Below, in pieces: positions 1 through 64,000 of a stretch of DNA of 64,000 bases. A program made the position numbers and the translations under genes. Origin of the DNA: Oceanobacillus kimchii X50 (GTDB lineage: Bacteria; Bacillota; Bacilli; Bacillales; Amphibacillaceae). How positions within the stretch are numbered: position 1 is the first letter of the stretch; every line of letters begins with the position of its first letter. The notes beneath the pieces were generated by a model. That model was not told the origin of the DNA. It saw nothing but the letters and a program-made list of their open reading frames with translations, and made no database searches. The stretch lies in the NCBI RefSeq assembly GCF_000340475.1, contig NZ_CM001792.1:562925-626924 (forward strand), given 5' to 3'.

Positions 1-1283
1 GAAAGGTGCAGGGCTTGATTGTAGCACCTACACGCGAACTTGCTATTCAAGTAGCAGAAGAAATAAATCGTTTAGCTAAATTTAAGAGTGTAAGAGCTCT
101 TGCAATATATGGTGGTCAACCAATGGATCGTCAAATTAGAGCGTTAAAAGATGGTCCACATATTGTTGTGGCAACACCAGGTAGATTATTGGATCATATG
201 CGTCGCAAAACAATTCGCATTGATGAAGTGCACACAGCTGTTTTAGATGAAGCTGATGAAATGCTTAATATGGGATTCATTGACGATATTCGTGATATTC
301 TAAAAGGTATTCCAGAAGAAAGACAAACTTTACTTTTCTCTGCGACAATGCCTAAAGAAATCCGTAATATCGCTACTACGCTTATGAAGGAACCAAAAGA
401 AGTTAAAGTTAAAGCGAAAGAAATGACTGTAGAGAATATCGATCAGTATTTTATCGAAATTCCTGAGAAATATAAATTTGATACTTTAAACAATCATTTG
501 GATATTAATTCACCAGAACTTGCGATTATATTTGCACGTACGAAAAAGCGTGTTGATGAAGTAGCTGAAGGGTTACAAGCAAGAGGGTATCGCTCTGAAG
601 GTATTCACGGTGACTTAACACAAGGAAAACGTATGTCTGTGTTGAAGAAATTCAAGCAGGGTCGTGTTGATGTATTAGTAGCAACAGACGTAGCAGCACG
701 CGGTCTTGATATTTCTGGGGTAACGCATGTTTATAACTTTGATATCCCGCAAGATCCAGAAAGCTACGTACACCGTATTGGACGTACAGGACGAGCTGGA
801 AAAATGGGTGAGGCAATTTCTTTCATTACTCCAAGAGAAATGGCTCATTTAAATCTTATTGAACAAACAACAAAGAGTAAGATGAAGCGTATGGCACCAC
901 CAACGAATCAAGATGCTCGTCGTGGACAACAACAAGTAACGATTGAAAAGCTAAAGAAAGCAATTAATGAAAAAGACTTAAAAGTATACGAAGATGCAGC
1001 GAAAGAATTATTGGATGAGTACGATTCAATTACAGTTGTTTCAGCTGCTATCAGTATGATGACGAAAGAGCGTCGTGATACACCGGTTCGTATTTCTTCT
1101 GTCGCACCAATCAGCGTGAAGAAAGCGAAAAACCAAAAAGATAATAAAAATAATAGACGTTCTAATAACAAACGTTTTTATGGTGGTCGTGGACAAGGTG
1201 GCCGTAACCAAGGAGGACGCGGTCAAGGTGGTCGCAACCGAAAAGGAAAAGGTAATTACCAACGCCGTAATAGAGATAATTAA
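1..1283 (+). CDS. cshA: DEAD-box ATP-dependent RNA helicase, 5'-truncated by window edge
   Basis: The reading frame is already open at base 1, so the Q motif and Walker A lie outside. Visible motifs in order are PTRELA (Ia), TPGR (Ib), DEAD (II, as DEADEM), SAT (III), the [11 protein letters not shown] segment (IV), [12 protein letters not shown] (V) and [10 protein letters not shown] (VI). The tail is basic and Gly/Arg/Asn-rich ([12 protein letters not shown] type), as in CshA-like RNA degradosome and cold-shock helicases. It should unwind RNA duplexes in the cytoplasm. CshA is chosen over CshB or DeaD because of the RGG-like tail and overall layout; other DEAD-box paralogues are possible. 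Confidence 0.9.
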
Positions 1284-1370
1284 GTAACAAAGGCGCGAGC
1301 GCCGGACGCGATTGGTTCAGTAATTTAATTGTTTGCTGCACACAACTTTTATAATCTTCCTATGCAAGTT

Positions 1371-1410
1371 AAAAAATCCCGCTACACAAGATATGTAGTG
1401 GGATTTTTTT
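1371..1410. terminator. bidirectional intrinsic terminator between cshA and nagB
   Basis: A 16-bp stem (aaaaaatcccgctaca paired with tgtagtgggatttttt) around a 7-nt loop, with A-tract and T-tract on the two sides. It can terminate the rightward helicase transcript and the leftward nagB transcript. Confidence 0.85.
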
Positions 1411-1482
1411 CGAAGTTTTTCACAAAATATGTTGTCTAGTTATGAGTAACTCGTTTGGTTAATAGGTTACTGAACAATTTGA

Positions 1483-2241
1483 TTACATAGTTTCTGAAAC
1501 ATAATTACAAGAGATGTTTCTTAAAGCAGCTTTATCTGCGATAATTTTGACATTCTGATGTGTTTGAAGAATAGATGCTGGAAAATCCTCATTTACTTCA
1601 GCATTTACTAATTTTTCAAGCGCATCTGCTTTCTCGCTTCCAGAAACAAGTAGGAGTATTTCCTTTGATCGCATAATAGATTTTATTCCCATTGTGATTG
1701 CCTGTTTTGGTACATTGTCAAAGGAGTCAAAAAAACGTGCATTTGCTTTTCTAGTAGATTCATCTAAATCAATGACATGTGTTTGACTTTCAAAGGAAGT
1801 ACCAGGCTCATTAAAACCAATGTGCCCATTTCGACCGATTCCTAGAATTTGAATATGAATACCACCAGCCTGTTGGATTTGTTTTTCATAAGATGTACAT
1901 TCATTGGTTAAATCATTTGCCATTCCATTAGGCAAATGGATATTTTTAGAAGGAATATCAACATGGTTAAATAGAAATTTCTGCATGTAATAGTGATAAC
2001 TATTTGTATTTTCTTTGTGCAGACCAACATATTCATCTAAATTAAATGTAGATACATTTGTAAAGGAAATTTCATGATTATGATAAGCTTTAATTAAATG
2101 TTGATAGAGACCTTCAGGAGTTGATCCAGTCGCTAATCCGATAACTGGTTTATTTATTTGCTTTATGGTATTGATTACGTGCTGGCTAGCGAGCTTACTC
2201 ATCAATTGATAATTTTCGGTTTGTATTATTTTCATTTTCAT
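1483..2241 (-). CDS. nagB: Glucosamine-6-phosphate deaminase
   Basis: Converts glucosamine-6-phosphate to fructose-6-phosphate plus ammonia, the last step of amino-sugar salvage. Family motifs are GLATGSTPEGLY near the N-terminus, LDEYVGL, and GIGRNGHIGFNEPG carrying catalytic residues. The start is set at the ATG at 2241 (MKMKIIQTEN) behind an AGAAGG-type ribosome site. A longer frame upstream would run through the operator palindrome and does not look like the family. The resulting 252 residues is near the usual length. It is divergent from the GntR regulator at 2366. No nagA lies nearby, so GlcNAc-6-P deacetylase must be encoded elsewhere. Confidence 0.93.
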   Translation of the reverse strand: MKMKIIQTENYQLMSKLASQHVINTIKQINKPVIGLATGSTPEGLYQHLIKAYHNHEISFTNVSTFNLDEYVGLHKENTNSYHYYMQKFLFNHVDIPSKNIHLPNGMANDLTNECTSYEKQIQQAGGIHIQILGIGRNGHIGFNEPGTSFESQTHVIDLDESTRKANARFFDSFDNVPKQAITMGIKSIMRSKEILLLVSGSEKADALEKLVNAEVNEDFPASILQTHQNVKIIADKAALRNISCNYVSETM

Positions 2242-2265
2242 CCGACCTTCTTTTTTTAAAATAAA

Positions 2266-2287
2266 CATATACAGTTGTCTATACATG
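2266..2287. promoter_or_regulatory. Inverted-repeat operator in the nagB leader (dre-like)
   Basis: CATATACAG-TTGT-CTATACATG is a near-palindrome (9-bp arms, two mismatches) between nagB and the divergent GntR gene. Read on the minus strand it contains GTATAGACAACTGTATA, resembling sites of NagR/DasR-type GntR proteins, and its core is shared with a second site at 3214-3245. NagR binding is inference. Confidence 0.6.
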
Positions 2288-2365
2288 TTAATGTACATTA
2301 AACGTTAATTCTGATAAGCTATTTTTAATTAAATTTTTCACTGCATCAATTAAAGGGGTATTAAA

Positions 2366-3112
2366 ATGATTGATAAAAATTCACCTATACCAATTTATTA
2401 CCAATTAGAAGAATATATAAAACATCAAATTGATAAACAAAAGTGGCTTCCGGGAGAACTTCTACCATCTGAAAGAGAATTTGCTGAACAATATCATATA
2501 AGCCGTATGACAGTTCGCCAAGCCATAAATAATTTAGCTGCTGCAGGCCTTCTTTATCGTGTGAAAGGAAAGGGAACTTTTATTGCTCAACCTAAATTTG
2601 AACATGATCTTTCTGGCTTAACAAGTTTTACTGAAGATATGAAACAGCGTGGCTTAACCCCATCCAATCAATTGCTATATATTCAGCTTCACAACCAACC
2701 AAGTCAAATTGCACATAAACTTCAATTACAACCAGAGGAAGCCTATTATGAAATAAAACGTATTCGTTTTGCTGATAAAGATCCCCTGGCATTTGAAATT
2801 ATTTACACTCCAAAAAAATTGGTTGGAGAATTGGAAGAAATTCATTTACAAGGCTCTTTTTATCAATATATTGAACAAAAAGTAGGGAAGCATATTATCG
2901 TTGGAAATCAAACGATAGAAGGTGCACTTGCAACTAAAGAACAAGCTAACTTCTTAAATATTCAAACTGGTGATCCCGTGTTGATTATGGAAAGAATAAG
3001 TTATCTAGACCAACCGACAGAAATCCCAATTGAATTTACCCAAACAATATATCGTGCAGATAAATATAAATTCCATCTCACACTTCATAGAGATGAAAAA
3101 ACCAAAGGCTAA
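2366..3112 (+). CDS. nagR: GntR/HutC-family regulator of amino-sugar use (NagR/YvoA-like)
   Basis: A 248-residue regulator. The N-terminal winged helix (residues ~10-75) has the GntR signature PSEREFAEQYHISRMTVRQA, followed by a UTRA effector domain (~90-240) that in this family binds glucosamine-6-P or GlcNAc-6-P. The ATG start follows AAGGGG. In B. subtilis the homologue follows nagA-nagB; here it is divergent from nagB across an operator-like palindrome, which supports direct control of nagB and itself. A paralogous HutC-type regulator with another ligand cannot be excluded. Confidence 0.85.
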   Translation: MIDKNSPIPIYYQLEEYIKHQIDKQKWLPGELLPSEREFAEQYHISRMTVRQAINNLAAAGLLYRVKGKGTFIAQPKFEHDLSGLTSFTEDMKQRGLTPSNQLLYIQLHNQPSQIAHKLQLQPEEAYYEIKRIRFADKDPLAFEIIYTPKKLVGELEEIHLQGSFYQYIEQKVGKHIIVGNQTIEGALATKEQANFLNIQTGDPVLIMERISYLDQPTEIPIEFTQTIYRADKYKFHLTLHRDEKTKG

Positions 3113-3136
3113 TGTAAGTGAGCCTTTGGTTTTTTA
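3096..3136 (+). terminator. Terminator of nagR
   Basis: Stem AAAAACCAAAGGCT / AGCCTTTGGTTTTT with a 10-nt loop ending in a T-run. The left arm overlaps the last codons and stop of nagR. Confidence 0.85.
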
Positions 3137-3551
3137 AATAGGCTCTTATATTTACTCTAAGAAATAGTTACTGATGCACACCATTTTTGTACACAGTCAA
3201 TAAAGTAAAACACGTTAACTAGTATAGTTGTATATACCAGTTAACTGTATTTTACTATATATGAAGAAAATATCAAGAGATTTTTTTGAAATTTATTTTG
3301 CACCTAACTTGCAGTAATAACCGTACTTGAAGACTAGAGGTTTAGATAATTGTCCGACTCTGTTTAAGGGACTTTTAGGTATAGTCCTTACTAACATTTT
3401 AGTGAGAGAAGAATTAACGCTGTTGATTGCTTAAGTTTAACACTCTAAACGAAAGCCTGAGTCTATTAAGTTATTGTTCAGTTTAGTGAAATTGGTAAAA
3501 GTATGTATAATTAACTTTAGAAAATAAATTAAAGTTTGAGAGGTACTATTT
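3137..3551. other. 415-bp intergenic region before murR
   Basis: No credible gene on either strand. It holds the inverted repeat at 3214-3245 in its left part and, in its right part, AT-rich sequence with a TATAAT-like hexamer near 3506-3511 that could serve murR. The middle (about 3260-3480) has broken frames only and could be gene debris. Confidence 0.5.
3214..3245. promoter_or_regulatory. Second, stronger dre-like inverted repeat
   Basis: 13-bp arms with one mismatch (GTTAACTAGTATA against GTTAACTGGTATA on the other strand) around a 6-nt spacer. The minus strand core TGGTATATACAACTATACTA matches the nagB-leader site in the TATA-ACAACT-TA pattern. No gene starts close by; the nearest downstream gene, murR, begins 306 bp away. 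Confidence 0.55.
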
Positions 3552-4400
3552 ATGGGATCTATATTAAAACGACTTCAACAAAAGATTAATGATTTATCCG
3601 AAGCAGAAAGAAAAATAGGTGATTTTATTTTACAATATCCAGAGCTAGTTCCGAATATGACTACGAAGGATATGTCTAAAAAAACAGGAAGTAGTGAAGC
3701 GACTGTAGTCCGATTTTGTAAATCCGTCGGAATCGAAAGTTTTAAGACATTAAAGCTAGAACTAGTTAGGGAAATCACCAAATCAGATAGTCAATTAACT
3801 GATTTTTCAATTCTAAAAACAAAGGGAGAACCATTTGATTTTTTTCAACAGGTCGTCCACGTTAATAAAACGGCGATTGAATCAATGCTCTCGTCTATTG
3901 ATCGCAAGGCATTAGATAAAGCAGTTAATCTTTTACAACAGGCGAATCAAATATTATTTTTTGGTGTTGGGGGGTCTTCTACAGCAGCATATGATGGGTA
4001 TTATAAATTTACAAGATTAGGATACGCTTGTACTGCTCCACAGGACTTTCATTTGATGCTTTCGACGATTCCTTATTTAAAAGAAGATGATGTACTTATT
4101 GCAATCAGTATGTCTGGGAAAACAAAAGATGTAGTTGATCTTGCTGAAGTAGCGAAGCGTAGTGGAGTTACTGTAATCGCAATAACAAATTTAGATAAGT
4201 CTCCTTTATATAAATTAGCAGAAATTCATTTGTGTACACCAACCGTAGAGGATGATTTTAGAATAGGAAGTATACCTTCTAGAATGACGCAACTTACAGT
4301 AATAGATGCACTTTATTTAAGTATATTTCATTCTAAAGGTGATCAAGTCTTATCAAAATATCAAGACGCCAGAAAAGAAGTAGAACGACTAAGGCGCTAA
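3552..4400 (+). CDS. murR: MurR/RpiR-family transcriptional regulator
   Basis: A 282-residue protein with an N-terminal RpiR-type helix-turn-helix (residues ~1-77, including TKDMSKKTGSSEATVVRFCKSVG) and a C-terminal SIS sugar-phosphate isomerase-like domain (~108-245, with GVGGSSTAAYDG and ISMSGKTKDVV). In known mur loci this type senses MurNAc-6-phosphate. It sits immediately before murQ and murP in the same direction, so a local regulator of MurNAc catabolism is the natural reading. ATG follows GAGAGGT. Confidence 0.85.
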   Translation: MGSILKRLQQKINDLSEAERKIGDFILQYPELVPNMTTKDMSKKTGSSEATVVRFCKSVGIESFKTLKLELVREITKSDSQLTDFSILKTKGEPFDFFQQVVHVNKTAIESMLSSIDRKALDKAVNLLQQANQILFFGVGGSSTAAYDGYYKFTRLGYACTAPQDFHLMLSTIPYLKEDDVLIAISMSGKTKDVVDLAEVAKRSGVTVIAITNLDKSPLYKLAEIHLCTPTVEDDFRIGSIPSRMTQLTVIDALYLSIFHSKGDQVLSKYQDARKEVERLRR

Positions 4401-4435
4401 AAGTGAAAAACATAAATAAATCATTACTACTGTTC

Positions 4436-4452
4436 ATGAAATTAAATTTCAT
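4436..4452. promoter_or_regulatory. Perfect palindrome upstream of murQ, candidate MurR operator
   Basis: ATGAAATT-A-AATTTCAT has 8-bp arms around one base, in the 133-bp gap between murR and murQ. Position makes it a candidate MurR site; no binding data are available from sequence. Confidence 0.35.
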
Positions 4453-4533
4453 TATTTATAAAAATATGATTGACTAATAGTTTCACTATTGTAAAATAAA
4501 AATTAAGAATAGTAGAGAAAAGGAAGTGAAGAT

Positions 4534-5418
4534 TTGTTAGATAAATTACCAACTGAGCAGCGTAATCCAAAAACGATGGATATCGATACTAAATCTATAA
4601 AAGAAATTCTAGAGATTATGAATCGTGAAGACTATACGGTTCCACAAACAGTTCAAAAAGAAATCCCTTCTATTGAGAAGGCGGTTCATCGAACTGTTCG
4701 TTCGTTTAAAAGCAATGGTAGATTAATTTATATCGGTGCAGGGACTAGTGGTAGATTGGGAGTGTTAGATGCATCTGAATGTCCACCGACGTTTGGAGTT
4801 TCATCTGAAATGGTAAAAGGATTGATTTCAGGAGGAATGGAAGCGATTACAAAAGCCAAAGAAGGAGCAGAGGACTCCGAAATAATGGCTAAACAAGATT
4901 TAACAGACATTAATTTAACGGAGAATGATACTGTAATTGGAATTGCTGCAAGTGGAAGAACTCCTTATGTAAAAGGAGGACTATCGTATGCAAAAGAAAT
5001 AGGAGCATCCACCGTTTCGATAAGTAATAATAAAAATTCAGAAATAGGAAAAATAGCTGAAATTGCCATTGAGGCAGAAACAGGACCAGAAGTGATAACA
5101 GGATCGACACGGCTAAAGGCGGGAACTGCACAAAAATTGATCTTAAATATGATTTCTACCTCTTCCATGATCGGTGTAGGAAAAGTATATGAAAATCTAA
5201 TGGTAGATCTCCAACCAACGAATAAGAAGTTAGTAGATCGTTCCAAGCGAATTATTGTGGAAGCTACTCAAGTCGATTACGCTACTGCAGAAAACTACTT
5301 ACAAAAAGCAAACAACTCTGTTAAGACAGCCATTGTAATGATTTTATTAAATTGTAATTTTGAAGAAGCGACACAACATCTAGATCAGGCAGAAGGGTTT
5401 ATACGTAAAACTAATTAG
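4534..5418 (+). CDS. murQ: N-acetylmuramic acid 6-phosphate etherase
   Basis: Cleaves the lactyl ether of MurNAc-6-P to give GlcNAc-6-P and D-lactate in the cytoplasm. The SIS fold is marked by GAGTSGRLGVLDASECPPTFG, where the Glu of SECPPT matches the catalytic acid region, and by AASGRTPYV. Length 294 residues is typical. It starts at TTG behind AAAGGAAG with good spacing. It is 11 bp upstream of murP and so is almost certainly cotranscribed with it. Confidence 0.95.
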   Translation: MLDKLPTEQRNPKTMDIDTKSIKEILEIMNREDYTVPQTVQKEIPSIEKAVHRTVRSFKSNGRLIYIGAGTSGRLGVLDASECPPTFGVSSEMVKGLISGGMEAITKAKEGAEDSEIMAKQDLTDINLTENDTVIGIAASGRTPYVKGGLSYAKEIGASTVSISNNKNSEIGKIAEIAIEAETGPEVITGSTRLKAGTAQKLILNMISTSSMIGVGKVYENLMVDLQPTNKKLVDRSKRIIVEATQVDYATAENYLQKANNSVKTAIVMILLNCNFEEATQHLDQAEGFIRKTN

Positions 5419-5429
5419 GGGGAGAGTCA

Positions 5430-6797
5430 ATGAAGAAGGAAGAAAGGATAGCAAGGGAGATATTAGAACATATCAGTGGAAAAGATAATATTCGTTCTTT
5501 CACACATTGTATGACAAGAGTGCGTATAGATATAAAAGATGATGAGAAAGTTGATAAGTCTGCTCTGAGGGAAATAGAAGGGGTAATGGGTGTCATTGAA
5601 GATGAAGTATTACAAATAGTAGTTGGACCAGGTACTGTAAACAAGGTAGCTGCATACATAACAGACATTACCGGTATTAAAATCGGTGATTCTTCTGAAT
5701 TATTTGGTGACGATGTTGCCAAAGAAACAAAAGAAGGAATAAAGCAAAAAAATAATACACCAATGAAAAATCTTCTTCGTAAAATTGGTAGTATTTTCAT
5801 TCCGCTAATCCCAGGTATTGTAGGTTCAGGGATAATAAATGGTGCTGCAGGGTTCCTAAAAAACACTGGGGTCGATCCAACATTAACATGGATGCAATTG
5901 TTAACCGTCTTAGGTGGCAGTATATTTGGTTATTTAGCCATTGTTGTAGGGTGGAATACAGCTAAAGAATTTGGTGGAACGCCAGTATTAGGGGCTATTG
6001 CAGGTATTATTACAATGAATCCGGCATTGGCTGATATTTCGCTGTTTGGAACCAATCTCACCCCGGGGTATGGAGGATTAATTGGTGCCATGTTTGCTGC
6101 GTGGCTAATGGTTCTATTTGAAAAGCAATTTCGAAAGATTATTCCAAGTGTTGTGGATATTATTTTCACACCAACACTTACCATTCTTACCGTTGGAATG
6201 TTGACGTTAGTAGTAGTCCAACCAATTGCTGGTGTCCTTACAGAAGGGATTACAGTGGGAATAAATTGGGTGTTAGATGTTGGAGGAGCTTTTGCTGGTG
6301 CGGTATTAGCAGGTTTCTTCTTACCATTAGTCATGTTTGGTTTGCATCATGGATTGACTCCTATTCATATGGAATTAATTAATGCTTATGATGCAACTGC
6401 ACTATTACCTATTCTAGCAATGGCAGGTGCGAGCCAAGTTGGTGCCGCAATTGCAATCTATGTTAAAACAAAAAATCAACGATTGAAGAATGTGATTAAA
6501 GGTGGTCTACCAACTGGTTTCCTGGGTATAGGCGAACCACTTATCTATGGGGTTACCTTACCTTTAGGGCGTCCATTTATTACAGCATGTATCGGAGCTG
6601 CAGTGGGTGGAGCGTTCCAAGCAACGATGAAGACAGCTTCATCTAGTATAGGTGTTTCTGGCTTACCGTTGATACCGTTAATTGTTGATAATAAATTTTT
6701 ATTCTACTTTCTTGGGCTGTTAATCACATACACTGCAGGATTTTTAGTAACATATTTCTTCGGATTTAAAGAATCGATGGCAGATAATCTAAAATAA
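5430..6797 (+). CDS. murP: PTS EIIBC permease for MurNAc / MurNAc-GlcNAc
   Basis: A 455-residue phosphotransferase permease. The EIIB domain (residues ~1-85) has the phosphorylated cysteine at about 27 in FTHCMTRVRI. The EIIC membrane domain (~105-450) has many hydrophobic segments and the GEPLIYGVTLPLGRP motif. There is no EIIA domain, as in MurP, so a separate EIIA-Glc is needed. It imports and 6-phosphorylates MurNAc or its disaccharide. The next gene, mupG, favours the disaccharide. Confidence 0.9.
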   Translation: MKKEERIAREILEHISGKDNIRSFTHCMTRVRIDIKDDEKVDKSALREIEGVMGVIEDEVLQIVVGPGTVNKVAAYITDITGIKIGDSSELFGDDVAKETKEGIKQKNNTPMKNLLRKIGSIFIPLIPGIVGSGIINGAAGFLKNTGVDPTLTWMQLLTVLGGSIFGYLAIVVGWNTAKEFGGTPVLGAIAGIITMNPALADISLFGTNLTPGYGGLIGAMFAAWLMVLFEKQFRKIIPSVVDIIFTPTLTILTVGMLTLVVVQPIAGVLTEGITVGINWVLDVGGAFAGAVLAGFFLPLVMFGLHHGLTPIHMELINAYDATALLPILAMAGASQVGAAIAIYVKTKNQRLKNVIKGGLPTGFLGIGEPLIYGVTLPLGRPFITACIGAAVGGAFQATMKTASSSIGVSGLPLIPLIVDNKFLFYFLGLLITYTAGFLVTYFFGFKESMADNLK

Positions 6798-6807
6798 AAT
6801 TTAGTTA

Positions 6808-6850
6808 TAAGAAGACTCCTAATAAATGTGGATTTCAAGGGAGTCTTCTT
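6808..6850 (+). terminator. Hairpin between murP and mupG
   Basis: 12-bp perfect arms taagaagactcc and ggagtcttctta separated by 19 nt. The right arm ends in TTCTTA with no good T-run, so it is more likely a partial terminator or mRNA-stability hairpin than a full stop. Confidence 0.5.
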
Positions 6851-6896
6851 AGCTTAATAGATCAAATATAAAAGATAAAGATATGGAGGGCATCAG

Positions 6897-7970
6897 ATGT
6901 TAGGGATATCCGTATTCTTAAATGATCCGAATTACGAGCAATGGGAAAGGTATATTTATCAAATGAATACAGGTGGGTTTAAAGGGATATTTACTTCCTT
7001 ACATATTCCAGAAGATGATCCAAACGTCTACGTAGAACGTCTCCAAAAATTAGGAGAACTTGCCAAGAGTTATCATATGGATTTAGTAGCAGATGTATCT
7101 CCAAAATCATTAGAATATCTTGGCTATTCGTGGGAGAATGCCTATGAACTGATTGATTGGGGAGTTACTGGTTTACGAGTAGACTATGGTATTGATGATT
7201 CAACCATTGCAAACCTGTCTAAGCAGATGAAAATTGCACTAAACGCAAGTACGATTACAGAGGAAAATATAACTCGTATTATCCGTCAAGGCGGGAATCT
7301 AGCGAATATGGAAGCATGGCATAATTATTATCCTCGCCCAGAAACAGGATTGGGTTTAGAAGATTTTAATCGGAAAAACCAGTGGTTAAAAACGGTTGGT
7401 TTAAAAGTAATGACCTTTATACCAGGCGAAGAAACATTACGAGCACCATTATATGAAAGGTTACCAACACTTGAAAAACATAGAAAAACATCGACATTTT
7501 CATCATTTGTTGAATTCGATCATAATGAATGGGTAGACCATATATACGTTGGGGATCCGGGGATCAGTGAAACATCTAAAGAACAAATTCAACAATATGT
7601 GCATGAAAAGGTATTCGCATTAAGAATAGATGTTTTAACCAAGGATGAAGAGATAATAAAACTTCTAGATACTAATCATACCAATCGAATGGACGCAGCG
7701 CGGGATGTTATTCGCTCTGTAGAATCAAGAAGTTATGCGAGTAAAGGAACATCGACGATTAAACCTCTAGGAATAGATGCGAGAAGCAAAGGTTCGATTA
7801 CGATTGATAATAGTAATTACGGTAGATATCAAGGAGAATTACAAATTACGAAGGTGGATTTACCTAAAGATAAAAGGGTGAATGTGATTGGTAAAATCAT
7901 AGAAGAAGACATATCTATTCTAGAGTATATGGAAGCTGGAGCAAAATTTACGTTTCTTTTTTTGGATTGA
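6897..7970 (+). CDS. mupG: 6-phospho-N-acetylmuramidase (DUF871 family)
   Basis: A 357-residue DUF871 protein with an N-terminal TIM-barrel-like part and a C-terminal small beta domain. In Staphylococcus aureus the DUF871 protein MupG hydrolyses MurNAc-6-P-GlcNAc after MurP uptake, and it is encoded with murQ, murP and murR. The same four genes are together here, so the function is assigned by family and context. ATG at 6897 follows GGAGGG. It acts in the cytoplasm. Confidence 0.88.
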   Translation: MLGISVFLNDPNYEQWERYIYQMNTGGFKGIFTSLHIPEDDPNVYVERLQKLGELAKSYHMDLVADVSPKSLEYLGYSWENAYELIDWGVTGLRVDYGIDDSTIANLSKQMKIALNASTITEENITRIIRQGGNLANMEAWHNYYPRPETGLGLEDFNRKNQWLKTVGLKVMTFIPGEETLRAPLYERLPTLEKHRKTSTFSSFVEFDHNEWVDHIYVGDPGISETSKEQIQQYVHEKVFALRIDVLTKDEEIIKLLDTNHTNRMDAARDVIRSVESRSYASKGTSTIKPLGIDARSKGSITIDNSNYGRYQGELQITKVDLPKDKRVNVIGKIIEEDISILEYMEAGAKFTFLFLD

Positions 7971-8129
7971 GAATAGAAGAAGGCATAACTATTTATTTAA
8001 AAGATAGCCGCATGAGAGGTGAAAATGCGCTTCGGTCACTATTGAAACTGTCTAGTGAAGCTGCCTTATAGAGACTGTAGTGTATCTGATCGTTAATATA
8101 GGCACTCAATTACTATTCAAAGATGTTAT

Positions 8130-8885
8130 TTATATTAAATATTGAAGATACCAATTGATTAATGAATCTCCATAGAAATATGATATGAAAATACCAACTG
8201 CGATAAAGGGACCGAATGGAAATGGTTTATTTCGTCGAATTAAATGGATGGATAATAAAAAAATACTGATGACAGAACCAATTACACATGCTAAGAAAAA
8301 TGCTAGAATAATATTTTTATAACCCAAAACAAGACCTGCTAAACCAAGTAATTTCATATCTCCTGCCCCCATACCACCTTTACTTATTATTATGATTAGA
8401 AATATAATGCTAAAACCTATGGCAGCACCTGCAAACATAGACCACCATGGGTCTAAAGGTAGTAAAATTCGTGAAATAATAAAGGTGGGTAGAAAGAAAA
8501 GTAACAGTTTGTTTGGGATTACCATGTACATAAAATCTGTAATAGAAATAATAATTAATAAAGATACAAGTAATAAGGAAATAAATAGCTCCCACTGTAT
8601 ACCGATGTGATAATAGCTTGCTGTAAATAAAATTCCTGTTATGATTTCTACTACAATATGGAGCGGATGGATTCCTAAATTACAATTCCTGCATTTTCCC
8701 CTAAGAAAAATATAAGAAATAATAGGAATATTATCGTACCATCGAAGTTGATAGAAACAATGATCACAACATGATCGAGCATTAGCGAAGGGAATTTGTT
8801 TGGGGAGTCGTAAACCAACGACCATAAAAAACGAGCCGAAAATAGCTCCGAGAGTAAAAAATAATGGCGGATAAATATAATACAT
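8130..8885 (-). CDS. comC: Prepilin peptidase / N-methyltransferase, type A24
   Basis: A polytopic aspartic protease that cleaves leader peptides of competence pseudopilins and methylates the new N-terminus. Features: an N-terminal cytoplasmic zinc-binding part with paired cysteines (CCDHC and CRNC, the latter in GKCRNC), the first aspartate in ITDFMYMVIPN, and the GxGD motif in GGMGAGDMKLLG. Length 251 matches ComC. ATG follows AAGGAGCC. It stands alone between mupG and the rhomboid gene, far from any pseudopilin operon. Confidence 0.88.
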   Translation of the reverse strand: MYYIYPPLFFTLGAIFGSFFMVVGLRLPKQIPFANARSCCDHCFYQLRWYDNIPIISYIFLRGKCRNCNLGIHPLHIVVEIITGILFTASYYHIGIQWELFISLLLVSLLIIISITDFMYMVIPNKLLLFFLPTFIISRILLPLDPWWSMFAGAAIGFSIIFLIIIISKGGMGAGDMKLLGLAGLVLGYKNIILAFFLACVIGSVISIFLLSIHLIRRNKPFPFGPFIAVGIFISYFYGDSLINWYLQYLI

Positions 8886-9143
8886 AATCGAGGCTCCTTA
8901 CTGTTAAATGATATTAAATTACTTGCTATAATTTCATTACTTGTTTAGTCTCATAGTTCCATAATTGAGGTTCCTTTCTGTTTAGTAGAATAGTTTTTTA
9001 ACACATTCAAGTGAGTCTTTTAGACTAATCCTTTTTGTTTATTATATCATTAGTATAGATGTTATTGAAATAATTTTCTGACTTTATTTAAGGGATAAGG
9101 TGACACTTTAATTTGCTATGTTGGTTTTATTAGAAGACTTAAA

Positions 9144-9177
9144 AAAAACACGGCCGTTATAACTTGGCCGTGTTTTT
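9144..9177 (-). terminator. Terminator of the rhomboid gene
   Basis: 12-bp GC-rich stem AAAAACACGGCC / GGCCGTGTTTTT with a 10-nt loop, overlapping the stop codon of the leftward rhomboid gene. The flanking A and T runs allow use in both directions. Confidence 0.85.
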
Positions 9178-9952
9178 AGAGTATCCCCATTCTTCCTAGT
9201 ATGCCTAATAAAACAAAGAATCCGATTATGATCCAAAGGAGGTTTTTTCGAATAAATGTTGGAATTCTTTTTTTTCTTCGCCAACGATTAGGGTCAAACT
9301 GTACAGCGTCATCATCTGCAGCAAATTTTGTTCTACGTCTTATCCAAGGGGAATAGCTAGCTACATTCCTTAATAATAATGGAGCATAGATGATTCCACT
9401 AAGAAAGCCGAAAAGATGACCAAGAATACTGATATTAGGTCTGATAAAGGTCATTACAAGTCCAATTCCGACAATGACAGCTATCATTTGACTGCTGGAT
9501 TGATCTATTAAATCTTTGCGATACATTACCATAAATACATAAATACCAAATAACCCGAATATCGCTCCAGAAGCTCCTAAATGAGCATAATTCATTGGTT
9601 GTAGAAAAAATATTGCAATGTTAGCAGTAATAGCAGTACCAAGATATGCAAGGATAAATTTAAATTTACCTAACATTTGTTCTAATGCTGGTCCAAATAG
9701 TACAAGTGAAAATGAATTGAATAACATGTGCATTAATCCACCGTGAAGGAAAATTGGTGTAATTATTCGCCACCATTGTCCATCTGCAATTGCTGCATTG
9801 AATCCTATTCCGTAAATTTCGATAAACCTACCAATTTGTAATTGCAGTAAATCGTTAATTGCCCATAATATAATATTGATAATAACTAATACAGAAACAA
9901 CAGGATATAGACTCATAAATTCTTTAATACTTCGTTCATTACGTATAAACAA
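9176..9952 (-). CDS. Rhomboid-family intramembrane serine protease (YdcA-like)
   Basis: Six or so membrane segments with the catalytic serine in GASGAIFG and the catalytic histidine in LGHLFGF, plus the conserved HMLFN loop motif. The start is set at TTG 9952 (reading FIRNERSIKEF) behind GGGGGAT with 7-nt spacing, giving 258 residues; the open frame upstream lacks family features. Its place beside acpS mirrors ydcA of B. subtilis. Substrates are unknown. The C-terminus has a basic cytoplasmic loop and a last hydrophobic helix. Confidence 0.85.
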   Translation of the reverse strand: MFIRNERSIKEFMSLYPVVSVLVIINIILWAINDLLQLQIGRFIEIYGIGFNAAIADGQWWRIITPIFLHGGLMHMLFNSFSLVLFGPALEQMLGKFKFILAYLGTAITANIAIFFLQPMNYAHLGASGAIFGLFGIYVFMVMYRKDLIDQSSSQMIAVIVGIGLVMTFIRPNISILGHLFGFLSGIIYAPLLLRNVASYSPWIRRRTKFAADDDAVQFDPNRWRRKKRIPTFIRKNLLWIIIGFFVLLGILGRMGIL

Positions 9953-10083
9953 TGAGGAATCCCCCGATACATGTATAATAGAAGGTAAGAGTGATGCTAA
10001 TACCTTATAAGAAATACTATCATTATAATACGGAATTATATCAATTATGACCAATATAAGGTCTTTTAAACAATTTTAACCTC

Positions 10084-10129
10084 TTAAGTTAAGGAGAGAG
10101 TACGATTTAAGTTAAGGAGAGAGTACGAT
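10084..10129 (+). repeat. 23-bp tandem duplication of the acpS ribosome-binding region
   Basis: Two perfect abutting copies of a 23-bp unit (10084-10106 and 10107-10129), each containing TTAAGTTAAGGAGAGAG. Only the second copy is followed by G to make the ATG start of acpS. Confidence 0.95.
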
Positions 10130-10487
10130 GATTTGTGGAGTAGGAATTGATATCATTGAACTGAATCGAATTGAAGCACTAATAAAAAGAGATGATCGTT
10201 TTATAGATCGTATCTTAACAGAAAACGAACAAAGGAAGTTTCAACATTTATCAGATCATAGAAAAGTGGAATATGTAGCCGGAAGATTTGCTGCTAAGGA
10301 GGCATTTGCTAAAGCTATAGGAACAGGTATTGGTGAGGTGAGTTTCAAAGATATGGAAGTTATCAATAATGTTCATGGTGCACCATACATGAAGGTGAGA
10401 GGATATAATGATAATGCGATTTATTTATCTATTTCGCATAGTAAAACATATGCAGTTGCAAATGTTATTTTAGAAACACGTGAGTAA
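10128..10487 (+). CDS. acpS: Holo-acyl-carrier-protein synthase
   Basis: Transfers 4'-phosphopantetheine from CoA to apo-ACP. The N-terminal GVGIDIIELNRIE and the AGRFAAKEAFAKA motif carry the metal-binding Asp and Glu, and SISHSK is near the C-terminus. Length 119 is standard. It heads a run with the NAD(P)HX-repair gene and a lipoprotein gene, as in B. subtilis relatives. It is preceded by a duplicated ribosome site. Confidence 0.95.
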   Translation: MICGVGIDIIELNRIEALIKRDDRFIDRILTENEQRKFQHLSDHRKVEYVAGRFAAKEAFAKAIGTGIGEVSFKDMEVINNVHGAPYMKVRGYNDNAIYLSISHSKTYAVANVILETRE

Positions 10488-10547
10488 TGGAAAATGCATA
10501 ATTGTATAGTTTGTCTCATATATTTTAGTGCGGTAGGAGGGAACGAC

Positions 10548-12077
10548 ATGTTTATTGTCACCGCAGAAGAAATGTACGGTATTGATAGGGAAACAATGGG
10601 AAGTATCGGTGTAGACGGAAAGATATTAATGGAAAATGCAGGTAGAGAAGTAAGTAGGGAAATCAAAAAAAGAATAACAAAAAAGGATGTCATTACGGTA
10701 CTTGTCGGTGGAGGGAATAACGGAGGAGATGGGTTTGTAGTAGCTCGGACGTTACATGTGGAAGGCTACAGTGTAAAAGTAGTCCAAGTTGTCGGTGATG
10801 AAAAAATTAAAGGAGATGCAGATTATCATAAAAATTTGTTTCTCCGATGCAACGGATTGATATTTTATCGAGATTTTATATCGGATGAAGTAAAGCACAT
10901 TATAAAAGATTCAACAGTAATTGTTGATGCAATGGTAGGAATAGGAGTAAGGGGAACATTAAAAGATTCCATATTATCTATTGCACAATTCGTAAATGAA
11001 TCAAATAAACAAGTGATTGCTATTGATATTCCATCGGGGCTTCCAGCAGATGAATATCATTCTGAATTTTATGCTGTACAAGCTGATACAACAGTCGTAA
11101 TTGGAGCCTTAAAACAGTCGTTATTTTTACAGGATACAGCTTCCTATTATGGAGAATGGATGATGGTCTCCATTGGTTTTCCATTTGAAGTCATTCATCA
11201 ATATACGGATAAGCAGTGGTGGAACATAACAGATTTTCAATCTTCTTTTCCTAAGCGAAAGGAAAATTCCCATAAAGGAACGCATGGCAGAGGGTTAGTA
11301 ATAGGGGGTAATCATTTAATGCCCGGATCTGTCATGATGACTACGAGGGCAGCAGTACGATCTGGAGCGGGATTGACGACAACGGGCACTTCCAAATCTG
11401 TAATATCTATGATGGCTTCTAGTTGTAATGAATCCATGTATATACCAATTCAAGAACAAGAGGGTTATCTTTCCGGTGCATCAGAAATTGATTATTCTGT
11501 ATATGATGCAGTAGCAATTGGAATGGGAATTGGTAGAAAGAAAGTAACACAAAAACTGATTCAGGAAACAATTACTGCAGCGAAAGGTATATTACTTGTA
11601 GATGCAGATGGGCTTTATCATTTAAAAGATCAATTAAATGAATTGAAGTCACGACAAAAACCTACAATACTCACTCCACATCCTGGAGAAATGGCAACTT
11701 TACTAGATGTAACCATATCAGAAATATTGCAAAAACCATTTAGTTTTAGTAAGGAATTCGCGATGGAGTATGGGGTATATTTAGTATTAAAAGGAAAATT
11801 TACTATTATTACATCACCTACAGGTAGGCAAGTTGTTGAATCTGGAGGGAATCCTGGCCTTGCTAAGGGTGGTAGTGGAGATGTATTATCAGGGATTATC
11901 CTTGCTATGGTAATGCAAGATCAACCGATATTTGAAGCAATCTGTAATGCTTGTTATTTACATTCTGCTTCAGCAGATAATTTAGTGAAAGAAAAGCATT
12001 CCGTCTATGATTTAACTGCAACTGATATTATTGAAGGAATCCCTAATGTCCTGCGTACATTAACTTCTAGTGAGTGA
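10548..12077 (+). CDS. nnr: Bifunctional NAD(P)H-hydrate epimerase / ADP-dependent dehydratase
   Basis: Repairs damaged NADHX and NADPHX. The N-terminal YjeF_N epimerase domain (~1-210) has GGGNNGGDGFVVAR, and the C-terminal ribokinase-like dehydratase domain (~235-505) has TPHPGEMA and GGSGDVLSG. The ATG at 10548 follows GTAGGAGGGAACGAC; an in-frame start further upstream has no family residues. 509 residues is typical of the fused form. Confidence 0.93.
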   Translation: MFIVTAEEMYGIDRETMGSIGVDGKILMENAGREVSREIKKRITKKDVITVLVGGGNNGGDGFVVARTLHVEGYSVKVVQVVGDEKIKGDADYHKNLFLRCNGLIFYRDFISDEVKHIIKDSTVIVDAMVGIGVRGTLKDSILSIAQFVNESNKQVIAIDIPSGLPADEYHSEFYAVQADTTVVIGALKQSLFLQDTASYYGEWMMVSIGFPFEVIHQYTDKQWWNITDFQSSFPKRKENSHKGTHGRGLVIGGNHLMPGSVMMTTRAAVRSGAGLTTTGTSKSVISMMASSCNESMYIPIQEQEGYLSGASEIDYSVYDAVAIGMGIGRKKVTQKLIQETITAAKGILLVDADGLYHLKDQLNELKSRQKPTILTPHPGEMATLLDVTISEILQKPFSFSKEFAMEYGVYLVLKGKFTIITSPTGRQVVESGGNPGLAKGGSGDVLSGIILAMVMQDQPIFEAICNACYLHSASADNLVKEKHSVYDLTATDIIEGIPNVLRTLTSSE

Positions 12078-12118
12078 GAATAGTTCCCTTTGTTAATTGA
12101 GACAAGGGAGATATGCTG

Positions 12119-13162
12119 ATGAAAAAACACAATGCTTTTAAAGTAGCATTTATTTTAGTAGCTGTTGTAGGTTTGCTGGCAGCATGTGGTGAAAAATCAC
12201 AAGAAGATGTTGTGGCAAAACTACAAGAAACAACGGAAGATTTGGATGGTTATAAGGCAACTGCGGAAATGGCTATGAATACTGGTTCTGAGGAACAAAC
12301 ATTTGCCATTGATGTATGGTTCCAAAAAGATAATAAATATCGAGTAAAGTTAGAGAATGGAATGGATCAGCAGGAAAGTCAAATTATATTGAAAAATGAT
12401 GATGGCGTATTTGTGTTAACTCCAGCTTTAGATAAAAGTTTTAAATTCCAGACCGAGTGGCCGGATAATAGTAGCCAACCATATCTCTTCCAATCATTGG
12501 TTACGGATGTTGTTAATGATCCAGAGGCAACTTTTGAATCAACGGATAATCATTATGTTTTTAAAACAAAAACAAATTATCAAAGCAATAATAATCTTCC
12601 ATTTCAGGAGGTTTATTTCGATAAAGATGCATTTACTCCAGCAATGGTTAAGGTTTTAGATAAAGATGGTAATGCATTAGTGAATGTAACATTCTCTAAT
12701 TTTGAGTTAGACCCGACTTTTGCAGAAGACGATTTTTCAATGGAGAAAAATATGGAAGGTGCAGGTAACAATGGAGAAGAATCATCTGCCACAGAAGATG
12801 TGGAAGCGAGCGGAAGTGTTACAGATGATTTAATGGTTGTATACCCACAATTTACTGCAGGAGCAGAGAATACGAGTAAAAGAGAAGTTGAAATGGAAGA
12901 TGGTGCTCGTGTTATTTTAACCTTTGAAGGCGAGAAAAACTTTACTCTAGTGGAAGAAAAGAAATTAACTGAAAATGTAATGTCTCAACCATTGGAGGTA
13001 AATGGAGAAATTATTAACCTTGGAAATACGATTGGTGCATTAGAAGACAATACACTTCAATGGACATTCGGAGGTGTAGATTATACACTCGCTAGTGACG
13101 AGCTTACGAAGGAAGAAATGATACAAGTAGCGCAATCTGTACAAGGACAGGTCGTAAAATAA
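12119..13162 (+). CDS. YdcC-like membrane lipoprotein
   Basis: A lipoprotein signal MKKHNAFKVAFILVAVVG is followed by the lipobox LLAAC, so the protein is tethered outside the membrane. The body (~30-200) resembles LolA-like lipoprotein-sorting beta folds; an acidic linker around residue 215-235 leads to a second domain. The ATG at 12119 has AAGGGAG at 8 nt, so it is preferred over the ATG 6 bp upstream. In B. subtilis ydcC occupies this slot between acpS and alr. Confidence 0.8.
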   Translation: MKKHNAFKVAFILVAVVGLLAACGEKSQEDVVAKLQETTEDLDGYKATAEMAMNTGSEEQTFAIDVWFQKDNKYRVKLENGMDQQESQIILKNDDGVFVLTPALDKSFKFQTEWPDNSSQPYLFQSLVTDVVNDPEATFESTDNHYVFKTKTNYQSNNNLPFQEVYFDKDAFTPAMVKVLDKDGNALVNVTFSNFELDPTFAEDDFSMEKNMEGAGNNGEESSATEDVEASGSVTDDLMVVYPQFTAGAENTSKREVEMEDGARVILTFEGEKNFTLVEEKKLTENVMSQPLEVNGEIINLGNTIGALEDNTLQWTFGGVDYTLASDELTKEEMIQVAQSVQGQVVK

Positions 13163-13520
13163 ACCAGATGATAGCAGGCTCACAACAATTGGGCCTGTTC
13201 TTTGTCTTTATGAGGCAATAAGTAATCATTAAAATGGACGCAAAAGCTCACCAGTTTGTATAGGTTCTTCTACGTGGGATGCAATTCTTTTTAGCATGAT
13301 TTAATTATTTGTGCATATATTTTACAGGAGTTCCAAATGATAAGAGAAACTTAAAGAAGTATAACTAACATTATATACCACCATTTCTACAGGAATAAAC
13401 GACAAATTCATATATTTTTTTAATAAAATCGCCAGAACCCCTTTGCAAATCGACCGATGAGATGCTATGATAAAAAAGAATTTAATATCGTTCGTTAACA
13501 GTTGTTGGAGGTGCATGGTT
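13163..13520. other. 358-bp region where alr would be expected
   Basis: No gene seen. A weak hairpin (about 13172-13200, agcaggc against gcctgtt, followed by TTCTTTG) may end the lipoprotein transcript. Alanine racemase, which lies between ydcC and ndoAI in B. subtilis, is not here even as fragments I can recognise. Confidence 0.6.
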
Positions 13521-13805
13521 TTGTCAGAAAGTCTACAAGAAATCATGGTGAAGATGCCAAAGAACCTACTAAGTGAGGTGGATGGGTTAATGAAATATGA
13601 AAATAGCGATCTTAGCGATTTTATTTGTGAAGCAACGCAAATTTATTTAAACCATAAAAAAGAAGAGCATATTCAGCGCTTCCACGAAACGATGCAGCGT
13701 GGTTATGAAGAAATGGGACGTATTAATTTGACGATTGCTTCCGAGGCCTTTCAAGCTGAAGAGGAGGCTGAAAACACCCTAGAGCGCTCTGTGATCGGGG
13801 TGTAA
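13521..13805 (+). CDS. ndoAI: Antitoxin NdoAI (MazE-like, RHH type)
   Basis: A 94-residue antitoxin starting at TTG 13521 (read as [17 protein letters not shown]), 7 nt after GGAGGTG; the upstream ATG at 13515 is too close to that site. It has an N-terminal ribbon-helix-helix and the conserved stretch [11 protein letters not shown] with [11 protein letters not shown] that binds the toxin. It lies 4 bp before ndoA. It neutralises the NdoA RNase. Confidence 0.9.
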
Positions 13806-13809
13806 CAAT

Positions 13810-14169
13810 TTGATCGTTCAAAGAGGCGAGGTATATTTCGCTGACTTATCCCCCGTTGTTGGATCGGAGCAAGGTGGGGTGAGGCCTGTCCTAATTCTCC
13901 AAAACGACATCGGTAACCGTTTCAGCCCTACTGTTATTGTCGCTGCGATAACAGCGCAAATTCAAAAGGCAAAATTACCAACCCATGTGGAGATTGATGC
14001 AAAGCGATATGGATTTGATCGGAATTCCGTAATTCTTTTGGAACAAATCAGGACGTTGGATAAACAGCGTTTAACGGATAAAATTACGAAATTAGATAAG
14101 GAAATGATGATTAAAATTAATCAGGCACTGGAAATAAGCCTCGGCTTAAAAGATGTATATGGTGGTTAA
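13810..14169 (+). CDS. ndoA: Endoribonuclease toxin NdoA (MazF family)
   Basis: A MazF-type mRNA interferase of 119 residues with the family opening [21 protein letters not shown], followed by RPVLILQND and later [11 protein letters not shown]. It starts at TTG with GGGGTG upstream inside the antitoxin end. The pair followed by rsbR is the same arrangement as in B. subtilis and S. aureus, where transcription can extend into the sigma-B operon. Confidence 0.95.
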
Positions 14170-14206
14170 ACTCCTACTCTTTCTTTGAGTAAGGAGTTTT
14201 TTGTGT
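14168..14206 (+). terminator. Terminator after ndoA
   Basis: AACTCCTACTC / GAGTAAGGAGTT stem with one bulge, then a T6 run. It separates the toxin-antitoxin pair from rsbR, at least partly. Confidence 0.75.
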
Positions 14207-14526
14207 TTATCTTAACCGAAGAAGCTAAGTGGGGGACCAACTGTCCGTTAAATGTTTAATCCTGTAAAGCTTTAGACCATGTCATGCGGTACTAACATGC
14301 GGTAGAAAAAGAGCGAAAAGCCACTGAATCAAGTTTCACTTAATAAAGGTAGACAATCAATAAACGAAGTTACAGATGTTTTTAGAAACTGTATCTGTGG
14401 TATAATTAGAAGGGAAAACAGTTCAAATACATACATATATGTATATATTAATTGCACAATTTGATATTACGTGTAACAATATGTCTAAATTTTAATTTAA
14501 ATTATTTTGGTGGAGGTAGAGGAAGC
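14170..14526. other. 357-bp rsbR upstream region
   Basis: No gene. After the ndoA terminator the sequence holds short broken frames, then an extended -10 promoter near 14396-14406 and a short palindrome TACATATATGTA near 14433. Confidence 0.5.
14396..14406 (+). promoter_or_regulatory. Extended -10 promoter upstream of rsbR
   Basis: TGTGG-TATAAT with a TGn extension at 14398-14406. The -35 region 17 bp upstream is poor, as usual for extended -10 promoters. It would be the sigma-A entry for rsbR-S-T-U. Confidence 0.45.
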
Positions 14527-15396
14527 ATGAAACGAGGATTTAGAGAGCTCCTTATAGAAAATAGCGATTCAATTGTTGAAAATTGGTTGGAGGAAATTAG
14601 TTCATTAAAAACAGGGAATTATACAGCGACTATTTCGGACGAGTTGTATGAAAGTACAAATCGTGAATTTGTCAATGTAATATTCACTAGTATTCGTAAC
14701 CAAGGTTCATCTAATGAAGTGGAGGACTTTTCTGAAAAAATCATTAACTTAGGATGGCCGTTGAGTTATTTGACGGATGGACTACAAATTTTTCGAAGAG
14801 TATCAACTGAATATTTGCTTAGTCAATCCGAACAAATTGATTCGAACCAATTCTCAATGATTTTGTCTAATGTTGATGAGTGGGTGGAGCCTCTAATTCG
14901 CCAATTAGTGAATGAATATTCTGGTAGCTGGGAGAACATCCTATCGTTGCAACGTGTTGCTTTACAAGAATTATCAGCTCCACTGATTCCTGTTATGGAA
15001 GGTATTACGGTAATGCCTTTAATCGGTACAATTGATACAGAAAGAGCAAAGTTAATTATGGAGAACCTTTTGGAAGGTACCATAAAACATAATTCAGAAG
15101 TAGTATTAATAGATATAACAGGTGTTCCAGTAGTTGATACGATGGTTGCACATCATATTATTCAAGCTGCGGAAGCTGTTCGATTAATTGGTTCTACATG
15201 CATTTTAGTAGGTATACGTCCTGAAATTGCTCAAACTATTGTCAATTTAGGTATTGATCTAAGTAATTTCCCTACGCAGAGTTCATTGAAAAAAGGTTTT
15301 ACTAAGGCATTAGAACTTACAGGACGTGAAGTAATAGATTTAAAAACTCGTGAGGCTGACGTTGAAGGAATCATAAATTCCTTGAAAGGAGAATAA
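14527..15396 (+). CDS. rsbR: Stressosome co-antagonist RsbR
   Basis: A 289-residue stressosome core protein. The N-terminal globin-like sensory region (~1-150) is followed by a STAS domain (~165-280) with [15 protein letters not shown], whose threonines are RsbT phosphorylation candidates. The ATG at 14527 follows GGAGGTAGAGGAAGC. With RsbS it forms the large complex that holds RsbT until stress. The sensed signal is unknown. Confidence 0.93.
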
Positions 15397-15398
15397 GT

Positions 15399-15755
15399 AT
15401 GCGAATTCCAATTTTAAAACTTCATAACTATTTACTTATCTCTATTCAAACAGAAATAGATGACCAAACAGCAATTCAATTTCAAGAAGACTTATTAGAT
15501 AAAATTCATAAAACAGGAGCTTCAGGAGTAGTAATTGACCTAACTTCTGTTGATATAATTGATTCGTTTATAGCAAAAGTACTTGGAGACGTTGTATCAA
15601 TGTCAGATTTAATGGGGGCGAAAGTTGTACTTACTGGGATTCAACCTGCTGTTGCAATGACTTTAATTGATTTAGGTATCCATATGCAAAATGTCCCGAC
15701 AGCATTAGATCTAGAACAAGGTTTAGTTAAGCTTCAACAGGAACTGGAGGTATAA
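15399..15755 (+). CDS. rsbS: Stressosome scaffold RsbS
   Basis: A single STAS domain protein of 118 residues. The phosphorylated serine lies in [17 protein letters not shown]. It begins 2 bp after rsbR and its stop shares a base with the rsbT start. Confidence 0.95.
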
Positions 15756-16159
15756 TGATGGATCCACAATCCTGCGTGAATATTAAAAAAGAGTGGGATA
15801 TTGTTGGAGCAAGACAACTTGGTCGTGAAATGGCAAAGCAAGTAGGTTTCGGAACGGTTGACCAGGCGAGAGTTGCAACAGCAATATCTGAATTAGCTCG
15901 TAACATATACTTATACGCTGAACACGGTAAGATTTGTTTTGAAGTAATTAAAGGCGAAAAGAAACAAGGTTTATGCATGATTGCTTTAGATAATGGACCT
16001 GGAATAAGCGATATTAGTCGTGCTATGCAAGACGGCTATACTACTTCCGGAGGACTTGGAGCAGGACTTCCAGGAGTTAAAAGACTAATGGATGACTTTG
16101 ATATTGAATCCGAAACAGGAAAAGGTACAAGAATAAAAGCTGTGAAGTGGGTTAGATAA
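15755..16159 (+). CDS. rsbT: Serine/threonine kinase RsbT (switch kinase)
   Basis: A 134-residue GHKL kinase. The N-box is in ATAISELARNIYLYA and the glycine-rich lid in DNGPGISD and GGLGAGLPGVKRLMD. It phosphorylates RsbS and RsbR, then activates RsbU. Translationally coupled to rsbS. Confidence 0.95.
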   Translation: MMDPQSCVNIKKEWDIVGARQLGREMAKQVGFGTVDQARVATAISELARNIYLYAEHGKICFEVIKGEKKQGLCMIALDNGPGISDISRAMQDGYTTSGGLGAGLPGVKRLMDDFDIESETGKGTRIKAVKWVR

Positions 16160-16229
16160 AAAATATCCCATATGACGGTTCGAAACTAGTATAATTTTCC
16201 TCTACTTATAAATTACGGGGGATAATCAA

Positions 16230-17243
16230 ATGGAAAAGACAATAAAAAATAATACAAAAAGATACCAAGATTTATTGGAAAAATATATTCATTCTCAAGA
16301 TGAAGAAGCATTGTATGGCATTGAGAAAGTAAGTAAAGATTTTATAAAAAAGAATATATTACCTGAAGAAATCATTAATCTTCATATACAAGCAATGGAA
16401 AGCTTAAATCCACATTTACCGGATGATTACAAGCACTCCATGAACTTTTTATTGGAAGCTATGATTTTTTACGGATTGGCTTTACAAGAAGTAACTAATC
16501 TCAGGCAAGAGAAAGATGTATTAGCATCGGAAATATCCATTGCAGCTAATATGCAAAAGACACTGCTAGGAACAAAAAAGCCAGAAATCGCTGGTGTTGA
16601 TCTTGGAATTATTAGTGTTCCTGCACATCAGATGAATGGTGACTACTATCATTTTGCTAAAGGTAGTGGAGATACCTTTGGAATTGCTATTGCCGATGTT
16701 ATTGGTAAAGGTATTCCAGCAGCGCTTTGTATGTCGATGATTAAGTATGCTGTTGATAGTTATCCTGAGGAATCCATGCGTCCGAAAACAATTTTAAAAA
16801 ACCTTAACCGAGTTGTAGAAAGAAATATTGACCCAAGTATGTTTATTACGATGTGTTATGCACATTATCATCCATCGGAAAATTTACTACGTTTTTCTTC
16901 AGCTGGTCACGAACCCGGTTATTTTTATCATGCAGAAACAGATACCTTTGAAGAAATAAAGATGAAAGGGTTAGTGTTAGGTGTTATGCCTGACGCAACT
17001 TATCAAGAAATCGACTTAACGATGAAAGAAAATGACATGGTAATTTTACTAACAGATGGTGTGACCGAGTGTCGTGATGGAGACCGTTTTATTGAAACAG
17101 AAGAAGTACTACAAGTGATTCGTGAATACGCGCATTTATCTGCACAAAAGATGGTTGAGAGTGTTTACAAACATTTTGAGCGGTTGCAAGGATTTCAACT
17201 TCGAGATGATTTTACATTATTTGCCATTAGAAAAAATGTTTGA
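16230..17243 (+). CDS. rsbU: PP2C phosphatase RsbU
   Basis: The environmental-stress phosphatase of RsbV-P. The N-terminal helical region (~1-85) is the RsbT-binding part; the C-terminal PPM domain (~110-335) has GDYYHF, IADVIGKGIPAALCMS, SAGHEPG, LLTDGVTE and RDDFTL. 337 residues matches the family. Its stop codon overlaps the -35 of the internal sigma-B promoter. Confidence 0.95.
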   Translation: MEKTIKNNTKRYQDLLEKYIHSQDEEALYGIEKVSKDFIKKNILPEEIINLHIQAMESLNPHLPDDYKHSMNFLLEAMIFYGLALQEVTNLRQEKDVLASEISIAANMQKTLLGTKKPEIAGVDLGIISVPAHQMNGDYYHFAKGSGDTFGIAIADVIGKGIPAALCMSMIKYAVDSYPEESMRPKTILKNLNRVVERNIDPSMFITMCYAHYHPSENLLRFSSAGHEPGYFYHAETDTFEEIKMKGLVLGVMPDATYQEIDLTMKENDMVILLTDGVTECRDGDRFIETEEVLQVIREYAHLSAQKMVESVYKHFERLQGFQLRDDFTLFAIRKNV

Positions 17244-17263
17244 TTTTTTATTTGATAGGGTAC
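17238..17263 (+). promoter_or_regulatory. Sigma-B-type promoter before rsbV
   Basis: GTTTGA at 17238-17243, a 14-bp spacer and GGGTAC at 17258-17263 match the sigma-B consensus GTTTAA-N12-15-GGGTAT at 10 of 12 positions. It lies 69 bp before rsbV, exactly where the autoregulatory promoter of the B. subtilis operon is. Confidence 0.85.
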
Positions 17264-17331
17264 ATAAGTAAAAGTTCTAATAAGAAATACTATGTCTTAT
17301 ACCATTATGTTAATGAACGAGGAGGTACGTA

Positions 17332-17664
17332 ATGAATTTATCGGTAAATACGGAGGAAAAAGATGGTCGAATTGTATTAAAGGTTGCAGGTGAAATTGAT
17401 GCTTATACTGCTCCAAAATTAAAGGAAACATTGTTACCATTGATCAAAGAGTCCTCTAATCATGTGCAAGTTGATTTAGAAGAGGTAAATTATATGGATA
17501 GTACGGGTTTAGGAGTGTTTGTAAGTGCACTTAAAGCTTCAAAAGAAAAAGAAAGCAATTTTGAGTTGATTAACGTACAGGATAGAGTTTACCGCATATT
17601 TGAAATTACTGGTTTAGATGAAATCATTCAGTTAAAAGCAGCGATTCGAGGTGTCAATGAATAA
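17332..17664 (+). CDS. rsbV: Anti-anti-sigma factor RsbV
   Basis: A 110-residue STAS protein with the phosphorylatable serine in YMDSTGLGVFVSALK. When dephosphorylated by RsbU it binds RsbW and frees sigma-B. Strong GAGGAGGT ribosome site; its last base overlaps the rsbW start. Confidence 0.95.
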   Translation: MNLSVNTEEKDGRIVLKVAGEIDAYTAPKLKETLLPLIKESSNHVQVDLEEVNYMDSTGLGVFVSALKASKEKESNFELINVQDRVYRIFEITGLDEIIQLKAAIRGVNE

Positions 17665-18140
17665 TGAGTAACTATGATTATATTGAAATGAAAGTTCCAG
17701 CAAAGCCTGAGTATGTAGGTGTTGTCCGTCTTACATTATCGGGAGTTGCCAATCGTATGGGTTTTTCATACGAATCTATTGAGGATCTAAAAGTTGCGGT
17801 ATCTGAAGCAATTACAAATGCGGTAAACCATGCTTATAATGATAATGAATCAGGAGAAATTACAATTGGTTTCGGAATATATGAGGATCATATCGAAATA
17901 ATGATTGCCGATCGTGGAGAAAGCTTTGACCTAGAAAAAATTAAAAAGGAAACAGGTCCATACCACCCTGAAGAACCAGTAGAAAAATTGAGAGAAGGTG
18001 GGTTTGGTTTATTCCTGATTGAAGCACTAATGGACGATGTGAAAATCAACAATCAATATGGCGTAATGATTATGATGACTAAATATATAACAGAAGAAGA
18101 GGTGGACGTGGATGACGACCAAATCTCAACCACACAATAA
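17664..18140 (+). CDS. rsbW: Anti-sigma-B factor and RsbV kinase RsbW
   Basis: A 158-residue GHKL kinase with VSEAITNAVNHAY (N-box), IADRGESFD and GGFGLFLIEALMD. It holds sigma-B inactive and phosphorylates RsbV. Overlaps rsbV by one base and sigB by 29 bp. Confidence 0.95.
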   Translation: MSNYDYIEMKVPAKPEYVGVVRLTLSGVANRMGFSYESIEDLKVAVSEAITNAVNHAYNDNESGEITIGFGIYEDHIEIMIADRGESFDLEKIKKETGPYHPEEPVEKLREGGFGLFLIEALMDDVKINNQYGVMIMMTKYITEEEVDVDDDQISTTQ

Positions 18141-18903
18141 AGGGGGAGATGAGGTTTACCAATGGATTGAATATCTACAGAAAGATCCAACTAACGAAGA
18201 AATACAAGAAAAAATTGTCCTGAAGTATCAAGACTTAGTGGGATCCATCGCGAGAAAGTATTCCAAAAATAGTGCGATTCATGAGGATTTAGTACAAGTA
18301 GGAATGATTGGATTACTAGCAGCGGTAAGGAGATATGATCCAACATATGGTAAGTCATTTGAATCCTTTGCTATACCAACAATTATAGGTGAAATTAAAC
18401 GATTTATACGTGATAAAACATGGAGTGTACATGTACCACGACGTATTAAAGAATTAGGACCAAAAATAAGAAAAGCAGTAGACGAATTAACTACGGATAA
18501 TCAGAAATCTCCTACTGTAACCGAAATAGCAGATTATATTGGTACATCAGAAGAAGAAATTTTAGAAACGATGGAAATGGGTCAGAGCTATAAAGCATTA
18601 TCAGTTGATCGGAAAATCGAAGCTGATTCTGATGGAAGTACAGTGGCTATTCTAGATCTTGTAGGAAATAGTGAAGATGGTTATGATAATGTAGAACAAC
18701 GCATGATGCTAGAAAAAATACTTCCGATTTTATCTGAAAGAGAACAACAAATATTAGAATGTACGTATTTTAAGAATATGAGTCAAAAAGAAACAGGAGA
18801 ACTCCTTGGTATATCTCAAATGCACGTTTCTAGACTACAACGTCGTTCTTTAAGAAAGCTTAGAGAAGCGATTCAGTCGGAGAGTACGGAGGTTTTAGAT
18901 TGA
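18112..18903 (+). CDS. sigB: General stress sigma factor SigB
   Basis: A 263-residue group 3 sigma factor. Region 2 has HEDLVQVGMIGLLAAVRRYDP and the -10 reading FAIPTIIGEIKRFIRDK; region 3 has VPRRIKELGPKIRKA; region 4 ends with the helix-turn-helix SQKETGELLGISQMHVSRLQRR. It drives the stress regulon and its own operon from the promoter at 17238. Confidence 0.95.
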   Translation: MTTKSQPHNKGGDEVYQWIEYLQKDPTNEEIQEKIVLKYQDLVGSIARKYSKNSAIHEDLVQVGMIGLLAAVRRYDPTYGKSFESFAIPTIIGEIKRFIRDKTWSVHVPRRIKELGPKIRKAVDELTTDNQKSPTVTEIADYIGTSEEEILETMEMGQSYKALSVDRKIEADSDGSTVAILDLVGNSEDGYDNVEQRMMLEKILPILSEREQQILECTYFKNMSQKETGELLGISQMHVSRLQRRSLRKLREAIQSESTEVLD

Positions 18904-19496
18904 TTTCTGGAGAACATGTAGATGTCTCTGTATTTCAAGAACCGAAAAAAGGGAATTATGAATGTGGAGATAGCTATTTTTATATAGAGTTAGAAAATGA
19001 ATTTCTATGTGTAATAGCAGATGGACTTGGGAGTGGTGAGATTGCCAAAGAGTCATCTCAGGTAGTAATTGATATAATTAAAAGCCAAGTTCAAGCACCA
19101 GTAGAAGAAATTGTGCGAGTATGTAATGGTGAGTTAGCTGGAAAAAGAGGCGTCGTTCTTGGAATATTAAAAATTAATTTCCATAATAATATTGCATCAT
19201 TCTCTTCGATCGGTAACATTGGAATTATGGTCTTGGAAGAAGGAAAAAAGAAAAAGCGAAATATCCCGAATGCGGGTTATCTAGGTAGTTTCAATCGTAA
19301 ATGTAAAGTAATGACGTATCAACTTAGAAAAAACACAAATTTAATCATGTTTTCTGATGGTGTTCAAGATAAAGAGTTATCTCAACGTTTTTTTATTGAT
19401 TCTAATGTAGAAACTATAATTGATACTTACCGCCAGACTACGGATAAGATAAGACACGATGATACTACTTTAATTGCAATGCGATTTAAGAAATAA
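18900..19496 (+). CDS. rsbX: PP2C phosphatase RsbX (feedback)
   Basis: A 198-residue PPM phosphatase with ADGLGSGEIAKESS, MFSDGVQD and DDTTLIAMR. In B. subtilis it dephosphorylates RsbS and RsbR to reset the stressosome. TTG start overlaps the sigB stop by 4 bp, with GGAGG 7 nt upstream. Confidence 0.93.
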   Translation: MISGEHVDVSVFQEPKKGNYECGDSYFYIELENEFLCVIADGLGSGEIAKESSQVVIDIIKSQVQAPVEEIVRVCNGELAGKRGVVLGILKINFHNNIASFSSIGNIGIMVLEEGKKKKRNIPNAGYLGSFNRKCKVMTYQLRKNTNLIMFSDGVQDKELSQRFFIDSNVETIIDTYRQTTDKIRHDDTTLIAMRFKK

Positions 19497-19550
19497 GCTG
19501 ATTTCATAACTAACGCTAAGTTAGTCTCTTATGAAATCAGCTATTTTTTG
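19496..19550 (+). terminator. Sigma-B operon terminator
   Basis: 14-bp stem AGCTGATTTCATAA / TTATGAAATCAGCT with a small inner CTAAC/GTTAG hairpin and a following T-run. Confidence 0.85.
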
Positions 19551-19635
19551 TGTTAAGAATGAACGAACCCTATCAAAATTAGGATTCAAGTGAAGTTTTT
19601 GATAAAATAGATAATATATTCAAGGAGGAGTAGTA

Positions 19636-21810
19636 ATGTCTGAAATAGATAAAAGTTTGTTAAAAATTGTAACTGATGAAACCAAAGTGGAAACAACTAC
19701 GGTTGAAAAAGTAATTGCATTACTAGATGAAGGAAATACCGTTCCTTTCATCGCAAGGTATCGTAAAGAAGTTACAGGTGGATTAGATGAAGTTAAAATA
19801 AAGTCAATCCAAGACAAGTGGAATTATGCAGTTAACCTTTCTGAACGTAAGCAAGAGGTTTTGCGAATCATTGAGGAACAAGGAAAACTTACCAAAGAAC
19901 TAGAAAATGATATTAAATCTGCTACGCAATTACAACGAGTGGAAGACTTATATCGTCCATATAAACAAAAACGTAGGACGAGAGCAACTATTGCGAAAGA
20001 AAAAGGCTTGGAACCTTTCGCTCTAATCGTTTGGTCACAAGAGAAAGATATTGATCTACACGAAGAGGCAAAGCGATATCTTTCTGAAGAACATGAATTA
20101 CATACAATAGAGGATGTATTGCAAGGTATGAATGATATTATTGCAGAATGGATATCCGACGATGCAAAATACCGTGATTATATCCGTGATATTACGTTTA
20201 AGCGTGGCCTCATTCAATCTGAAGTGAAGAAACAAGAAGACGATGAAAAAGGAATATACGAAATGTACTATTCTTATAGTGAAGCGGTACGCTCATTAGT
20301 TTCTCATCGAATTTTGGCATTGAACAGAGGGGAAAAAGAAAAGATATTAAAAGTGCAAATTGAACCCCCTGTAGATCAAATAACATCTTATTTAGAGAAG
20401 CAAACCATTAAAAATAATATTAATGAACAAATTACCAACTCTTTGAAAATGGCGGTGGAGGATAGTTATAAACGACTTATCCAGCCATCTATCGAGCGAG
20501 AGATTCGTAATGAACTCACTGAGAAAGCAGAATCGCAGGCAATTGAAGTATTTTCTGTGAATTTAAAAAATCTTTTATTACAACCACCATTGAAGGGGAA
20601 AGTTGTCTTAGGAGTGGATCCTGCATTTCGAACAGGTTGTAAACTAGCAGTAGTCGATGAAACTGGGAAGGTACATCATATTGGAGTAATTTATCCAACA
20701 GCTCCGAAAAATGATGTCAAAGGAGCAGAAAAAGTCGTTTTACAACTCATTGAACAGTTTAATGTTGAACTAATTGCTATCGGGAATGGAACTGCTTCTC
20801 GTGAAACAGAGCAATTTATTTCTGATGTTATTCGAAATAAAGAGCTAGATCTTCCGTATATTATTGTCAATGAAGCAGGTGCCAGTGTTTATTCTGCATC
20901 TCCTTTAGCTAGAGAAGAGTTCCCAGACCTACAAGTAGAAGAAAGAAGTGCGGTATCTATTGCTAGACGTGTACAAGATCCTTTAGCAGAACTTGTAAAG
21001 ATTGATCCAAAATCTATTGGTGTAGGTCAGTACCAGCATGACGTGAGTCAAAAAGAGTTATCCGGGTCATTGTCATTTGTAGTAGAAACAGCCGTTAACC
21101 AAGTCGGTGTAAATGTAAACACTGCTTCCTCTTCATTACTGCAATATGTCTCTGGATTAAGTAAAACAGTGGCGAATAATATGGTGAAGCAGCGAAATGA
21201 AGAAGGAAAATTTACGAACCGTAAGCAATTAAAGAAAATTCCAAGACTTGGAGCGAAAACGTATGAACAAGCAATAGGCTTCTTGAGAATTCCTGATGGA
21301 GATACGGTTCTTGATCGTACTCCAATTCACCCAGAAAGCTATGATCAGACAAAAAATCTATTACAGATGTTAGGGTATACAGAGAATGATATTGGTAGTG
21401 AAAAACTACAAGAGGATCTAAATAATATAGATAAAAAAGCTACTGCTGAGAAATTAGAAATAGGGTTACCGACGTTAGAAGATATAATGGAAGCATTAGG
21501 GAAGCCTGGTAGAGATCCTCGTGATGATTTCCCTCAACCCTTGTTAAAGAAGAATGTAATGAACATGGAAGATCTAAATTCAGGTATGGAACTGCAAGGA
21601 ACAGTGAGAAATGTAGTTGATTTTGGCGTGTTTGTTGATATTGGCGTTAAGCAAGATGGACTTGTGCATATTTCGAAGATGTCGAAGCAATTCGTTAAAC
21701 ATCCAATGGATATTGCGTCGGTTGGTGATGTAGTAACAGTCTGGGTTGATCAAGTCGATGTACAAAAAGGTAGGATTGCATTAACGATGGTTGGAAATGA
21801 TGATAAATAA
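19636..21810 (+). CDS. tex: Tex-family RNA-binding transcription accessory protein (YdcI-like)
   Basis: A 724-residue protein with the Tex N-terminal helical region, a YqgF-like RNase H fold around 325-450 (VLGVDPAFRTGCKLAVVDE), helix-hairpin-helix repeats near 490-560 (NTASSSLLQYVSGLSKTVA and KIPRLGAKTYEQA), and a C-terminal S1 domain (~650-720). Full length. ATG after AAGGAGGAG. Follows the sigma-B operon as in B. subtilis. Confidence 0.95.
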   Translation: MSEIDKSLLKIVTDETKVETTTVEKVIALLDEGNTVPFIARYRKEVTGGLDEVKIKSIQDKWNYAVNLSERKQEVLRIIEEQGKLTKELENDIKSATQLQRVEDLYRPYKQKRRTRATIAKEKGLEPFALIVWSQEKDIDLHEEAKRYLSEEHELHTIEDVLQGMNDIIAEWISDDAKYRDYIRDITFKRGLIQSEVKKQEDDEKGIYEMYYSYSEAVRSLVSHRILALNRGEKEKILKVQIEPPVDQITSYLEKQTIKNNINEQITNSLKMAVEDSYKRLIQPSIEREIRNELTEKAESQAIEVFSVNLKNLLLQPPLKGKVVLGVDPAFRTGCKLAVVDETGKVHHIGVIYPTAPKNDVKGAEKVVLQLIEQFNVELIAIGNGTASRETEQFISDVIRNKELDLPYIIVNEAGASVYSASPLAREEFPDLQVEERSAVSIARRVQDPLAELVKIDPKSIGVGQYQHDVSQKELSGSLSFVVETAVNQVGVNVNTASSSLLQYVSGLSKTVANNMVKQRNEEGKFTNRKQLKKIPRLGAKTYEQAIGFLRIPDGDTVLDRTPIHPESYDQTKNLLQMLGYTENDIGSEKLQEDLNNIDKKATAEKLEIGLPTLEDIMEALGKPGRDPRDDFPQPLLKKNVMNMEDLNSGMELQGTVRNVVDFGVFVDIGVKQDGLVHISKMSKQFVKHPMDIASVGDVVTVWVDQVDVQKGRIALTMVGNDDK

Positions 21811-21812
21811 AT

Positions 21813-21842
21813 AGCATGGCTCTAAAAAGAGCCATGCTTTAA
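21813..21842. terminator. Terminator between tex and katA
   Basis: Perfect 11-bp stem AGCATGGCTCT / AGAGCCATGCT with a 4-nt A loop, followed by TTTAAT; it can serve tex and the converging catalase gene. Confidence 0.8.
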
Positions 21843-21855
21843 TATTAATTAATAA

Positions 21856-23319
21856 TTATTTTACGCTTTCTGGTACTTGTAATCCAAGACCTTGAGCTAC
21901 GCGCTCTCCCCATTCAGCGTCTGCTTTATAAATATGCTCAATTTGACGAAGTTTAATTTCATCTTTAGTAACTGGAGTCATATGACCTACAAATGCTTCA
22001 ACTAGACGGTCTTTTTCATCTGCTGACATAAGTCGATAAAGATCACCAGCTTGAGTATAGTGATCATCACTGTCGTAAGTTACACTATCTGCTTGACCAT
22101 ATATTTCAAATGGTTTGATTTTGGATTCACTATCTTCTGTAGGACCATTTACGCTATTTGGTTCATAATTTGGCTTGTTTCCACCATTACCATCTACACT
22201 CATAAAACCATCACGCTGATAATTATTTACTTCGTTTTTAGGACGGTTTACTGGAATACTATGATGGTTTGCTCCTAGACGGTAGCGATGTGCATCAGAG
22301 TAACCGAATAAACGACCTTGAAGCATTTTATCTGGAGATGCTTCAATTCCAGGTACGAACTGACCAGGAGAGAAAGCAGCTTGTTCTACTTCTGCAAAGT
22401 AATTCTCCGGATTACGGTTTAATACCATGCGTCCAACTTCAATACGAGGGTAGTCTTTTTTAGACCAGATTTTTGTTACATCAAATGGATCCCATTTGTA
22501 CGTTTTTGCATCTTCGTAAGGCATAATTTGCACATATAGTTTCCAAGCAGGGTGATCCCCTTCTTCAATTGCATTAAATAGATCTTCTGTATGGTAATCA
22601 GGGTTTTCACCAGCGATTTTATCTGCTAGAGCAGGGTCTAAGTTTTTAATACCTTGTTCACTAATAAAGTGATATTTAACCCAGAATGCTTCTCCTTCTG
22701 CATTCACCCATTTGAACGTATGACTTCCATATCCATTCATGTGACGTAGTGTAGCAGGAATACCACGATCACTATGAAGATAGGTAACTTGGTGTAATGA
22801 TTCTGGTGATAACGACCAGAAATCCCATACCATATCTTTATCTTTTAAATGAGTTTGTGGGTTACGTTTTTGAGTGTGAATAAAATCAGGGAATTTAATC
22901 GCATCACGAATGAAAAAGATAGGTGTATTATTACCAACTAAATCGTAGTTACCTTCTTCAGTATAAAATTTAACTGCGAAACCACGAGGGTCACGTACAG
23001 TATCCGCAGATCCTAGCTCACCAGCAACTGTAGAGAAGCGGATGAACATATCCGTGCGTTTACCTTTTTCACTGAGGAAATCAGCTTTTGTATATTTTGA
23101 AATTTCGTCATTTGTAACTTCGAAGTACCCATATGCACCCGCACCTTTTGCGTGTACAACTCGTTCAGGAATACGTTCTCTATTAAAATGAGCAAGTTTC
23201 TCTAGTAAATGAAAATCTTGTAGTAGTGTAGGTCCGTTATGACCAGCTGTAATTGAGTTTTGGTTATCGCCTACTGGAGCTCCAGAAGCAGTTGTTAATG
23301 TGTTTCTTTTATTACTCAA
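21856..23319 (-). CDS. katA: Heme catalase (vegetative KatA type)
   Basis: Dismutates hydrogen peroxide. A clade 3 small-subunit catalase of 487 residues: the distal His is in [14 protein letters not shown], the distal Asn in [14 protein letters not shown], and the proximal Tyr in [12 protein letters not shown]. The start is TTG at 23319 ([16 protein letters not shown]) behind GAGAGGAG with 8-nt spacing. A TTAATATTATAATAT stretch near 23362-23376 partly fits a Per-box, so PerR control is possible. Confidence 0.95.
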
Positions 23320-23939
23320 TGTAAAATCTCCTCTCTATTCATTAAGTATTAAATCTTCTACACTTAATATTATAATATACTCCAGATAAAAATCAATATT
23401 TAATTACAATTATTTTAAATAACAAATGAATACAGGATTAAATTGGTAAGAGAACAGGCATATGGTAGATTGATTATATTTACTTAAAACCCTTGATTTC
23501 ATGCATTTTTTCTTATAACTAAAGAGAATCAAAATTTGCGGAGTAGTTGTATGCTTTTTACTACATATAATAGGAAATGATAATAACTACTGTAAATAGT
23601 TTCTTAATATGAATCAATTTCATAATAAGATATTTTAATGTAAAATTTTAATGTTGACTGTTTAGATTTTCATTACAGATGGGCGCTTTTTAGCAGCCGA
23701 TGGGTTTTTAGCTAACTTGATAAAGAAGAACACTTTTCAAGTGGATTTTCAGCTCGCTATTCTGAGGAGGAGTAGCCGTCTTCCATTACAATCAAAGCCA
23801 AGTCATTGCTTTAATCGGAATATTGTTATATAACTATCACTAAAATGTTCGTTTTTTAAATTAAACTTAGCTATGATGAAATTGACTTAACATATTAAAC
23901 TAAAAAAATAGTTAATGGTAAGGTAAGGTGAGAATTTAA
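23320..23939. other. 620-bp catalase upstream region with a decayed repeat
   Basis: No credible gene. The left 150 bp hold the katA promoter area. About 23684-23805 contains sequence of the type CAGCTCGCTATTCTGAGGAG with TAGCCGTCTTCCATTACAAT, which from memory resembles an intergenic repeat common in Bacillaceae genomes; it is degenerate. The right 100 bp are AT-rich and lead to the SprT-like gene. Confidence 0.4.
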
Positions 23940-24392
23940 ATGAGAATTCCTAGTGATATTGAATTGTTCGAATTAGTCGATAAGCTATCCTTAAAGTATT
24001 TTAACAAACATTTTGTTGATAAGGTGTATTTCAATACACGTTTAAGAACTACTGGTGGCAGATACCTACCAAGTAAAAGAGTAATTGAACTGAATCCCAA
24101 ATATGTAATAGAGAGTAATAAAGAAGAGTTTTATGGAATAATAAAGCATGAATTATGTCATTATCATCTTCATATAGAAGGGAAAGGATATAACCATGGA
24201 GATCGCGAATTTAAAGAACTTTTAAAAGCTACTGGATCTCCAAGACATTGTTCTCCATTACCTTCACAACAGAGAAAACATCGTTATGAATATCAATGTA
24301 ATCAATGTGGTTTTGTTTACAAAAGAATTAGAAAAGTAAATATGAAAAAGTATAGATGTGGGAAATGTAGAGGTAGTTTAAAGGAAATTTAA
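23940..24392 (+). CDS. SprT-like zinc metalloprotease-type protein (YdcK-like)
   Basis: A 150-residue SprT family protein with the HELCHYH zinc motif and a third histidine in GYNHGDREF, then a C-terminal zinc ribbon (CNQCGF and CGKCRG). Biochemical role in bacteria is not well settled. Its position between tex and the tRNA cluster with an adjacent integrase matches ydcK beside ICEBs1. Confidence 0.88.
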   Translation: MRIPSDIELFELVDKLSLKYFNKHFVDKVYFNTRLRTTGGRYLPSKRVIELNPKYVIESNKEEFYGIIKHELCHYHLHIEGKGYNHGDREFKELLKATGSPRHCSPLPSQQRKHRYEYQCNQCGFVYKRIRKVNMKKYRCGKCRGSLKEI

Positions 24393-24506
24393 TTTTTTTC
24401 AAAAGAAGTATTGACTATGAATATCTATCCATGTTAAATTAATTAAGCTGACAGTTGATCAGACAAGCAATGCATCAATCGATTTGAAAAAATATGTATT
24501 AACTTG

Positions 24507-24535
24507 TTGACAATCAACAAAATATGTAGTATGAT
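24507..24535 (+). promoter_or_regulatory. Sigma-A promoter of the first tRNA cluster
   Basis: TTGACA, 17-bp spacer, TATGAT, ending 48 bp before tRNA-Asn. Confidence 0.8.
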
Positions 24536-24582
24536 ATTTTTCGTTGCCGTAATTATTCAGTTACGCTATACATAATTATTAT

Positions 24583-24657
24583 TCCACAGTAGCTCAGTGG
24601 TAGAGCAATCGGCTGTTAACCGATCGGTCGTAGGTTCGAATCCTACCTGTGGAGCCA
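24583..24657 (+). tRNA. tRNA-Asn(GTT)
   Basis: 75 nt with encoded CCA; acceptor TCCACAG/CTGTGGA, anticodon loop CTGTTAA. Confidence 0.96.
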
Positions 24658-24662
24658 TTAAG

Positions 24663-24753
24663 GGAGAAGTACTCAAGTGGCTGAAGAGGCGCCCCTGCTA
24701 AGGGTGTAGGCCGTTTACGCGGCGCGAGGGTTCAAATCCCTCCTTCTCCGCCA
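24663..24753 (+). tRNA. tRNA-Ser(GCT)
   Basis: 91 nt with encoded CCA and a long variable arm; acceptor GGAGAAG/CTTCTCC, anticodon loop CTGCTAA. Confidence 0.95.
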
Positions 24754-24772
24754 TTACTTTTACTTAAATAAT

Positions 24773-24844
24773 GGCCCGTTGGTCAAGCGGTTAAGACACC
24801 GCCCTTTCACGGCGGTAACACGGGTTCGAATCCCGTACGGGTCA
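24773..24844 (+). tRNA. tRNA-Glu(TTC)
   Basis: 72 nt, no encoded CCA; acceptor GGCCCGT/ACGGGTC, anticodon loop CTTTCAC. Confidence 0.95.
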
Positions 24845-24867
24845 TCCTTCTATATAAAATAAATATT

Positions 24868-24944
24868 GGTCCGGTAGTTCAGTTGGTTAGAATGCCTGCC
24901 TGTCACGCAGGAGGTCGCGGGTTCGAGTCCCGTCCGGACCGCCA
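24868..24944 (+). tRNA. tRNA-Asp(GTC)
   Basis: 77 nt with CCA; acceptor GGTCCGG/CCGGACC, anticodon loop CTGTCAC. Confidence 0.96.
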
Positions 24945-24949
24945 TAAGT

Positions 24950-25024
24950 TGGGCCATAGCCAAGCGGTAAGGCATCGGGTTTTGATCCCGTGTACCCCAG
25001 GTTCGAATCCTGGTGGCCCAGCCA
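24950..25024 (+). tRNA. tRNA-Gln(TTG)
   Basis: 75 nt with CCA; acceptor TGGGCCA/TGGCCCA, anticodon loop TTTTGAT. Confidence 0.95.
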
Positions 25025-25091
25025 TTTTTATTTTTGAAGGTACAATACTATTAGCATTAATAGTATTTTTTTATTGTTTTTTATATAAGAG

Positions 25092-25117
25092 CCACTAGTA
25101 GCTCAGTGGTAAACAAC
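25092..25117 (+). pseudogene. 5' scrap of a tRNA gene
   Basis: GCCACTAGTAGCTCAGTGGT has the D-arm consensus (TAGCTCAGTGGTA) of a tRNA, but no anticodon or T arm follows before tRNA-Lys 200 bp on. The 25118-25317 stretch has no gene. It looks like a deleted or interrupted tRNA within the cluster. Confidence 0.6.
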
Positions 25118-25317
25118 GAGCGAAACATCGACCGAATTAACGTCGAGTAACCTCGAAGCATAGACATGCTAGAGTAAGCTAGTAGATGTAGAGGTTAATA
25201 CTTTGAACTACTATGTTCATGCTTATAAGGAATGCAGCATCATTGAAATGTCATACAACATGACAAACCGCTACATTGTATATTAAACAATTTCTGTTTT
25301 ACATGTATTTTGAATTG

Positions 25318-25393
25318 GAGCCATTAGCTCAGTCGGTAGAGCATCTGACTTTTAATCAGAGGGTCGAAGGTTCGAATCCTTCATGGCTCACCA
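25318..25393 (+). tRNA. tRNA-Lys(TTT)
   Basis: 76 nt with CCA; acceptor GAGCCAT/ATGGCTC, anticodon loop CTTTTAA. Confidence 0.96.
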
Positions 25394-25399
25394 TTTTGC

Positions 25400-25486
<87 letters not shown>

Positions 25487-25501
25487 TCATAGGAAACCAG
25501 T

Positions 25502-25537
25502 AATACCAATGGATGAAGTTCCGTTGGTATTTTTTTG
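25502..25537. terminator. Terminator after tRNA-Leu / int
   Basis: AATACCAATGGA ... TCCGTTGGTATT with a T7 run. Near-identical hairpins follow the att-like units at 48822-48856 and 53627-53659. Confidence 0.8.
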
Positions 25538-25604
25538 TATTGAAAAAGAATAAGAATTCTTGTTCGTTCTATACTTTCTAAGTGTCCATGAAATGTCCAA
25601 TTTA

Positions 25605-26714
25605 TTAAAATAGGTCATCTAAACGGTCTGCCGTTTCACGTTGTTTGTTCGGAAATAGGTGACCATACACATCAATTGTTGTTTTAATAGAGGCATGTCC
25701 TAAGCGTTCTTTAATAGTTGTATAATCTTCCCTTTGATGTATTAATAAAGCTACGTGAGAGTGTCTAAAATCGTGTAATCGAATGGCTTCTATTTTATCA
25801 TCTCTTTCACATATAGTTCTTATCTTTCTACTGAAAATATCTTTAGTTGGTGCTTGATCTTTGTACTGGAAGATATGGATATCATTAGAATGCTTCATTC
25901 TATATTTAGAAAATAAATCTTGTTGTTCCTGTTTCCAATCATGTAGTAACTCAATAAGTTTAGAATTGATACTTATTCTCCTGATTGAGTTTTTTGTCTT
26001 AGGTTTTGTGATAATAATTTCTCTATTTATATAAGTTAGAGATTTATATACGTTAATTTCTTTTCGAAATTCATCAATATCATTCCATGTTAAAGCAAGT
26101 ATTTCTCCACATCTCATGCCCGTAAAATAAGCGAAGGTATAAAAGACCTTAAACATATATTCATCCTTATTGATAAGTTGAATGAATAATTTAAACTGTT
26201 CTGGAGTCCAAAATTTCATTTGCTTATTATCAAGGCTAAGATTCTTAACGGACTTACATGGATTAGTGGAAATTACTTGTTCATCAATAGCTTTATCAAA
26301 AATTTTTTTTAATATTATCATGATATTATTAATTGATTTATAGCTTAAACCATCATCGATTAATTTTGATTGATATTGTCTAATATCAGTTGGAGTGACC
26401 TTTTTAATAATGCTATTTTTGAAGGTTGGTATTATGTGCTTGTTAATAGTATATTCTTGTATTTTATAATAATTGGGTTTGTGATGAAGTTTACTTTCCT
26501 CAAGATAAAAGTCTTTTACGGTACTGAAATCTAAATGTCGATCACTTATAAATTGTTGTGATTTATAAAGTTGTTTCGTTTTACTAATCCATTCTTCGGC
26601 ATCTTTTTTATTTTTGAATATTTTTCTTTTTCTCCTTCTTTTACTTGTTAATGGGTCAATACCAATACTTATATCAGCAAAGAAACGACCATCATTTAAC
26701 TTTCTTATTGACAT
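25605..26714 (-). CDS. int: Tyrosine-recombinase integrase of the ICE
   Basis: A 369-residue phage-type integrase that would excise and integrate the element at tRNA-Leu. It has an N-terminal arm-binding domain, a SAM-like core-binding domain (~60-155) and a catalytic domain with Arg in TGMRCGEIL, HDFRHSH, the GHASIKTTIDVYGH histidine and the Tyr nucleophile in VYGHLF. The ATG at 26714 follows AAAGGGG with about 8 nt spacing. It is transcribed toward the tRNA, as in ICEBs1. Confidence 0.95.
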   Translation of the reverse strand: MSIRKLNDGRFFADISIGIDPLTSKRRRKRKIFKNKKDAEEWISKTKQLYKSQQFISDRHLDFSTVKDFYLEESKLHHKPNYYKIQEYTINKHIIPTFKNSIIKKVTPTDIRQYQSKLIDDGLSYKSINNIMIILKKIFDKAIDEQVISTNPCKSVKNLSLDNKQMKFWTPEQFKLFIQLINKDEYMFKVFYTFAYFTGMRCGEILALTWNDIDEFRKEINVYKSLTYINREIIITKPKTKNSIRRISINSKLIELLHDWKQEQQDLFSKYRMKHSNDIHIFQYKDQAPTKDIFSRKIRTICERDDKIEAIRLHDFRHSHVALLIHQREDYTTIKERLGHASIKTTIDVYGHLFPNKQRETADRLDDLF

Positions 26715-26758
26715 ATTTATTACCCCTTTCAGCAAATAACAGAATATACGTTCGGTTT

Positions 26759-27214
26759 TTAGTGATAAAAAATAAACTGATTATCAGATAACCCGTTTAA
26801 TTTAGATTGAATTATTGGAAGTGGTTGCCCAAAAAGTATTGCTAATTGATGAATGTTATTCTGCTCGATTAAATCTTGTTGTTTTAAAATTTCAACATCG
26901 GATATAAGTAGCTCAGAAGCAAATTTAATAGAAAGTTGATTATCGATATTATTAAAAATAACTGTGTGATCTTGTTCATGATGAAGATAAAAGTAACCTA
27001 TTATATAAGCTATTAATGCTTTTTTATATTTAATTGAACTATCAATATGGATTAATTTTTTATAGTTATGATCTTGTAATATTCCTTTTACGCTGTGCAA
27101 GTCATTATAAAGGATATGTAATCTTAAACATCGACATAACTTAAAAATGTCTCTTGTCTTATAAAATGATGTAATATCTTCTACTTCTCCTTTAATGTTG
27201 TTTTCGGTAATGAT
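26759..27214 (-). pseudogene. ImmA-like antirepressor protease remnant, no ATG and no HEXXH
   Basis: The frame encodes an ImmA/IrrE-like protein of about 151 residues in the ImmA slot between int and immR. The AxELGHxLLH zinc motif reads AYIIGYFYLHH, so the HEXXH residues are gone, while the downstream helix KFASELLIS is kept. The frame is open back to ATC at 27214-27212, the codon expected for Met, preceded by AAGGAGGGG; the first ordinary start is TTG at 27100, which cuts off a third of the protein. Either a decaying gene or a catalytically dead partner of ImmR. Confidence 0.6.
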
Positions 27215-27307
27215 AATACCCCTCCTTGATATTTAAACCATTTCAACCCATATTGTATAGTTCAATATTATATGGAATTATTTGTATAATGTCTATTATT
27301 TGGAATA

Positions 27308-27709
27308 TTATTTCTCATTTCGTTTCATCTCGTCTACAAATTTCATCCCATTTATTAATGCTTTTTTTATCATACGAATAGTTTCCTCATCTAAATTAGA
27401 TTCATCAAGGTATATAGTGGGGTCATTACCGTTTTGAATTTCCATTACAACCTCGTCAAATATATTATCTAATTTAGATTTTTTTTGATTATAGGAATCT
27501 TTATTTTCATAATCAGTTAAACCAAGTAAATAATCGGTAGAAACCTCATAAATTTCACTTAATTTCTTTAAGGTTTTTGTGTCTGGGTCAGTTGTATCTC
27601 TTTCATATGCTGACAGTGATATATTAGAAATATTTAATTTTTTTGCAACGTCTTTTTGAGTTAATTTTTTTCTCATACGAGAAATTCTTAACCTTTCTCC
27701 CAATGTCAT
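27308..27709 (-). CDS. immR: ImmR-type XRE repressor of the ICE
   Basis: A 133-residue protein with an N-terminal Cro/CI helix-turn-helix (~8-62: LTQKDVAKKLNISNISLSAYERD, seen in two halves, then YLLGLTDY). The rest is an acidic C-terminal tail. In ICEBs1 ImmR represses the xis operon and is cleaved by ImmA. It diverges from xis across a 262-bp AT-rich gap. ATG follows GGAGA. Confidence 0.88.
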   Translation of the reverse strand: MTLGERLRISRMRKKLTQKDVAKKLNISNISLSAYERDTTDPDTKTLKKLSEIYEVSTDYLLGLTDYENKDSYNQKKSKLDNIFDEVVMEIQNGNDPTIYLDESNLDEETIRMIKKALINGMKFVDEMKRNEK

Positions 27710-27971
27710 ATCTATTATCTCCTATTCAAAATATGTGATGATTAAAGATTTCCTTAAAATTAAAATAAATGATTATAACTATTATAACAATTTGTTCTAT
27801 ATTTTTATACATATTGTATATAATTTTATCCATTGTATATTTTTATACTTAGTTAATTAATATTAAAAAAATATAAGAAATCTTTAAATTATGTATTGAC
27901 TTTAAGTTTTATTAAATCTATAATGTACTTAACAGTTAAAAGATATCTTTAAATAACAAGGAGGGAACAAA
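27710..27971. promoter_or_regulatory. immR-xis divergent control region
   Basis: A 262-bp, very AT-rich interval between the divergent repressor and excisionase genes. It contains TTGACT-N17-TATAAT-like elements toward xis (TTGACT at 27896-27901, TATAAT at 27919-27924) and repeated ATATGT/TTTTATAC words that could be ImmR sites. Specific operators are not assigned. Confidence 0.5.
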
Positions 27972-28172
27972 TTGATTCAAGATACTTCATACGAATTTTT
28001 GACAGTTAAAGATGTACAAAACATATTACATGTTAAAGAAGCCAAAGCCTACCAAATTATAAGGATATTGAATAACGAACTAAAGAAAGATGGTTATTAC
28101 GTTTTACCTGGTAGAGTTAATAAAGAAAAATTTGAAGAAAGATTTGTTTACAATAATATTAGCAGTTTTTGA
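27972..28172 (+). CDS. xis: Excisionase Xis (ICEBs1 type)
   Basis: A 66-residue protein with an excisionase-like helix-turn-helix (FLTVKDVQNILHVKEAKAYQI). It starts at TTG behind AAGGAGGG. Position immediately across from immR matches ICEBs1 xis, a directionality factor for the integrase. Confidence 0.82.
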   Translation: MIQDTSYEFLTVKDVQNILHVKEAKAYQIIRILNNELKKDGYYVLPGRVNKEKFEERFVYNNISSF

Positions 28173-28267
28173 ATGCAAAGAGTGTCGATTTTTAGGAGGT
28201 GGTTCATTAACAGTAGAGTAGTAGAGTGAAAAGTTGACTTAATAAAAAGTAGAAGGATGGTTGGACA

Positions 28268-28309
28268 ATGATAATTGAATATAGAAAGAAAGGGCATCCA
28301 GCAATATAA
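28268..28309 (+). CDS. Possible 13-residue leader peptide before helP
   Basis: MIIEYRKKGHPAI with AAGGATGG 7 nt upstream. Its last codons form the left arm of an RNA hairpin (28291-28338). Too short to support by homology; the setting suggests a regulatory leader. Confidence 0.3.
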   Translation: MIIEYRKKGHPAI

Positions 28310-28378
28310 ACCATATGGATTATATAACCGAAAGCCCTAATAAAATATCAGCAATTTTATTATATCATCTTTTCGGTT
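28291..28378 (+). promoter_or_regulatory. Structured leader of the conjugation operon
   Basis: Overlapping hairpins in the 417-bp gap between xis and helP: AGGGC (28291) with GCCCT (28334), and AACCGAAA (28326) with TTTCGGTT (28371) enclosing TAATAAAAT/ATTTTATTA. The two outer stems overlap at 28326-28338, so they are mutually exclusive. The rest of 28173-28589 has no gene. Confidence 0.45.
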
Positions 28379-28589
28379 GTTTGTCATGGTTGCCTGAGTA
28401 TTAAGTGTCGCAGTTATACACTTTTGAAAAGCTGTAGTACGTAAGAATATGCGTGCTGATGGTTATGAGATAACCTACTTTAGTTTGCCATGATCTATAT
28501 AAATGGGGAGCAAATAAAAAGTATATTGTTTTAATTAAAAATGACAAATAATAAATGAAAATAATTAAAAAAAGAGGAGAGATTTTATA

Positions 28590-28967
28590 ATGAGATTTGC
28601 AAATGGAATTCGCCCAGATGAAAAAACTACTTTTGGTGATATGATTTTTATGGGATTAAATAGAGAGAAAATGTTTTTTGATAGAGATAAAGGAGAACGT
28701 ACGGATATTTTAGAGTCAAGAATTTATAATTTAGCTTCCAGTGCACAAAAGGAACAAATTGAGGTTACGTTACCCGAATATGTTGACCTTAAAGAAATTG
28801 AGTTTAATAAACCAGTGAAACTACAAAATCCAATTATTAAAATGAGAGCGCAAGCAAACGGTAATTTCGCAAATGTTGTATTTACAGTGGAAGCCGAAGA
28901 TATTGTAGAAGTAGGTCAAAGTGGAGTGAAGAAAGAGCCAGTTGCAGCAGGAGAAAATAAGAAATAA
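28590..28967 (+). CDS. helP: HelP-like helicase processivity protein (DUF961)
   Basis: A 125-residue DUF961 protein (opening MRFANGIRPDEKTTFGDM). In ICEBs1 HelP (YdcP) helps PcrA unwind the element during rolling-circle replication and transfer. It lies just before conQ as in ICEBs1 and Tn916-type elements. Strong AGAGGAGAG ribosome site. Confidence 0.88.
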   Translation: MRFANGIRPDEKTTFGDMIFMGLNREKMFFDRDKGERTDILESRIYNLASSAQKEQIEVTLPEYVDLKEIEFNKPVKLQNPIIKMRAQANGNFANVVFTVEAEDIVEVGQSGVKKEPVAAGENKK

Positions 28968-29079
28968 GGTTTGATTAATTGAATCATATCTTTATGATCA
29001 AAAAAGTATTGAAGGTGGTTTTATCGCAAACATTAAAGAAGCGCTATGGAAATATAAAGGTCGAAGGATAACCAAGAAT

Positions 29080-30429
29080 ATGAGAAATGGAATAGTAAGA
29101 ACGGCATTATATATTTATGTGCCGTTCTTTTTGCTTTCTATGGGGATTATATTTATACCGCATATCCTGAACTTTGGAGAATGGTTATCGTTTGAAGGAT
29201 TAATTTATATACAAGACTGGAATTGGAGCTTGATACTCAAAGGTATTCTTCTCAGTGTGGTAATAGGTTTTATTCCGATAGTAGTTGCCTATTTTTTATT
29301 TTATGGCACATATAAGAAGATATGGCATAGGCAAAAGATTGCTCGAATGTTTATTTCGAATAAATATGCGGAAAGTGTACCAATCACAAGAGAATCACAA
29401 TTTGGGGATAAAAAGCTAAAAAAGGAAAAGCTAAATTATTTCCCCAAAGCGTATTATCGAAGCAAAGAAGGCTATATTTATTTAAAAATTGCCTTGGATA
29501 TGACAAGACACCAAAAAAGGTATTTAGAGTTAGATGAAGAATTAGAAAAAGGTTTGTTTGCGGAATTAGTGGATAAAACAATCGAAGAAAACTATGTCAA
29601 TTATAAATTACTTTATGATATTGAGAAGAATAGAATAACTATTCATGATGTAGAAGTGTCTGACGGTAAAATAAAGCTGATGAAGCATATTACTTGGGAT
29701 TATGAGAAATTACCTCATATGCTAATTGCTGGTGGAACTGGTGGAGGTAAGTCCTATTTTATGCTAACGATGATTCTATCATTTTTAGATACAGGTGCAG
29801 AATTAAAGATATTAGATCCTAAGAATTCGGATTTAGCTGATTTAGAAAATGTATTGCCTCGTGGTTCTGTATTTTCAAAGTCTACAGGGATTATGATGAT
29901 ATTGCGTAAAAGTGTAGAGGCAATGTTAGAGAGGTCAGAACAGATTAAAGAAATGCCGAATTATAAAACGGGTTCTAACTATTCGGATGTTGGATTAAAA
30001 CCAGTTTTTATTATTTTTGATGAGTATGTTGCCTTTTTGGAATTGATTAGTAGAGAAGATAGAGCGAAAGCGTTGGAGTATATCAAACAGATCGTGATGT
30101 TAGGTAGACAAATGGGATACTTTCTTGTATTAGGACAACAGCGACCAGATGCGAAGTACCTTGCAGATGGAATCAGAGACCAATTTCATTTTCGAGTAGC
30201 GTTAGGGAAAATGAGTGAAACCGGTTATGGCATGATGTTTGGAGATACAGACAAATTATTTACATTTAAAGATGTAAAAGGTAGAGGGTACGCAGATGTA
30301 GGAGGTAGTGTTATTACAGAATTTTATACACCAATTGTACCTAACGATTATGATTTTATGACACAAATAGGGCATGCAGTGCAGGGGCAAGAGAGCGGGG
30401 CGACGGCAGTCGCCAACGGCAGTGATTAG
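29080..30429 (+). CDS. conQ: Conjugation coupling protein ConQ (FtsK/VirD4-like)
   Basis: An ATPase that brings the relaxosome to the mating channel. It has two N-terminal membrane helices, Walker A in GGTGGGKSYF, the Walker B-like IIFDEYVAF and LGQQRPDAKY. From ATG 29080 it is 449 residues. Family-like residues (KEALWKYKGRRI) are encoded in frame upstream, back to ATC at 29023 behind GAAGGTGG, so the true product may start there. The C-terminal end runs into an unusually GC-rich stretch before oriT. Confidence 0.9.
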   Translation: MRNGIVRTALYIYVPFFLLSMGIIFIPHILNFGEWLSFEGLIYIQDWNWSLILKGILLSVVIGFIPIVVAYFLFYGTYKKIWHRQKIARMFISNKYAESVPITRESQFGDKKLKKEKLNYFPKAYYRSKEGYIYLKIALDMTRHQKRYLELDEELEKGLFAELVDKTIEENYVNYKLLYDIEKNRITIHDVEVSDGKIKLMKHITWDYEKLPHMLIAGGTGGGKSYFMLTMILSFLDTGAELKILDPKNSDLADLENVLPRGSVFSKSTGIMMILRKSVEAMLERSEQIKEMPNYKTGSNYSDVGLKPVFIIFDEYVAFLELISREDRAKALEYIKQIVMLGRQMGYFLVLGQQRPDAKYLADGIRDQFHFRVALGKMSETGYGMMFGDTDKLFTFKDVKGRGYADVGGSVITEFYTPIVPNDYDFMTQIGHAVQGQESGATAVANGSD

Positions 30430-30487
30430 CGAACGCCCCAAGCGAAATGTCCGTCGGAGGAGTGAGCGTAGCGAATGACGACCAAAA

Positions 30488-30512
30488 ACCCCCCCTACTC
30501 TAACAGGGGGGT
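30488..30512 (+). other. oriT (ICEBs1-like inverted repeat)
   Basis: A, seven C, TACTCTAACA, six G, T: an inverted repeat that is nearly the published ICEBs1 oriT palindrome. It lies just before nicK, as there. The preceding 100 bp (30385-30480) are GC-rich with further small hairpins (GCGAC GGCA GTCGC). Confidence 0.85.
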
Positions 30513-30516
30513 AGTA

Positions 30517-31518
30517 ATGTTAAAAGATGAAGAAAACCCGTTAGAGGCGAAAATTGATTATTTACGAGTGTCCTTTAAAACCCACGATGTCGATTTGATA
30601 TTAAATAACGTTGTGCATATTAAAAAAGAGTTTATGCAACACAAAGAAAGTGGTTTCTACGGCTATGTTGGAACGTATCAGTTAGATAATATAAAAGTAT
30701 TTTATTCTCACGGCTTAGATGAACGAGGAATATTAGTTGAAATGTCGGGGAAAGGTTGTAGGCAGTTTGAATCGTTTCTAAAAGCGAGGAATAAAACATG
30801 GTATGACTTTTTTCAAGATTGTATCGACCATCAAGGGAAGTTTCCTCGTTTAGATGTAGCCATTGATGATAGGAAGACCTATTTTGATATTCCGATGGCA
30901 TTAGAAAAGGTGAAGAATGGCGAAGCCATTTCTAGATTTAGAAAAAGTGATTATAATGGTTCGTTAAATATTGAAGATGGAGGCTATTTAGGAACAACCA
31001 TTTATTTTGGTTCCAAACAATCCGAAGTTTATCTATGTTTCTATCAAAAAAATTATGAACAAGCAAATAAATATCATACAGAGGTTGAGGAATACGGGGA
31101 ATGGAACCGTTATGAGTTACGAATTAAAAATGATCGAGCGCATAAAACGATTTTAGAAATGCTGAAAACAAAAAATTTACTCGTAATAGCAAAAGGGATT
31201 ATGAATAATTATTTAAGATTTGTAGAAAAGGAGAATTCAGAAGAAAGAAGGCATTGGAAGACCTCTTTATTTTGGGAGGAATTTATAGGCGACGTAGGAA
31301 AGTTGAAATTATATACAGACCCAAGTGAAGATTTTTACCAGAAATCAAAAGAATGGTATTTAAAGTATGGCATACGCACGCACAAAATGATAAAGCTAGT
31401 TGATGATACGTTAGGTACGACAGATTTAGATGATGCTGTATTTAAATCGGAATTAACACCAAAACAGGAACATATGTTGATGGTTCATCTTGCGAATGTT
31501 CAAGAGATGGTTGTCTAA
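30517..31518 (+). CDS. nicK: Relaxase NicK (Rep_trans family)
   Basis: Nicks oriT and starts rolling-circle replication and transfer. 333 residues with the Rep_trans features IDYLRVSF near the N-terminus, FPRLDVAIDD (metal-binding acidic cluster) and EEYGEWNRYELRIKN. ATG 30517 directly follows the GGGGGGT arm of oriT, so the origin may double as the ribosome site; an in-frame start at 30475 lies upstream of it. Confidence 0.93.
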   Translation: MLKDEENPLEAKIDYLRVSFKTHDVDLILNNVVHIKKEFMQHKESGFYGYVGTYQLDNIKVFYSHGLDERGILVEMSGKGCRQFESFLKARNKTWYDFFQDCIDHQGKFPRLDVAIDDRKTYFDIPMALEKVKNGEAISRFRKSDYNGSLNIEDGGYLGTTIYFGSKQSEVYLCFYQKNYEQANKYHTEVEEYGEWNRYELRIKNDRAHKTILEMLKTKNLLVIAKGIMNNYLRFVEKENSEERRHWKTSLFWEEFIGDVGKLKLYTDPSEDFYQKSKEWYLKYGIRTHKMIKLVDDTLGTTDLDDAVFKSELTPKQEHMLMVHLANVQEMVV

Positions 31519-31548
31519 CCTTGTTTTTGAGGTGTGAGGTTGGCTAGT

Positions 31549-31570
31549 CGTGTGGGGACTAAACCCCACG
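31549..31570 (+). repeat. GC-rich hairpin after nicK
   Basis: CGTGTGGGG ACTAAA CCCCACG forms a stem of at least 7 bp just past nicK. No T-run follows, so it is not a normal terminator. Confidence 0.6.
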
Positions 31571-31689
31571 TAATGAACATACGGTTAGTGTTTTTTAATG
31601 CGTAAAAAGTCAAACGTTTTTGTCGGTATCATGATTAAGACAAGTCGAATCTAATAAACCTCGTTTTTGAGTATGTTCGGCTTGGCGAC

Positions 31690-31800
31690 ATAAGCAAACC
31701 GACAAAATGACGGAAAGCAAGGGGGAAAAGATGGAGATTTTTTAGCGTAGCGATCTTTTTGGGAAAAAAGAAAAAATACGATCTGTCCCTTGCTTGGAGT
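31690..31800 (+). other. Probable single-strand origin (sso)
   Basis: Long imperfect stem: AAGCAAGGG (31716) pairs with CCCTTGCTT (31786), enclosing GATGGAGATTTTTTAGCGTA and GCGATCTTTTTGGG. ICEBs1 carries an sso in the same place, downstream of nicK. A diverged copy is at 53724-53787. No gene is seen in 31519-31895. Confidence 0.55.
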
Positions 31801-31895
31801 TAAGTTATATGAATAGGTAGTACAACTGTAGCATTTTATAACATTCAGCATAAGATGATTTTATAATTTATATGCCTATGGGAGGAAAGAAAAAT

Positions 31896-32471
31896 ATGTA
31901 CCCTTATCAATATCCTTATTCGTATCCTTATTATGCTTACCCACCAATTTCTAATTATTATATGATTCCAAATGATCGGAGTATGTCAAATGAATCTGAT
32001 TATGCAGTTAACTTTTGGCCATATACAAACACTCAAAGTGATAGAAACACTGTACTAAAAGATTATGGAAAAGAACCATTTGTAGTGAATATAAACCAAG
32101 CTACCAAGCATAACAATACATTTCGTACAGCTATATGGACGGGAAATCATTTACAGGTTACTTTGATGAGCATAAATGTGGGAGATGATATAGGTCTTGA
32201 AGTTCATCCCAATATTGACCAATTTTTACGTATTGAAGAAGGTCAAGGATTAGTTCAAATGGGAGATGCGAAGGACCAATTATATTTTCAAAAAAGAGTT
32301 TATGATGATGATGCAATCATGGTACCAGCTGGTAAATGGCACAACCTTATTAATACGGGAAATAGACCACTTAAACTCTATACAATCTATGCCCCTCCTG
32401 AACACCCATTTGGTACGATTCATAAAACAAAAGCGGACGCAATAGCTGCCGAGGAAAATCATCACGAATAA
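31896..32471 (+). CDS. Cupin-domain protein, cargo within the transfer module
   Basis: A 191-residue protein with a Tyr/Pro-rich N-terminus (MYPYQYPYSYPYYAYPP) and a cupin fold from about 60 with GLEVHPNIDQFLRIEEG and VPAGKWHNLINTG metal-ligand motifs. Substrate unknown; the N-terminus resembles spore-coat-like proteins. The ATG at 31896 follows GGGAGGAAAG. It has its own terminator and interrupts the otherwise conserved nicK-yddA order. Confidence 0.8.
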   Translation: MYPYQYPYSYPYYAYPPISNYYMIPNDRSMSNESDYAVNFWPYTNTQSDRNTVLKDYGKEPFVVNINQATKHNNTFRTAIWTGNHLQVTLMSINVGDDIGLEVHPNIDQFLRIEEGQGLVQMGDAKDQLYFQKRVYDDDAIMVPAGKWHNLINTGNRPLKLYTIYAPPEHPFGTIHKTKADAIAAEENHHE

Positions 32472-32583
32472 TTGAGTTGAAAAAATGTTTGCCTAAATCT
32501 TTAATTAATAGGCCTATTTATTGGATATCACATCATAAAATGATCAAACTTTTTGTGGGGAATTTATACTAAATTATAAGTGA

Positions 32584-32628
32584 AGAATCCATTTTGAGTA
32601 ATCTTTTTTAAAATGGATTCTTTGTGTT
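32584..32628 (+). terminator. Terminator of the cupin gene
   Basis: 13-bp perfect stem AAGAATCCATTTT / AAAATGGATTCTT, followed by TGTGTTTT. Confidence 0.75.
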
Positions 32629-32710
32629 TTCCACGGTTTGCGGATTTGTTCTTTGAAATGATCAAACTTTATTCCAAAGTAAATTTAAAATTTTGTTAGG
32701 AGGTTATATT

Positions 32711-33022
32711 TTGATAACGAGCAATGAACGATTTGAAAAATTAGGTTTTATTGCTGATGTGCCAGTAATGAGAAATGGGAAGTTTACCGAACCATATAAA
32801 GCATATATTAAAGATTTAAGTCCACATACGAGTTTAATAGTAGAAGGATATAAAAAGAAAGGATACTCTACGTATCGGTATAGTTTTTATAAAGTTACCT
32901 ATATAAAAGGTGGTCGAAAAATTAATCAAAAAGTATATGCGGAGAATGTTTCCTTAGTAAAGGTGTTACGACAAGTAACATCTTTTTTACATTTCATGGA
33001 AAAGGGTGTGAAACATGGATAA
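32711..33022 (+). CDS. yddA: YddA-like ICE protein
   Basis: A 103-residue protein starting at TTG 32711 (ITSNERFEKLGF) behind AGGAGG. It matches the small gene preceding conB in ICEBs1-type elements. Function not established. Its stop overlaps the conB start. A relic of the same gene is at 59333-59409. Confidence 0.7.
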   Translation: MITSNERFEKLGFIADVPVMRNGKFTEPYKAYIKDLSPHTSLIVEGYKKKGYSTYRYSFYKVTYIKGGRKINQKVYAENVSLVKVLRQVTSFLHFMEKGVKHG

Positions 33023-33980
33023 AGAAAAGAAGTCTAACCGTTTTAAAGAGCGAATGAAACGAGTGAAGAAACAACCAAAAGAAAAAGCAGGGGTTCGAAA
33101 AGATAGGTCGAGACTTATCGCAACCTGTTTATGGTTGGTGTTAATTACGATTTTTTTTGTTTCTGTATTAGGAACATGGTTGTCATTAAATACACGTTCT
33201 TCGTTAAATGAAACCAATCAAGTGGTAGAAGCGAAGCAAGCAGAAGATGAAGAAACGTTTAATGTGATAAGTGCAGATGAATATATAAGTAACTTTGTTC
33301 GTGCGTTTGTGAATGTAAAAAAAGATGATACTGCATTAGAAGAAAGAGCAGAAACATTGCGAAATTACTTTGTTTATACGCAAGAATTTCAAGATGAAAG
33401 CAATGTGATTTATACAATTCCCGACTTTCAAGGGGAGAGAACATTAAAACGTTTAAACCTTTTTAATGTCGTAGAAGAAGATAACCATTATGTCATGCAG
33501 TACAAGGTGAATATTACAAATAAATTTAAAAAAGAGGAAATAGATCAAGAACTTTTATTACATGTACCTGTCTTGATGGAAAATGAAAAGTATAGTGTGA
33601 AATCGGCACCCTATTTTACAGAGGTTTACTCGTTAAACGGAAATATTGAAGTGGAAGAAGATAACCAAACAATAGAAGAATATAACGGGGCAGAAAAAGA
33701 AAATATACTCGCCTTTGTAGCGAATTTCTTTGAAAAGTATACCACCGAAGATGTGGAGGAAATGGGTTACATCATGAATAACCCGACCAGTTTAAATGGT
33801 GCCTTTGTTTTTGATGAAATGCAGGAGACAAAAGTTATTCCGGAAGATGACCAATTCGTTATTGTTACACGTGTTGTATTTCGAGATGGATTAACGAATA
33901 TCCCGCATGTGAATGAAGTGGAGTTGGTGTTAAGTAAAAGCAACAATAGCTATTTCGTAGAAGAACTACATTATCATTAG
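33015..33980 (+). CDS. conB: Mating-channel protein ConB (TcpC/VirB8-like)
   Basis: 321 residues: basic cytoplasmic N-terminus, one membrane helix (~35-58, ATCLWLVLITIFFVSVLG) and an extracytoplasmic part with two NTF2-like TcpC repeats. Structural component of the type IV secretion channel. Overlaps yddA by 8 bp. Confidence 0.9.
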   Translation: MDKEKKSNRFKERMKRVKKQPKEKAGVRKDRSRLIATCLWLVLITIFFVSVLGTWLSLNTRSSLNETNQVVEAKQAEDEETFNVISADEYISNFVRAFVNVKKDDTALEERAETLRNYFVYTQEFQDESNVIYTIPDFQGERTLKRLNLFNVVEEDNHYVMQYKVNITNKFKKEEIDQELLLHVPVLMENEKYSVKSAPYFTEVYSLNGNIEVEEDNQTIEEYNGAEKENILAFVANFFEKYTTEDVEEMGYIMNNPTSLNGAFVFDEMQETKVIPEDDQFVIVTRVVFRDGLTNIPHVNEVELVLSKSNNSYFVEELHYH

Positions 33981-33987
33981 GAGGAAT

Positions 33988-34245
33988 ATGAACATGAATA
34001 TGTTACACACGTTATTAATAGCGAGTGCGAATTTACCTAGTTTAGATGGAATTACCAACTGGGGGCAACAAATTATTGAACAAGTGGTTATGTTGACGGT
34101 GTTCTTTTTGGTAGGAAAATACCTAATCAATTTAAAAATCGGAAAAATCGTGATGATTACGATACTAGGTGGCGTGATTTACTTCATTATTCGAAACTGG
34201 TCAACTGTCAGCAACTGGATTAATGCGTTTATCGACACATTGTAA
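33988..34245 (+). CDS. conC: Conjugation membrane protein ConC (TcpD-like)
   Basis: 85 residues with two hydrophobic helices (~30-47 and ~52-68). Position between conB and conD matches ICEBs1 yddC. AGGAGG ribosome site. Confidence 0.8.
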   Translation: MNMNMLHTLLIASANLPSLDGITNWGQQIIEQVVMLTVFFLVGKYLINLKIGKIVMITILGGVIYFIIRNWSTVSNWINAFIDTL

Positions 34246-34257
34246 GGATGATCAACC

Positions 34258-34803
34258 ATGAGATATGTATTTAATTATCGGAAGTCATTTCGTGAACCCA
34301 AAAAAATTAGGCAGATAACAGAAAGGTATTATCTGCCTTTTGCGGTTGAATTAGTACCTGCAATTAACTTTTTTATTTTTGTAGGAATAACGTTTGTGAT
34401 TGGATTAGGGATACGTCAATTTTATCCCCATGCATTCAGTAGTACGTGGGTTATATTTTTAATTGGTATACCACTTGCATTAACGATGCTTGTGACAAAG
34501 GTTAATCCCGAAGGGAAAAATATTTATCTGTATATGATTGATATGTTTAAGTATTATTTCTTGATTAAACTTCCGAAAAAGAAATTTTGTAATGGGAAAG
34601 AAGTATCCTATTTGGATGATAAGAAAATCACATTTAAAAAACCAGTGAAGGTGGTGCGAAAAGGGAATGGCGAAATTAATGCCGGCGTTAAAGACGATAC
34701 ACAAGAATTTGTTTATTACGAGAACGGGCGACATGTACGCAGGATACAGAATCAAGAGCGAATCGATTTCCATGAGAAACAAGAAAGCAGTGGAAAACTA
34801 TAA
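34258..34803 (+). CDS. conD: Conjugation protein ConD (TcpE-like)
   Basis: 181 residues opening with MRYVFNYRKSFREPKKI, two membrane helices (~35-52, ~62-80) and a basic cytoplasmic tail. The 3' 137 bp overlap the conE start in another frame. Confidence 0.85.
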   Translation: MRYVFNYRKSFREPKKIRQITERYYLPFAVELVPAINFFIFVGITFVIGLGIRQFYPHAFSSTWVIFLIGIPLALTMLVTKVNPEGKNIYLYMIDMFKYYFLIKLPKKKFCNGKEVSYLDDKKITFKKPVKVVRKGNGEINAGVKDDTQEFVYYENGRHVRRIQNQERIDFHEKQESSGKL

Positions 34804-37174
34804 ATCGAATTGGCAAGATTTTTTTGAAGAAATCACGAGTTATGAAGAATGGCATTTAATGATGTATCCCCAAGAATACCGATTAGGGGAACGATTAAAT
34901 GAATTAAAATATGTTTTATCCCATGATAGTAAATCGGTTGGAGCATATTATTTAGATGAAACGGAACGTATTTTAAACGCTCGTTTAGGTGTGATGACAA
35001 AAGATGATTTTATTTTATTTATCAAATTGCGAGATGACCATATACGAATGGATGCCGATTTAAAAGACAATGTATTTAGTTTATTTAGCAGTTTAACAGA
35101 TAATGTTGTCCGTCTGTTTGGGTTGGAACAAGATATACCCGTTTCTTTTTTTGAACGGTTTCAAGAGGAAGAGGAAAATCTCAGTAACATTGTGGCTAGT
35201 GTAGGTGGTCGGAAGTTAACTTATGAAGAAACGGTGTATGTGAACCGGTATCATTATATACGAGGTCTAAAACATGAAATTGCAGATGAAAAAATAAATG
35301 GGAGTGTCGAATCGATTACCAATACGATTATTGACCCGACAGAAACCTCGGTATTGAAATTAGATACGGATGAGGATGAAGGATATACGGCCATTTTGGT
35401 GGTGGATGATTTCTTGCATAATATGGCAGAAAGTAACTTGTTTTATCGTGTACAGTCCTTGCCGTTTCCTGTGGAAATACAAATCAAGGCGAAAGCAGAA
35501 AAGAAAGCTACTACCAAAATGAAATTAAATTTAAAACAAAAAGAATTGAAAGAATCATCCATTGAACAGGCGAAAACAGGAGATAGAATTGATTCTAGTG
35601 TCAGTGAAAGTCATTATCTCGTTCGAAACCTACAAGATGATATTAAAAAGTCGGATGTTTCATTAATCAATTGGATAGCAACTATATTTGTGTATGGCAA
35701 AACCAAAAAGGAAGTGTTGAATCGGGCGAAGGAAGTCAAACGGCATTTAAAAAACTGGGAAATCAAATGCCATGTTCCTGTCGCTGATCAATTGAGTTTA
35801 TTTTATAAAATGTTACCAGGAGAACGATTAGACACAACGACAACAAATTGGCTTCAAAAAACAACCCAAGATGGATTGGCTGAATGCATGTTTGGGATAA
35901 ATACCGAAGTTGGTTCCAAAATTGGTTTCTTTATCGGTTGGGTAGACCGTTTTTCCAAGCATGTGAATTTAGAAAGAGCAAAGTTAAGTAGTCGAGACCC
36001 TGTCTTCTTTCATCCGTTTTTAGCTAATGAAAATATTAGTGGAAGTAAAACACGTTCTCCGCATGTATTGATTACCGGAGATACTGGAAATGGAAAATCG
36101 TATCTAGCAAAAGTGATATTTAGTTATATTACCTTGATGAGTGTACGAAGTTTATATATTGACCCGAAGAAAGAGTATCGAAAATGGATTAATAAAGTGA
36201 TTAATGATAGTGTGGTGAATCGTGATTTTCCGTTATATGTGGAACATTTGAAACGATTTAAATTTATTACACTGGATTATGAAGATGAGCGAAACTGGGG
36301 AGCATTGGACCCAGTAGTTTTTATGCCACCAAAACAAGCGAAAGATTTAATTGAGGATATATTCTTACAAGTATATGATTTTAAAGGAAAAGACGAAATA
36401 TATACGGTATTTCTACAAGCAATTAATGAAGTCCTAGAAGCTCGACAACGTGGAGAAAGCGTTGGTTCGATGCATATTATTGATATGATGCAACATAGTG
36501 AAGAATCTTCTGTTCAAAAGGCAGGAGATTTTCTAAATGAAGTGATTGTGAATAGCGTATTAAAATTATGTATTCATGATGGGAGTCATGAAGGACTGAA
36601 CTTAGATAATCGAGTTTCGGTTATTGAAGTAGAAAACCTTGATTTACCAGAGGCGAAAGATGACTATGAAACGTATACCAGTAGTCAATTAAAATCCAAT
36701 GCGATTATGTTGGCATTAGGGAAATATTGTGAGTTATTCGGGAAACAAGATAAAGATGAAAAGACCGTAGAATTTATTGATGAAGCATGGATGATTACTT
36801 CTAGCCAACAAGGGAAGAAAGTCGAAAAAAGTATGCGACGAGTAGGAAGAAGTTATAATAATGCGTTGTACTTCATTTCCCAAAGTACCAAAGATGCGTT
36901 ACGAGAAGAAGAAAATGAAACGAATAACTTTGGTGTTGCATTCGCATTTGATGAGCCTTCCGAACGTGAAAGTATATTGAGATGGATGAACATGGAAGTA
37001 ACGGAAGAAAACAAAAAAATGTTTGATGATATGTTGCAAGGACAATGTTTATTTAAAGATATTTATGGTCGAACATCTAAAATAACCATCGATTGTTTAT
37101 TTGAAGAATGGGAAGGTGCGTTGGAAACAATAACAAAATCCTCAGTCGCATATGCAGAAGAAAAATATTTATAA
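34667..37174 (+). CDS. conE: Conjugation ATPase ConE (VirB4-like)
   Basis: 835 residues with Walker A ITGDTGNGKSYL near 465 and Walker B VEFIDEAWMI near 705, then a conserved Gln motif FISQSTKDAL. It powers the secretion channel. The start inside conD is supported by the family-like KTIHKNLFITRTGDMYAGYR; an ATG four codons further is an alternative. Confidence 0.9.
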   Translation: MAKLMPALKTIHKNLFITRTGDMYAGYRIKSESISMRNKKAVENYKSNWQDFFEEITSYEEWHLMMYPQEYRLGERLNELKYVLSHDSKSVGAYYLDETERILNARLGVMTKDDFILFIKLRDDHIRMDADLKDNVFSLFSSLTDNVVRLFGLEQDIPVSFFERFQEEEENLSNIVASVGGRKLTYEETVYVNRYHYIRGLKHEIADEKINGSVESITNTIIDPTETSVLKLDTDEDEGYTAILVVDDFLHNMAESNLFYRVQSLPFPVEIQIKAKAEKKATTKMKLNLKQKELKESSIEQAKTGDRIDSSVSESHYLVRNLQDDIKKSDVSLINWIATIFVYGKTKKEVLNRAKEVKRHLKNWEIKCHVPVADQLSLFYKMLPGERLDTTTTNWLQKTTQDGLAECMFGINTEVGSKIGFFIGWVDRFSKHVNLERAKLSSRDPVFFHPFLANENISGSKTRSPHVLITGDTGNGKSYLAKVIFSYITLMSVRSLYIDPKKEYRKWINKVINDSVVNRDFPLYVEHLKRFKFITLDYEDERNWGALDPVVFMPPKQAKDLIEDIFLQVYDFKGKDEIYTVFLQAINEVLEARQRGESVGSMHIIDMMQHSEESSVQKAGDFLNEVIVNSVLKLCIHDGSHEGLNLDNRVSVIEVENLDLPEAKDDYETYTSSQLKSNAIMLALGKYCELFGKQDKDEKTVEFIDEAWMITSSQQGKKVEKSMRRVGRSYNNALYFISQSTKDALREEENETNNFGVAFAFDEPSERESILRWMNMEVTEENKKMFDDMLQGQCLFKDIYGRTSKITIDCLFEEWEGALETITKSSVAYAEEKYL

Positions 37175-37202
37175 AGAGTCGTCTGAGGATGGCTCTTTTT
37201 TG
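37173..37202 (+). terminator. Hairpin plus T-run between conE and conG
   Basis: 11-bp stem AAAGAGTCGTC / GATGGCTCTTT (two wobble pairs), TGAG loop, T6. The next gene's ribosome site GAGGTG starts 2 bp after the T-run. Confidence 0.7.
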
Positions 37203-37214
37203 TGAGGTGAAAAA

Positions 37215-39293
37215 GTGAATATCAAAAAGATAGTGTTATCTTTATTAACACTTGGATTGCTTGTTCTATTGATTGTACCATCGGTGTATGCGGATGATTC
37301 GGAGTATATGGAACGTCCACGAATAGAAGAAGATACGGTAAATCTGTTGATTGAAAGGTACGATTTAAATCGTTACAAGGTTAACAATGAAGATGAAGAA
37401 AATCGGTTTAAGGGTGCGCTTATCTCGTTGAATAATGGTATTTTTCAAATTACAAGTTTTGTCGTAGAAATGGTAGATACTGCATTAGACCATATGTTTA
37501 GTATTGATATGTTGAATGAGTTTGCGGATGATATTTCCAACATCAGTTATCAAATGTATGTGATGTTAAAAACGAATTTTGGAGAAATGTTATTTGTCTT
37601 TGCATGTGGGTATATTATATGGTTAGCGTTCAGTAAAGGAACGTTTCGAGAATCCATAAGAAGAAGTATTTTATTTATTGCGGTATTGGTTGTAGCTGGG
37701 TACTGGACATTTAATACGGGAACGATTATAAAGGTCGTCAATAATATTTCTAATGAAGCGCAAACCAAGATACTTGATACCGGAAATTCGATTATAGATG
37801 TTATTGATGATGGAAGTGGTGTATTTTCCGATACTTCTACGATAAATACAGGGAGTACGGATGAAACGGTGAGTAGTACATTAACGGTCATGCGGAATTT
37901 ATATTTTGATTTGGCATTTGAACGACCCTATTTATTTATGAACTATGGAGATGTAAATAAAGAAGAAATTAATAATCATGATTTAAATGGGGATGAATTG
38001 TCCATCGGGAGTGGTTATGGTCGTGTAGATAGACTACTCGCATTCAAAAATACAAAAGATGCGCAAGAAATGCGTTTAGAATATGTGGAGAATGATGAAG
38101 TAGATGCGTTAGGAAATACGAATATGGGTGGTGGAAATGCATACTCACAACTGGGTATTGCTTTTTTATCTCCATTTTTAGCCATTGGTTTGGGGATACC
38201 ATTTTTTATCCTCGCAAGTTTTAATTTTATTATCCAGTTGTTTATTATTTTGATCCTGTTTTGTATCCCGTTTGCGTTTATTTTGTCGTATATCCCGCAA
38301 TTTGCGATGAGTGGATTTAAAATGATTGGTTATTTATTCACTGCGTTTGCGGTAAAGATTATTTTAAGTTTGTTTGTCTTATTTGTGTATCTCATGTGTT
38401 ATTTAGTAGATACTTTTTTAGCCCCAACCAATATAGGAATGTATTTGTTGAATGTGGCAGTATTAGTCGTATTATTATTATTCATGATTATCAAACGAGA
38501 CATGATTGTTAAAGTAGTTACGGCTGGAAGAGTACAATCGTTAGATAGTGGATTCATGAATAATGTGAACCAAAAAATGGTCAATCCAACCTTTGAGAAA
38601 ATCAAAGATAAATTAACATCGAAAGGAAAGACAAATGAGGAAGTTTCTCCTGTTCCAAATCCAAATATGAATGCGAATCAACATAATGGGATGGCAAATG
38701 GAAAAGGAACGAATGTCAATCGAACACCGCAAGGGGAAAATGGAGAAGTGAATAAAGGGCAAGAGAAAGGTTTTTCGGTAAATCCTAGAGAAGATAATCA
38801 TCGAACTCCACAAGGGAATAAGGAAGAAAATAAAGAGGGCAATAAAGAAAATAGGGAAATGGGTCAAGAAAAACAACCATCTACTCTTGATGAAAAACCT
38901 CAAGGTTTACAAACTGCGGAAGGAAATACAAAAGAATCCAATGAAAATGAAGACAAAGATAATAGAAAGATAGAACGAACAATACAGAAAGAATTAGAGG
39001 AACAAGAGAAACCATCATCCGTAGGTACAGAGGATAAAAAGGCACAAACGGAATATGTGGATAATAATCAAGTAGATGTAGAACGAGAAAAGCCAAAAGC
39101 AGTTCATCAAGAAAAAGAGAGACCTGTTCAACAAAGTCCTGTAGTTAATGTCCCTAAAAATGAAAGTCAATCATTGCACCATCAATCAGGTAAAAAGGTG
39201 AGATATGAAAAGTCTAGCAATCTTGGATATGGAACTTATGAGATAGAGAGAAATAAAATAGATTTTACCGATAGTAAAGGGAAGAAGGAATAA
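37215..39293 (+). CDS. conG: Mating-channel membrane protein ConG (VirB6-like)
   Basis: 692 residues, GTG start. Signal-like N-terminus, several membrane helices (about 120-180 and 300-420), then a long charged, Asn/Glu/Lys-rich low-complexity tail (~430-680). In ICEBs1 ConG is essential for transfer and is the target of exclusion protein YddJ. yddF, found between conE and conG in ICEBs1, is absent. Confidence 0.88.
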   Translation: MNIKKIVLSLLTLGLLVLLIVPSVYADDSEYMERPRIEEDTVNLLIERYDLNRYKVNNEDEENRFKGALISLNNGIFQITSFVVEMVDTALDHMFSIDMLNEFADDISNISYQMYVMLKTNFGEMLFVFACGYIIWLAFSKGTFRESIRRSILFIAVLVVAGYWTFNTGTIIKVVNNISNEAQTKILDTGNSIIDVIDDGSGVFSDTSTINTGSTDETVSSTLTVMRNLYFDLAFERPYLFMNYGDVNKEEINNHDLNGDELSIGSGYGRVDRLLAFKNTKDAQEMRLEYVENDEVDALGNTNMGGGNAYSQLGIAFLSPFLAIGLGIPFFILASFNFIIQLFIILILFCIPFAFILSYIPQFAMSGFKMIGYLFTAFAVKIILSLFVLFVYLMCYLVDTFLAPTNIGMYLLNVAVLVVLLLFMIIKRDMIVKVVTAGRVQSLDSGFMNNVNQKMVNPTFEKIKDKLTSKGKTNEEVSPVPNPNMNANQHNGMANGKGTNVNRTPQGENGEVNKGQEKGFSVNPREDNHRTPQGNKEENKEGNKENREMGQEKQPSTLDEKPQGLQTAEGNTKESNENEDKDNRKIERTIQKELEEQEKPSSVGTEDKKAQTEYVDNNQVDVEREKPKAVHQEKERPVQQSPVVNVPKNESQSLHHQSGKKVRYEKSSNLGYGTYEIERNKIDFTDSKGKKE

Positions 39294-39294
39294 G

Positions 39295-39327
39295 AAGGAG
39301 ACACGTTTTTGGTGTTTCCTTTTTTTG
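39295..39327 (+). terminator. Hairpin plus T-run between conG and cwlT
   Basis: 10-bp stem AAGGAGACAC / GTGTTTCCTT with one wobble and a T8 run. Followed at once by GTGAGGTGAA, the same layout as at the conE-conG junction. Confidence 0.7.
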
Positions 39328-39342
39328 TGAGGTGAATAGGGT

Positions 39343-40365
39343 GTGTTCAAACTTAAAGTGATAATGATTGTTTTGTGTGTAAAAATATTTGTAGTTTTTA
39401 TTGGAATTGCGTTTTTTGTGGTAGTAATGTTTTCGGTTGATAGTGGAGGGTTAGGTGGAGGTGAATTTGATGGCATGGAAACGGAGTATACCGTCAATGG
39501 TATTGCGCCAGAAGTGGAAAGGTTTCGCCCCTATTTTATAAAATATGCGAAAGAATATGGTATCCCAGAACATGTGGAACTATTAATGGCAATGGCGATG
39601 CAAGAAAGTGGTGGAAGGTATGTAGATGTCATGCAGTCATCGGAATCCTTAGGATTACCTAGAAATTCGATCACTGATCCCGAGGAATCGATTAAACAAG
39701 GAGCAAAATATTTTGCGCAAGTATTAAAAAGTGCGGGTGGAGATGTAGAACTGGCTTTACAATCGTATAATTTTGGGAATGGATTTATTGACTATGCGAA
39801 AGAAAATAATAATGGTAAATACTCGGAGTCGTTAGCATTGGATTTTAGCCGTTATATGGCAGAGAAAATGGGTTGGGATAGATACGGGGATGCAAATTAT
39901 GTACAGAATGTGATGCGCTATTTGGATACCTCGACAGGAACGGCTGGGAATAGTGATGGATGGGCGTTACCACTTACAAATATAACGATAACTAGTGAAT
40001 TTGGACCTCGTGTTCATCCAGTGACTGGAGAAGTGAACAAATGGCATGGTGGTTTAGATTTTTCGTGTACGCCGGCAGATATTATTATGAGTGTGGCAGA
40101 TGGAGAAGTCGTGGAAGTTATTCATAGTAATGTTGGCTATGGAAATTATGTAACGGTGAAGCATGGAAAAAATGAATTTAGTCGATATGCCCATTTATCT
40201 AACATCGATGTAAGAAACGGTGATGCGATTTCACAAGGAGATGCGTTAGGAAAATGCGGAACAACGGGAACAAGTACAGGCAATCATTTGCATTTAGAAC
40301 ATTTAACTGCATTAGGGCAAGCGCATGAAGATAAAAAAGACCCAAGAAAAACATTAGGATTATAA
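39343..40365 (+). CDS. CwlT-position cell-wall hydrolase: lysozyme-like plus M23 peptidase
   Basis: 340 residues, GTG start, one N-terminal membrane anchor (~5-32). A lysozyme/SLT-like domain (~55-195; MAMAMQESGGRY and LALQSYNFGNGFIDYA) is followed by an M23/LytM endopeptidase domain (~215-335) with zinc ligands in KWHGGLDFS and NHLHLEH. ICEBs1 CwlT has an NlpC/P60 peptidase in the second position, so this is a domain exchange with the same role: local peptidoglycan opening for the mating channel. Confidence 0.9.
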   Translation: MFKLKVIMIVLCVKIFVVFIGIAFFVVVMFSVDSGGLGGGEFDGMETEYTVNGIAPEVERFRPYFIKYAKEYGIPEHVELLMAMAMQESGGRYVDVMQSSESLGLPRNSITDPEESIKQGAKYFAQVLKSAGGDVELALQSYNFGNGFIDYAKENNNGKYSESLALDFSRYMAEKMGWDRYGDANYVQNVMRYLDTSTGTAGNSDGWALPLTNITITSEFGPRVHPVTGEVNKWHGGLDFSCTPADIIMSVADGEVVEVIHSNVGYGNYVTVKHGKNEFSRYAHLSNIDVRNGDAISQGDALGKCGTTGTSTGNHLHLEHLTALGQAHEDKKDPRKTLGL

Positions 40366-40377
40366 GGGTGGAAAAAC

Positions 40378-40866
40378 ATGAAGAAATATTGGGTGGTTAT
40401 TGGTGTATTAGGGGTGTTTATAATTTTTATGATGTTAAATAATAATGAATTAAGAAAAGAGGTGGAAGGGAATACTCAAGAAATACAAGCATTCGAAGAA
40501 TCGGAAGATATCATTTATTATGAGGCAGGAGATGTGGCGAAAGCATTTGTGGAAAATTACTTTAATTATACTGGTCATCCTGTAGAAGATAATGTAATCG
40601 AATTTGTATCAACCGATGTATTAAAAGAATTAAGTTTTGGTTCTAGTGAATATAGTGATGATTTAGAGAAAGTGGAATCAAGTGTTCATCAAATGAATGT
40701 GTACTATGGCGAACAAACAGAAGGAAAACAAAAAGTATTGATCTTGTTTGATAATGTAATTGAACTGAATGATTTGGAAAGTGTAGCAAAAACAATAATG
40801 GAAATAGATGTAGAACAACAGGAAGAAAATTGGAAAGTATCGGAATTTACTTTTAATCAATATTAG
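40378..40866 (+). CDS. yddI: YddI-like ICE membrane protein
   Basis: 162 residues, one N-terminal helix (~4-20) and an acidic extracytoplasmic domain. Located after the cell-wall hydrolase as yddI is in ICEBs1. Function unknown. Confidence 0.7.
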   Translation: MKKYWVVIGVLGVFIIFMMLNNNELRKEVEGNTQEIQAFEESEDIIYYEAGDVAKAFVENYFNYTGHPVEDNVIEFVSTDVLKELSFGSSEYSDDLEKVESSVHQMNVYYGEQTEGKQKVLILFDNVIELNDLESVAKTIMEIDVEQQEENWKVSEFTFNQY

Positions 40867-40929
40867 TTTTGGTATAATAATGGTAAATTAACATTTATTA
40901 GGAGTGGTACTATTCGAAAATACATTCTT

Positions 40930-41325
40930 TTGTTGAGTATGTTTAGTTTCATTTTATTAATTGGATGTTCAGGAGAAGCAAAAGAGAAGACAGAAGAAGA
41001 TTATAATGAATTAGTTGAATTAGCTTTTGAAGATTTTTGGCATAATTTATCAGATAAGATGAAATATGAAATGTATGAAGACGATTTTAATAGTCTTAGA
41101 GATAATTCAGAGATTAAGATTTGGGAAGATGGGAGATATATTGAATTAACTATACCTAGGAAGGATGATGATGAACGTTCTAGTGTAAGTCGTACTGAAC
41201 ATGAAAATGGTGAATTTAGGTTCTTGTATAAGGAAGATTTTGAATTAGCAGTTGAAGGTAAAGATATAGTCTATCAAGAAAAAGAGGGAGAGATTATAAA
41301 ATTAATAAGTCTCTCTCTTTTTTAA
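40930..41325 (+). CDS. ICE lipoprotein in the YddJ (exclusion) position
   Basis: The mature part follows lipobox LIGC. From TTG 40930 the signal peptide lacks basic residues; reading from ATT 40912, 6 nt after AGGAGTGG, gives MRKYILLLSMFSFILLIGC, a textbook lipoprotein signal, so ATT may be the real start. In ICEBs1 the lipoprotein YddJ here blocks entry of a second copy through ConG. Assignment rests on position and lipoprotein nature, not on recognised similarity. Confidence 0.65.
   Translation: MLSMFSFILLIGCSGEAKEKTEEDYNELVELAFEDFWHNLSDKMKYEMYEDDFNSLRDNSEIKIWEDGRYIELTIPRKDDDERSSVSRTEHENGEFRFLYKEDFELAVEGKDIVYQEKEGEIIKLISLSLF
41280..41324. terminator. Terminator between the lipoprotein gene and the restriction gene
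   Basis: AAAGAGGGAGAGATT / AAGTCTCTCTCTTTTTT with an 11-nt loop. Overlaps the end of the lipoprotein gene and marks the end of the conjugation operon. Confidence 0.75.
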
Positions 41326-41337
41326 GGCTTCTGTAAT

Positions 41338-42489
41338 TTATGGGTTCCTATTTTCAAATTCGTCATAGGAACCCATTTCACAAAAGTCAATGGAGTAATT
41401 ATGATCATCATGTTTATGGACAATTACTGAATCTATGTTTAATTTTTCTAGCACATCATATGTTAGTAATTCTTTTTCTTTTAAATTCATAACTTGTCTT
41501 AGTAGCCATTCTCCAAGTGATTTGTTTGGGTTAGACATAAGTGCTTTGCTGTTGTCTTGACATACTTTTGCAGATAAAATTGTTTTATCTGGTAAACGTA
41601 ATTGAAAAGGTTTGTCACGAGGAGGGAAAAACAAGTGATATTCCCTATGAATCCATCTAGGAATTGGTATATATATTTCATTAGGGTTTCTCGTTCGTCC
41701 TGAAGCATTCCATTGGTTAAGTCCACTTTTTTCTGGAACGTGACGTTTTGAACCACGATCTGAAAAAAGCGGTAAAATTATAAATTCCAGATTTTCATAT
41801 GGATTGGCAATTATCGGTTTTGTTTGATTTGGTATAATTTCAAACCCAAATAATTTAGCTAGCTCTTGATAAGGTTTTTCAAGAATTTTGACGTTAATTT
41901 CTTCTATACACTTTTCTGTTATAAATCGTTTATACAAAGTGCTTTTAGTAATGTTAAAACTATATTCATGTAAACCATCTATAAATGATATTGTATTGCC
42001 ATTGTTGCTTACCTTTAAGATTTTTATAGACTCAGCTTGAATTAAGTCCATTGACTCTTCAAAAATCATTATTTTATTTGGTTTTCTAGTTACACAGTGA
42101 TATACCATTGAATCAATGTTATATGTTCTTTTAGTGAACTTGATTCTCTCATTACGAAGATTAGCAATAGTTAATATAAGTTCTTTGGGAGATTTTCCGC
42201 GATATAGATCTGAATCTTTATTAAATTCAGCTATCTTTTGCAATGTCTTTCCATTCCCATGTAAAAAAGTTTTGATTCCGATTCCAATATTGTCTTTTGA
42301 AGCATCAGCAGAACAATCCGATCTTCCAAGGTTATCTGCCCCCAACGCTTCACAAAAAGCATTCTCAACATTTCTTGAAACTAAATAAGGTGAATCGCTC
42401 TCAGAAAATAAATTAGATAAAGAACCTGTTGAGCTAAGCATTTGTTTGTAAGATTCCCTATGTCTAAATGGTTGGTTGTTAAGGAACAT
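41338..42489 (-). CDS. Predicted type II restriction endonuclease
   Basis: 383 residues next to a C5 cytosine methyltransferase and a small XRE regulator, the classic C-R-M layout. The N-terminal part has DNIGIGIKTFLHGNGKTLQK, compatible with a PD-(D/E)XK-type core. The C-terminal part (from about 255: GLNQWNASGRTRNPNEIYIP) resembles the B3-like DNA-binding region of NgoFVII/BfiI-type enzymes. Family assignment is from memory and recognition site is unknown. Overlaps the regulator by one base. Confidence 0.7.
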   Translation of the reverse strand: MFLNNQPFRHRESYKQMLSSTGSLSNLFSESDSPYLVSRNVENAFCEALGADNLGRSDCSADASKDNIGIGIKTFLHGNGKTLQKIAEFNKDSDLYRGKSPKELILTIANLRNERIKFTKRTYNIDSMVYHCVTRKPNKIMIFEESMDLIQAESIKILKVSNNGNTISFIDGLHEYSFNITKSTLYKRFITEKCIEEINVKILEKPYQELAKLFGFEIIPNQTKPIIANPYENLEFIILPLFSDRGSKRHVPEKSGLNQWNASGRTRNPNEIYIPIPRWIHREYHLFFPPRDKPFQLRLPDKTILSAKVCQDNSKALMSNPNKSLGEWLLRQVMNLKEKELLTYDVLEKLNIDSVIVHKHDDHNYSIDFCEMGSYDEFENRNP

Positions 42490-42722
42490 TATTTTTCCTC
42501 CTTTAATGATTTTAAGTTATCTTCAAATCCCAGTAGATAGTCTGCAGAAACATTTAATGTCTCTGAAATTCTTTTAAATGTTTCTAAGGAAGGGACTCTG
42601 TTTTCACTTTCATATAATGACCACGTACTTTTTGTAACACCTACTTTTTTAGCAATATTACTGGATGATAATCCCCGAGTTTCTCTTGCATTCTGTATTC
42701 GATTTCCTAAAAAAGGTATCAT
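42489..42722 (-). CDS. XRE-family regulator of the R-M system (C-protein-like)
   Basis: 77 residues, an XRE helix-turn-helix (SSSNIAKKVGVTKSTWSLYE) starting at ATG 42722 behind GGAGGTG. Cotranscribed with the nuclease and divergent from the methyltransferase, so it can time nuclease expression after methylation. A transcription start region is in 42723-42938. Confidence 0.82.
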   Translation of the reverse strand: MIPFLGNRIQNARETRGLSSSNIAKKVGVTKSTWSLYESENRVPSLETFKRISETLNVSADYLLGFEDNLKSLKEEK

Positions 42723-42938
42723 ATAGCACCTCCAAGATTTTAAAAATATGATATCATTTCGAACTCTTTTAATAGTGACAAGTTTGCTATAAGCAAACAT
42801 ATATCAGAAATATATGATTTGTTAAATTGTAATTTTATAGCTATTCAATAGTAAAACTTACTTCATAAAACTCAGCCGTTATGGTAAAATTTAAGGTAGC
42901 AAACAAGCTTTTTTTAGTTTGCAGGGAGGTAATTAATC

Positions 42939-43952
42939 TTGACTTATCGTGTAGGAAGTATGTTTGCAGGTATTGGAGGAACTTGTTTGGGATTTGCTCA
43001 AGCAGGAGCTGAAATTGCATGGGCAAATGAAATAGATAAAAATGCTTGTATTACTTATAGAAATTATTTTGGGAATTCTTATCTAGAAGAAGGTGATATT
43101 ACTAAAATAGATAAACGTCAAATTCCAGAAATAGATATATTAATTGCTGGTTTTCCATGTCAGGCTTTTTCTATAGCAGGTTATCGTAAAGGATTTGAAG
43201 ATGACAGGGGAAATGTGTTCTTTCAGATATTGGAAGTATTGAAAGCACAGGAAGAAGTGTATGGACATTTACCGCAAGCAATAATGTTAGAAAATGTGAA
43301 AAACCTATTTACTCATGATAAAGGTAATACATTTAAAGTAATAAGAGAGGCATTAGAGACATTTGGGTATTTTGTCAAAGCTGAAGTGCTCAATTCGATG
43401 GAATACGGAAATGTTCCTCAAAACAGAGAAAGAATTTATATTGTGGGGTTTCAAGATAAAAGTCAAGCTGATAGTTTTATTTTTCCAGACCCGATTCCTC
43501 TAACTAATAAACTTGATGATGTAATTGATAGAAGCAAGAAAGTAGACAGTCGTTATTATTACGATGAATCCTCACAGTATTATAAGATGTTAAAGGAATC
43601 TATGGTAAATAAAAATACAACTTATCAATTAAGACGAATATATGTTAGAGAAAATAGAAGCAATGTTTCTCCAACATTAACAGCTAACATGGGGACAGGT
43701 GGACATAATGTACCTCTTATACTTGATAATGAAGATAATATAAGAAAATTATTGCCAGAAGAATGTTTACTACTGCAAGGTTTTCCAAAAGACTATCATT
43801 ATCCAGAAGGTATGGCAAATACGCATAAATATAAACAAGCTGGAAACTCAGTTACCGTTCCAGTGGTAAAGAGAATTGCGACACAGATTATTACGACATT
43901 GAATGGAAAAAAAGAAGAAAATCAAGTATATAAATATATAACTGCCACTTAA
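42939..43952 (+). CDS. DNA (cytosine-5) methyltransferase
   Basis: 337 residues with the C5 motif series: FAGIGGTCLGFAQAG (I), GFPCQAFSIAG with the catalytic Cys (IV), ENVKN (VI), QNRERIYIVGF (VIII) and AGNSVTVPVV (X). TTG start behind GGGAGGT. The variable target-recognition region (~195-265) is short, typical of a 4-6 bp site. Protects host DNA from the neighbouring nuclease. Confidence 0.95.
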   Translation: MTYRVGSMFAGIGGTCLGFAQAGAEIAWANEIDKNACITYRNYFGNSYLEEGDITKIDKRQIPEIDILIAGFPCQAFSIAGYRKGFEDDRGNVFFQILEVLKAQEEVYGHLPQAIMLENVKNLFTHDKGNTFKVIREALETFGYFVKAEVLNSMEYGNVPQNRERIYIVGFQDKSQADSFIFPDPIPLTNKLDDVIDRSKKVDSRYYYDESSQYYKMLKESMVNKNTTYQLRRIYVRENRSNVSPTLTANMGTGGHNVPLILDNEDNIRKLLPEECLLLQGFPKDYHYPEGMANTHKYKQAGNSVTVPVVKRIATQIITTLNGKKEENQVYKYITAT

Positions 43953-43981
43953 CCAACTAAAATGAGTTGGTTTTTTTTTTG
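43951..43981 (+). terminator. Terminator of the methyltransferase gene
   Basis: AACCAACT AAAATG AGTTGGTT followed by about ten T. Confidence 0.85.
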
Positions 43982-44222
43982 ACTGAAACTTTATACCAAT
44001 TTCTTATAGATATTATAATTTTGGTAAATTATTAAGTCATTTAGAGGAGGTGATAACTTAGATTAATTAAGTTTAATTTGGAGAACATAAGACTTTTAAA
44101 ATTAGTATAAATGCATAGCTATACTCTAAAGTAATATCATAGAACCTTTGTATTTCATAGCAGGAGAATTAAAAAATACGTCGAATATAGGTATAAACAA
44201 CTATTTTAGTGGGAGGGTGTAT

Positions 44223-44420
44223 ATGCCTACATTGTTAGGTTCTTACTGGTGTGGTTCTTGCAAAAGTGAATTTGTTTCAAAAGATGGGGTTGTTGTTGGA
44301 GAAGTGCGTACAATGGTACATATCAAATGTGGATTATCCGATAAAGAAAAAGAGATTGATAGAGGATATGTAGAAGATATGATTTTAAAGTATAATTTTG
44401 GGGAGCCTTTTCAATATTAA
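44223..44420 (+). CDS. Small zinc-knuckle protein, unknown
   Basis: 65 residues starting at ATG 44223 behind GGGAGGG. CxxC at WCGSCKSEF and HIKCG could bind zinc. Lies between the R-M system and the Shedu-like gene; may belong to either or neither. Confidence 0.55.
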   Translation: MPTLLGSYWCGSCKSEFVSKDGVVVGEVRTMVHIKCGLSDKEKEIDRGYVEDMILKYNFGEPFQY

Positions 44421-44541
44421 GAATTGATATTATTAATCTTACAGAAGAGTGAGATTGAAAATATATTTCGAGTTATAGTTTCTGAAAATTTTAGTCATTA
44501 TTGTTCACTTGATTTAACGTAATGTAATATGGAGGGGTTCA

Positions 44542-45675
44542 ATGAATCTTATTATTAAATCAACTTCCAGAAACTCAGGTATTGGTGATGATATTATCCT
44601 AAGACAAACAGAGAGTACTAGACTTGTATTTCGACCTGAGATTGTAAACAATACAAGTAACTCTAATGCGTCTATTAAAGGTAGTTTTAATTTTCAAAAA
44701 AAGAGAAAAAATGGGAATTGGGAAGATCATAAGGAGTTTGAGAATAATAAGCTTAGGGCTGATGAATGGATTAAACTTACCATTAATACAGAAGAGACTT
44801 TAAAGCTCTTTAATGAACTAAAGAAATATTATAAAGTACATGAAGAATATGGAGTAAGACAGGGAAGTTATACAATTTATAAAGCTAATCCTGAACTTGA
44901 AAAAATTTTATCTTTGTTTGAGAGTAATAATAAAATATTTACTCAACTTTTAGATGATGACAAGAGTGATGTGTTGGAGAAAACATTAGAGTGGATTGTT
45001 AATAATGAAAACTCTGATAAGATGTTAGACAAACTTAGCAAGTTACAGGGAAATGAGTTAGATCAATTAAATACTCTTGTTGGACTGACTAATCTCAAGA
45101 AATTGTTAGTAATTTGGGAAGCGAACAAAGACAATGATTTAGAGAAGTTTTGGCAAGACTTATTAAAAGAACATACATGGATATTAAGTCAGTTATTTTC
45201 GAACCCTACTGTATTAATTGATAATGAAGTATATGTTGGAGGGAAAACAACTAGCAATGATAATGGTAAGTTAGTTGATTTCTTGTATGCTAACCCTTTT
45301 TCTAAAGATGCTGTTTTGATTGAAATCAAAACACCAACAACTCCACTAATTAATAATGCTCAGTATAGAACAGGGGTATACTCAGCCCATAAAGAGCTTA
45401 TAGGTGCTATTACCCAAGTTCTAACATACAAAGGTGCTCTACAGAAAGAATACTCAAATATACTTGTTAACAATATTAATAATGGTAGAAATACAGAATT
45501 TGATGTAATTAATCCTATTTGTGTAGTCATAGCAGGTAGGTTTGATAATTTAAAAGAAATAAGTCATAAACATTCATTTGAACTATATAGAAAAGAACTG
45601 AAAACAGTAATAGTAATAACATTTGATGAGTTATTTAAGAAAGTTGAAAATTTGATAGATTTATTAGAAAAATAA
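44542..45675 (+). CDS. Shedu-like anti-phage protein (DUF4263)
   Basis: 377 residues. The C-terminal domain (~200-370) has the Shedu/DUF4263 hallmarks: FWQDLLKEHTWILSQLF, LVDFLYANPFSKDAVLIEIK (the PD-(D/E)XK core with Asp and EIK), then the QYRTGVY and GAITQVLTYK stretch. Single-gene Shedu systems are known nuclease defences. The N-terminal ~190 residues are variable, as in the family, and probably sense the trigger. Good GGAGGGG ribosome site. Confidence 0.88.
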   Translation: MNLIIKSTSRNSGIGDDIILRQTESTRLVFRPEIVNNTSNSNASIKGSFNFQKKRKNGNWEDHKEFENNKLRADEWIKLTINTEETLKLFNELKKYYKVHEEYGVRQGSYTIYKANPELEKILSLFESNNKIFTQLLDDDKSDVLEKTLEWIVNNENSDKMLDKLSKLQGNELDQLNTLVGLTNLKKLLVIWEANKDNDLEKFWQDLLKEHTWILSQLFSNPTVLIDNEVYVGGKTTSNDNGKLVDFLYANPFSKDAVLIEIKTPTTPLINNAQYRTGVYSAHKELIGAITQVLTYKGALQKEYSNILVNNINNGRNTEFDVINPICVVIAGRFDNLKEISHKHSFELYRKELKTVIVITFDELFKKVENLIDLLEK

Positions 45676-45807
45676 ATGAAAACGTATTTTTTGATATTTA
45701 CTCTAATAGAAATAATACAAATTTGTCCAATCAAACATTTATAAATGAGTTATATGTATCTAAACTGTAAAAGTTTAAATCCTTCTCTATTGCATCTTCA
45801 CTGAATA

Positions 45808-46533
45808 ATGGTTTATAGAAAATCTAGAAAGGTTTGTGATGGTTTGGATCCAGTTAATTATATTAAAGACATGTTAGGAATAACAGAAGAAACAGTTATA
45901 GATAAAGCAATGGATGTTAGTCTAGGAACAGCACCATTAATCGGAAAAGTTTATCAGTCTTTCCAGATGTTAAAACTTCAAAAAAGGATGCAAACAAATA
46001 TACAACAATTACAAACACTTAAAAATAAAATTGAGTCAAATGAGAATGAAGTTTTTTATAAGCAAGAAGTTTTCCCACTTATATTTAAAAAACTTTTTGA
46101 GGAAGATGAAGATATTAAAGCATCAGTTGTTATCGGTGGTTTTGAATACATAATTGACCATGGTATAAATGAGATTGAAACAATCTATCATTATTATGAT
46201 GTTTTAGCTGAATTAAGGTTTAGCGATATAATAATATTAGTTGAAGATTTTATGCCATATGAAATGAGAAAGAATCCTTCATTAAAAATAAATTTTCCAA
46301 CAAATGAAGAAATGCGTTCTAACAAATACAAGGAGCAACAAACGATCAATACTTATCAAAAAAATAAAATGGTTCGATTGGGACTTTTAGAGAATAGAGT
46401 CGATAATATAGATGGTGAAGATTATAAAGGCAAGAGTTTAATTAAAGAAGAAATTATTATTACTGATTTTGGAAAACGTTTTTTAATACTTTTTGCATTA
46501 GATGAAGCATCTGAGAAACGAGAATTTACTTGA
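45808..46533 (+). CDS. Hypothetical protein next to Shedu
   Basis: 241 residues, family not recognised. A mildly hydrophobic segment (~35-55, VSLGTAPLIGKVYQSFQML) precedes a coiled-coil-like Lys/Gln region and a C-terminal winged-helix-like end (KNKMVRLGLLEN ... IITDFGKRFLILF). The start is uncertain: the ATG at 45808 lacks a good ribosome site. Its place after Shedu at the ICE right end hints at a defence or regulatory role, but that is only context. Confidence 0.5.
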   Translation: MVYRKSRKVCDGLDPVNYIKDMLGITEETVIDKAMDVSLGTAPLIGKVYQSFQMLKLQKRMQTNIQQLQTLKNKIESNENEVFYKQEVFPLIFKKLFEEDEDIKASVVIGGFEYIIDHGINEIETIYHYYDVLAELRFSDIIILVEDFMPYEMRKNPSLKINFPTNEEMRSNKYKEQQTINTYQKNKMVRLGLLENRVDNIDGEDYKGKSLIKEEIIITDFGKRFLILFALDEASEKREFT

Positions 46534-46606
46534 AAAGTTGAATTATGTTACGGAAAGACGAAAATATAGATGTTATCGAAAAAATACAAAATTGTTGGCA
46601 TGAAAT

Positions 46607-46664
46607 GCGGTCAAAAAAGACTTGTAACTGTATAACAAGCTATCTCAATATTGAGGGCTTAGTG
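46607..46664 (+). repeat. att-like unit B (truncated)
   Basis: GCGGTC at 46607, then the palindrome CTCAATATTGAG (46644-46655) and GGGCTTAGTG, aligning with the left two thirds of the units at 48705 and 53510, but the tRNA 3' part (TTCAAATC ... GACCGCA) is missing. Confidence 0.75.
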
Positions 46665-46666
46665 AA

Positions 46667-46770
46667 TTATTGTGATCATCCTTGCTTTGTAAATATTCAA
46701 ATAGTTTTTTACTTTATATAATGAAAAAATGATGTACTTAAACTAATGGGGCAGGATAGTGCAAGAGTCA
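46667..46770 (+). repeat. Copy of the tRNA-Leu right flank
   Basis: About 100 bp (TTATTGTGAT, AAATATTCAAATA, TGTACTTAAACTAA, GGGGCAGGATAGT) matching 55743-55866 with a few gaps. At both places it directly follows an att-like unit, so it is probably the original chromosomal flank, duplicated. Confidence 0.75.
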
Positions 46771-46790
46771 GTTATTAATGAGGTGATTTT

Positions 46791-48512
46791 ATGAAATCTA
46801 ATAAAATAGAAAGTTCTTTAATCGTCGCTAAAAAGCATATCCCTTTTATAGCAACAAAAACTGAGGATGTACTACCGTCAGAATTTGTTGCACGTTTCGA
46901 ACTTTATCCAGAAAATAAACGAAGACCTGTCAACAAAATTTTGTTTAGAAACGATTACTTTCAATTGACATATAGTATGAAGAAAAAAGATTTGGTTATA
47001 TCGTCCAGAGGAGATATTGTCTATTCAGCTATTCCTTATGATACAGCTAGGAACTATATCCAACGTGCAACTATACAGTACTTACTCCATCCAGAAGAGG
47101 TACGAGAGTATATTAAAATGCATAAAGGTAATTTAGAAAAATACATTATGCTTAGTATTTTTCAAGTCACAAAAAAACGTGTTGATAAAAACTCTTTTGA
47201 AGTTAAACAAGCTTATAATGCAATATTTCAAGATCCATTATTTGAGATTCAAATTCTTGGGCGACTACTGCAACATGATGAAACTGGGCCGATTTCTGCA
47301 AATCTAGCAGGTAAGTTCTTGTTTAGTGAGAATGTATACACAGGAATATCTGAGTATATTTTCGAATATCTTAACTTTGTCGTTCAACTTACTAAATCTT
47401 TACCAATAAGAACTGATGGAAAAAGTGTTAAATTATTAGAAACAAATCTTTTAAAGCGATCTTTTACCAATAATAGAACTAAGAATCAGTTTTTAACCAA
47501 TAAATCAGATATAAAACTAGCATTGAGTATAATACCTCAAGTAGAAAAGGTAAATACAGAAAATCCAATCGTGATTGCCAAACAGTCCTTGCATTTAAAT
47601 GATAAGCCGATTTTACGATCCAGGTCAGGGGAAGAAATTTCTCAATTTAGAAAAAAATATATTCCGCATAGTGTTCATCCTAAAGAAGCAGAAAAATATT
47701 TTGAAAATGTTCTTTCAACAGAGAATACAAATTTATTGAATGTTGTTTCTGATGTCCACACTATGGACGGGAAGCTTCCATTCGTTAACAAGAATTTCAA
47801 TATATTGGTAGGGGATATTTCAGATTCTCGTGTAACAAACGAAGATATTAAAGGTATTTATGTAATTGGAAATCATGAATTAGTAGATGTATTGCCGGAT
47901 AATAATAATATAGAAGAACTGCAAGGAAAGAAATGGAGTCCATTTTTGAATAGTGAATGGTTTAAACAACTTTTAGAAAATCCTGATGAGTCATGGTACA
48001 TGTTGCCTGTGGGTAACCATAAATTTTACGAGGTAGTAAAGGTTGAACTTGAAAAAAGATTTCCACAATTAAACGTATTACATAACAATCATATAGTTCA
48101 TGAAGGAGTCCGATATATCGGACTTACAATACCTGTTGCTTTAGTTAAGAGAAAGAAAGAGCAACAAAAATTTATTCTTAAATCATTAAAAAAATTACTA
48201 AACAACGATTATGATATTCCAACAATAATAGTCTCACATGCGCCACTATTTAATGAACTGAGTATGCTTTCAATAAAAAGTAAAGCGTATAATAAGGATT
48301 ACAATTTGTCCGAACCTAAAATTGAAAAATTATTTAAGGAATATAATATAATCGGAGCCATACATGGCCATCACCATATACCAGCGTCATCTGGCCAAAG
48401 CAAAATTGTGAAATTTGCAAGCAAAGAGCTATTTGTGGTGTGCTCAATTTATTCTAAAATGAATACAGGATTCGAGTTAATGAATCTGATAAATCCTAAG
48501 TTAACGAACTAA
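46791..48512 (+). CDS. Metallophosphoesterase with a large unknown N-terminal region
   Basis: 573 residues. The C-terminal ~260 have the calcineurin-like set: SDVH near 320, GDISDS near 342, GNHE at ~360, SHAP near 482 and GHHH near 520. The first ~310 residues match no family I recognise and look mostly helical. The substrate could be a nucleic acid or nucleotide. It sits between att-like units B and C, so it is element cargo or trapped flank. ATG follows GAGGTG. Confidence 0.78.
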   Translation: MKSNKIESSLIVAKKHIPFIATKTEDVLPSEFVARFELYPENKRRPVNKILFRNDYFQLTYSMKKKDLVISSRGDIVYSAIPYDTARNYIQRATIQYLLHPEEVREYIKMHKGNLEKYIMLSIFQVTKKRVDKNSFEVKQAYNAIFQDPLFEIQILGRLLQHDETGPISANLAGKFLFSENVYTGISEYIFEYLNFVVQLTKSLPIRTDGKSVKLLETNLLKRSFTNNRTKNQFLTNKSDIKLALSIIPQVEKVNTENPIVIAKQSLHLNDKPILRSRSGEEISQFRKKYIPHSVHPKEAEKYFENVLSTENTNLLNVVSDVHTMDGKLPFVNKNFNILVGDISDSRVTNEDIKGIYVIGNHELVDVLPDNNNIEELQGKKWSPFLNSEWFKQLLENPDESWYMLPVGNHKFYEVVKVELEKRFPQLNVLHNNHIVHEGVRYIGLTIPVALVKRKKEQQKFILKSLKKLLNNDYDIPTIIVSHAPLFNELSMLSIKSKAYNKDYNLSEPKIEKLFKEYNIIGAIHGHHHIPASSGQSKIVKFASKELFVVCSIYSKMNTGFELMNLINPKLTN

Positions 48513-48704
48513 GAAATTCAATCAATAGAATAACGTGTGCTTTAATTGAAGAAAGTTATAAAAACAAAAATCTTATTGTGAAAAGACGAATGTTAGAAGG
48601 TATTTATTGAATATTGTTCGTATATGAGTTTTATCAAAAATGACCAATAATTAACCAAAATAAATTAAAGTATAGAATAAAATAAAAAACTAATAACATA
48701 AAAT

Positions 48705-48802
48705 GCGATCAAATAGAGGATTTATACCCTATTATAAGTTCTCTCCATATTGAGGGCTTAGTGGGAAATAATCCCGTGGAGGTTCAAATCCTCTCGACCG
48801 CA
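48705..48802 (+). repeat. att-like unit C
   Basis: GCGATC ... ATATTGAGGGCTTAGTGGG ... GTTCAAATCCTCTCGACCGCA: a diverged copy of the tRNA-Leu 3' end with its variable arm and T arm, preceded by the att left arm. Confidence 0.85.
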
Positions 48803-48821
48803 TTTTTATACGAAAGCAGTG

Positions 48822-48856
48822 ATACCAATGGATGAAGTTCCATTGGTATTTTTTTG
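48822..48856. terminator. Terminator copy after att-like unit C
   Basis: ATACCAATGG ATGAAGTT CCATTGGTAT then T7, a repaired-stem variant of the hairpin at 25502. Confidence 0.8.
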
Positions 48857-48908
48857 TATCTATATTGTTTGTAAATAACTTTAGTGTTACTAAAATATTC
48901 ACCAATTG

Positions 48909-49004
48909 CTAAAACAAGCTATCAAGTTGCTCAGCAGTTTTTCGTGTTTGTTCAAAAATAAATGACCATATACATCTATAGTCGTTTTAATAGAAACATG
49001 TCCT
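48909..49004 (-). pseudogene. Integrase 3'-end relic, next to unit C
   Basis: Minus strand reads GHVSIKTTIDVYGHLF, then after one frameshift EQTRKTAEQLDSLF and stop, matching the last 31 residues of the integrase at 25605. The catalytic Tyr is retained but the rest of the gene is gone. Confidence 0.85.
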
Positions 49005-49333
49005 GATATACAAGTAAGTCTCATTGTGATTTTAGTGATTAATAATGAATAGGAGGAATACTCTAAAACATATAACATAAGAAAAATATTACTAATGAAC
49101 TAAGTTTTATTGGTATTTTAGATTTATCTTATTTAAATTGAGCATTATAATTTGATATTTTCCTAGTTTTTCATAAAATAGTATTTTTATACTAGTTTAT
49201 TAGAGATTAATTTTCCTTTTTATCCCATTTAAGGAAACTATTGCAAATATATTCATAGTATTATATGCTTATTTTAGACATATTTCTAAATATTTGGTTT
49301 TATGTCTAAATTAAAAAGAAAAGAGGTGTTAAA

Positions 49334-49540
49334 ATGGGTAATTTGGAATGCTTAGATAACTCTTATACTGAATTGTCAAGCGAGGATATGTATGATGTAT
49401 CTGGTGGACTAGCAATTACTATAGCGGGTGTTACTCTTGTAATTACTGCTAAAGGGCTAGGAATGTTAGCAGGTATAATTGGTGGTACGTATTCTATTGG
49501 TTACGCAATAGGTCAAGGATGGGCTTATATCAAAAAGTAA
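49334..49540 (+). CDS. Class IIb-type bacteriocin precursor peptide 1
   Basis: 68 residues: a 25-residue double-glycine leader (ELSSEDMYDVSGG) then a 43-residue hydrophobic mature peptide (LAITIAGVTL ... GWAYIKK) with several GxxxG-type spacings (GMLAG, GTYSIG, GYAIGQG). ATG follows AGAGGTG. The adjacent C39-peptidase transporter would cut after GG and export it. Recognition is by leader, size and context. Confidence 0.85.
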   Translation: MGNLECLDNSYTELSSEDMYDVSGGLAITIAGVTLVITAKGLGMLAGIIGGTYSIGYAIGQGWAYIKK

Positions 49541-49565
49541 AAAAAGATGAGAGGAGTTTTTGGTT

Positions 49566-49772
49566 ATGGCAGAAGTAATGAAGTTTGATCAATTGAATAA
49601 TGAGTTATCATTAGAAGAAATGTATGATTGTAATGGTGGACTAGCAATTACCATTATGGGGGTAACCTTTGTGGGGTGGAAAGCAGCTGCTATTATTGCC
49701 TCTGGTGTTACAACTTTAGCTGGTGTAGCTGGATTAGGTTTTTGGAATGGCTACAACGGTACTAAAAAATAA
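49566..49772 (+). CDS. Class IIb-type bacteriocin precursor peptide 2
   Basis: 68 residues from ATG 49566 (GAGGAG upstream), with a 25-residue leader ending ELSLEEMYDCNGG and a 43-residue mature peptide that also begins LAITI-GVT. The two peptides share leader and start but differ after about ten residues, which suits a two-peptide pore former arising by duplication. The Cys in the leader is unusual. Confidence 0.85.
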   Translation: MAEVMKFDQLNNELSLEEMYDCNGGLAITIMGVTFVGWKAAAIIASGVTTLAGVAGLGFWNGYNGTKK

Positions 49773-49830
49773 TTTTAGATTATTTGAAAAATAATAGTAG
49801 AAAGTAATATCCTACTAGGAGGATTTCATT

Positions 49831-50025
49831 ATGCTTGAGATTTTCGGCAAAGAATTCAAGTTAGATATTTTAATATTCTCATTTATTTTTATACTTAGTT
49901 TAGGTATTATCTCTTTGAATTTATTATACTTCTTTAAATTTAATTCGAGTTTAATTAATTTAAATATGGGAGCAGGCTTAATTTTGCTTATCTATTCAAG
50001 TTATAAATTATTTATTAAAGGATAA
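49831..50025 (+). CDS. Small two-helix membrane protein, probable bacteriocin immunity
   Basis: 64 residues with two membrane helices (~13-33 and ~45-62). It follows the two precursors and precedes the terminator, the normal place for an immunity gene. No family recognised. AGGAGG ribosome site. Confidence 0.65.
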   Translation: MLEIFGKEFKLDILIFSFIFILSLGIISLNLLYFFKFNSSLINLNMGAGLILLIYSSYKLFIKG

Positions 50026-50056
50026 CTAGGGAAAAATATTTATTTGAATTTATTAG

Positions 50057-50107
50057 AGTGGATTATCAAACTTGCTGAAATGAGAAGTTGATAATCCACT
50101 TTTATTA
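50057..50107 (+). terminator. Terminator between structural and export genes
   Basis: Long stem AGTGGATTATCAAACTT / AAGTTGATAATCCACT with an 11-nt loop and TTTTATT. Partial read-through would give more precursor than transporter. Confidence 0.8.
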
Positions 50108-50146
50108 TCATTTTTATTAAAATGTAATTCAATCTTGGGGGACAAA

Positions 50147-52303
50147 ATGAAATTAAAAAAATATAAATATGTAAAGCAAAAAGATCAAAAAGACTGTGGT
50201 CCAGCTAGTATTGCAACAGTTCTAAAACAATATAACTCTAATGTAAGTATTGCAAAAATAAGAGAAGTGTCGGGAACTTCTGATACAGGAACTAATGCAT
50301 TAGGGATTGTAAAAGGGTTGGAGTATTTTAATTTTAAGGTAAAATCCATAAAAGCTGATATGAATATCTTTAAAGAGAAAGATTTACCTTATCCTGCTAT
50401 TGCTCACATAGTTAAAGATAAACTATTACTTCATTTTATTGTTATTTTAAATGTTGGAAAGAAAAAAATAACAATAGCGGACCCAAGTGAGGGAGTTAAG
50501 AAGTTAACCTATGAAGAATTTGAAGAAATGTGGACAGGAGTTGTATTTTTCTGTCTTCCAAATGATAACTATGAAATGGTAAAAGATAAAAATGAACAAT
50601 TAGAGCAAATTTTTAAAATGATTATTAGTGATAAAAAATTAATAACCCATATAATACTAGCTTCTATACTTGTTATTTTAATTGGGATAGGAACTTCTTT
50701 TTACTTTCAAACTATTATTGACTCAATAATTCCTTCAGGTGCTGAAAAAACACTACATATTATATCTATTGCACTTATAGTATCATATATTTTTCAGTCT
50801 CTATTTGAATATATAAAGAATTATATGCTCGCAGTATTAGGAAATAGGATGAGTATCAAAGTAATGTTGGGTTATTATAGGCATGTAATGAATTTACCAA
50901 TGAATTTTTTTGCTACTAGAAAATCGGGCGAAATAGTTTCAAGGTTTATGGATGCTAGTAAAGTTATAGATGCTTTGGGTAGTGTTGTTCTTACGAGTAT
51001 TATTGATGTTTCTATGGTACTAATTGTTGGTGCAGTTCTTTACTTTCAAAATCAAACTTTATTTTTCGTTACCGTTTTAACAATTCCCATATATGCCTTA
51101 ATAATTTTATCGTTTATAAAATGGTATGAGAAAGCTAACAAACAAGAATTACAAGATAATGCACATTTAAATTCATATATAATTGAGTCATTAAACGGTA
51201 TAGAGACAATTAAAGCTTCACAAGCTGATGAATCATCAGTACGTAAAGTAGACAATTTATTTTTAGTATACATAAATTCTATGATGAGAACTTTTAATAT
51301 AGATAATCTACAAACACTATTAAAGAGAATGATTCAGTTAGTAAGTACGGGAGTTATATTATGGATAGGTGCTACACTAGTTTTAGATAATGAACTTTCT
51401 ATTGGTCAGTTGATAACATTTAATTCTTTATTGGTGTATTTTACTGACCCATTGTTAAATATAATAAATTTACAGCCTAGGTTGCAAACAGCAAAAGTTG
51501 CTGCAGAAAGGCTTAATGATGTGATGATAATTGATTCAGAAATGGAAGAAAACGAAAATAAAAAAATTTCAAATGATATTATATTTGATGGGGATATTGA
51601 ATTAAAAGATGTATCCTTTAATTATCCTACAAGAAGAGAAGTATTAAAAAATATAAACATTAGTATAAGTTCAGCTGAAAAAATTGCTATCGTAGGTAAA
51701 AGTGGTTCTGGAAAGTCTACGTTAGCAAAATTATTAGTTTCTTTTTATAACACAACCAAAGGAGAAATATTGTTTAATAAATACAATATTGAGGATGTTG
51801 ATAAAAACTATCTGAGAAAAAAAATAACGTTAGTACCTCAAAAACCCTTTTTTTTCAGTGGTACAATCTATGAAAATCTTACCTTTGGTATTGACAGAGA
51901 TGTTAACTTAGAAGAGATTGTTGAAGTGTGTAAAAAAGTTCAAATTCATGAATTTATATCTAGTCTTCCTTTAAGATATAATTCTTATCTTGAAGAGAAT
52001 GGAGATAATTTCTCTGGTGGTCAACAACAACGTTTAGCTTTAGCTAGAGCTTTGTTAAGAAAATCTAAGGTTATTATTTTGGACGAAGCAACTAGTAACG
52101 TGGATCAATTCACTGAAAAAAAGATAATGAACGAAATATTAAATGATAAAGATTTGACGATTATAATAATAGCACACAGGCTTTCTATATTAACAAACTG
52201 TGATTCTATTTATGTTATTAAGGACAATATTATTGCTGAGAATGGAACTCATAAGGAATTAATAGAAAAAGGTGGTTTATATTATGACATGTGGAATATT
52301 TAA
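50147..52303 (+). CDS. Bacteriocin ABC transporter with C39 leader peptidase
   Basis: 718 residues. N-terminal C39 peptidase (~1-130) with the catalytic Cys in QKDCGPAS and His in LLHFIVI; ABC membrane domain (~160-440); nucleotide-binding domain (~480-715) with GKSGSGKST, FSGGQQQR and VIILDEATS. It removes double-glycine leaders and exports the peptides. ATG 50147 follows GGGGG. Confidence 0.93.
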   Translation: MKLKKYKYVKQKDQKDCGPASIATVLKQYNSNVSIAKIREVSGTSDTGTNALGIVKGLEYFNFKVKSIKADMNIFKEKDLPYPAIAHIVKDKLLLHFIVILNVGKKKITIADPSEGVKKLTYEEFEEMWTGVVFFCLPNDNYEMVKDKNEQLEQIFKMIISDKKLITHIILASILVILIGIGTSFYFQTIIDSIIPSGAEKTLHIISIALIVSYIFQSLFEYIKNYMLAVLGNRMSIKVMLGYYRHVMNLPMNFFATRKSGEIVSRFMDASKVIDALGSVVLTSIIDVSMVLIVGAVLYFQNQTLFFVTVLTIPIYALIILSFIKWYEKANKQELQDNAHLNSYIIESLNGIETIKASQADESSVRKVDNLFLVYINSMMRTFNIDNLQTLLKRMIQLVSTGVILWIGATLVLDNELSIGQLITFNSLLVYFTDPLLNIINLQPRLQTAKVAAERLNDVMIIDSEMEENENKKISNDIIFDGDIELKDVSFNYPTRREVLKNINISISSAEKIAIVGKSGSGKSTLAKLLVSFYNTTKGEILFNKYNIEDVDKNYLRKKITLVPQKPFFFSGTIYENLTFGIDRDVNLEEIVEVCKKVQIHEFISSLPLRYNSYLEENGDNFSGGQQQRLALARALLRKSKVIILDEATSNVDQFTEKKIMNEILNDKDLTIIIIAHRLSILTNCDSIYVIKDNIIAENGTHKELIEKGGLYYDMWNI

Positions 52304-52318
52304 TAGGTGGGGTATAAC

Positions 52319-53395
52319 ATGGTTGATATAAACTCTATTAAAGTAGAAAGTGAGATATATAAAAAAAAATATAGCAAAACCGGATTAATTATAATCTATC
52401 CTTTTTTAATTTTTATAGTAGTTTTATTATTATTTTTATTTTTAGCTGATAAAGAAGTTTATATAGAAGTACCAAGTAGTGTGAACACTTATAGTTCTAG
52501 TACAGATATTAAATCAAAAGTAGAAGGGGTGGTTCAATCAATTAATGTTAAAAATGGAGATTATGTAGAAGCTGGGGATATAATTATGGAAATAGATTCT
52601 CAGGAAACTAAAGAAGAAATAAAAAATATTGAACAGGAAATAGATCGATTAAATATAGAAAAGAGTAATATTGATAATTTTAAAAAAAGTGTAGTTGAGA
52701 AATCAAACTATTTATCTGAAGATAACATAGAGTTTCAAATCATGTATAATAATTATATAATACAGACAGAAAAAATAACCCTTGAAAACCGTATTTTAAC
52801 TCATAAAATTGAAGAGGTTTCTAATGAGAGTATAGTTGAAGAATATAGACTTCAACAAGAAATTAATAATAAATCTCAGCAAGAGCTAAAATATCAATTG
52901 TTAATAGACTCATTTCAAAAAGAAAAAAATATTATAGAAAAGATTGATGAAAGTTTAAATACATTAAGTGAACTTGAATCAAGAAGAAATAATATGATTT
53001 TAAAGAGTGATGACAGTGGCTATGTTCAATTTAATAATCAAGTTTCAATTGGTTCTCAGATTATGGCCGGAGATGATTTGTATACAATAACAACTAATGA
53101 TAAATCCGAACTATATATACAGGGGTTAGTATCTACAGATAAAATTAGTGCATTGAATAAAGGGCAAAAAGCAAATTTCTCAATTCAAAATAGTATTGAT
53201 AAAGAAACTAATATTGTAGAAAGTGAAATTATAAATATTGGTAAAACACCTGTAACAACTGAAGAAGGTAATTATTATATAATAGAGACGGATATTATAG
53301 AGAATGATAACCTAACTTTAGGCATGACAGGTAATTTAAATATAATAACTGATACCGTTACTTATTTAGATTATTTTTGGAATAAATTATTTTAG
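52319..53395 (+). CDS. HlyD/MFP-like accessory protein of bacteriocin export
   Basis: 358 residues: one N-terminal membrane helix (~20-42), biotinyl-lipoyl-like halves (VEGVVQSINVKNGDYVEAGD and SDDSGYVQFNNQVS), long coiled coil (~95-225) and a beta-barrel end. Partner of the ABC transporter, 15 bp upstream. ATG after GGTGGGG. Confidence 0.85.
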   Translation: MVDINSIKVESEIYKKKYSKTGLIIIYPFLIFIVVLLLFLFLADKEVYIEVPSSVNTYSSSTDIKSKVEGVVQSINVKNGDYVEAGDIIMEIDSQETKEEIKNIEQEIDRLNIEKSNIDNFKKSVVEKSNYLSEDNIEFQIMYNNYIIQTEKITLENRILTHKIEEVSNESIVEEYRLQQEINNKSQQELKYQLLIDSFQKEKNIIEKIDESLNTLSELESRRNNMILKSDDSGYVQFNNQVSIGSQIMAGDDLYTITTNDKSELYIQGLVSTDKISALNKGQKANFSIQNSIDKETNIVESEIINIGKTPVTTEEGNYYIIETDIIENDNLTLGMTGNLNIITDTVTYLDYFWNKLF

Positions 53396-53509
53396 AAAAC
53401 ACGAATAATTTTTGTTATAAATTGTTTTATGTTCGGTTAATTGATTGTCCACATATATACCAAAATATAAATAAAAACGTATTAAATTATATAAAATGGG
53501 TTAATAGAT

Positions 53510-53610
53510 GCGGTCAAATAAAGGATTTGCAACGTATTATAAGGTCTCTCAATATTGAGGGCCTAGTGGGCGTATAGCCCGTGTGGGTTCAAATCCCACT
53601 GACCGCATCT
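53510..53610 (+). repeat. att unit D, likely functional attR
   Basis: GCGGTC (53510) to GACCGC (53601) with the palindrome CTCAATATTGAG (53548-53559). Bases 53555-53610 are identical to the tRNA-Leu 3' end at 25431-25486. A terminator copy follows at 53627-53659. Confidence 0.9.
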
Positions 53611-53664
53611 AAATATGAAATCAGTGATACCAATGGATGAAGATCTGTTGGTGTTTTTTGTATT

Positions 53665-53714
53665 GGAAATAGGTGACTATACACATCTATTGTTGTTTTA
53701 ATATAGAAGTGCCC
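53665..53714 (-). pseudogene. Integrase 3'-end relic next to unit D
   Basis: Minus strand reads GHFYIKTTIDVYSHLFP, matching the catalytic end of the integrase at 25605. Both sides are cut: it joins directly to an sso-like segment. Confidence 0.8.
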
Positions 53715-53723
53715 TTGGTAATC

Positions 53724-53787
53724 GGGGAGGAAAAGATGGAGATCTTTTAGCGTAGCGATTCTTTTTGATAAGAAAGAATAGTATCTG
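53724..53787 (+). repeat. Relic of the post-nicK (sso-like) segment
   Basis: GGAAAAGATGGAGATCTTTT with TAGCGTAGCGAT and the end GTATCTG repeats 31722-31783 of the ICE with small changes. Evidence that a second ICE of the same family once lay here and lost its interior. Confidence 0.8.
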
Positions 53788-53799
53788 AACATAATAGAT

Positions 53800-53846
53800 A
53801 AAAACTCACCTCCCAATCATAAGAGAGATTAGGAAGTAAGTTTTTT
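53800..53846 (-). terminator. Terminator of the methyltransferase gene
   Basis: AAACTTACTTCCTAATC against GATTGGGAGGTGAGTTT on the minus strand, with wobble pairs, then T5. Confidence 0.6.
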
Positions 53847-53859
53847 ATTAACTGATATA

Positions 53860-54774
53860 TTATTTTTTTACAGCATGGATGTAATGAATCGTTTCGAAAG
53901 CAGACAAATAGTCATTGCGATTATGAAAGAATCGATTATTGATCGTAACAGGTGATAAATGTTCATAGATAAGTAAACCTGCATTTTCTAACAATCCCTC
54001 TATTTCATCATAAGTAAAACATGATTTCATTGGCTCACCACTAGCTGAAGCCATTTGAACCATATTTTGCACTCGATTAGACATTCCTTTTTCTTTAAAA
54101 AGTTTTTCATCTGCATAATCAAAAACAATAGAACTTCCAGATGGAATTTTAGTGAATAATTTATCAACCAAGTTGGCAATTTCCTCTTTTGTTAAATAAT
54201 AAGAAACACCTAAAAGACTAAAGAAAGTTCTATGATTATCAAGCTCTTCCTCTATTAGGCTTTGATAGGAAAACTTTTTGGTAAAGTCCATAGGAATAAA
54301 ATGAAGATTACTAGGAATTTTGAACCTAGCTTGATCCAGTTTTTTCTTTTTAAATTCCTGAGTACTTGGATGATCAATTTCAAATATTTCTAATTTGTTT
54401 TTCATTTCTGGATGGCGGAAACAAAAAGTATCTAATCCGGCACCAAGTATGACATATTGCTTTAAACCTAGCCTGACTTCATTAAGTAATACTTTTTCAC
54501 AATACGCAGCTCGTGCCAAAGGTGTTGGAGAAAGTTGAACCTGAGTAATCCATTTTAGTATTTCGTCTGTATCATCTTTAAATTTTTGTGCGATTTCTTT
54601 GTTGAAGAACTGTATGCCTTGAACCATATTGGCTTTGATGTCGTTAAATTCTTTTTGTGAAAATAAATCTTTAGCTAAATAATCATTAAAAATCTTAGGT
54701 GTATCAAATTGACTATGATAAGCTCTACCGAAAGCTGCTATTAATGATGTTAAGCTCGACTCATTTATTTTCAT
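53860..54774 (-). CDS. Class I SAM-dependent methyltransferase (LCMT/TcmP-like)
   Basis: 304 residues of the leucine carboxyl methyltransferase-like family. The SAM site includes VILGAGLDTFCFR and the acidic EIFEIDHPSTQEFKK, with PMDFTK following. Related proteins (B. subtilis YktD type) have unknown or small-molecule O-methylation roles. ATG 54774 follows AAGGAG. A perfect 32-bp palindrome lies in its leader. Confidence 0.82.
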   Translation of the reverse strand: MKINESSLTSLIAAFGRAYHSQFDTPKIFNDYLAKDLFSQKEFNDIKANMVQGIQFFNKEIAQKFKDDTDEILKWITQVQLSPTPLARAAYCEKVLLNEVRLGLKQYVILGAGLDTFCFRHPEMKNKLEIFEIDHPSTQEFKKKKLDQARFKIPSNLHFIPMDFTKKFSYQSLIEEELDNHRTFFSLLGVSYYLTKEEIANLVDKLFTKIPSGSSIVFDYADEKLFKEKGMSNRVQNMVQMASASGEPMKSCFTYDEIEGLLENAGLLIYEHLSPVTINNRFFHNRNDYLSAFETIHYIHAVKK

Positions 54775-54806
54775 ATCACACCACTCCTTCAATTTAAAGA
54801 AATAAA

Positions 54807-54838
54807 AATAGGATTCTCCTGGCCAGGAGAATCCTATT
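54807..54838. repeat. Perfect 32-bp palindrome in a gene leader
   Basis: 16-bp arms AATAGGATTCTCCTGG and its exact complement with no spacer. On the minus strand it is followed by TTTTATTT and then the methyltransferase ribosome site, so it could be an attenuator or an operator. Confidence 0.85.
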
Positions 54839-55052
54839 ATATAATGTAATGTATAAAAAGTAAATTATAGCACAAAATAATTATTTTGTCAAATGATATA
54901 ATCGTTGTTATTTAAGAATCAATAGCAATTGTTGAAGAACATATCAAAAAAATGTTCAAACTTTTTTAATAAAAATTATATGAATTCATACGGAAAAAGC
55001 CATTTTGATCAATCTTTCAAAAGAGTTATTTGAGTTTTCTACTAAAACTTCT

Positions 55053-55469
55053 CTAAAAAACTTCTAGTTGGTTCATAAAATCTATAACGTCAGAGGAAAC
55101 CCAATATTCTTTAATTTTATTATTTTCAATATAGAAAATATCGGTTCCATCAAAGGAAACTAACTTTCCTCTTTCTGCTTTTGCTTCTTCCATTTTACCA
55201 TTATAAACACCTTTAAAATTCCACCGTGCAGAGACATAATTTCCATCTTCTATAGGTTCAACTACAAGTGACATTTTCACATTTTCAAAATAGTCTTTAG
55301 CTGATTCAATAACATCTTTCAAAGCATTTAACCCTTTTGTACTACCTGAATCTTTACCATCAGTTCTAGCTTGATGAACTACACAATTTTCATCTGTAAT
55401 TTGATTAAGAAAAGATATATCTTTGTTCCAAGCATCCATCCAATTTTGATATATTTCTTTTCCGTTCAT
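55053..55469 (-). CDS. SnoaL-like / NTF2-fold protein
   Basis: 138 residues of the NTF2-like superfamily (YQNWMDAWNKDISFLNQI, ending with NNKIKEYWVSSDVIDFMNQL). Such proteins are small polyketide cyclases or scavenging enzymes; the substrate is unknown. Cargo between att units D and E. Confidence 0.75.
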   Translation of the reverse strand: MNGKEIYQNWMDAWNKDISFLNQITDENCVVHQARTDGKDSGSTKGLNALKDVIESAKDYFENVKMSLVVEPIEDGNYVSARWNFKGVYNGKMEEAKAERGKLVSFDGTDIFYIENNKIKEYWVSSDVIDFMNQLEVF

Positions 55470-55639
55470 AAACGAACTCCTTTCTCTCTTTTATATCATA
55501 GATTTTTTGATATCTGAGTCTTACTACCCTTTTTAGCATTATTCATAACATTAATCAACTAATCAATCTTTACATATTAGGCATACACTTATATTTCCTT
55601 TGTGTTTTATTCTTTTAATGCGTAGTACCTTTATGTAGG

Positions 55640-55694
55640 TTGAGGGCTTACTGGGAATTAATCCAGTGGAGATCCAAAATACTTTCGACAGTAT
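55640..55694 (+). repeat. att-like unit E (most decayed)
   Basis: TTGAGGGCTTACTGGGAATT ... CAGTGGAGATCC ... CGACAGTATT aligns with unit C over the tRNA 3' part, with about one change in six. Confidence 0.65.
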
Positions 55695-55742
55695 TTATAT
55701 ATAAAGCGAGTAAAATCAATGGATTGAATCTACTGATTTTTG

Positions 55743-55866
55743 TTATTGTGATTATCCCATATTTTTAAATATTCAAATATATTTTTGCTTTGATATAATG
55801 ATAATATGAAGTAAAAAATGTGAAATAGTGTACTTAAACTAAAGGGGCAGGATAGTTCAATAATCA
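55743..55866 (+). repeat. Putative chromosomal flank of tRNA-Leu, second copy at 46667
   Basis: TTATTGTGATTATCC ... TTTTTAAATATTCAAATAT ... GTGTACTTAAACTAA ... GGGGCAGGATAGTTCAA, colinear with 46667-46770. Confidence 0.7.
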
Positions 55867-55906
55867 ATTGTATATATGTTAATCAATATGCCAAGGGGGG
55901 ACAATA

Positions 55907-56356
55907 TTGAAAAATATTTTTAATCAATTGCATGCAGAGGAAATTATAAATCGTATTGATAATTTAAACTCATCTTCAAAACCGCAATGGGGTAAAATGG
56001 ATGTTGCCAAAATGCTTGCACATTGCTCATCTTTTCAAGACATTGCAATGGGAAACGCTTTTCCTTCGAGAGGTTGGTTGGGGATATTAATTGGAAAGTT
56101 TGCGAAACCAATTTTTTATAACGACAAGCCATTAGCTCGAAACATGTCCACAATCCCTACTATTTTGATTCTAGACGAAAAAGAATTTGAAACAGAAAAA
56201 GAAAAACTAAAACAAAAGATTCTAACATTCCAAAATAATGGCCCTCAAAAGTGTACAAATCACCCACATCCTTTTTTCGGTAAACTTACTTCGGAGCAAT
56301 GGGGAAAAGGGATTTATAAGCACCTTGACCATCACTTGAAGCAGTTTGGTGTTTAG
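55907..56356 (+). CDS. DUF1569 (DinB-like) protein
   Basis: 149 residues, four-helix DinB-like fold with metal-ligand histidines in AHCSSFQDIAMG, NHPHPFFGKLTSEQW and YKHLDHHLKQFG. Likely a thiol-dependent metal enzyme or stress protein; function unknown. TTG start after AAGGGGGG. Confidence 0.8.
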   Translation: MKNIFNQLHAEEIINRIDNLNSSSKPQWGKMDVAKMLAHCSSFQDIAMGNAFPSRGWLGILIGKFAKPIFYNDKPLARNMSTIPTILILDEKEFETEKEKLKQKILTFQNNGPQKCTNHPHPFFGKLTSEQWGKGIYKHLDHHLKQFGV

Positions 56357-56491
56357 TTAGCCGAAGTGAAGATTTTTTACTAACGGGTAGGAGTGTACAA
56401 TAAGAGTATACCCTTCTTTTTCTATTGGGCAGTTTTGTTGAAGAAGAACTGAAATATGTATAACAAAAGTATTAAGGCAAAGGAGGGGGAA

Positions 56492-57097
56492 ATGATTCAA
56501 CTACATAAAAATTCTGATACTGTTATCATTGTAATACATGAAATTTATGGGATTAATCAACATATTGAGAGTTTTTGTAAGTTATTATCAAAATTCAGTT
56601 TTGATGTAATTTGCCCAAATCTATTACAACAAGACACACCTTATGATTATTCTGAAGAGGAAGTTGCTTATCGGAACTTTATGGAAAACGTAGGATTCAC
56701 TGACGCTTCACAAAAAATAAAAGATATAGTTTCAGATGTTACAGATAACTATCGAAAAATATTTATCATTGGATTTAGTGTAGGGGCAACTGTTGCTTGG
56801 TTGTGTAGTGAGGAAGAAAGTGTGAATGGAATAGTTGGATATTATGGTTCACGTATTAGGAATTATGTAGAGTTAACACCAAAATGTCCCACAACTTTAT
56901 TCTTTCCCCAAGAAGAGTCATCATTTAATGTCGATGAATTAATTTCAACTCTAGATAACAAAAATATCGAGGCGCATAAGTTTAATGGAAGACATGGATT
57001 TAGTGACCCTTACTCTCCAAAATATAATGAAATATCAGCCCAAAAGGCGTTTGATGAAGTGGTAGATTTTATTATAAAACAAATGGGTTGCTATTAA
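56492..57097 (+). CDS. Dienelactone hydrolase-like alpha/beta hydrolase
   Basis: 201 residues from ATG 56492 (AGGAGGGGG upstream). Nucleophile elbow GFSVGA with Ser in place of the classic Cys, catalytic His in GRHGFSDPY, oxyanion region VIHEIYG. Substrate unknown. Confidence 0.78.
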   Translation: MIQLHKNSDTVIIVIHEIYGINQHIESFCKLLSKFSFDVICPNLLQQDTPYDYSEEEVAYRNFMENVGFTDASQKIKDIVSDVTDNYRKIFIIGFSVGATVAWLCSEEESVNGIVGYYGSRIRNYVELTPKCPTTLFFPQEESSFNVDELISTLDNKNIEAHKFNGRHGFSDPYSPKYNEISAQKAFDEVVDFIIKQMGCY

Positions 57098-57166
57098 GTA
57101 ATCAGCGAAAGAGTTGAAAAAGGGAATGCTGTGGCGGGGGCAGTTTTGTTGAAGTGGAGGAGTTTA

Positions 57167-57400
57167 ATGAAAAGAAAGTTTCCAATAGTGATTGCAATTG
57201 CTGCGGTTTCAGGCGAGGGAAAAAAACAATTGACTCTTAAAGAGGTTTAGGGATATTTCTGTGCTGACTTTAATTAACGATAAAGATTATGAAGAAGGAT
57301 TAGAAAGAATGAAATATGATGTGAAAACTAACCCTTGATAAAACAATAGTCAATGACTTTGCAGAAATGTTTTGTACTGCTAAAAAATTAACCTAACGGG
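57167..57400 (+). pseudogene. P-loop kinase-like remnant
   Basis: Begins MKRKFPIVIAIAAVSGEGKK, like uridine-kinase-type ATPases, but the P-loop GGGKT has changed to GEGKK and the frame stops after 27 codons (57250). Fragments such as YEEGLERMKYDV and DFAEMFCTAKK follow in other frames up to about 57400. Confidence 0.55.
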
Positions 57401-57666
57401 TGTAAGAGTGAAATAATAAAATCATCAAATTGATGATTTTTATTTTTGGGGATAAATGTATAGAATATTATGAAGTGACAAAGGTCTTGTGCTAACGGGG
57501 CAGGATAGTTGAACAAGGAGTGAGCTATTAATCAATAATGGTTATATTCAATATTCAAACATATGATTGGACAATCAATGAAAGAGCTTCAACATTCGTC
57601 CATTTATTGTTCGGCAGGAGTTCACAGATATGGAAGTATAGAAATTATAAGATTAGTCCGATAAAT

Positions 57667-57784
57667 TTTATTCCACTTATTAAAGCTTTTTTAATCTGAT
57701 CGAAAAGTTTCTTTATCTAGATTAGATTCATCAAGATAGATGAGGGTCATTACCATTTTGTACTACCATAACTACTTCACTCAA
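57667..57784 (-). pseudogene. immR 3'-part relic
   Basis: The plus-strand sequence TTCTTTATCTAGATTAGATT with CATCAAG and GGGTCATTACCATTTTG matches 27340-27460 inside immR, colinear over about 115 bp. No helix-turn-helix part remains. Confidence 0.75.
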
Positions 57785-57916
57785 TAGTAATTATGAATAC
57801 TGTGTATCAGAAAATGGAATAAAATCAAGCCTTGAAAAAGAACGTGCGTTCCCTTTTATTTGTATCTAGAAAGCTTATAAATGAAATAAATTCGTCTGAA
57901 AGTAGGTTGGTATACA

Positions 57917-58549
57917 GTGAAAATTGACACACCCAAAATCCCTGAAGATCTATCAGTGAGAAGATTTACAGATATTTTTTTTGAAGAAGATCCAGAATTT
58001 GAAATGTGTATGGTTACCGATTCTGAATTTGTCGATGAAGTACTTGATCGAGTGCGATTATATAAAACAATGATTAGGAACTGTAATTTTACAAATACGG
58101 ACTTCAGTCGAATTGATCTTACCGATGTGTGCTTTGAGAATTGTGATTTATCCAATGCTAATTTGAGTAATGCCTCTATGAATCGAGTTGAGTTTCTTAA
58201 TTGTAAGTTACTTGGTAGCAACTTAACAGATTCTTATATCGGTAATGCAATATTTCGGGAATCGATTCTAAATATGGGGATGTTCGGTAACTCAAAACTT
58301 GAAAAGGTGATTTTTGATAATACGGAGTTAGAAAGTGCTGACCTTTTTGATTGTAAGCTTAAAAAAGTAGAATTTCTTTCATGCAATCTCAATGGTGCAA
58401 ATTTTGAAGAAACATCGTTAAAAGGAATTGACATAAGCACATCCGATTTTAATTTTTTAACAGTTACAATGGAGAATTTAAAAGGATGTATAGTATCATC
58501 GTCTCAAGCGATACAATTTGCTTCGTTATTAGGTTTAAAAATTAAATAG
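57917..58549 (+). CDS. Pentapeptide-repeat protein, Qnr-like
   Basis: 210 residues with A(D/N)LxN repeats through most of its length (CNFTNTDFSRIDLTDVCFEN, then further repeats), predicting a right-handed beta helix that mimics DNA. Length and the C-terminal end (LKGCIVSSSQAIQFASLLGL) resemble chromosomal Qnr-like proteins of Gram-positives, which protect gyrase from quinolones; whether this one does is unknown. GTG start. Confidence 0.78.
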   Translation: MKIDTPKIPEDLSVRRFTDIFFEEDPEFEMCMVTDSEFVDEVLDRVRLYKTMIRNCNFTNTDFSRIDLTDVCFENCDLSNANLSNASMNRVEFLNCKLLGSNLTDSYIGNAIFRESILNMGMFGNSKLEKVIFDNTELESADLFDCKLKKVEFLSCNLNGANFEETSLKGIDISTSDFNFLTVTMENLKGCIVSSSQAIQFASLLGLKIK

Positions 58550-58690
58550 AATTGAGACTGTTTAGTACCCTTTAATTTATACTTTGATTTTAAGTGGCTT
58601 AAGGCTTTTCCTATACAAGGCAGTTTTTTATAGCATCTGTCTTACTAACAATGTAGTGATATTACAAAAATTGAAATGAAAGGTTGAAAG

Positions 58691-59315
58691 ATGACAACTT
58701 ATCATGTTATTGATTTAGAAAATTTTTCAAGAAGAAACTATTATGATTATTTTATGGCTACAGACACAACTTTTGAAATGACAGTAAAAATTGATGTTAC
58801 TCAAGCAGTTAAAAAATGAATCTATAAGCTTCTATGCTTACTCTATTTTTAATTTAACTAGATCGGTTAACGAGATTCCGGATTAGAGGTATGCCCAGAT
58901 AGATGAGCAATTAGTTGAATGGCAAGAGTTAGTACCAACATTTACGAACTTTAATCAAGAAATAGATTTATTTTATAGTTTATGGTTGGAAGAATCAACA
59001 GATTATAAATCAGTTGACCTTGAATTCAAAAAGCTTATAAAAAAGTATGCAAACACAACAGATATCGCACCAATGGGACTTGTTCCACCCAACGTGGTGA
59101 ATATTTCATCAATTCCTTGGTTGCACTTTGAACATTTTTCATCTCAATCAGGAGCTAACAAAAATAATCTAACACCAATGATTACCACTGGAAAGTACGA
59201 GAAGGTTGGTTCACAGTTGCTGATGTCAGTGAATATTAAGGTGCATCATGCAACAGTAGATGGCTATCATGTGGCGTTATTTTTTGAAATACTGCAACGT
59301 GAAATGAACCGTTAG
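58691..59315 (+). pseudogene. Chloramphenicol acetyltransferase (cat) pseudogene
   Basis: Opens as MTTYHVIDLENFSRRNYYDYF, hits a stop at 58819, then loses frame. From about 58900 the frame recovers (FNQEIDLFYSLW, FEHFSSQSGANKNNLTPMIT) and keeps the active-site motif HHATVDGYH near the C-terminus. So all parts are present but it is broken in the middle third. Confidence 0.85.
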
Positions 59316-59332
59316 CCGTTTAAATAGACGGA

Positions 59333-59409
59333 AAGAGTCTAGGTTTTTATTGCTGATGTTCTAAAATGAGGAATAGAAAGTTTACTCGGCCTTATAAAGC
59401 ATACATCAC
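59333..59409 (+). pseudogene. yddA-like relic
   Basis: GGTTTTTATTGCTGATGTTC ... AAAGTTTACTCGGCCTTATA AAGCATA matches 32738-32815 of the ICE gene, with small indels. Confidence 0.75.
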
Positions 59410-59536
59410 GATAAAAGAGGAAATAATATGCTATCTTTTTGTATATAAAATGTAATTAAAACCGACTGATAAAAGCATAAAAAGTCGGGTGCAAAGTGGT
59501 TTCTCTTGTTATGTTATAAATGAAGGGAGTTGAATT

Positions 59537-60403
59537 ATGGATATGATGAAAGGGATGAACAAGGCGCTAGATTATATTGAAGTTAATTTGGATAGTCATA
59601 TCGACTTGAAAGAAGTGGCAAAAAGAGCTTACTGCTCTGAGTATCATTTCAAACGACTATTTTCTTTTCTATCTGGTATCACGTTATCAGAGTATATTCG
59701 CAGACGTCGATTAGCAATAGCAGCTTTGGAATTAAGGAATAGGCAAGTAAAAGTAATTGATATTGCCATCAAATATGGATATCGATCTCCAGATGCCTTT
59801 TCCAGAGCATTCCAAAATTTTCATGGTGTTAATCCAACTTTAGCTAGAAACCCAGAGCAGAATTTGAAAGCATATCCAAAACTATCCTTTCAACTAACTA
59901 TTCAAGGAGGAACCCAGATGAAATATCGTATAGTTGAAAAAGGACCTTTTAAAGTCGTTGGAGTGAAGTATGTGGTTGAAATGGTCAATGAAATTCTTTC
60001 ACCTACTTACGAAGACATGATAGCGGGGATTAGTGATTACAAAATGAAAGAACTGGAATCGCTCTCCAATAAGGAACCACATGGGCTTGTTCATGTCTCA
60101 GTCAATTACACGGAAGATATGGAAGGTAAGGCAACTTTTGATCAATATATAGGAGCGGTTACTACGATAGAAGATACTAATGGGTATTCGACACTGGATA
60201 TCCCTCCATTATTATGGGCGATTTTTGAAGTGGATGGGGACTGGACGCAAGTTGAAGACCATTGGCAACGGATATATTCCGAGTGGCTTCCTTCATTTTC
60301 TTATGAGCTGGCAGAAGGCCCTGAAATACTAGCTAGTAAAGATCATAAAAGTGAGATTTGGATTTCTATTAAAAAGAAGGATGGATATCAAAATTGTGAC
60401 TAA
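59537..60403 (+). CDS. AraC-family regulator with GyrI-like effector domain
   Basis: 288 residues. AraC DNA-binding domain at the N-terminus (~8-105, two helix-turn-helix motifs, IDLKEVAKRAYCSEYHFKRL and VIDIAIKYGYRSPDAFSRAF) and a GyrI-like small-molecule-binding domain (~130-285). Similar to SoxS/Rob/YdeE-type multidrug-sensing regulators. Good GAAGGGAG ribosome site. Confidence 0.88.
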   Translation: MDMMKGMNKALDYIEVNLDSHIDLKEVAKRAYCSEYHFKRLFSFLSGITLSEYIRRRRLAIAALELRNRQVKVIDIAIKYGYRSPDAFSRAFQNFHGVNPTLARNPEQNLKAYPKLSFQLTIQGGTQMKYRIVEKGPFKVVGVKYVVEMVNEILSPTYEDMIAGISDYKMKELESLSNKEPHGLVHVSVNYTEDMEGKATFDQYIGAVTTIEDTNGYSTLDIPPLLWAIFEVDGDWTQVEDHWQRIYSEWLPSFSYELAEGPEILASKDHKSEIWISIKKKDGYQNCD

Positions 60404-60433
60404 AGATACACAATATTATTTTGAGATGACTGA

Positions 60434-60532
60434 ATGTTACTAAAACATTTAAACCTAACTGTAAATGACGTTGATGTTTCAAGACTATTCTTAGAATATT
60501 ATCTTGAAACAAGTTCACTGATAAAAGTGTAA
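60434..60532 (+). pseudogene. VOC/glyoxalase-family N-terminal remnant
   Basis: 32 codons (LLKHLNLTVNDVDVSRLFLE) have the opening of glyoxalase/bleomycin-resistance-type proteins, then stop. The metal-binding remainder is absent. Confidence 0.6.
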
Positions 60533-60561
60533 AAAACACTAGGAATTATGGAGGGGGACGC

Positions 60562-61179
60562 ATGCGGTATATCTTTATTCATGGTTTAGGGCAAAATTCA
60601 TCGAGTTGGGAGAAAACTATTTCCTATTTAGGTGAAACTAATAAAATTCTACGCCCTAATTTATTTGAACTTCTTCAAGATAAAGAACCTACGTATAATA
60701 ATCTATATCTGGCTTTCACTGAATATGTAGACAAGATATCTGAACCAGTGGTTATTATCGGCTTGTCCTTAGGAGCGGTTCTTGCGTTGAACTTTACTAT
60801 TGATCATCCTCACAGAGTTCGTTCTTTGGTATTAATAGCACCACAATATAAGATGCCCAAACTTTTACTAACAGTTCAATATAATATTTTTAAATTTATA
60901 CCTGATTCGTCGTTTCGAAAACTTGGTTCTAATAAAGATGTTTTTATATTGTTAACTAAGTCAATGGTAGAGTTAGATTTCAGTGAAGATGTAAAAAGAA
61001 TTCTATGCCATACTTTGGTTCTGTGTGGGAATCAGGACAAAGCGAATAAAAGAGCATCAGAGAGATTGGCAAGGCGTATACCCAAAGCGAAATTTCGTGA
61101 AATTGAAGGTGCTGGACATGAACTAAATAAGGATACTCCAGAAAAATTAGCTTCTGTTCTCGTAGAATTTCTGTGGTAG
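60562..61179 (+). CDS. Alpha/beta-fold hydrolase
   Basis: 205 residues with HGLGQNSSSW (oxyanion loop), nucleophile GLSLGA, LVLCGNQDK (acid) and the His in IEGAGHELN. A small esterase-like protein; substrate unknown. ATG follows GGAGGGGG. Confidence 0.85.
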   Translation: MRYIFIHGLGQNSSSWEKTISYLGETNKILRPNLFELLQDKEPTYNNLYLAFTEYVDKISEPVVIIGLSLGAVLALNFTIDHPHRVRSLVLIAPQYKMPKLLLTVQYNIFKFIPDSSFRKLGSNKDVFILLTKSMVELDFSEDVKRILCHTLVLCGNQDKANKRASERLARRIPKAKFREIEGAGHELNKDTPEKLASVLVEFLW

Positions 61180-61235
61180 TATTGAACATGCAATTATTAT
61201 AATTATTCTATCTTTATTTATATAAAGGAGGAAAA

Positions 61236-61355
61236 ATGCTTCTTCTAATTGTTTTTATTATATTACTAATCAATATATTAACCATTGAACCTAAATTATC
61301 GAAAATAATAGAACAGAACGACATATTGATCGGAATAGAAAACAAGCGAACTTAA
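61236..61355 (+). CDS. Small single-helix membrane protein
   Basis: 39 residues (MLLLIVFIILLINILTI, then a charged tail) behind AAAGGAGG with ideal spacing, ended by a shared terminator. Unknown; plausible because of its ribosome site and membrane helix. Confidence 0.5.
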   Translation: MLLLIVFIILLINILTIEPKLSKIIEQNDILIGIENKRT

Positions 61356-61371
61356 ATTATTATAAGATCCT

Positions 61372-61405
61372 AAAAACCACCAAGGGAATGCCCTTGGTGG
61401 TTTTC
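61372..61405. terminator. Bidirectional terminator
   Basis: AAAACCACCAAGGG AATG CCCTTGGTGGTTTT, perfect 14-bp stem, serving the small ORF and the converging DUF4097 operon. Confidence 0.88.
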
Positions 61406-61406
61406 T

Positions 61407-62249
61407 TTACTCTATAGTAATACTGCCATTATTCGTTCGCATTTTTATAAGATTTTCTCCGTTGCCGTAGACGGTATCCCAATCTTTTGCATCAAAAACA
61501 GTAATGCTTCCATTATCTGTACGTAAATCTAGTGTAGCGTTGGTTATTTCAGTACCAGTATGCACATTTATTTTACCATTAGCAGTTTGTAAATCCATAG
61601 AATTACCTAAGTTTTCATTTCTTATAGTAATAGATCCATTATCTGTTTTTGCTACGATATTATTTGCTGCTTGTTGAATTTCTATCTTCCCGTTATTTGT
61701 AATTACATTCACTTCGCCGGCTACTTGGTTTAATGTAATTTTTCCGTTGCTTGTTTCTGCGTGGAGATTAGATGCTATTTGCTCGGCGTTAATTTTTCCA
61801 TTATCTGTATTCAAAGAGATTGTAGTTGCTTCTATACTTGAAACAGTTATTTTCCCATTGTCTGTTTTCGTTTGTATACTTTCCAATGATTTATCTGGCA
61901 AGTATACATGTATACTTGGAGTTTCAAATAATAAGAAGTCAATATTGAAAAAAGGCAATTTTTTTTCTTCAGTATCTATACTTAATGTGTTCTCTGTTGT
62001 TTCTACATTGAAATAATCATTTTCCTTATTACTTGAATATTCCACTCGTGGGCTTTCGTTTTCAGATGATAGGATAGTAACAGATGCATTATCTGCATTG
62101 ATTTTTAATTGATTATAATCCATCTCTGCAATATTAATGACCCTTGTTGTTTGTTCATCATCACCATAAGGGAAAGTAACAATGGTACCAATTATACCAA
62201 CAATAAGAAGGAAGGATGCTAGAAGGATAAATTTCTTTGTAATATTCAT
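61407..62249 (-). CDS. DUF4097 beta-helix envelope protein (YvlB-like)
   Basis: 280 residues: one N-terminal membrane helix (~7-27) then repeating (T/S)DNGKI or NNGSITI units every ~20 residues, the DUF4097 right-handed beta structure outside the membrane. Last gene of a PadR-controlled operon. Related operons respond to cell-envelope stress. Confidence 0.85.
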   Translation of the reverse strand: MNITKKFILLASFLLIVGIIGTIVTFPYGDDEQTTRVINIAEMDYNQLKINADNASVTILSSENESPRVEYSSNKENDYFNVETTENTLSIDTEEKKLPFFNIDFLLFETPSIHVYLPDKSLESIQTKTDNGKITVSSIEATTISLNTDNGKINAEQIASNLHAETSNGKITLNQVAGEVNVITNNGKIEIQQAANNIVAKTDNGSITIRNENLGNSMDLQTANGKINVHTGTEITNATLDLRTDNGSITVFDAKDWDTVYGNGENLIKMRTNNGSITIE

Positions 62250-62803
62250 TTACTTGCACCGCCTTTGACAATTCTAATATTAAAGTTTAAATAGCGTATA
62301 AAAAGATGGATAAGATACTTTGATACATAATACATTGCAATTCCTAAAAGTAATCCTGAACCAACTAGTGTAATAGAAAAGAATAATTCAAAAAGCTGGA
62401 AAGCACTCGGAGTTATTATGACTTTTACGATTAGAGCGATAAACTGAAATACAAATGAAGCGGAAACTGTCCATAAAGAGATAACTATACTAGCCACTAC
62501 TAACAAAGGACCTAATACGATGACTACATTTAGGAATCCTAATCCTAAAACTGCCCAGGTTGCTCTAAATATGTTTTCGGAGGAAGTGTTTTGGTTTACT
62601 TTTTCAACATGATAATTAGCTGTAACATCTTTTGCTAATTGTTGAGGCGAACCTAAGGAATCAGCAATTTGTTCTTCCGTCTTTCCTTCCTCTAAACCAG
62701 CGATGAAATGTTCCTCTATATCGCGAGTTATTTCTTTTTGTTCATGATCTGGGATGTTAGTTAGTTTAGCTTGTAGCTTTTGCAAAAACTCGTGTTTATT
62801 CAT
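62246..62803 (-). CDS. DUF1700/HAAS-domain membrane protein
   Basis: 185 residues. N-terminal HAAS helical domain (~1-65, MNKHEFLQKLQAKLTNIPDH and GSPQQLAKDV) then about three membrane helices. These proteins are paired with PadR regulators. Overlaps the DUF4097 gene by 4 bp. Confidence 0.85.
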   Translation of the reverse strand: MNKHEFLQKLQAKLTNIPDHEQKEITRDIEEHFIAGLEEGKTEEQIADSLGSPQQLAKDVTANYHVEKVNQNTSSENIFRATWAVLGLGFLNVVIVLGPLLVVASIVISLWTVSASFVFQFIALIVKVIITPSAFQLFELFFSITLVGSGLLLGIAMYYVSKYLIHLFIRYLNFNIRIVKGGASK

Positions 62804-62804
62804 T

Positions 62805-63119
62805 TTATATTTCCTCCTTCATTAGGGATTCCACCCCGTGTTTGAATGTGTTGTATTCTTCCTTTAAATCTTTAAGGTGTTTTTTTCCGTTATTTGTTAA
62901 ACGGTAATATTTCCGACTTGGCCCCTCCGAAGATTCTTGTAAATAGCTTGTGCAGAGGTCTTGTTTTAAAAGCCTTCTTAAGATTGGATAAATGGACCCT
63001 TCGGAAATATCGATTTTCTCAGTTATTCGTTTAATTACTTCATATCCATATAAATCTTGTTTCTCTAAAAGTACTAAAACGCATAACTCCAATACACCTT
63101 TTTTAAATTGAGCGTTCAT
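62805..63119 (-). CDS. PadR-family transcriptional regulator
   Basis: 104 residues, a PadR winged helix (LCVLVLLEKQDLYGYEVIKR, then SEGSIYPILRRLLKQDL). First gene of the operon and its likely autorepressor. ATG follows GAGGTGAT. Confidence 0.9.
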   Translation of the reverse strand: MNAQFKKGVLELCVLVLLEKQDLYGYEVIKRITEKIDISEGSIYPILRRLLKQDLCTSYLQESSEGPSRKYYRLTNNGKKHLKDLKEEYNTFKHGVESLMKEEI

Positions 63120-63460
63120 GGATTCATCACCTCTTAATGTGTACTATTGGTGGTTATAACTATAATATAAAGAATACTACTATTTTATGCAAGGTAGTAT
63201 TTAAAAGATATTAATATAGTTGTTTTAAGCATAATTAGAAATATATATAATAATGAAGGAAAAGTGATATGTAGATGTAAATGAATTCCAAATATTTTTT
63301 TATTAGAAATCCCCTTGCGTAGAATGGAGAGACATGCTATATTATTAAACGTTGATTCATTAATTAACAACAAACAACAACAAAAAGTATTATCATATCT
63401 TAATTATTTTTGTTGCATACCAACTGAAAAGATGGTACAATATAAAAGTTCGCTCTTAAG
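63120..63460. other. Intergenic region before the second tRNA cluster
   Basis: No gene. Contains the padR promoter side (about 63130-63185) and the tRNA promoter at 63414-63442. Confidence 0.6.
63414..63442 (+). promoter_or_regulatory. Promoter of the second tRNA cluster
   Basis: TTGCAT, 17-bp spacer, TACAAT with a TGG extension, 19 bp before tRNA-Arg. Confidence 0.75.
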
Positions 63461-63536
63461 CGCCTGTAGCTCAATTGGATAGAGCGTTTGACTACGGATC
63501 AAGAGGTTAGGGGTTCGACTCCTCTCAGGCGCGCCA
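63461..63536 (+). tRNA. tRNA-Arg(ACG)
   Basis: 76 nt with CCA; acceptor GCGCCTG/CAGGCGC, anticodon loop CTACGGA. Confidence 0.95.
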
Positions 63537-63537
63537 T

Positions 63538-63614
63538 CGGGAAGTAGCTCAGCTTGGTAGAGCACTTGGTTTGGGACCAAGGGGTCGCAGGTTCGAATCC
63601 TGTCTTCCCGACCA
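63538..63614 (+). tRNA. tRNA-Pro(TGG)
   Basis: 77 nt with CCA; acceptor CGGGAAG/CTTCCCG, anticodon loop TTTGGGA. Confidence 0.96.
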
Positions 63615-63647
63615 GGAGTTACATAATTATTTATTAATTGAATAATT

Positions 63648-63721
63648 GCGGGTGTAGTTTAATGGTAAAACCTCAGCCTTCCAAGCTGATGACGAGGGTT
63701 CGATTCCCTTCACCCGCTCCA
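63648..63721 (+). tRNA. tRNA-Gly(TCC)
   Basis: 74 nt with CCA; acceptor GCGGGTG/CACCCGC, anticodon loop CTTCCAA. Confidence 0.96.
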
Positions 63722-63726
63722 GAAAT

Positions 63727-63803
<77 letters not shown>

Positions 63804-63839
63804 TTTCTAAAAAACACTTCAAAAAGTTTCGAAAAAGTG

Positions 63840-63868
63840 TTGACAGAGAATAAAAGAAATGATATATT
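63840..63868 (+). promoter_or_regulatory. Ribosomal RNA operon promoter
   Basis: TTGACA, 17-bp spacer, TATATT, 37 bp after tRNA-Ile. Confidence 0.85.
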
Positions 63869-64000
63869 GATAAAGTCGCTTTTTGAGAGCGACACAGAAA
63901 TTGCTCTTTGAAAACTGAACAAAACAACCAGTACGAAAGAAGAAAAACACCTCGTTTTTCTTAAAAGAAATGAAGTCAGAAGTTGACTTCTGAAGCACAA
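63869..64000 (+). promoter_or_regulatory. rRNA leader; 16S begins beyond the window
   Basis: GTCGCT/AGCGAC hairpin, then a boxA-like TGCTCTTTGAAAACTGAAC typical of Firmicutes rrn leaders, and AGTCAGAAG/CTTCTGA arms that may be part of pre-16S processing. No 16S 5' consensus is reached. Confidence 0.75.

Follow-up and report, generated by a model that had tools for sequence, protein, structure and literature searches.

The window, i.e. the 64,000 nucleotides of Oceanobacillus kimchii X50 DNA analysed here, contains an accretion island made up of one complete-looking ICEBs1-type ICE and at least four decayed relatives, lying end to end inside a tRNA operon, the halves of which these stacked inserts help to push 38 kb apart. 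The operon and the resident ICE (25431-46651) comprise the following features, tRNAs being the only hits of the Rfam search.

24583..25483 (+): upstream half of the tRNA operon, Asn-Ser-Glu-Asp-Gln-Lys-Leu(GAG) (ARAGORN, Rfam)
25431..25483 (+): site A, the 3' half of tRNA-Leu(GAG), forming the attL core with the TTGAGGG crossover spacer
25605..26735 (-): tyrosine integrase of the ICE (Pfam PF00589/PF14659)
27308..27709 (-): ImmR-like HTH repressor (Pfam HTH_3), named ImmR from its position between int and xis
27972..28172 (+): excisionase, ICEBs1 Xis equivalog (NCBIfam NF047858, 100.5 bits, just above the cut-off of 100)
28590..41325 (+): conjugation backbone with DUF961, FtsK-like ATPase, Rep_trans relaxase, TcpC, TcpE, VirB4-like AAA_10, CD3337/EF1877 membrane protein and lysozyme/M23 wall hydrolase (Pfam, NCBIfam)
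31872..32471 (+): cupin cargo (Pfam) in a slot between the relaxase and ORF 32693, a slot common to block D-E
41338..45675: defence cargo of the ICE, with type II restriction endonuclease, HTH protein, C5 methylase and Shedu SduA (Pfam, PADLOC)
63413..63441 (+): promoter-like TTGCAT-17-TACAAT in which TG precedes the second hexamer, directly upstream of tRNA-Arg (sequence reading)
63460..63803 (+): displaced tail of the same operon, Arg-Pro-Gly-Ile

A split tRNA operon and its resident ICE

The tRNA-Leu(GAG) gene occupies 25400-25483 and tRNA-Arg starts at 63460. The spacer between these two genes measures 24-69 nt in 16 of the 28 genomes of the genus, and in 10 of the 28 the same junction holds an island of 6.7-46 kb. 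Here, the whole 38 kb that separates the two halves of the operon (25484-63459) is inserted DNA, and not just the stretch 46607..55866 to which the first-pass annotation had assigned the insertions.

Membership of the ICE in the ICEBs1 family is apparent both from its target and from its genes. The tRNA carries CTAGG-TTGAGGG-CCTAG, a 17-bp core in which 5-bp inverted repeats flank a 7-bp spacer, and the attB of ICEBs1 is also 17 bp long with a 7-bp spacer (PMC3715440). An excisionase of the ICEBs1 type adjoins the ImmR-like repressor and int, and the relaxase, coupling ATPase, TcpC, TcpE, VirB4-like ATPase and wall hydrolase are all present. An ImmA-type protease was sought in the 113-aa ORF between int and the repressor (26759-27100), which matched no family in Pfam or NCBIfam. 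Scanning the contigs of the genome for Int confirmed two loci. An ICE-internal match (28521-28569) to the right end of C (E 2e-6) was discarded, since the same query matched reversed sequence by chance at 5e-6.

Attachment sites and cargo beyond the resident ICE

46605..46664 (+): site B, truncated, with an ICE right arm and 14 bp of core (TTGAGGGCTTAGTG)
46667..46773 (+): left-flank sequence after B, common to the flank of E (72% over 127 bp against 55743-55869)
46791..48512 (+): cargo of block B-C, a 573-aa metallophosphoesterase-like protein (Pfam PF00149)
48703..48859 (+): site C, right arm, complete 53-nt core (13 mismatches to the tRNA) and terminator
48923..49081 (-): integrase C-terminal remnant after C (tblastn E 4e-7)
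49334..53395 (+): cargo of block C-D, two short double-glycine peptides, peptidase/ABC exporter and secretion accessory protein (NCBIfam, Pfam)
53508..53663 (+): site D, right arm, 53-nt core the same as in the living tRNA, and terminator
53646..53787 (-): int 3'-end remnant (53646-53714) fused to a piece (53726-53778) matching ICE 31721-31772
53860..55042: cargo of block D-E, an LCM-type methyltransferase (53860-54792, -; Pfam), plus a piece at 54929-55042 like ICE 32518-32634 (blastn 70%, E 2e-5)
55053..55469 (-): SnoaL-like cargo (Pfam)
55640..55724 (+): site E, decayed core and terminator without a right arm (80% to C over 86 bp)
57660..57787 (-): immR remnant with broken frames (79% over 118 bp to 27338-27454; tblastn E 3e-7)
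59333..59407 (+): remnant of ICE ORF 32693 (79% over 68 bp; tblastn E 2e-5)

A self-comparison of 24-64 kb linked these sites to the tRNA and to one another (A-D, 91% over 116 bp, E 3e-40; C-D, 80% over 157 bp, E 1e-33; A-C, 71% over 273 bp, E 2e-31; C-E, 80% over 86 bp, E 5e-12; B-D, 82% over 62 bp, E 1e-8; B-C, 74% over 93 bp, E 1e-7). With the 38 kb island shuffled 30 times by single bases as the null, local alignment gave scores for the tRNA core of 106 at D and 47 at C (shuffle maximum 25), for the C core of 58 at E, 49 at D and 28 at B (the latter from 14 bp only and barely over the maximum of 25), and for the D arm of 54 at C and 45 at B, with 28 for the next match in the island and a shuffle maximum of 32. 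Units B, C, D and E all exceed chance. Searching the whole genome with the tRNA-Leu gene returned five matches, i.e. that gene, sites D and C, 20 bases of E and an unrelated match of 15 bases, and in 124 kb of control DNA there were six places matching left or right ends at E <= 1e-3, two of which reached 1e-5, one of these being E's own cargo gene at another locus.

All five sites, at the 3' end of tRNA-Leu (25431) and at B, C, D and E, were thus found in the self-comparison and shuffle test where the first-pass annotation had placed them, and its reservation that B, C and E might bear no similarity to that 3' end does not hold, all three resembling it. The graded decay that it described, with D perfect, C diverged, B truncated and E barely alignable, is borne out as well: in an ungapped alignment of the 53-nt tRNA part with the living tRNA, D has 0 mismatches, C 13 and E 23 (17 against C), and TTGAGGGCTTAGTG is the sole part of the tRNA core kept at B. 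What it missed were the remains of the int 3' end after C and D, the identity of E as an ICE left end too (its likeness to C continues into the terminator), and the ICE scraps, from immR and other ICE genes, that reach as far as 59.4 kb.

Block C-D has the make-up of a CIME, i.e. an attL (C core plus int') and an attR (D arm plus core) without integration or transfer genes, the ORFs tested being the bacteriocin-type genes. Its double-glycine peptides (49334-49540 and 49566-49772) are class IIb bacteriocin-like and the exporter matches TIGR01193 above cut-off; the first peptide (TIGR03949) and the accessory protein (TIGR01000) both score below cut-off, and the second peptide has no family match. 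Block B-C, with its B core cut to 14 bp and its C end complete, contains no int remnant and is linked to ICEs via its two ends only. Block D-E has the D left end and no right arm before E that was recognisable by local alignment; it retains ICE pieces bordering the cargo slot (those matching 31721-31772 and 32518-32634) with a different cargo gene inside. Beyond E, local alignment of the island found no further right arm or core up to 63459, and this block was accordingly classed as an ICE remnant instead of a CIME. Both D-E and at least the DNA from E to 59.4 kb contain ICE remains themselves. As a separate observation, a dispersed repeat, CTAANGGGGCAGGATAGTT, considered as the mark of a cassette system, has three good copies in the genome, all inside the island, and one more elsewhere with three mismatches.

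Order of insertion and competing explanations

Which events could have produced this arrangement? In the account that we consider, as a whole, highly probable, the 3' half of tRNA-Leu(GAG), within the tRNA operon, would serve as attB for ICEBs1-family elements. The ICE would have integrated there (25431 onward) with D as its original right end, which would explain why A and D share an identical host-type core (53/53). Two later relatives of another core type would have recombined into the right attachment site of the ICE, giving rise to B and C, and would then have shed the genes for integration and transfer but retained their ends and cargo (phosphoesterase and bacteriocin locus). Older ICE deletion derivatives would be contained in D-E and at least in the stretch from E to 59.4 kb, the inserts would jointly have shifted tRNA-Arg-Pro-Gly-Ile 38 kb away from tRNA-Leu, and the resulting composite would be mobile (see below). 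The homology, order and end structures of the sites and the empty sites in relatives are observed, and the order of insertion is our inference. Since A and D carry the same lineage-specific core and B and C another, B and C most likely entered the resident ICE's own attR and not the tRNA, although gene conversion between the tRNA and D could also be the source of the A/D identity.

Relatives provide further right ends. At up to one mismatch, the right-end pattern occurs, among 58 genomes, in the window's own genome only; none of the 57 other relatives showed an intermediate stage, such as ICE A-D lacking B and C. At up to three mismatches it matched 10 of 159 family genomes, a looseness near chance given that a backward control pattern matched 5. 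The ten include the window's genome (G000) and four with real right ends at the site (G003, G013, G168 and G177); the matches in G002, G089, G100, G101 and G102 were set aside as apparent chance hits. Independent stacks exist in G013 (three right ends and three left-end pieces), in G168 (two of each), and in G015 and G026 (a second core). None of the islands of G002, G008, G009, G010 and G026 matches an ICE ORF of the window at E <= 1e-6, so that an ICE origin of the hotspot is not established for every genome. The only one of the 159 genomes with a core within three mismatches of that of C is the window's own, and no donor is named. The nearest relative, G010, has no ICE at the site and shares only 57756-58560, parts of 60544-61388 and 63242 onward; it lacks B to E, which speaks against the layout being ancestral in ICE-less strains, a scenario raised in the first-pass annotation.

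That annotation had itself proposed that ICEBs1-family elements inserted repeatedly into the same tRNA, with partial deletions leaving cargo between scars; under such a model newcomers would push older elements outward, so that distance equals age. Stacking, deletion and cargo stand, whereas the tRNA is, judging by the core types, probably the wrong target for B and C. The farthest site, E, is the most decayed and the DNA beyond it is partly common to G010, so the distal end is indeed the oldest. Serial insertion at the tRNA itself would, however, require its 3' half to change from D-type to C- and B-type and then back to exactly D-type (53/53), and a core within three mismatches of the A/D type is found, among the 159 family genomes, only in G000 and G010, which makes this order of events unlikely.

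A tandem duplication in which att repeats recombined homologously, with no fresh insertions, is less probable still. The left flank shared by B and E, which has only partial matches in the 159 family genomes (best five candidates per genome), is what copying of a block would leave, but simple duplication should yield like blocks, whereas the cargo differs between blocks, C has 13 core mismatches to the tRNA and the three sites with an arm diverge from one another by 18-26%. That the units are decayed tRNA-Leu gene copies and not att sites is scarcely credible: C and D do contain the whole 53-nt 3' half of the tRNA, and B and D have arms that start with GCGGTC as the tRNA 5' end does, but the 5' halves of the units are not tRNA, aligning instead, in an alignment of seven right ends, with those of G168, G177, G003 and G013, and the terminator and remains of int come directly after C and D.

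When folded with the 3' half of the tRNA, the right arms of B, C, D and G168 clearly outperform their shuffled versions (z -3.5 to -7.1; 0/200 each), the G168 fold lying mostly inside the arm, whereas the arms of G177, G003 and G013 reach only z -0.7 to -1.5; the idea of right arms as tRNA mimics, raised from this folding, is kept as an observation.

Predicted excision and known systems

With B and C inserted at the right end of the ICE, A to D would form a 28.1 kb composite, and from the sequence Int is predicted still to join A to C or to D, releasing composites of 23.3 or 28.1 kb with cargo. Excision from A to either C or D would restore a complete tRNA-Leu(GAG), whereas A x B excision (21.2 kb) would strip the cell's only tRNA-Leu(GAG) of its 3' half, B breaking off after 14 bp of the tRNA part. 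In B. subtilis, loss of trnS-leu2 slows growth (PMC3715440). Direct DNA search of the genome found no second full-length tRNA-Leu(GAG). The Rfam tRNA search, over the best 150 of 233 candidates, listed 48 genes, among them no Leu(UAG), Leu(UAA) or Leu(CAG), and this list is therefore incomplete; L171 contained none.

How might the severed tail be expressed? Two relatives have, directly upstream of the orphaned tRNA-Arg, an ICE right end that includes a promoter-like sequence, and in G003 the ICE attR sits 25 nt upstream of that gene. The sequence at 63413..63441 fits the consensus at only 8 of 12 positions, and a stricter scan did not list it. It is conceivable, if on balance doubtful, that ICE stacking cuts the tRNA operon, that the Arg-Pro-Gly-Ile tail runs from a promoter already present in the spacer or from one captured from an ICE right end, and that erosion of B makes clean loss of the ICE cost the only tRNA-Leu(GAG), leaving ICE and host mutually dependent. 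If so, only composite excision carrying off neighbouring cargo would be harmless, and att-site erosion would convert accreted cargo into ICE cargo.

The tRNA target of ICEBs1 in B. subtilis lies at the end of its operon, whereas the target here lies within one, and a composite, ICESt1/CIME302, exists at fda in Streptococcus. ICEBs1 at trnS-leu2 of Bacillus subtilis is described as a single element of ~20 kb (PMC3715440), as opposed to the relatives stacked here. Closer parallels are the CIMEs and ICE/CIME composites at tRNA-Lys in S. salivarius and S. agalactiae (PMC7563491, PMC5704250), which, like the window, have an ICE in tandem with decayed elements that retain their att ends and cargo, with integration into attR as the proposed origin. 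Their integrases and targets differ from those in the window, and the S. salivarius composites consist of two or three elements as against one ICE and at least four decayed units here; the portions of the two sources that were covered make no mention of a split tRNA operon, a feature of the window (PMC7563491, PMC5704250). Among the matches listed, no title or abstract opening on accretion, ICEBs1, tRNA operons with ICEs or islands, or Oceanobacillus ICEs describes such an operon with stacked ICEs. Accretion is already known in streptococci; the island described here extends ICE/CIME accretion to the ICEBs1 family. It displays several stages of cargo capture next to one another, in att sites that are intact, eroding or lost, the cores labelling host-type and element-type junctions, and, as the Leu/Arg junction is occupied in 10 of the 28 genus genomes, different species can be compared for what it costs to cut a tRNA operon and for how that cost is met.

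Att units and ICE remains beyond tRNA-Leu

In this single-contig genome of 3.83 Mb (window G000:C1:562925-626924), the tRNA-Leu(GAG) gene ends at 25483 and is followed by an ICE bearing int and genes for an ImmR-like repressor, for an ICEBs1-type Xis, for a relaxase and for conjugation. A type II restriction-modification set lies together with a Shedu gene at 41338-45675, close to the right end of the element. Just upstream, between tRNA-Gln and tRNA-Lys (25089-25300), a tRNA-Lys-like 5' start runs into ~200 nt of non-tRNA sequence, similar to one in G010. The att-like units, compared through their 53-nt tRNA part (core), are:

25431-25483, unit A, 3' half of the living tRNA-Leu(GAG)
46605-46664, unit B, core ending after 14 bases
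48703-48859, unit C, 13/53 core mismatches to the living 3' half
53508-53663, unit D, complete core, no mismatches
55640-55724, unit E, 23 core mismatches

Units B, C, D and E, proposed in the first-pass annotation, proved real by self-comparison, alignment scores and a whole-genome search. B, C and D have similar right arms, which also align, though less strongly, with ICE right ends from four other genomes (seven sequences aligned). Behind both C and D come a terminator and then remains of the int 3' end (59 aligned columns at C, 23 to 50 at D). D is further followed by an ICE piece whose place in the living ICE is after the relaxase gene, then by a methyltransferase in the position held there by a cupin, and finally by a piece that lies after the cupin (70%, E 2e-5). 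Remnants of immR and of ORF 32693 stand behind E. Given these remains behind C, D and E, pieces of ICE genes or of the element's interior are present in every distal block except B-C, which is linked to the ICE family through its two ends. Between 59.4 and 63.4 kb no ICE sequence could be recognised. Behind E, the DUF1569 gene at 55907-56356 looks like cargo, since its homologue in G014 (84%) sits on a different contig from that genome's tRNA-Leu.

The right arms (46605-46650, 48703-48749 and 53508-53554) show partial complementarity to the 3' half of the tRNA, in D through GCGGTCA / TGACCGC and GGATTTG / CAAATCC. Compared with shuffled arms, the arm-core strand folded far better in B, C, D and G168 (a Virgibacillus), but not in G177, G003 and G013. 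A repeat, CTAANGGGGCAGGATAGTT, occurs at 46740-46773, 55836-55869 and 57489-57522, with a gene directly downstream at two of these places; these three are its good copies in the genome, all within the island, and partial copies are scattered elsewhere in the genus and family.

Probable order of insertion

In what order were the units laid down? Among 159 genomes, a core within three mismatches of A and D occurs in two, G000 itself (A and D) and G010, its closest relative at this locus. Within the same limit and in the same 159 genomes the core of C matches nothing but itself; of seven cores compared, its nearest is the type of G005, G017 and G025 (four mismatches). GGGCTTAG is common to B and C. 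The simplest history suggested by these cores is that one ICE entered a host-type tRNA, which would have produced A and D, and that two elements with other cores would then have inserted at its right end. Gene conversion would offer a third way, besides this history and the first-pass proposal that each element inserted into the tRNA itself. The stacking in that proposal stands; its insertion into the tRNA every time is less likely, since the tRNA would have had to switch type and then revert exactly.

Insertion at the right end of a resident ICE resembles in kind the accretion described in streptococci, where decayed elements with att ends lie in tandem with ICEs or IMEs, integration into attR is the proposed origin, and S. 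salivarius composites comprise two or three elements (PMC5704250, PMC7563491). Compared with those accounts, what differs here is membership of the ICEBs1 family, the depth of the stack (one ICE plus four or more decayed units), the cutting of a tRNA operon in two, and ICE ends that adjoin the orphaned tRNAs.

Empty and occupied junctions in relatives

A spacer of 24-69 nt joins tRNA-Leu(GAG) to tRNA-Arg in 16 of 28 genus genomes (a script measured 15; that of G001, ~26 nt, was read off its output), and in 10 of the 28 the two genes lie apart on one contig. Among the 16, gene order rests on DNA matches in G001, G007, G024 and G027, and on ARAGORN as well in the others. G026 has no tRNA-Arg within 19.5 kb, and in G006 the junction runs into the contig edge. 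The same split occurs outside the genus, in G177 (35.7 kb) and G168 (~20 kb).

Distance between tRNA-Leu and tRNA-Arg in split genus genomes (kb)
G000, 38.0
G002, 25.0
G003, 24.0
G008, 27.8
G009, 44.0
G010, 6.7
G013, 38.9
G015, 46.0
G019, 36.9
G020, 39.3

Remains of the int 3' end lie within ~150 nt behind tRNA-Leu in G015, G019 and G020. At E <= 1e-6, none of the window's ICE ORFs matched the islands of G002, G008, G009, G010 and G026 (the last searched over its first 19.6 kb), which counts against a hotspot made purely by ICEs; all five carry left-end similarity reaching past the tRNA itself.

Stacks recur elsewhere. In G013, left-end matches lie at 2041, 27957 and 38345 (to the terminator part only at 38345) and right-end matches at three places, the further left-end matches there being the intact int and a dispersed repeat. 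Read from these matches, its stack is a 25.9 kb ICE followed by two remnants, the final one stopping 18 nt before tRNA-Arg. In G168 a 19 kb ICE is accompanied by a remnant of 1.1 kb, with a right-end match that stops 45 nt before tRNA-Arg. All these places have E < 1e-10. In 124 kb of control DNA, six places reached E <= 1e-3, of which two reached E <= 1e-5 (the G014 homologue of the cargo gene of E and a chance match in reversed sequence). A second core is present in G015 and G026. In G003 and G013 (loci L068 and L067), a second int 3' end occurs, and 5-6 kb of cargo separates attL from the intact int, the pattern expected if two tandem elements had fused on losing the att between them; the duplication looks like such a fused tandem.

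The orphaned tRNA genes

All eight contiguous genomes whose spacers measure 60-69 nt have, within the spacer, a TTG-type hexamer separated by 17 nt from a TG-preceded TANNNT. Eight of the 10 split genomes, the window included, have this arrangement ahead of tRNA-Arg (in G000, G002, G008, G009 and G010 it was read by eye, the script's top-scoring pair being in another register). It was not seen in the eight genomes with 24-44 nt spacers, where G025 has a different 9-of-12 match, and is missing before tRNA-Arg of G003 and G013. Directly before tRNA-Arg in G013 lies the right end of an ICE containing TTGACT-17-TATTAT (10 of 12); the middle right-end copy of that genome has lost two bases of the spacer. 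G168, too, has an ICE right end directly before tRNA-Arg, with TTGAAA-17-TATTAT (10 of 12). The att core is absent from both of these right ends (L168 in G013; L093, ~15629-15800, in G168). As consensus matches in few genomes, these promoter-like elements are a lead, not proof.

A whole-genome search with the tRNA-Leu(GAG) gene found no second full-length copy. The counterpart gene in B. subtilis is described as non-essential, its loss slowing growth (PMC3715440). If Int still works, recombination of A with B (21,220 bp) would cut the 3' half of tRNA-Leu down to 14 bases, whereas that of A with C (23,319 bp) or D (28,124 bp) would leave the gene whole.
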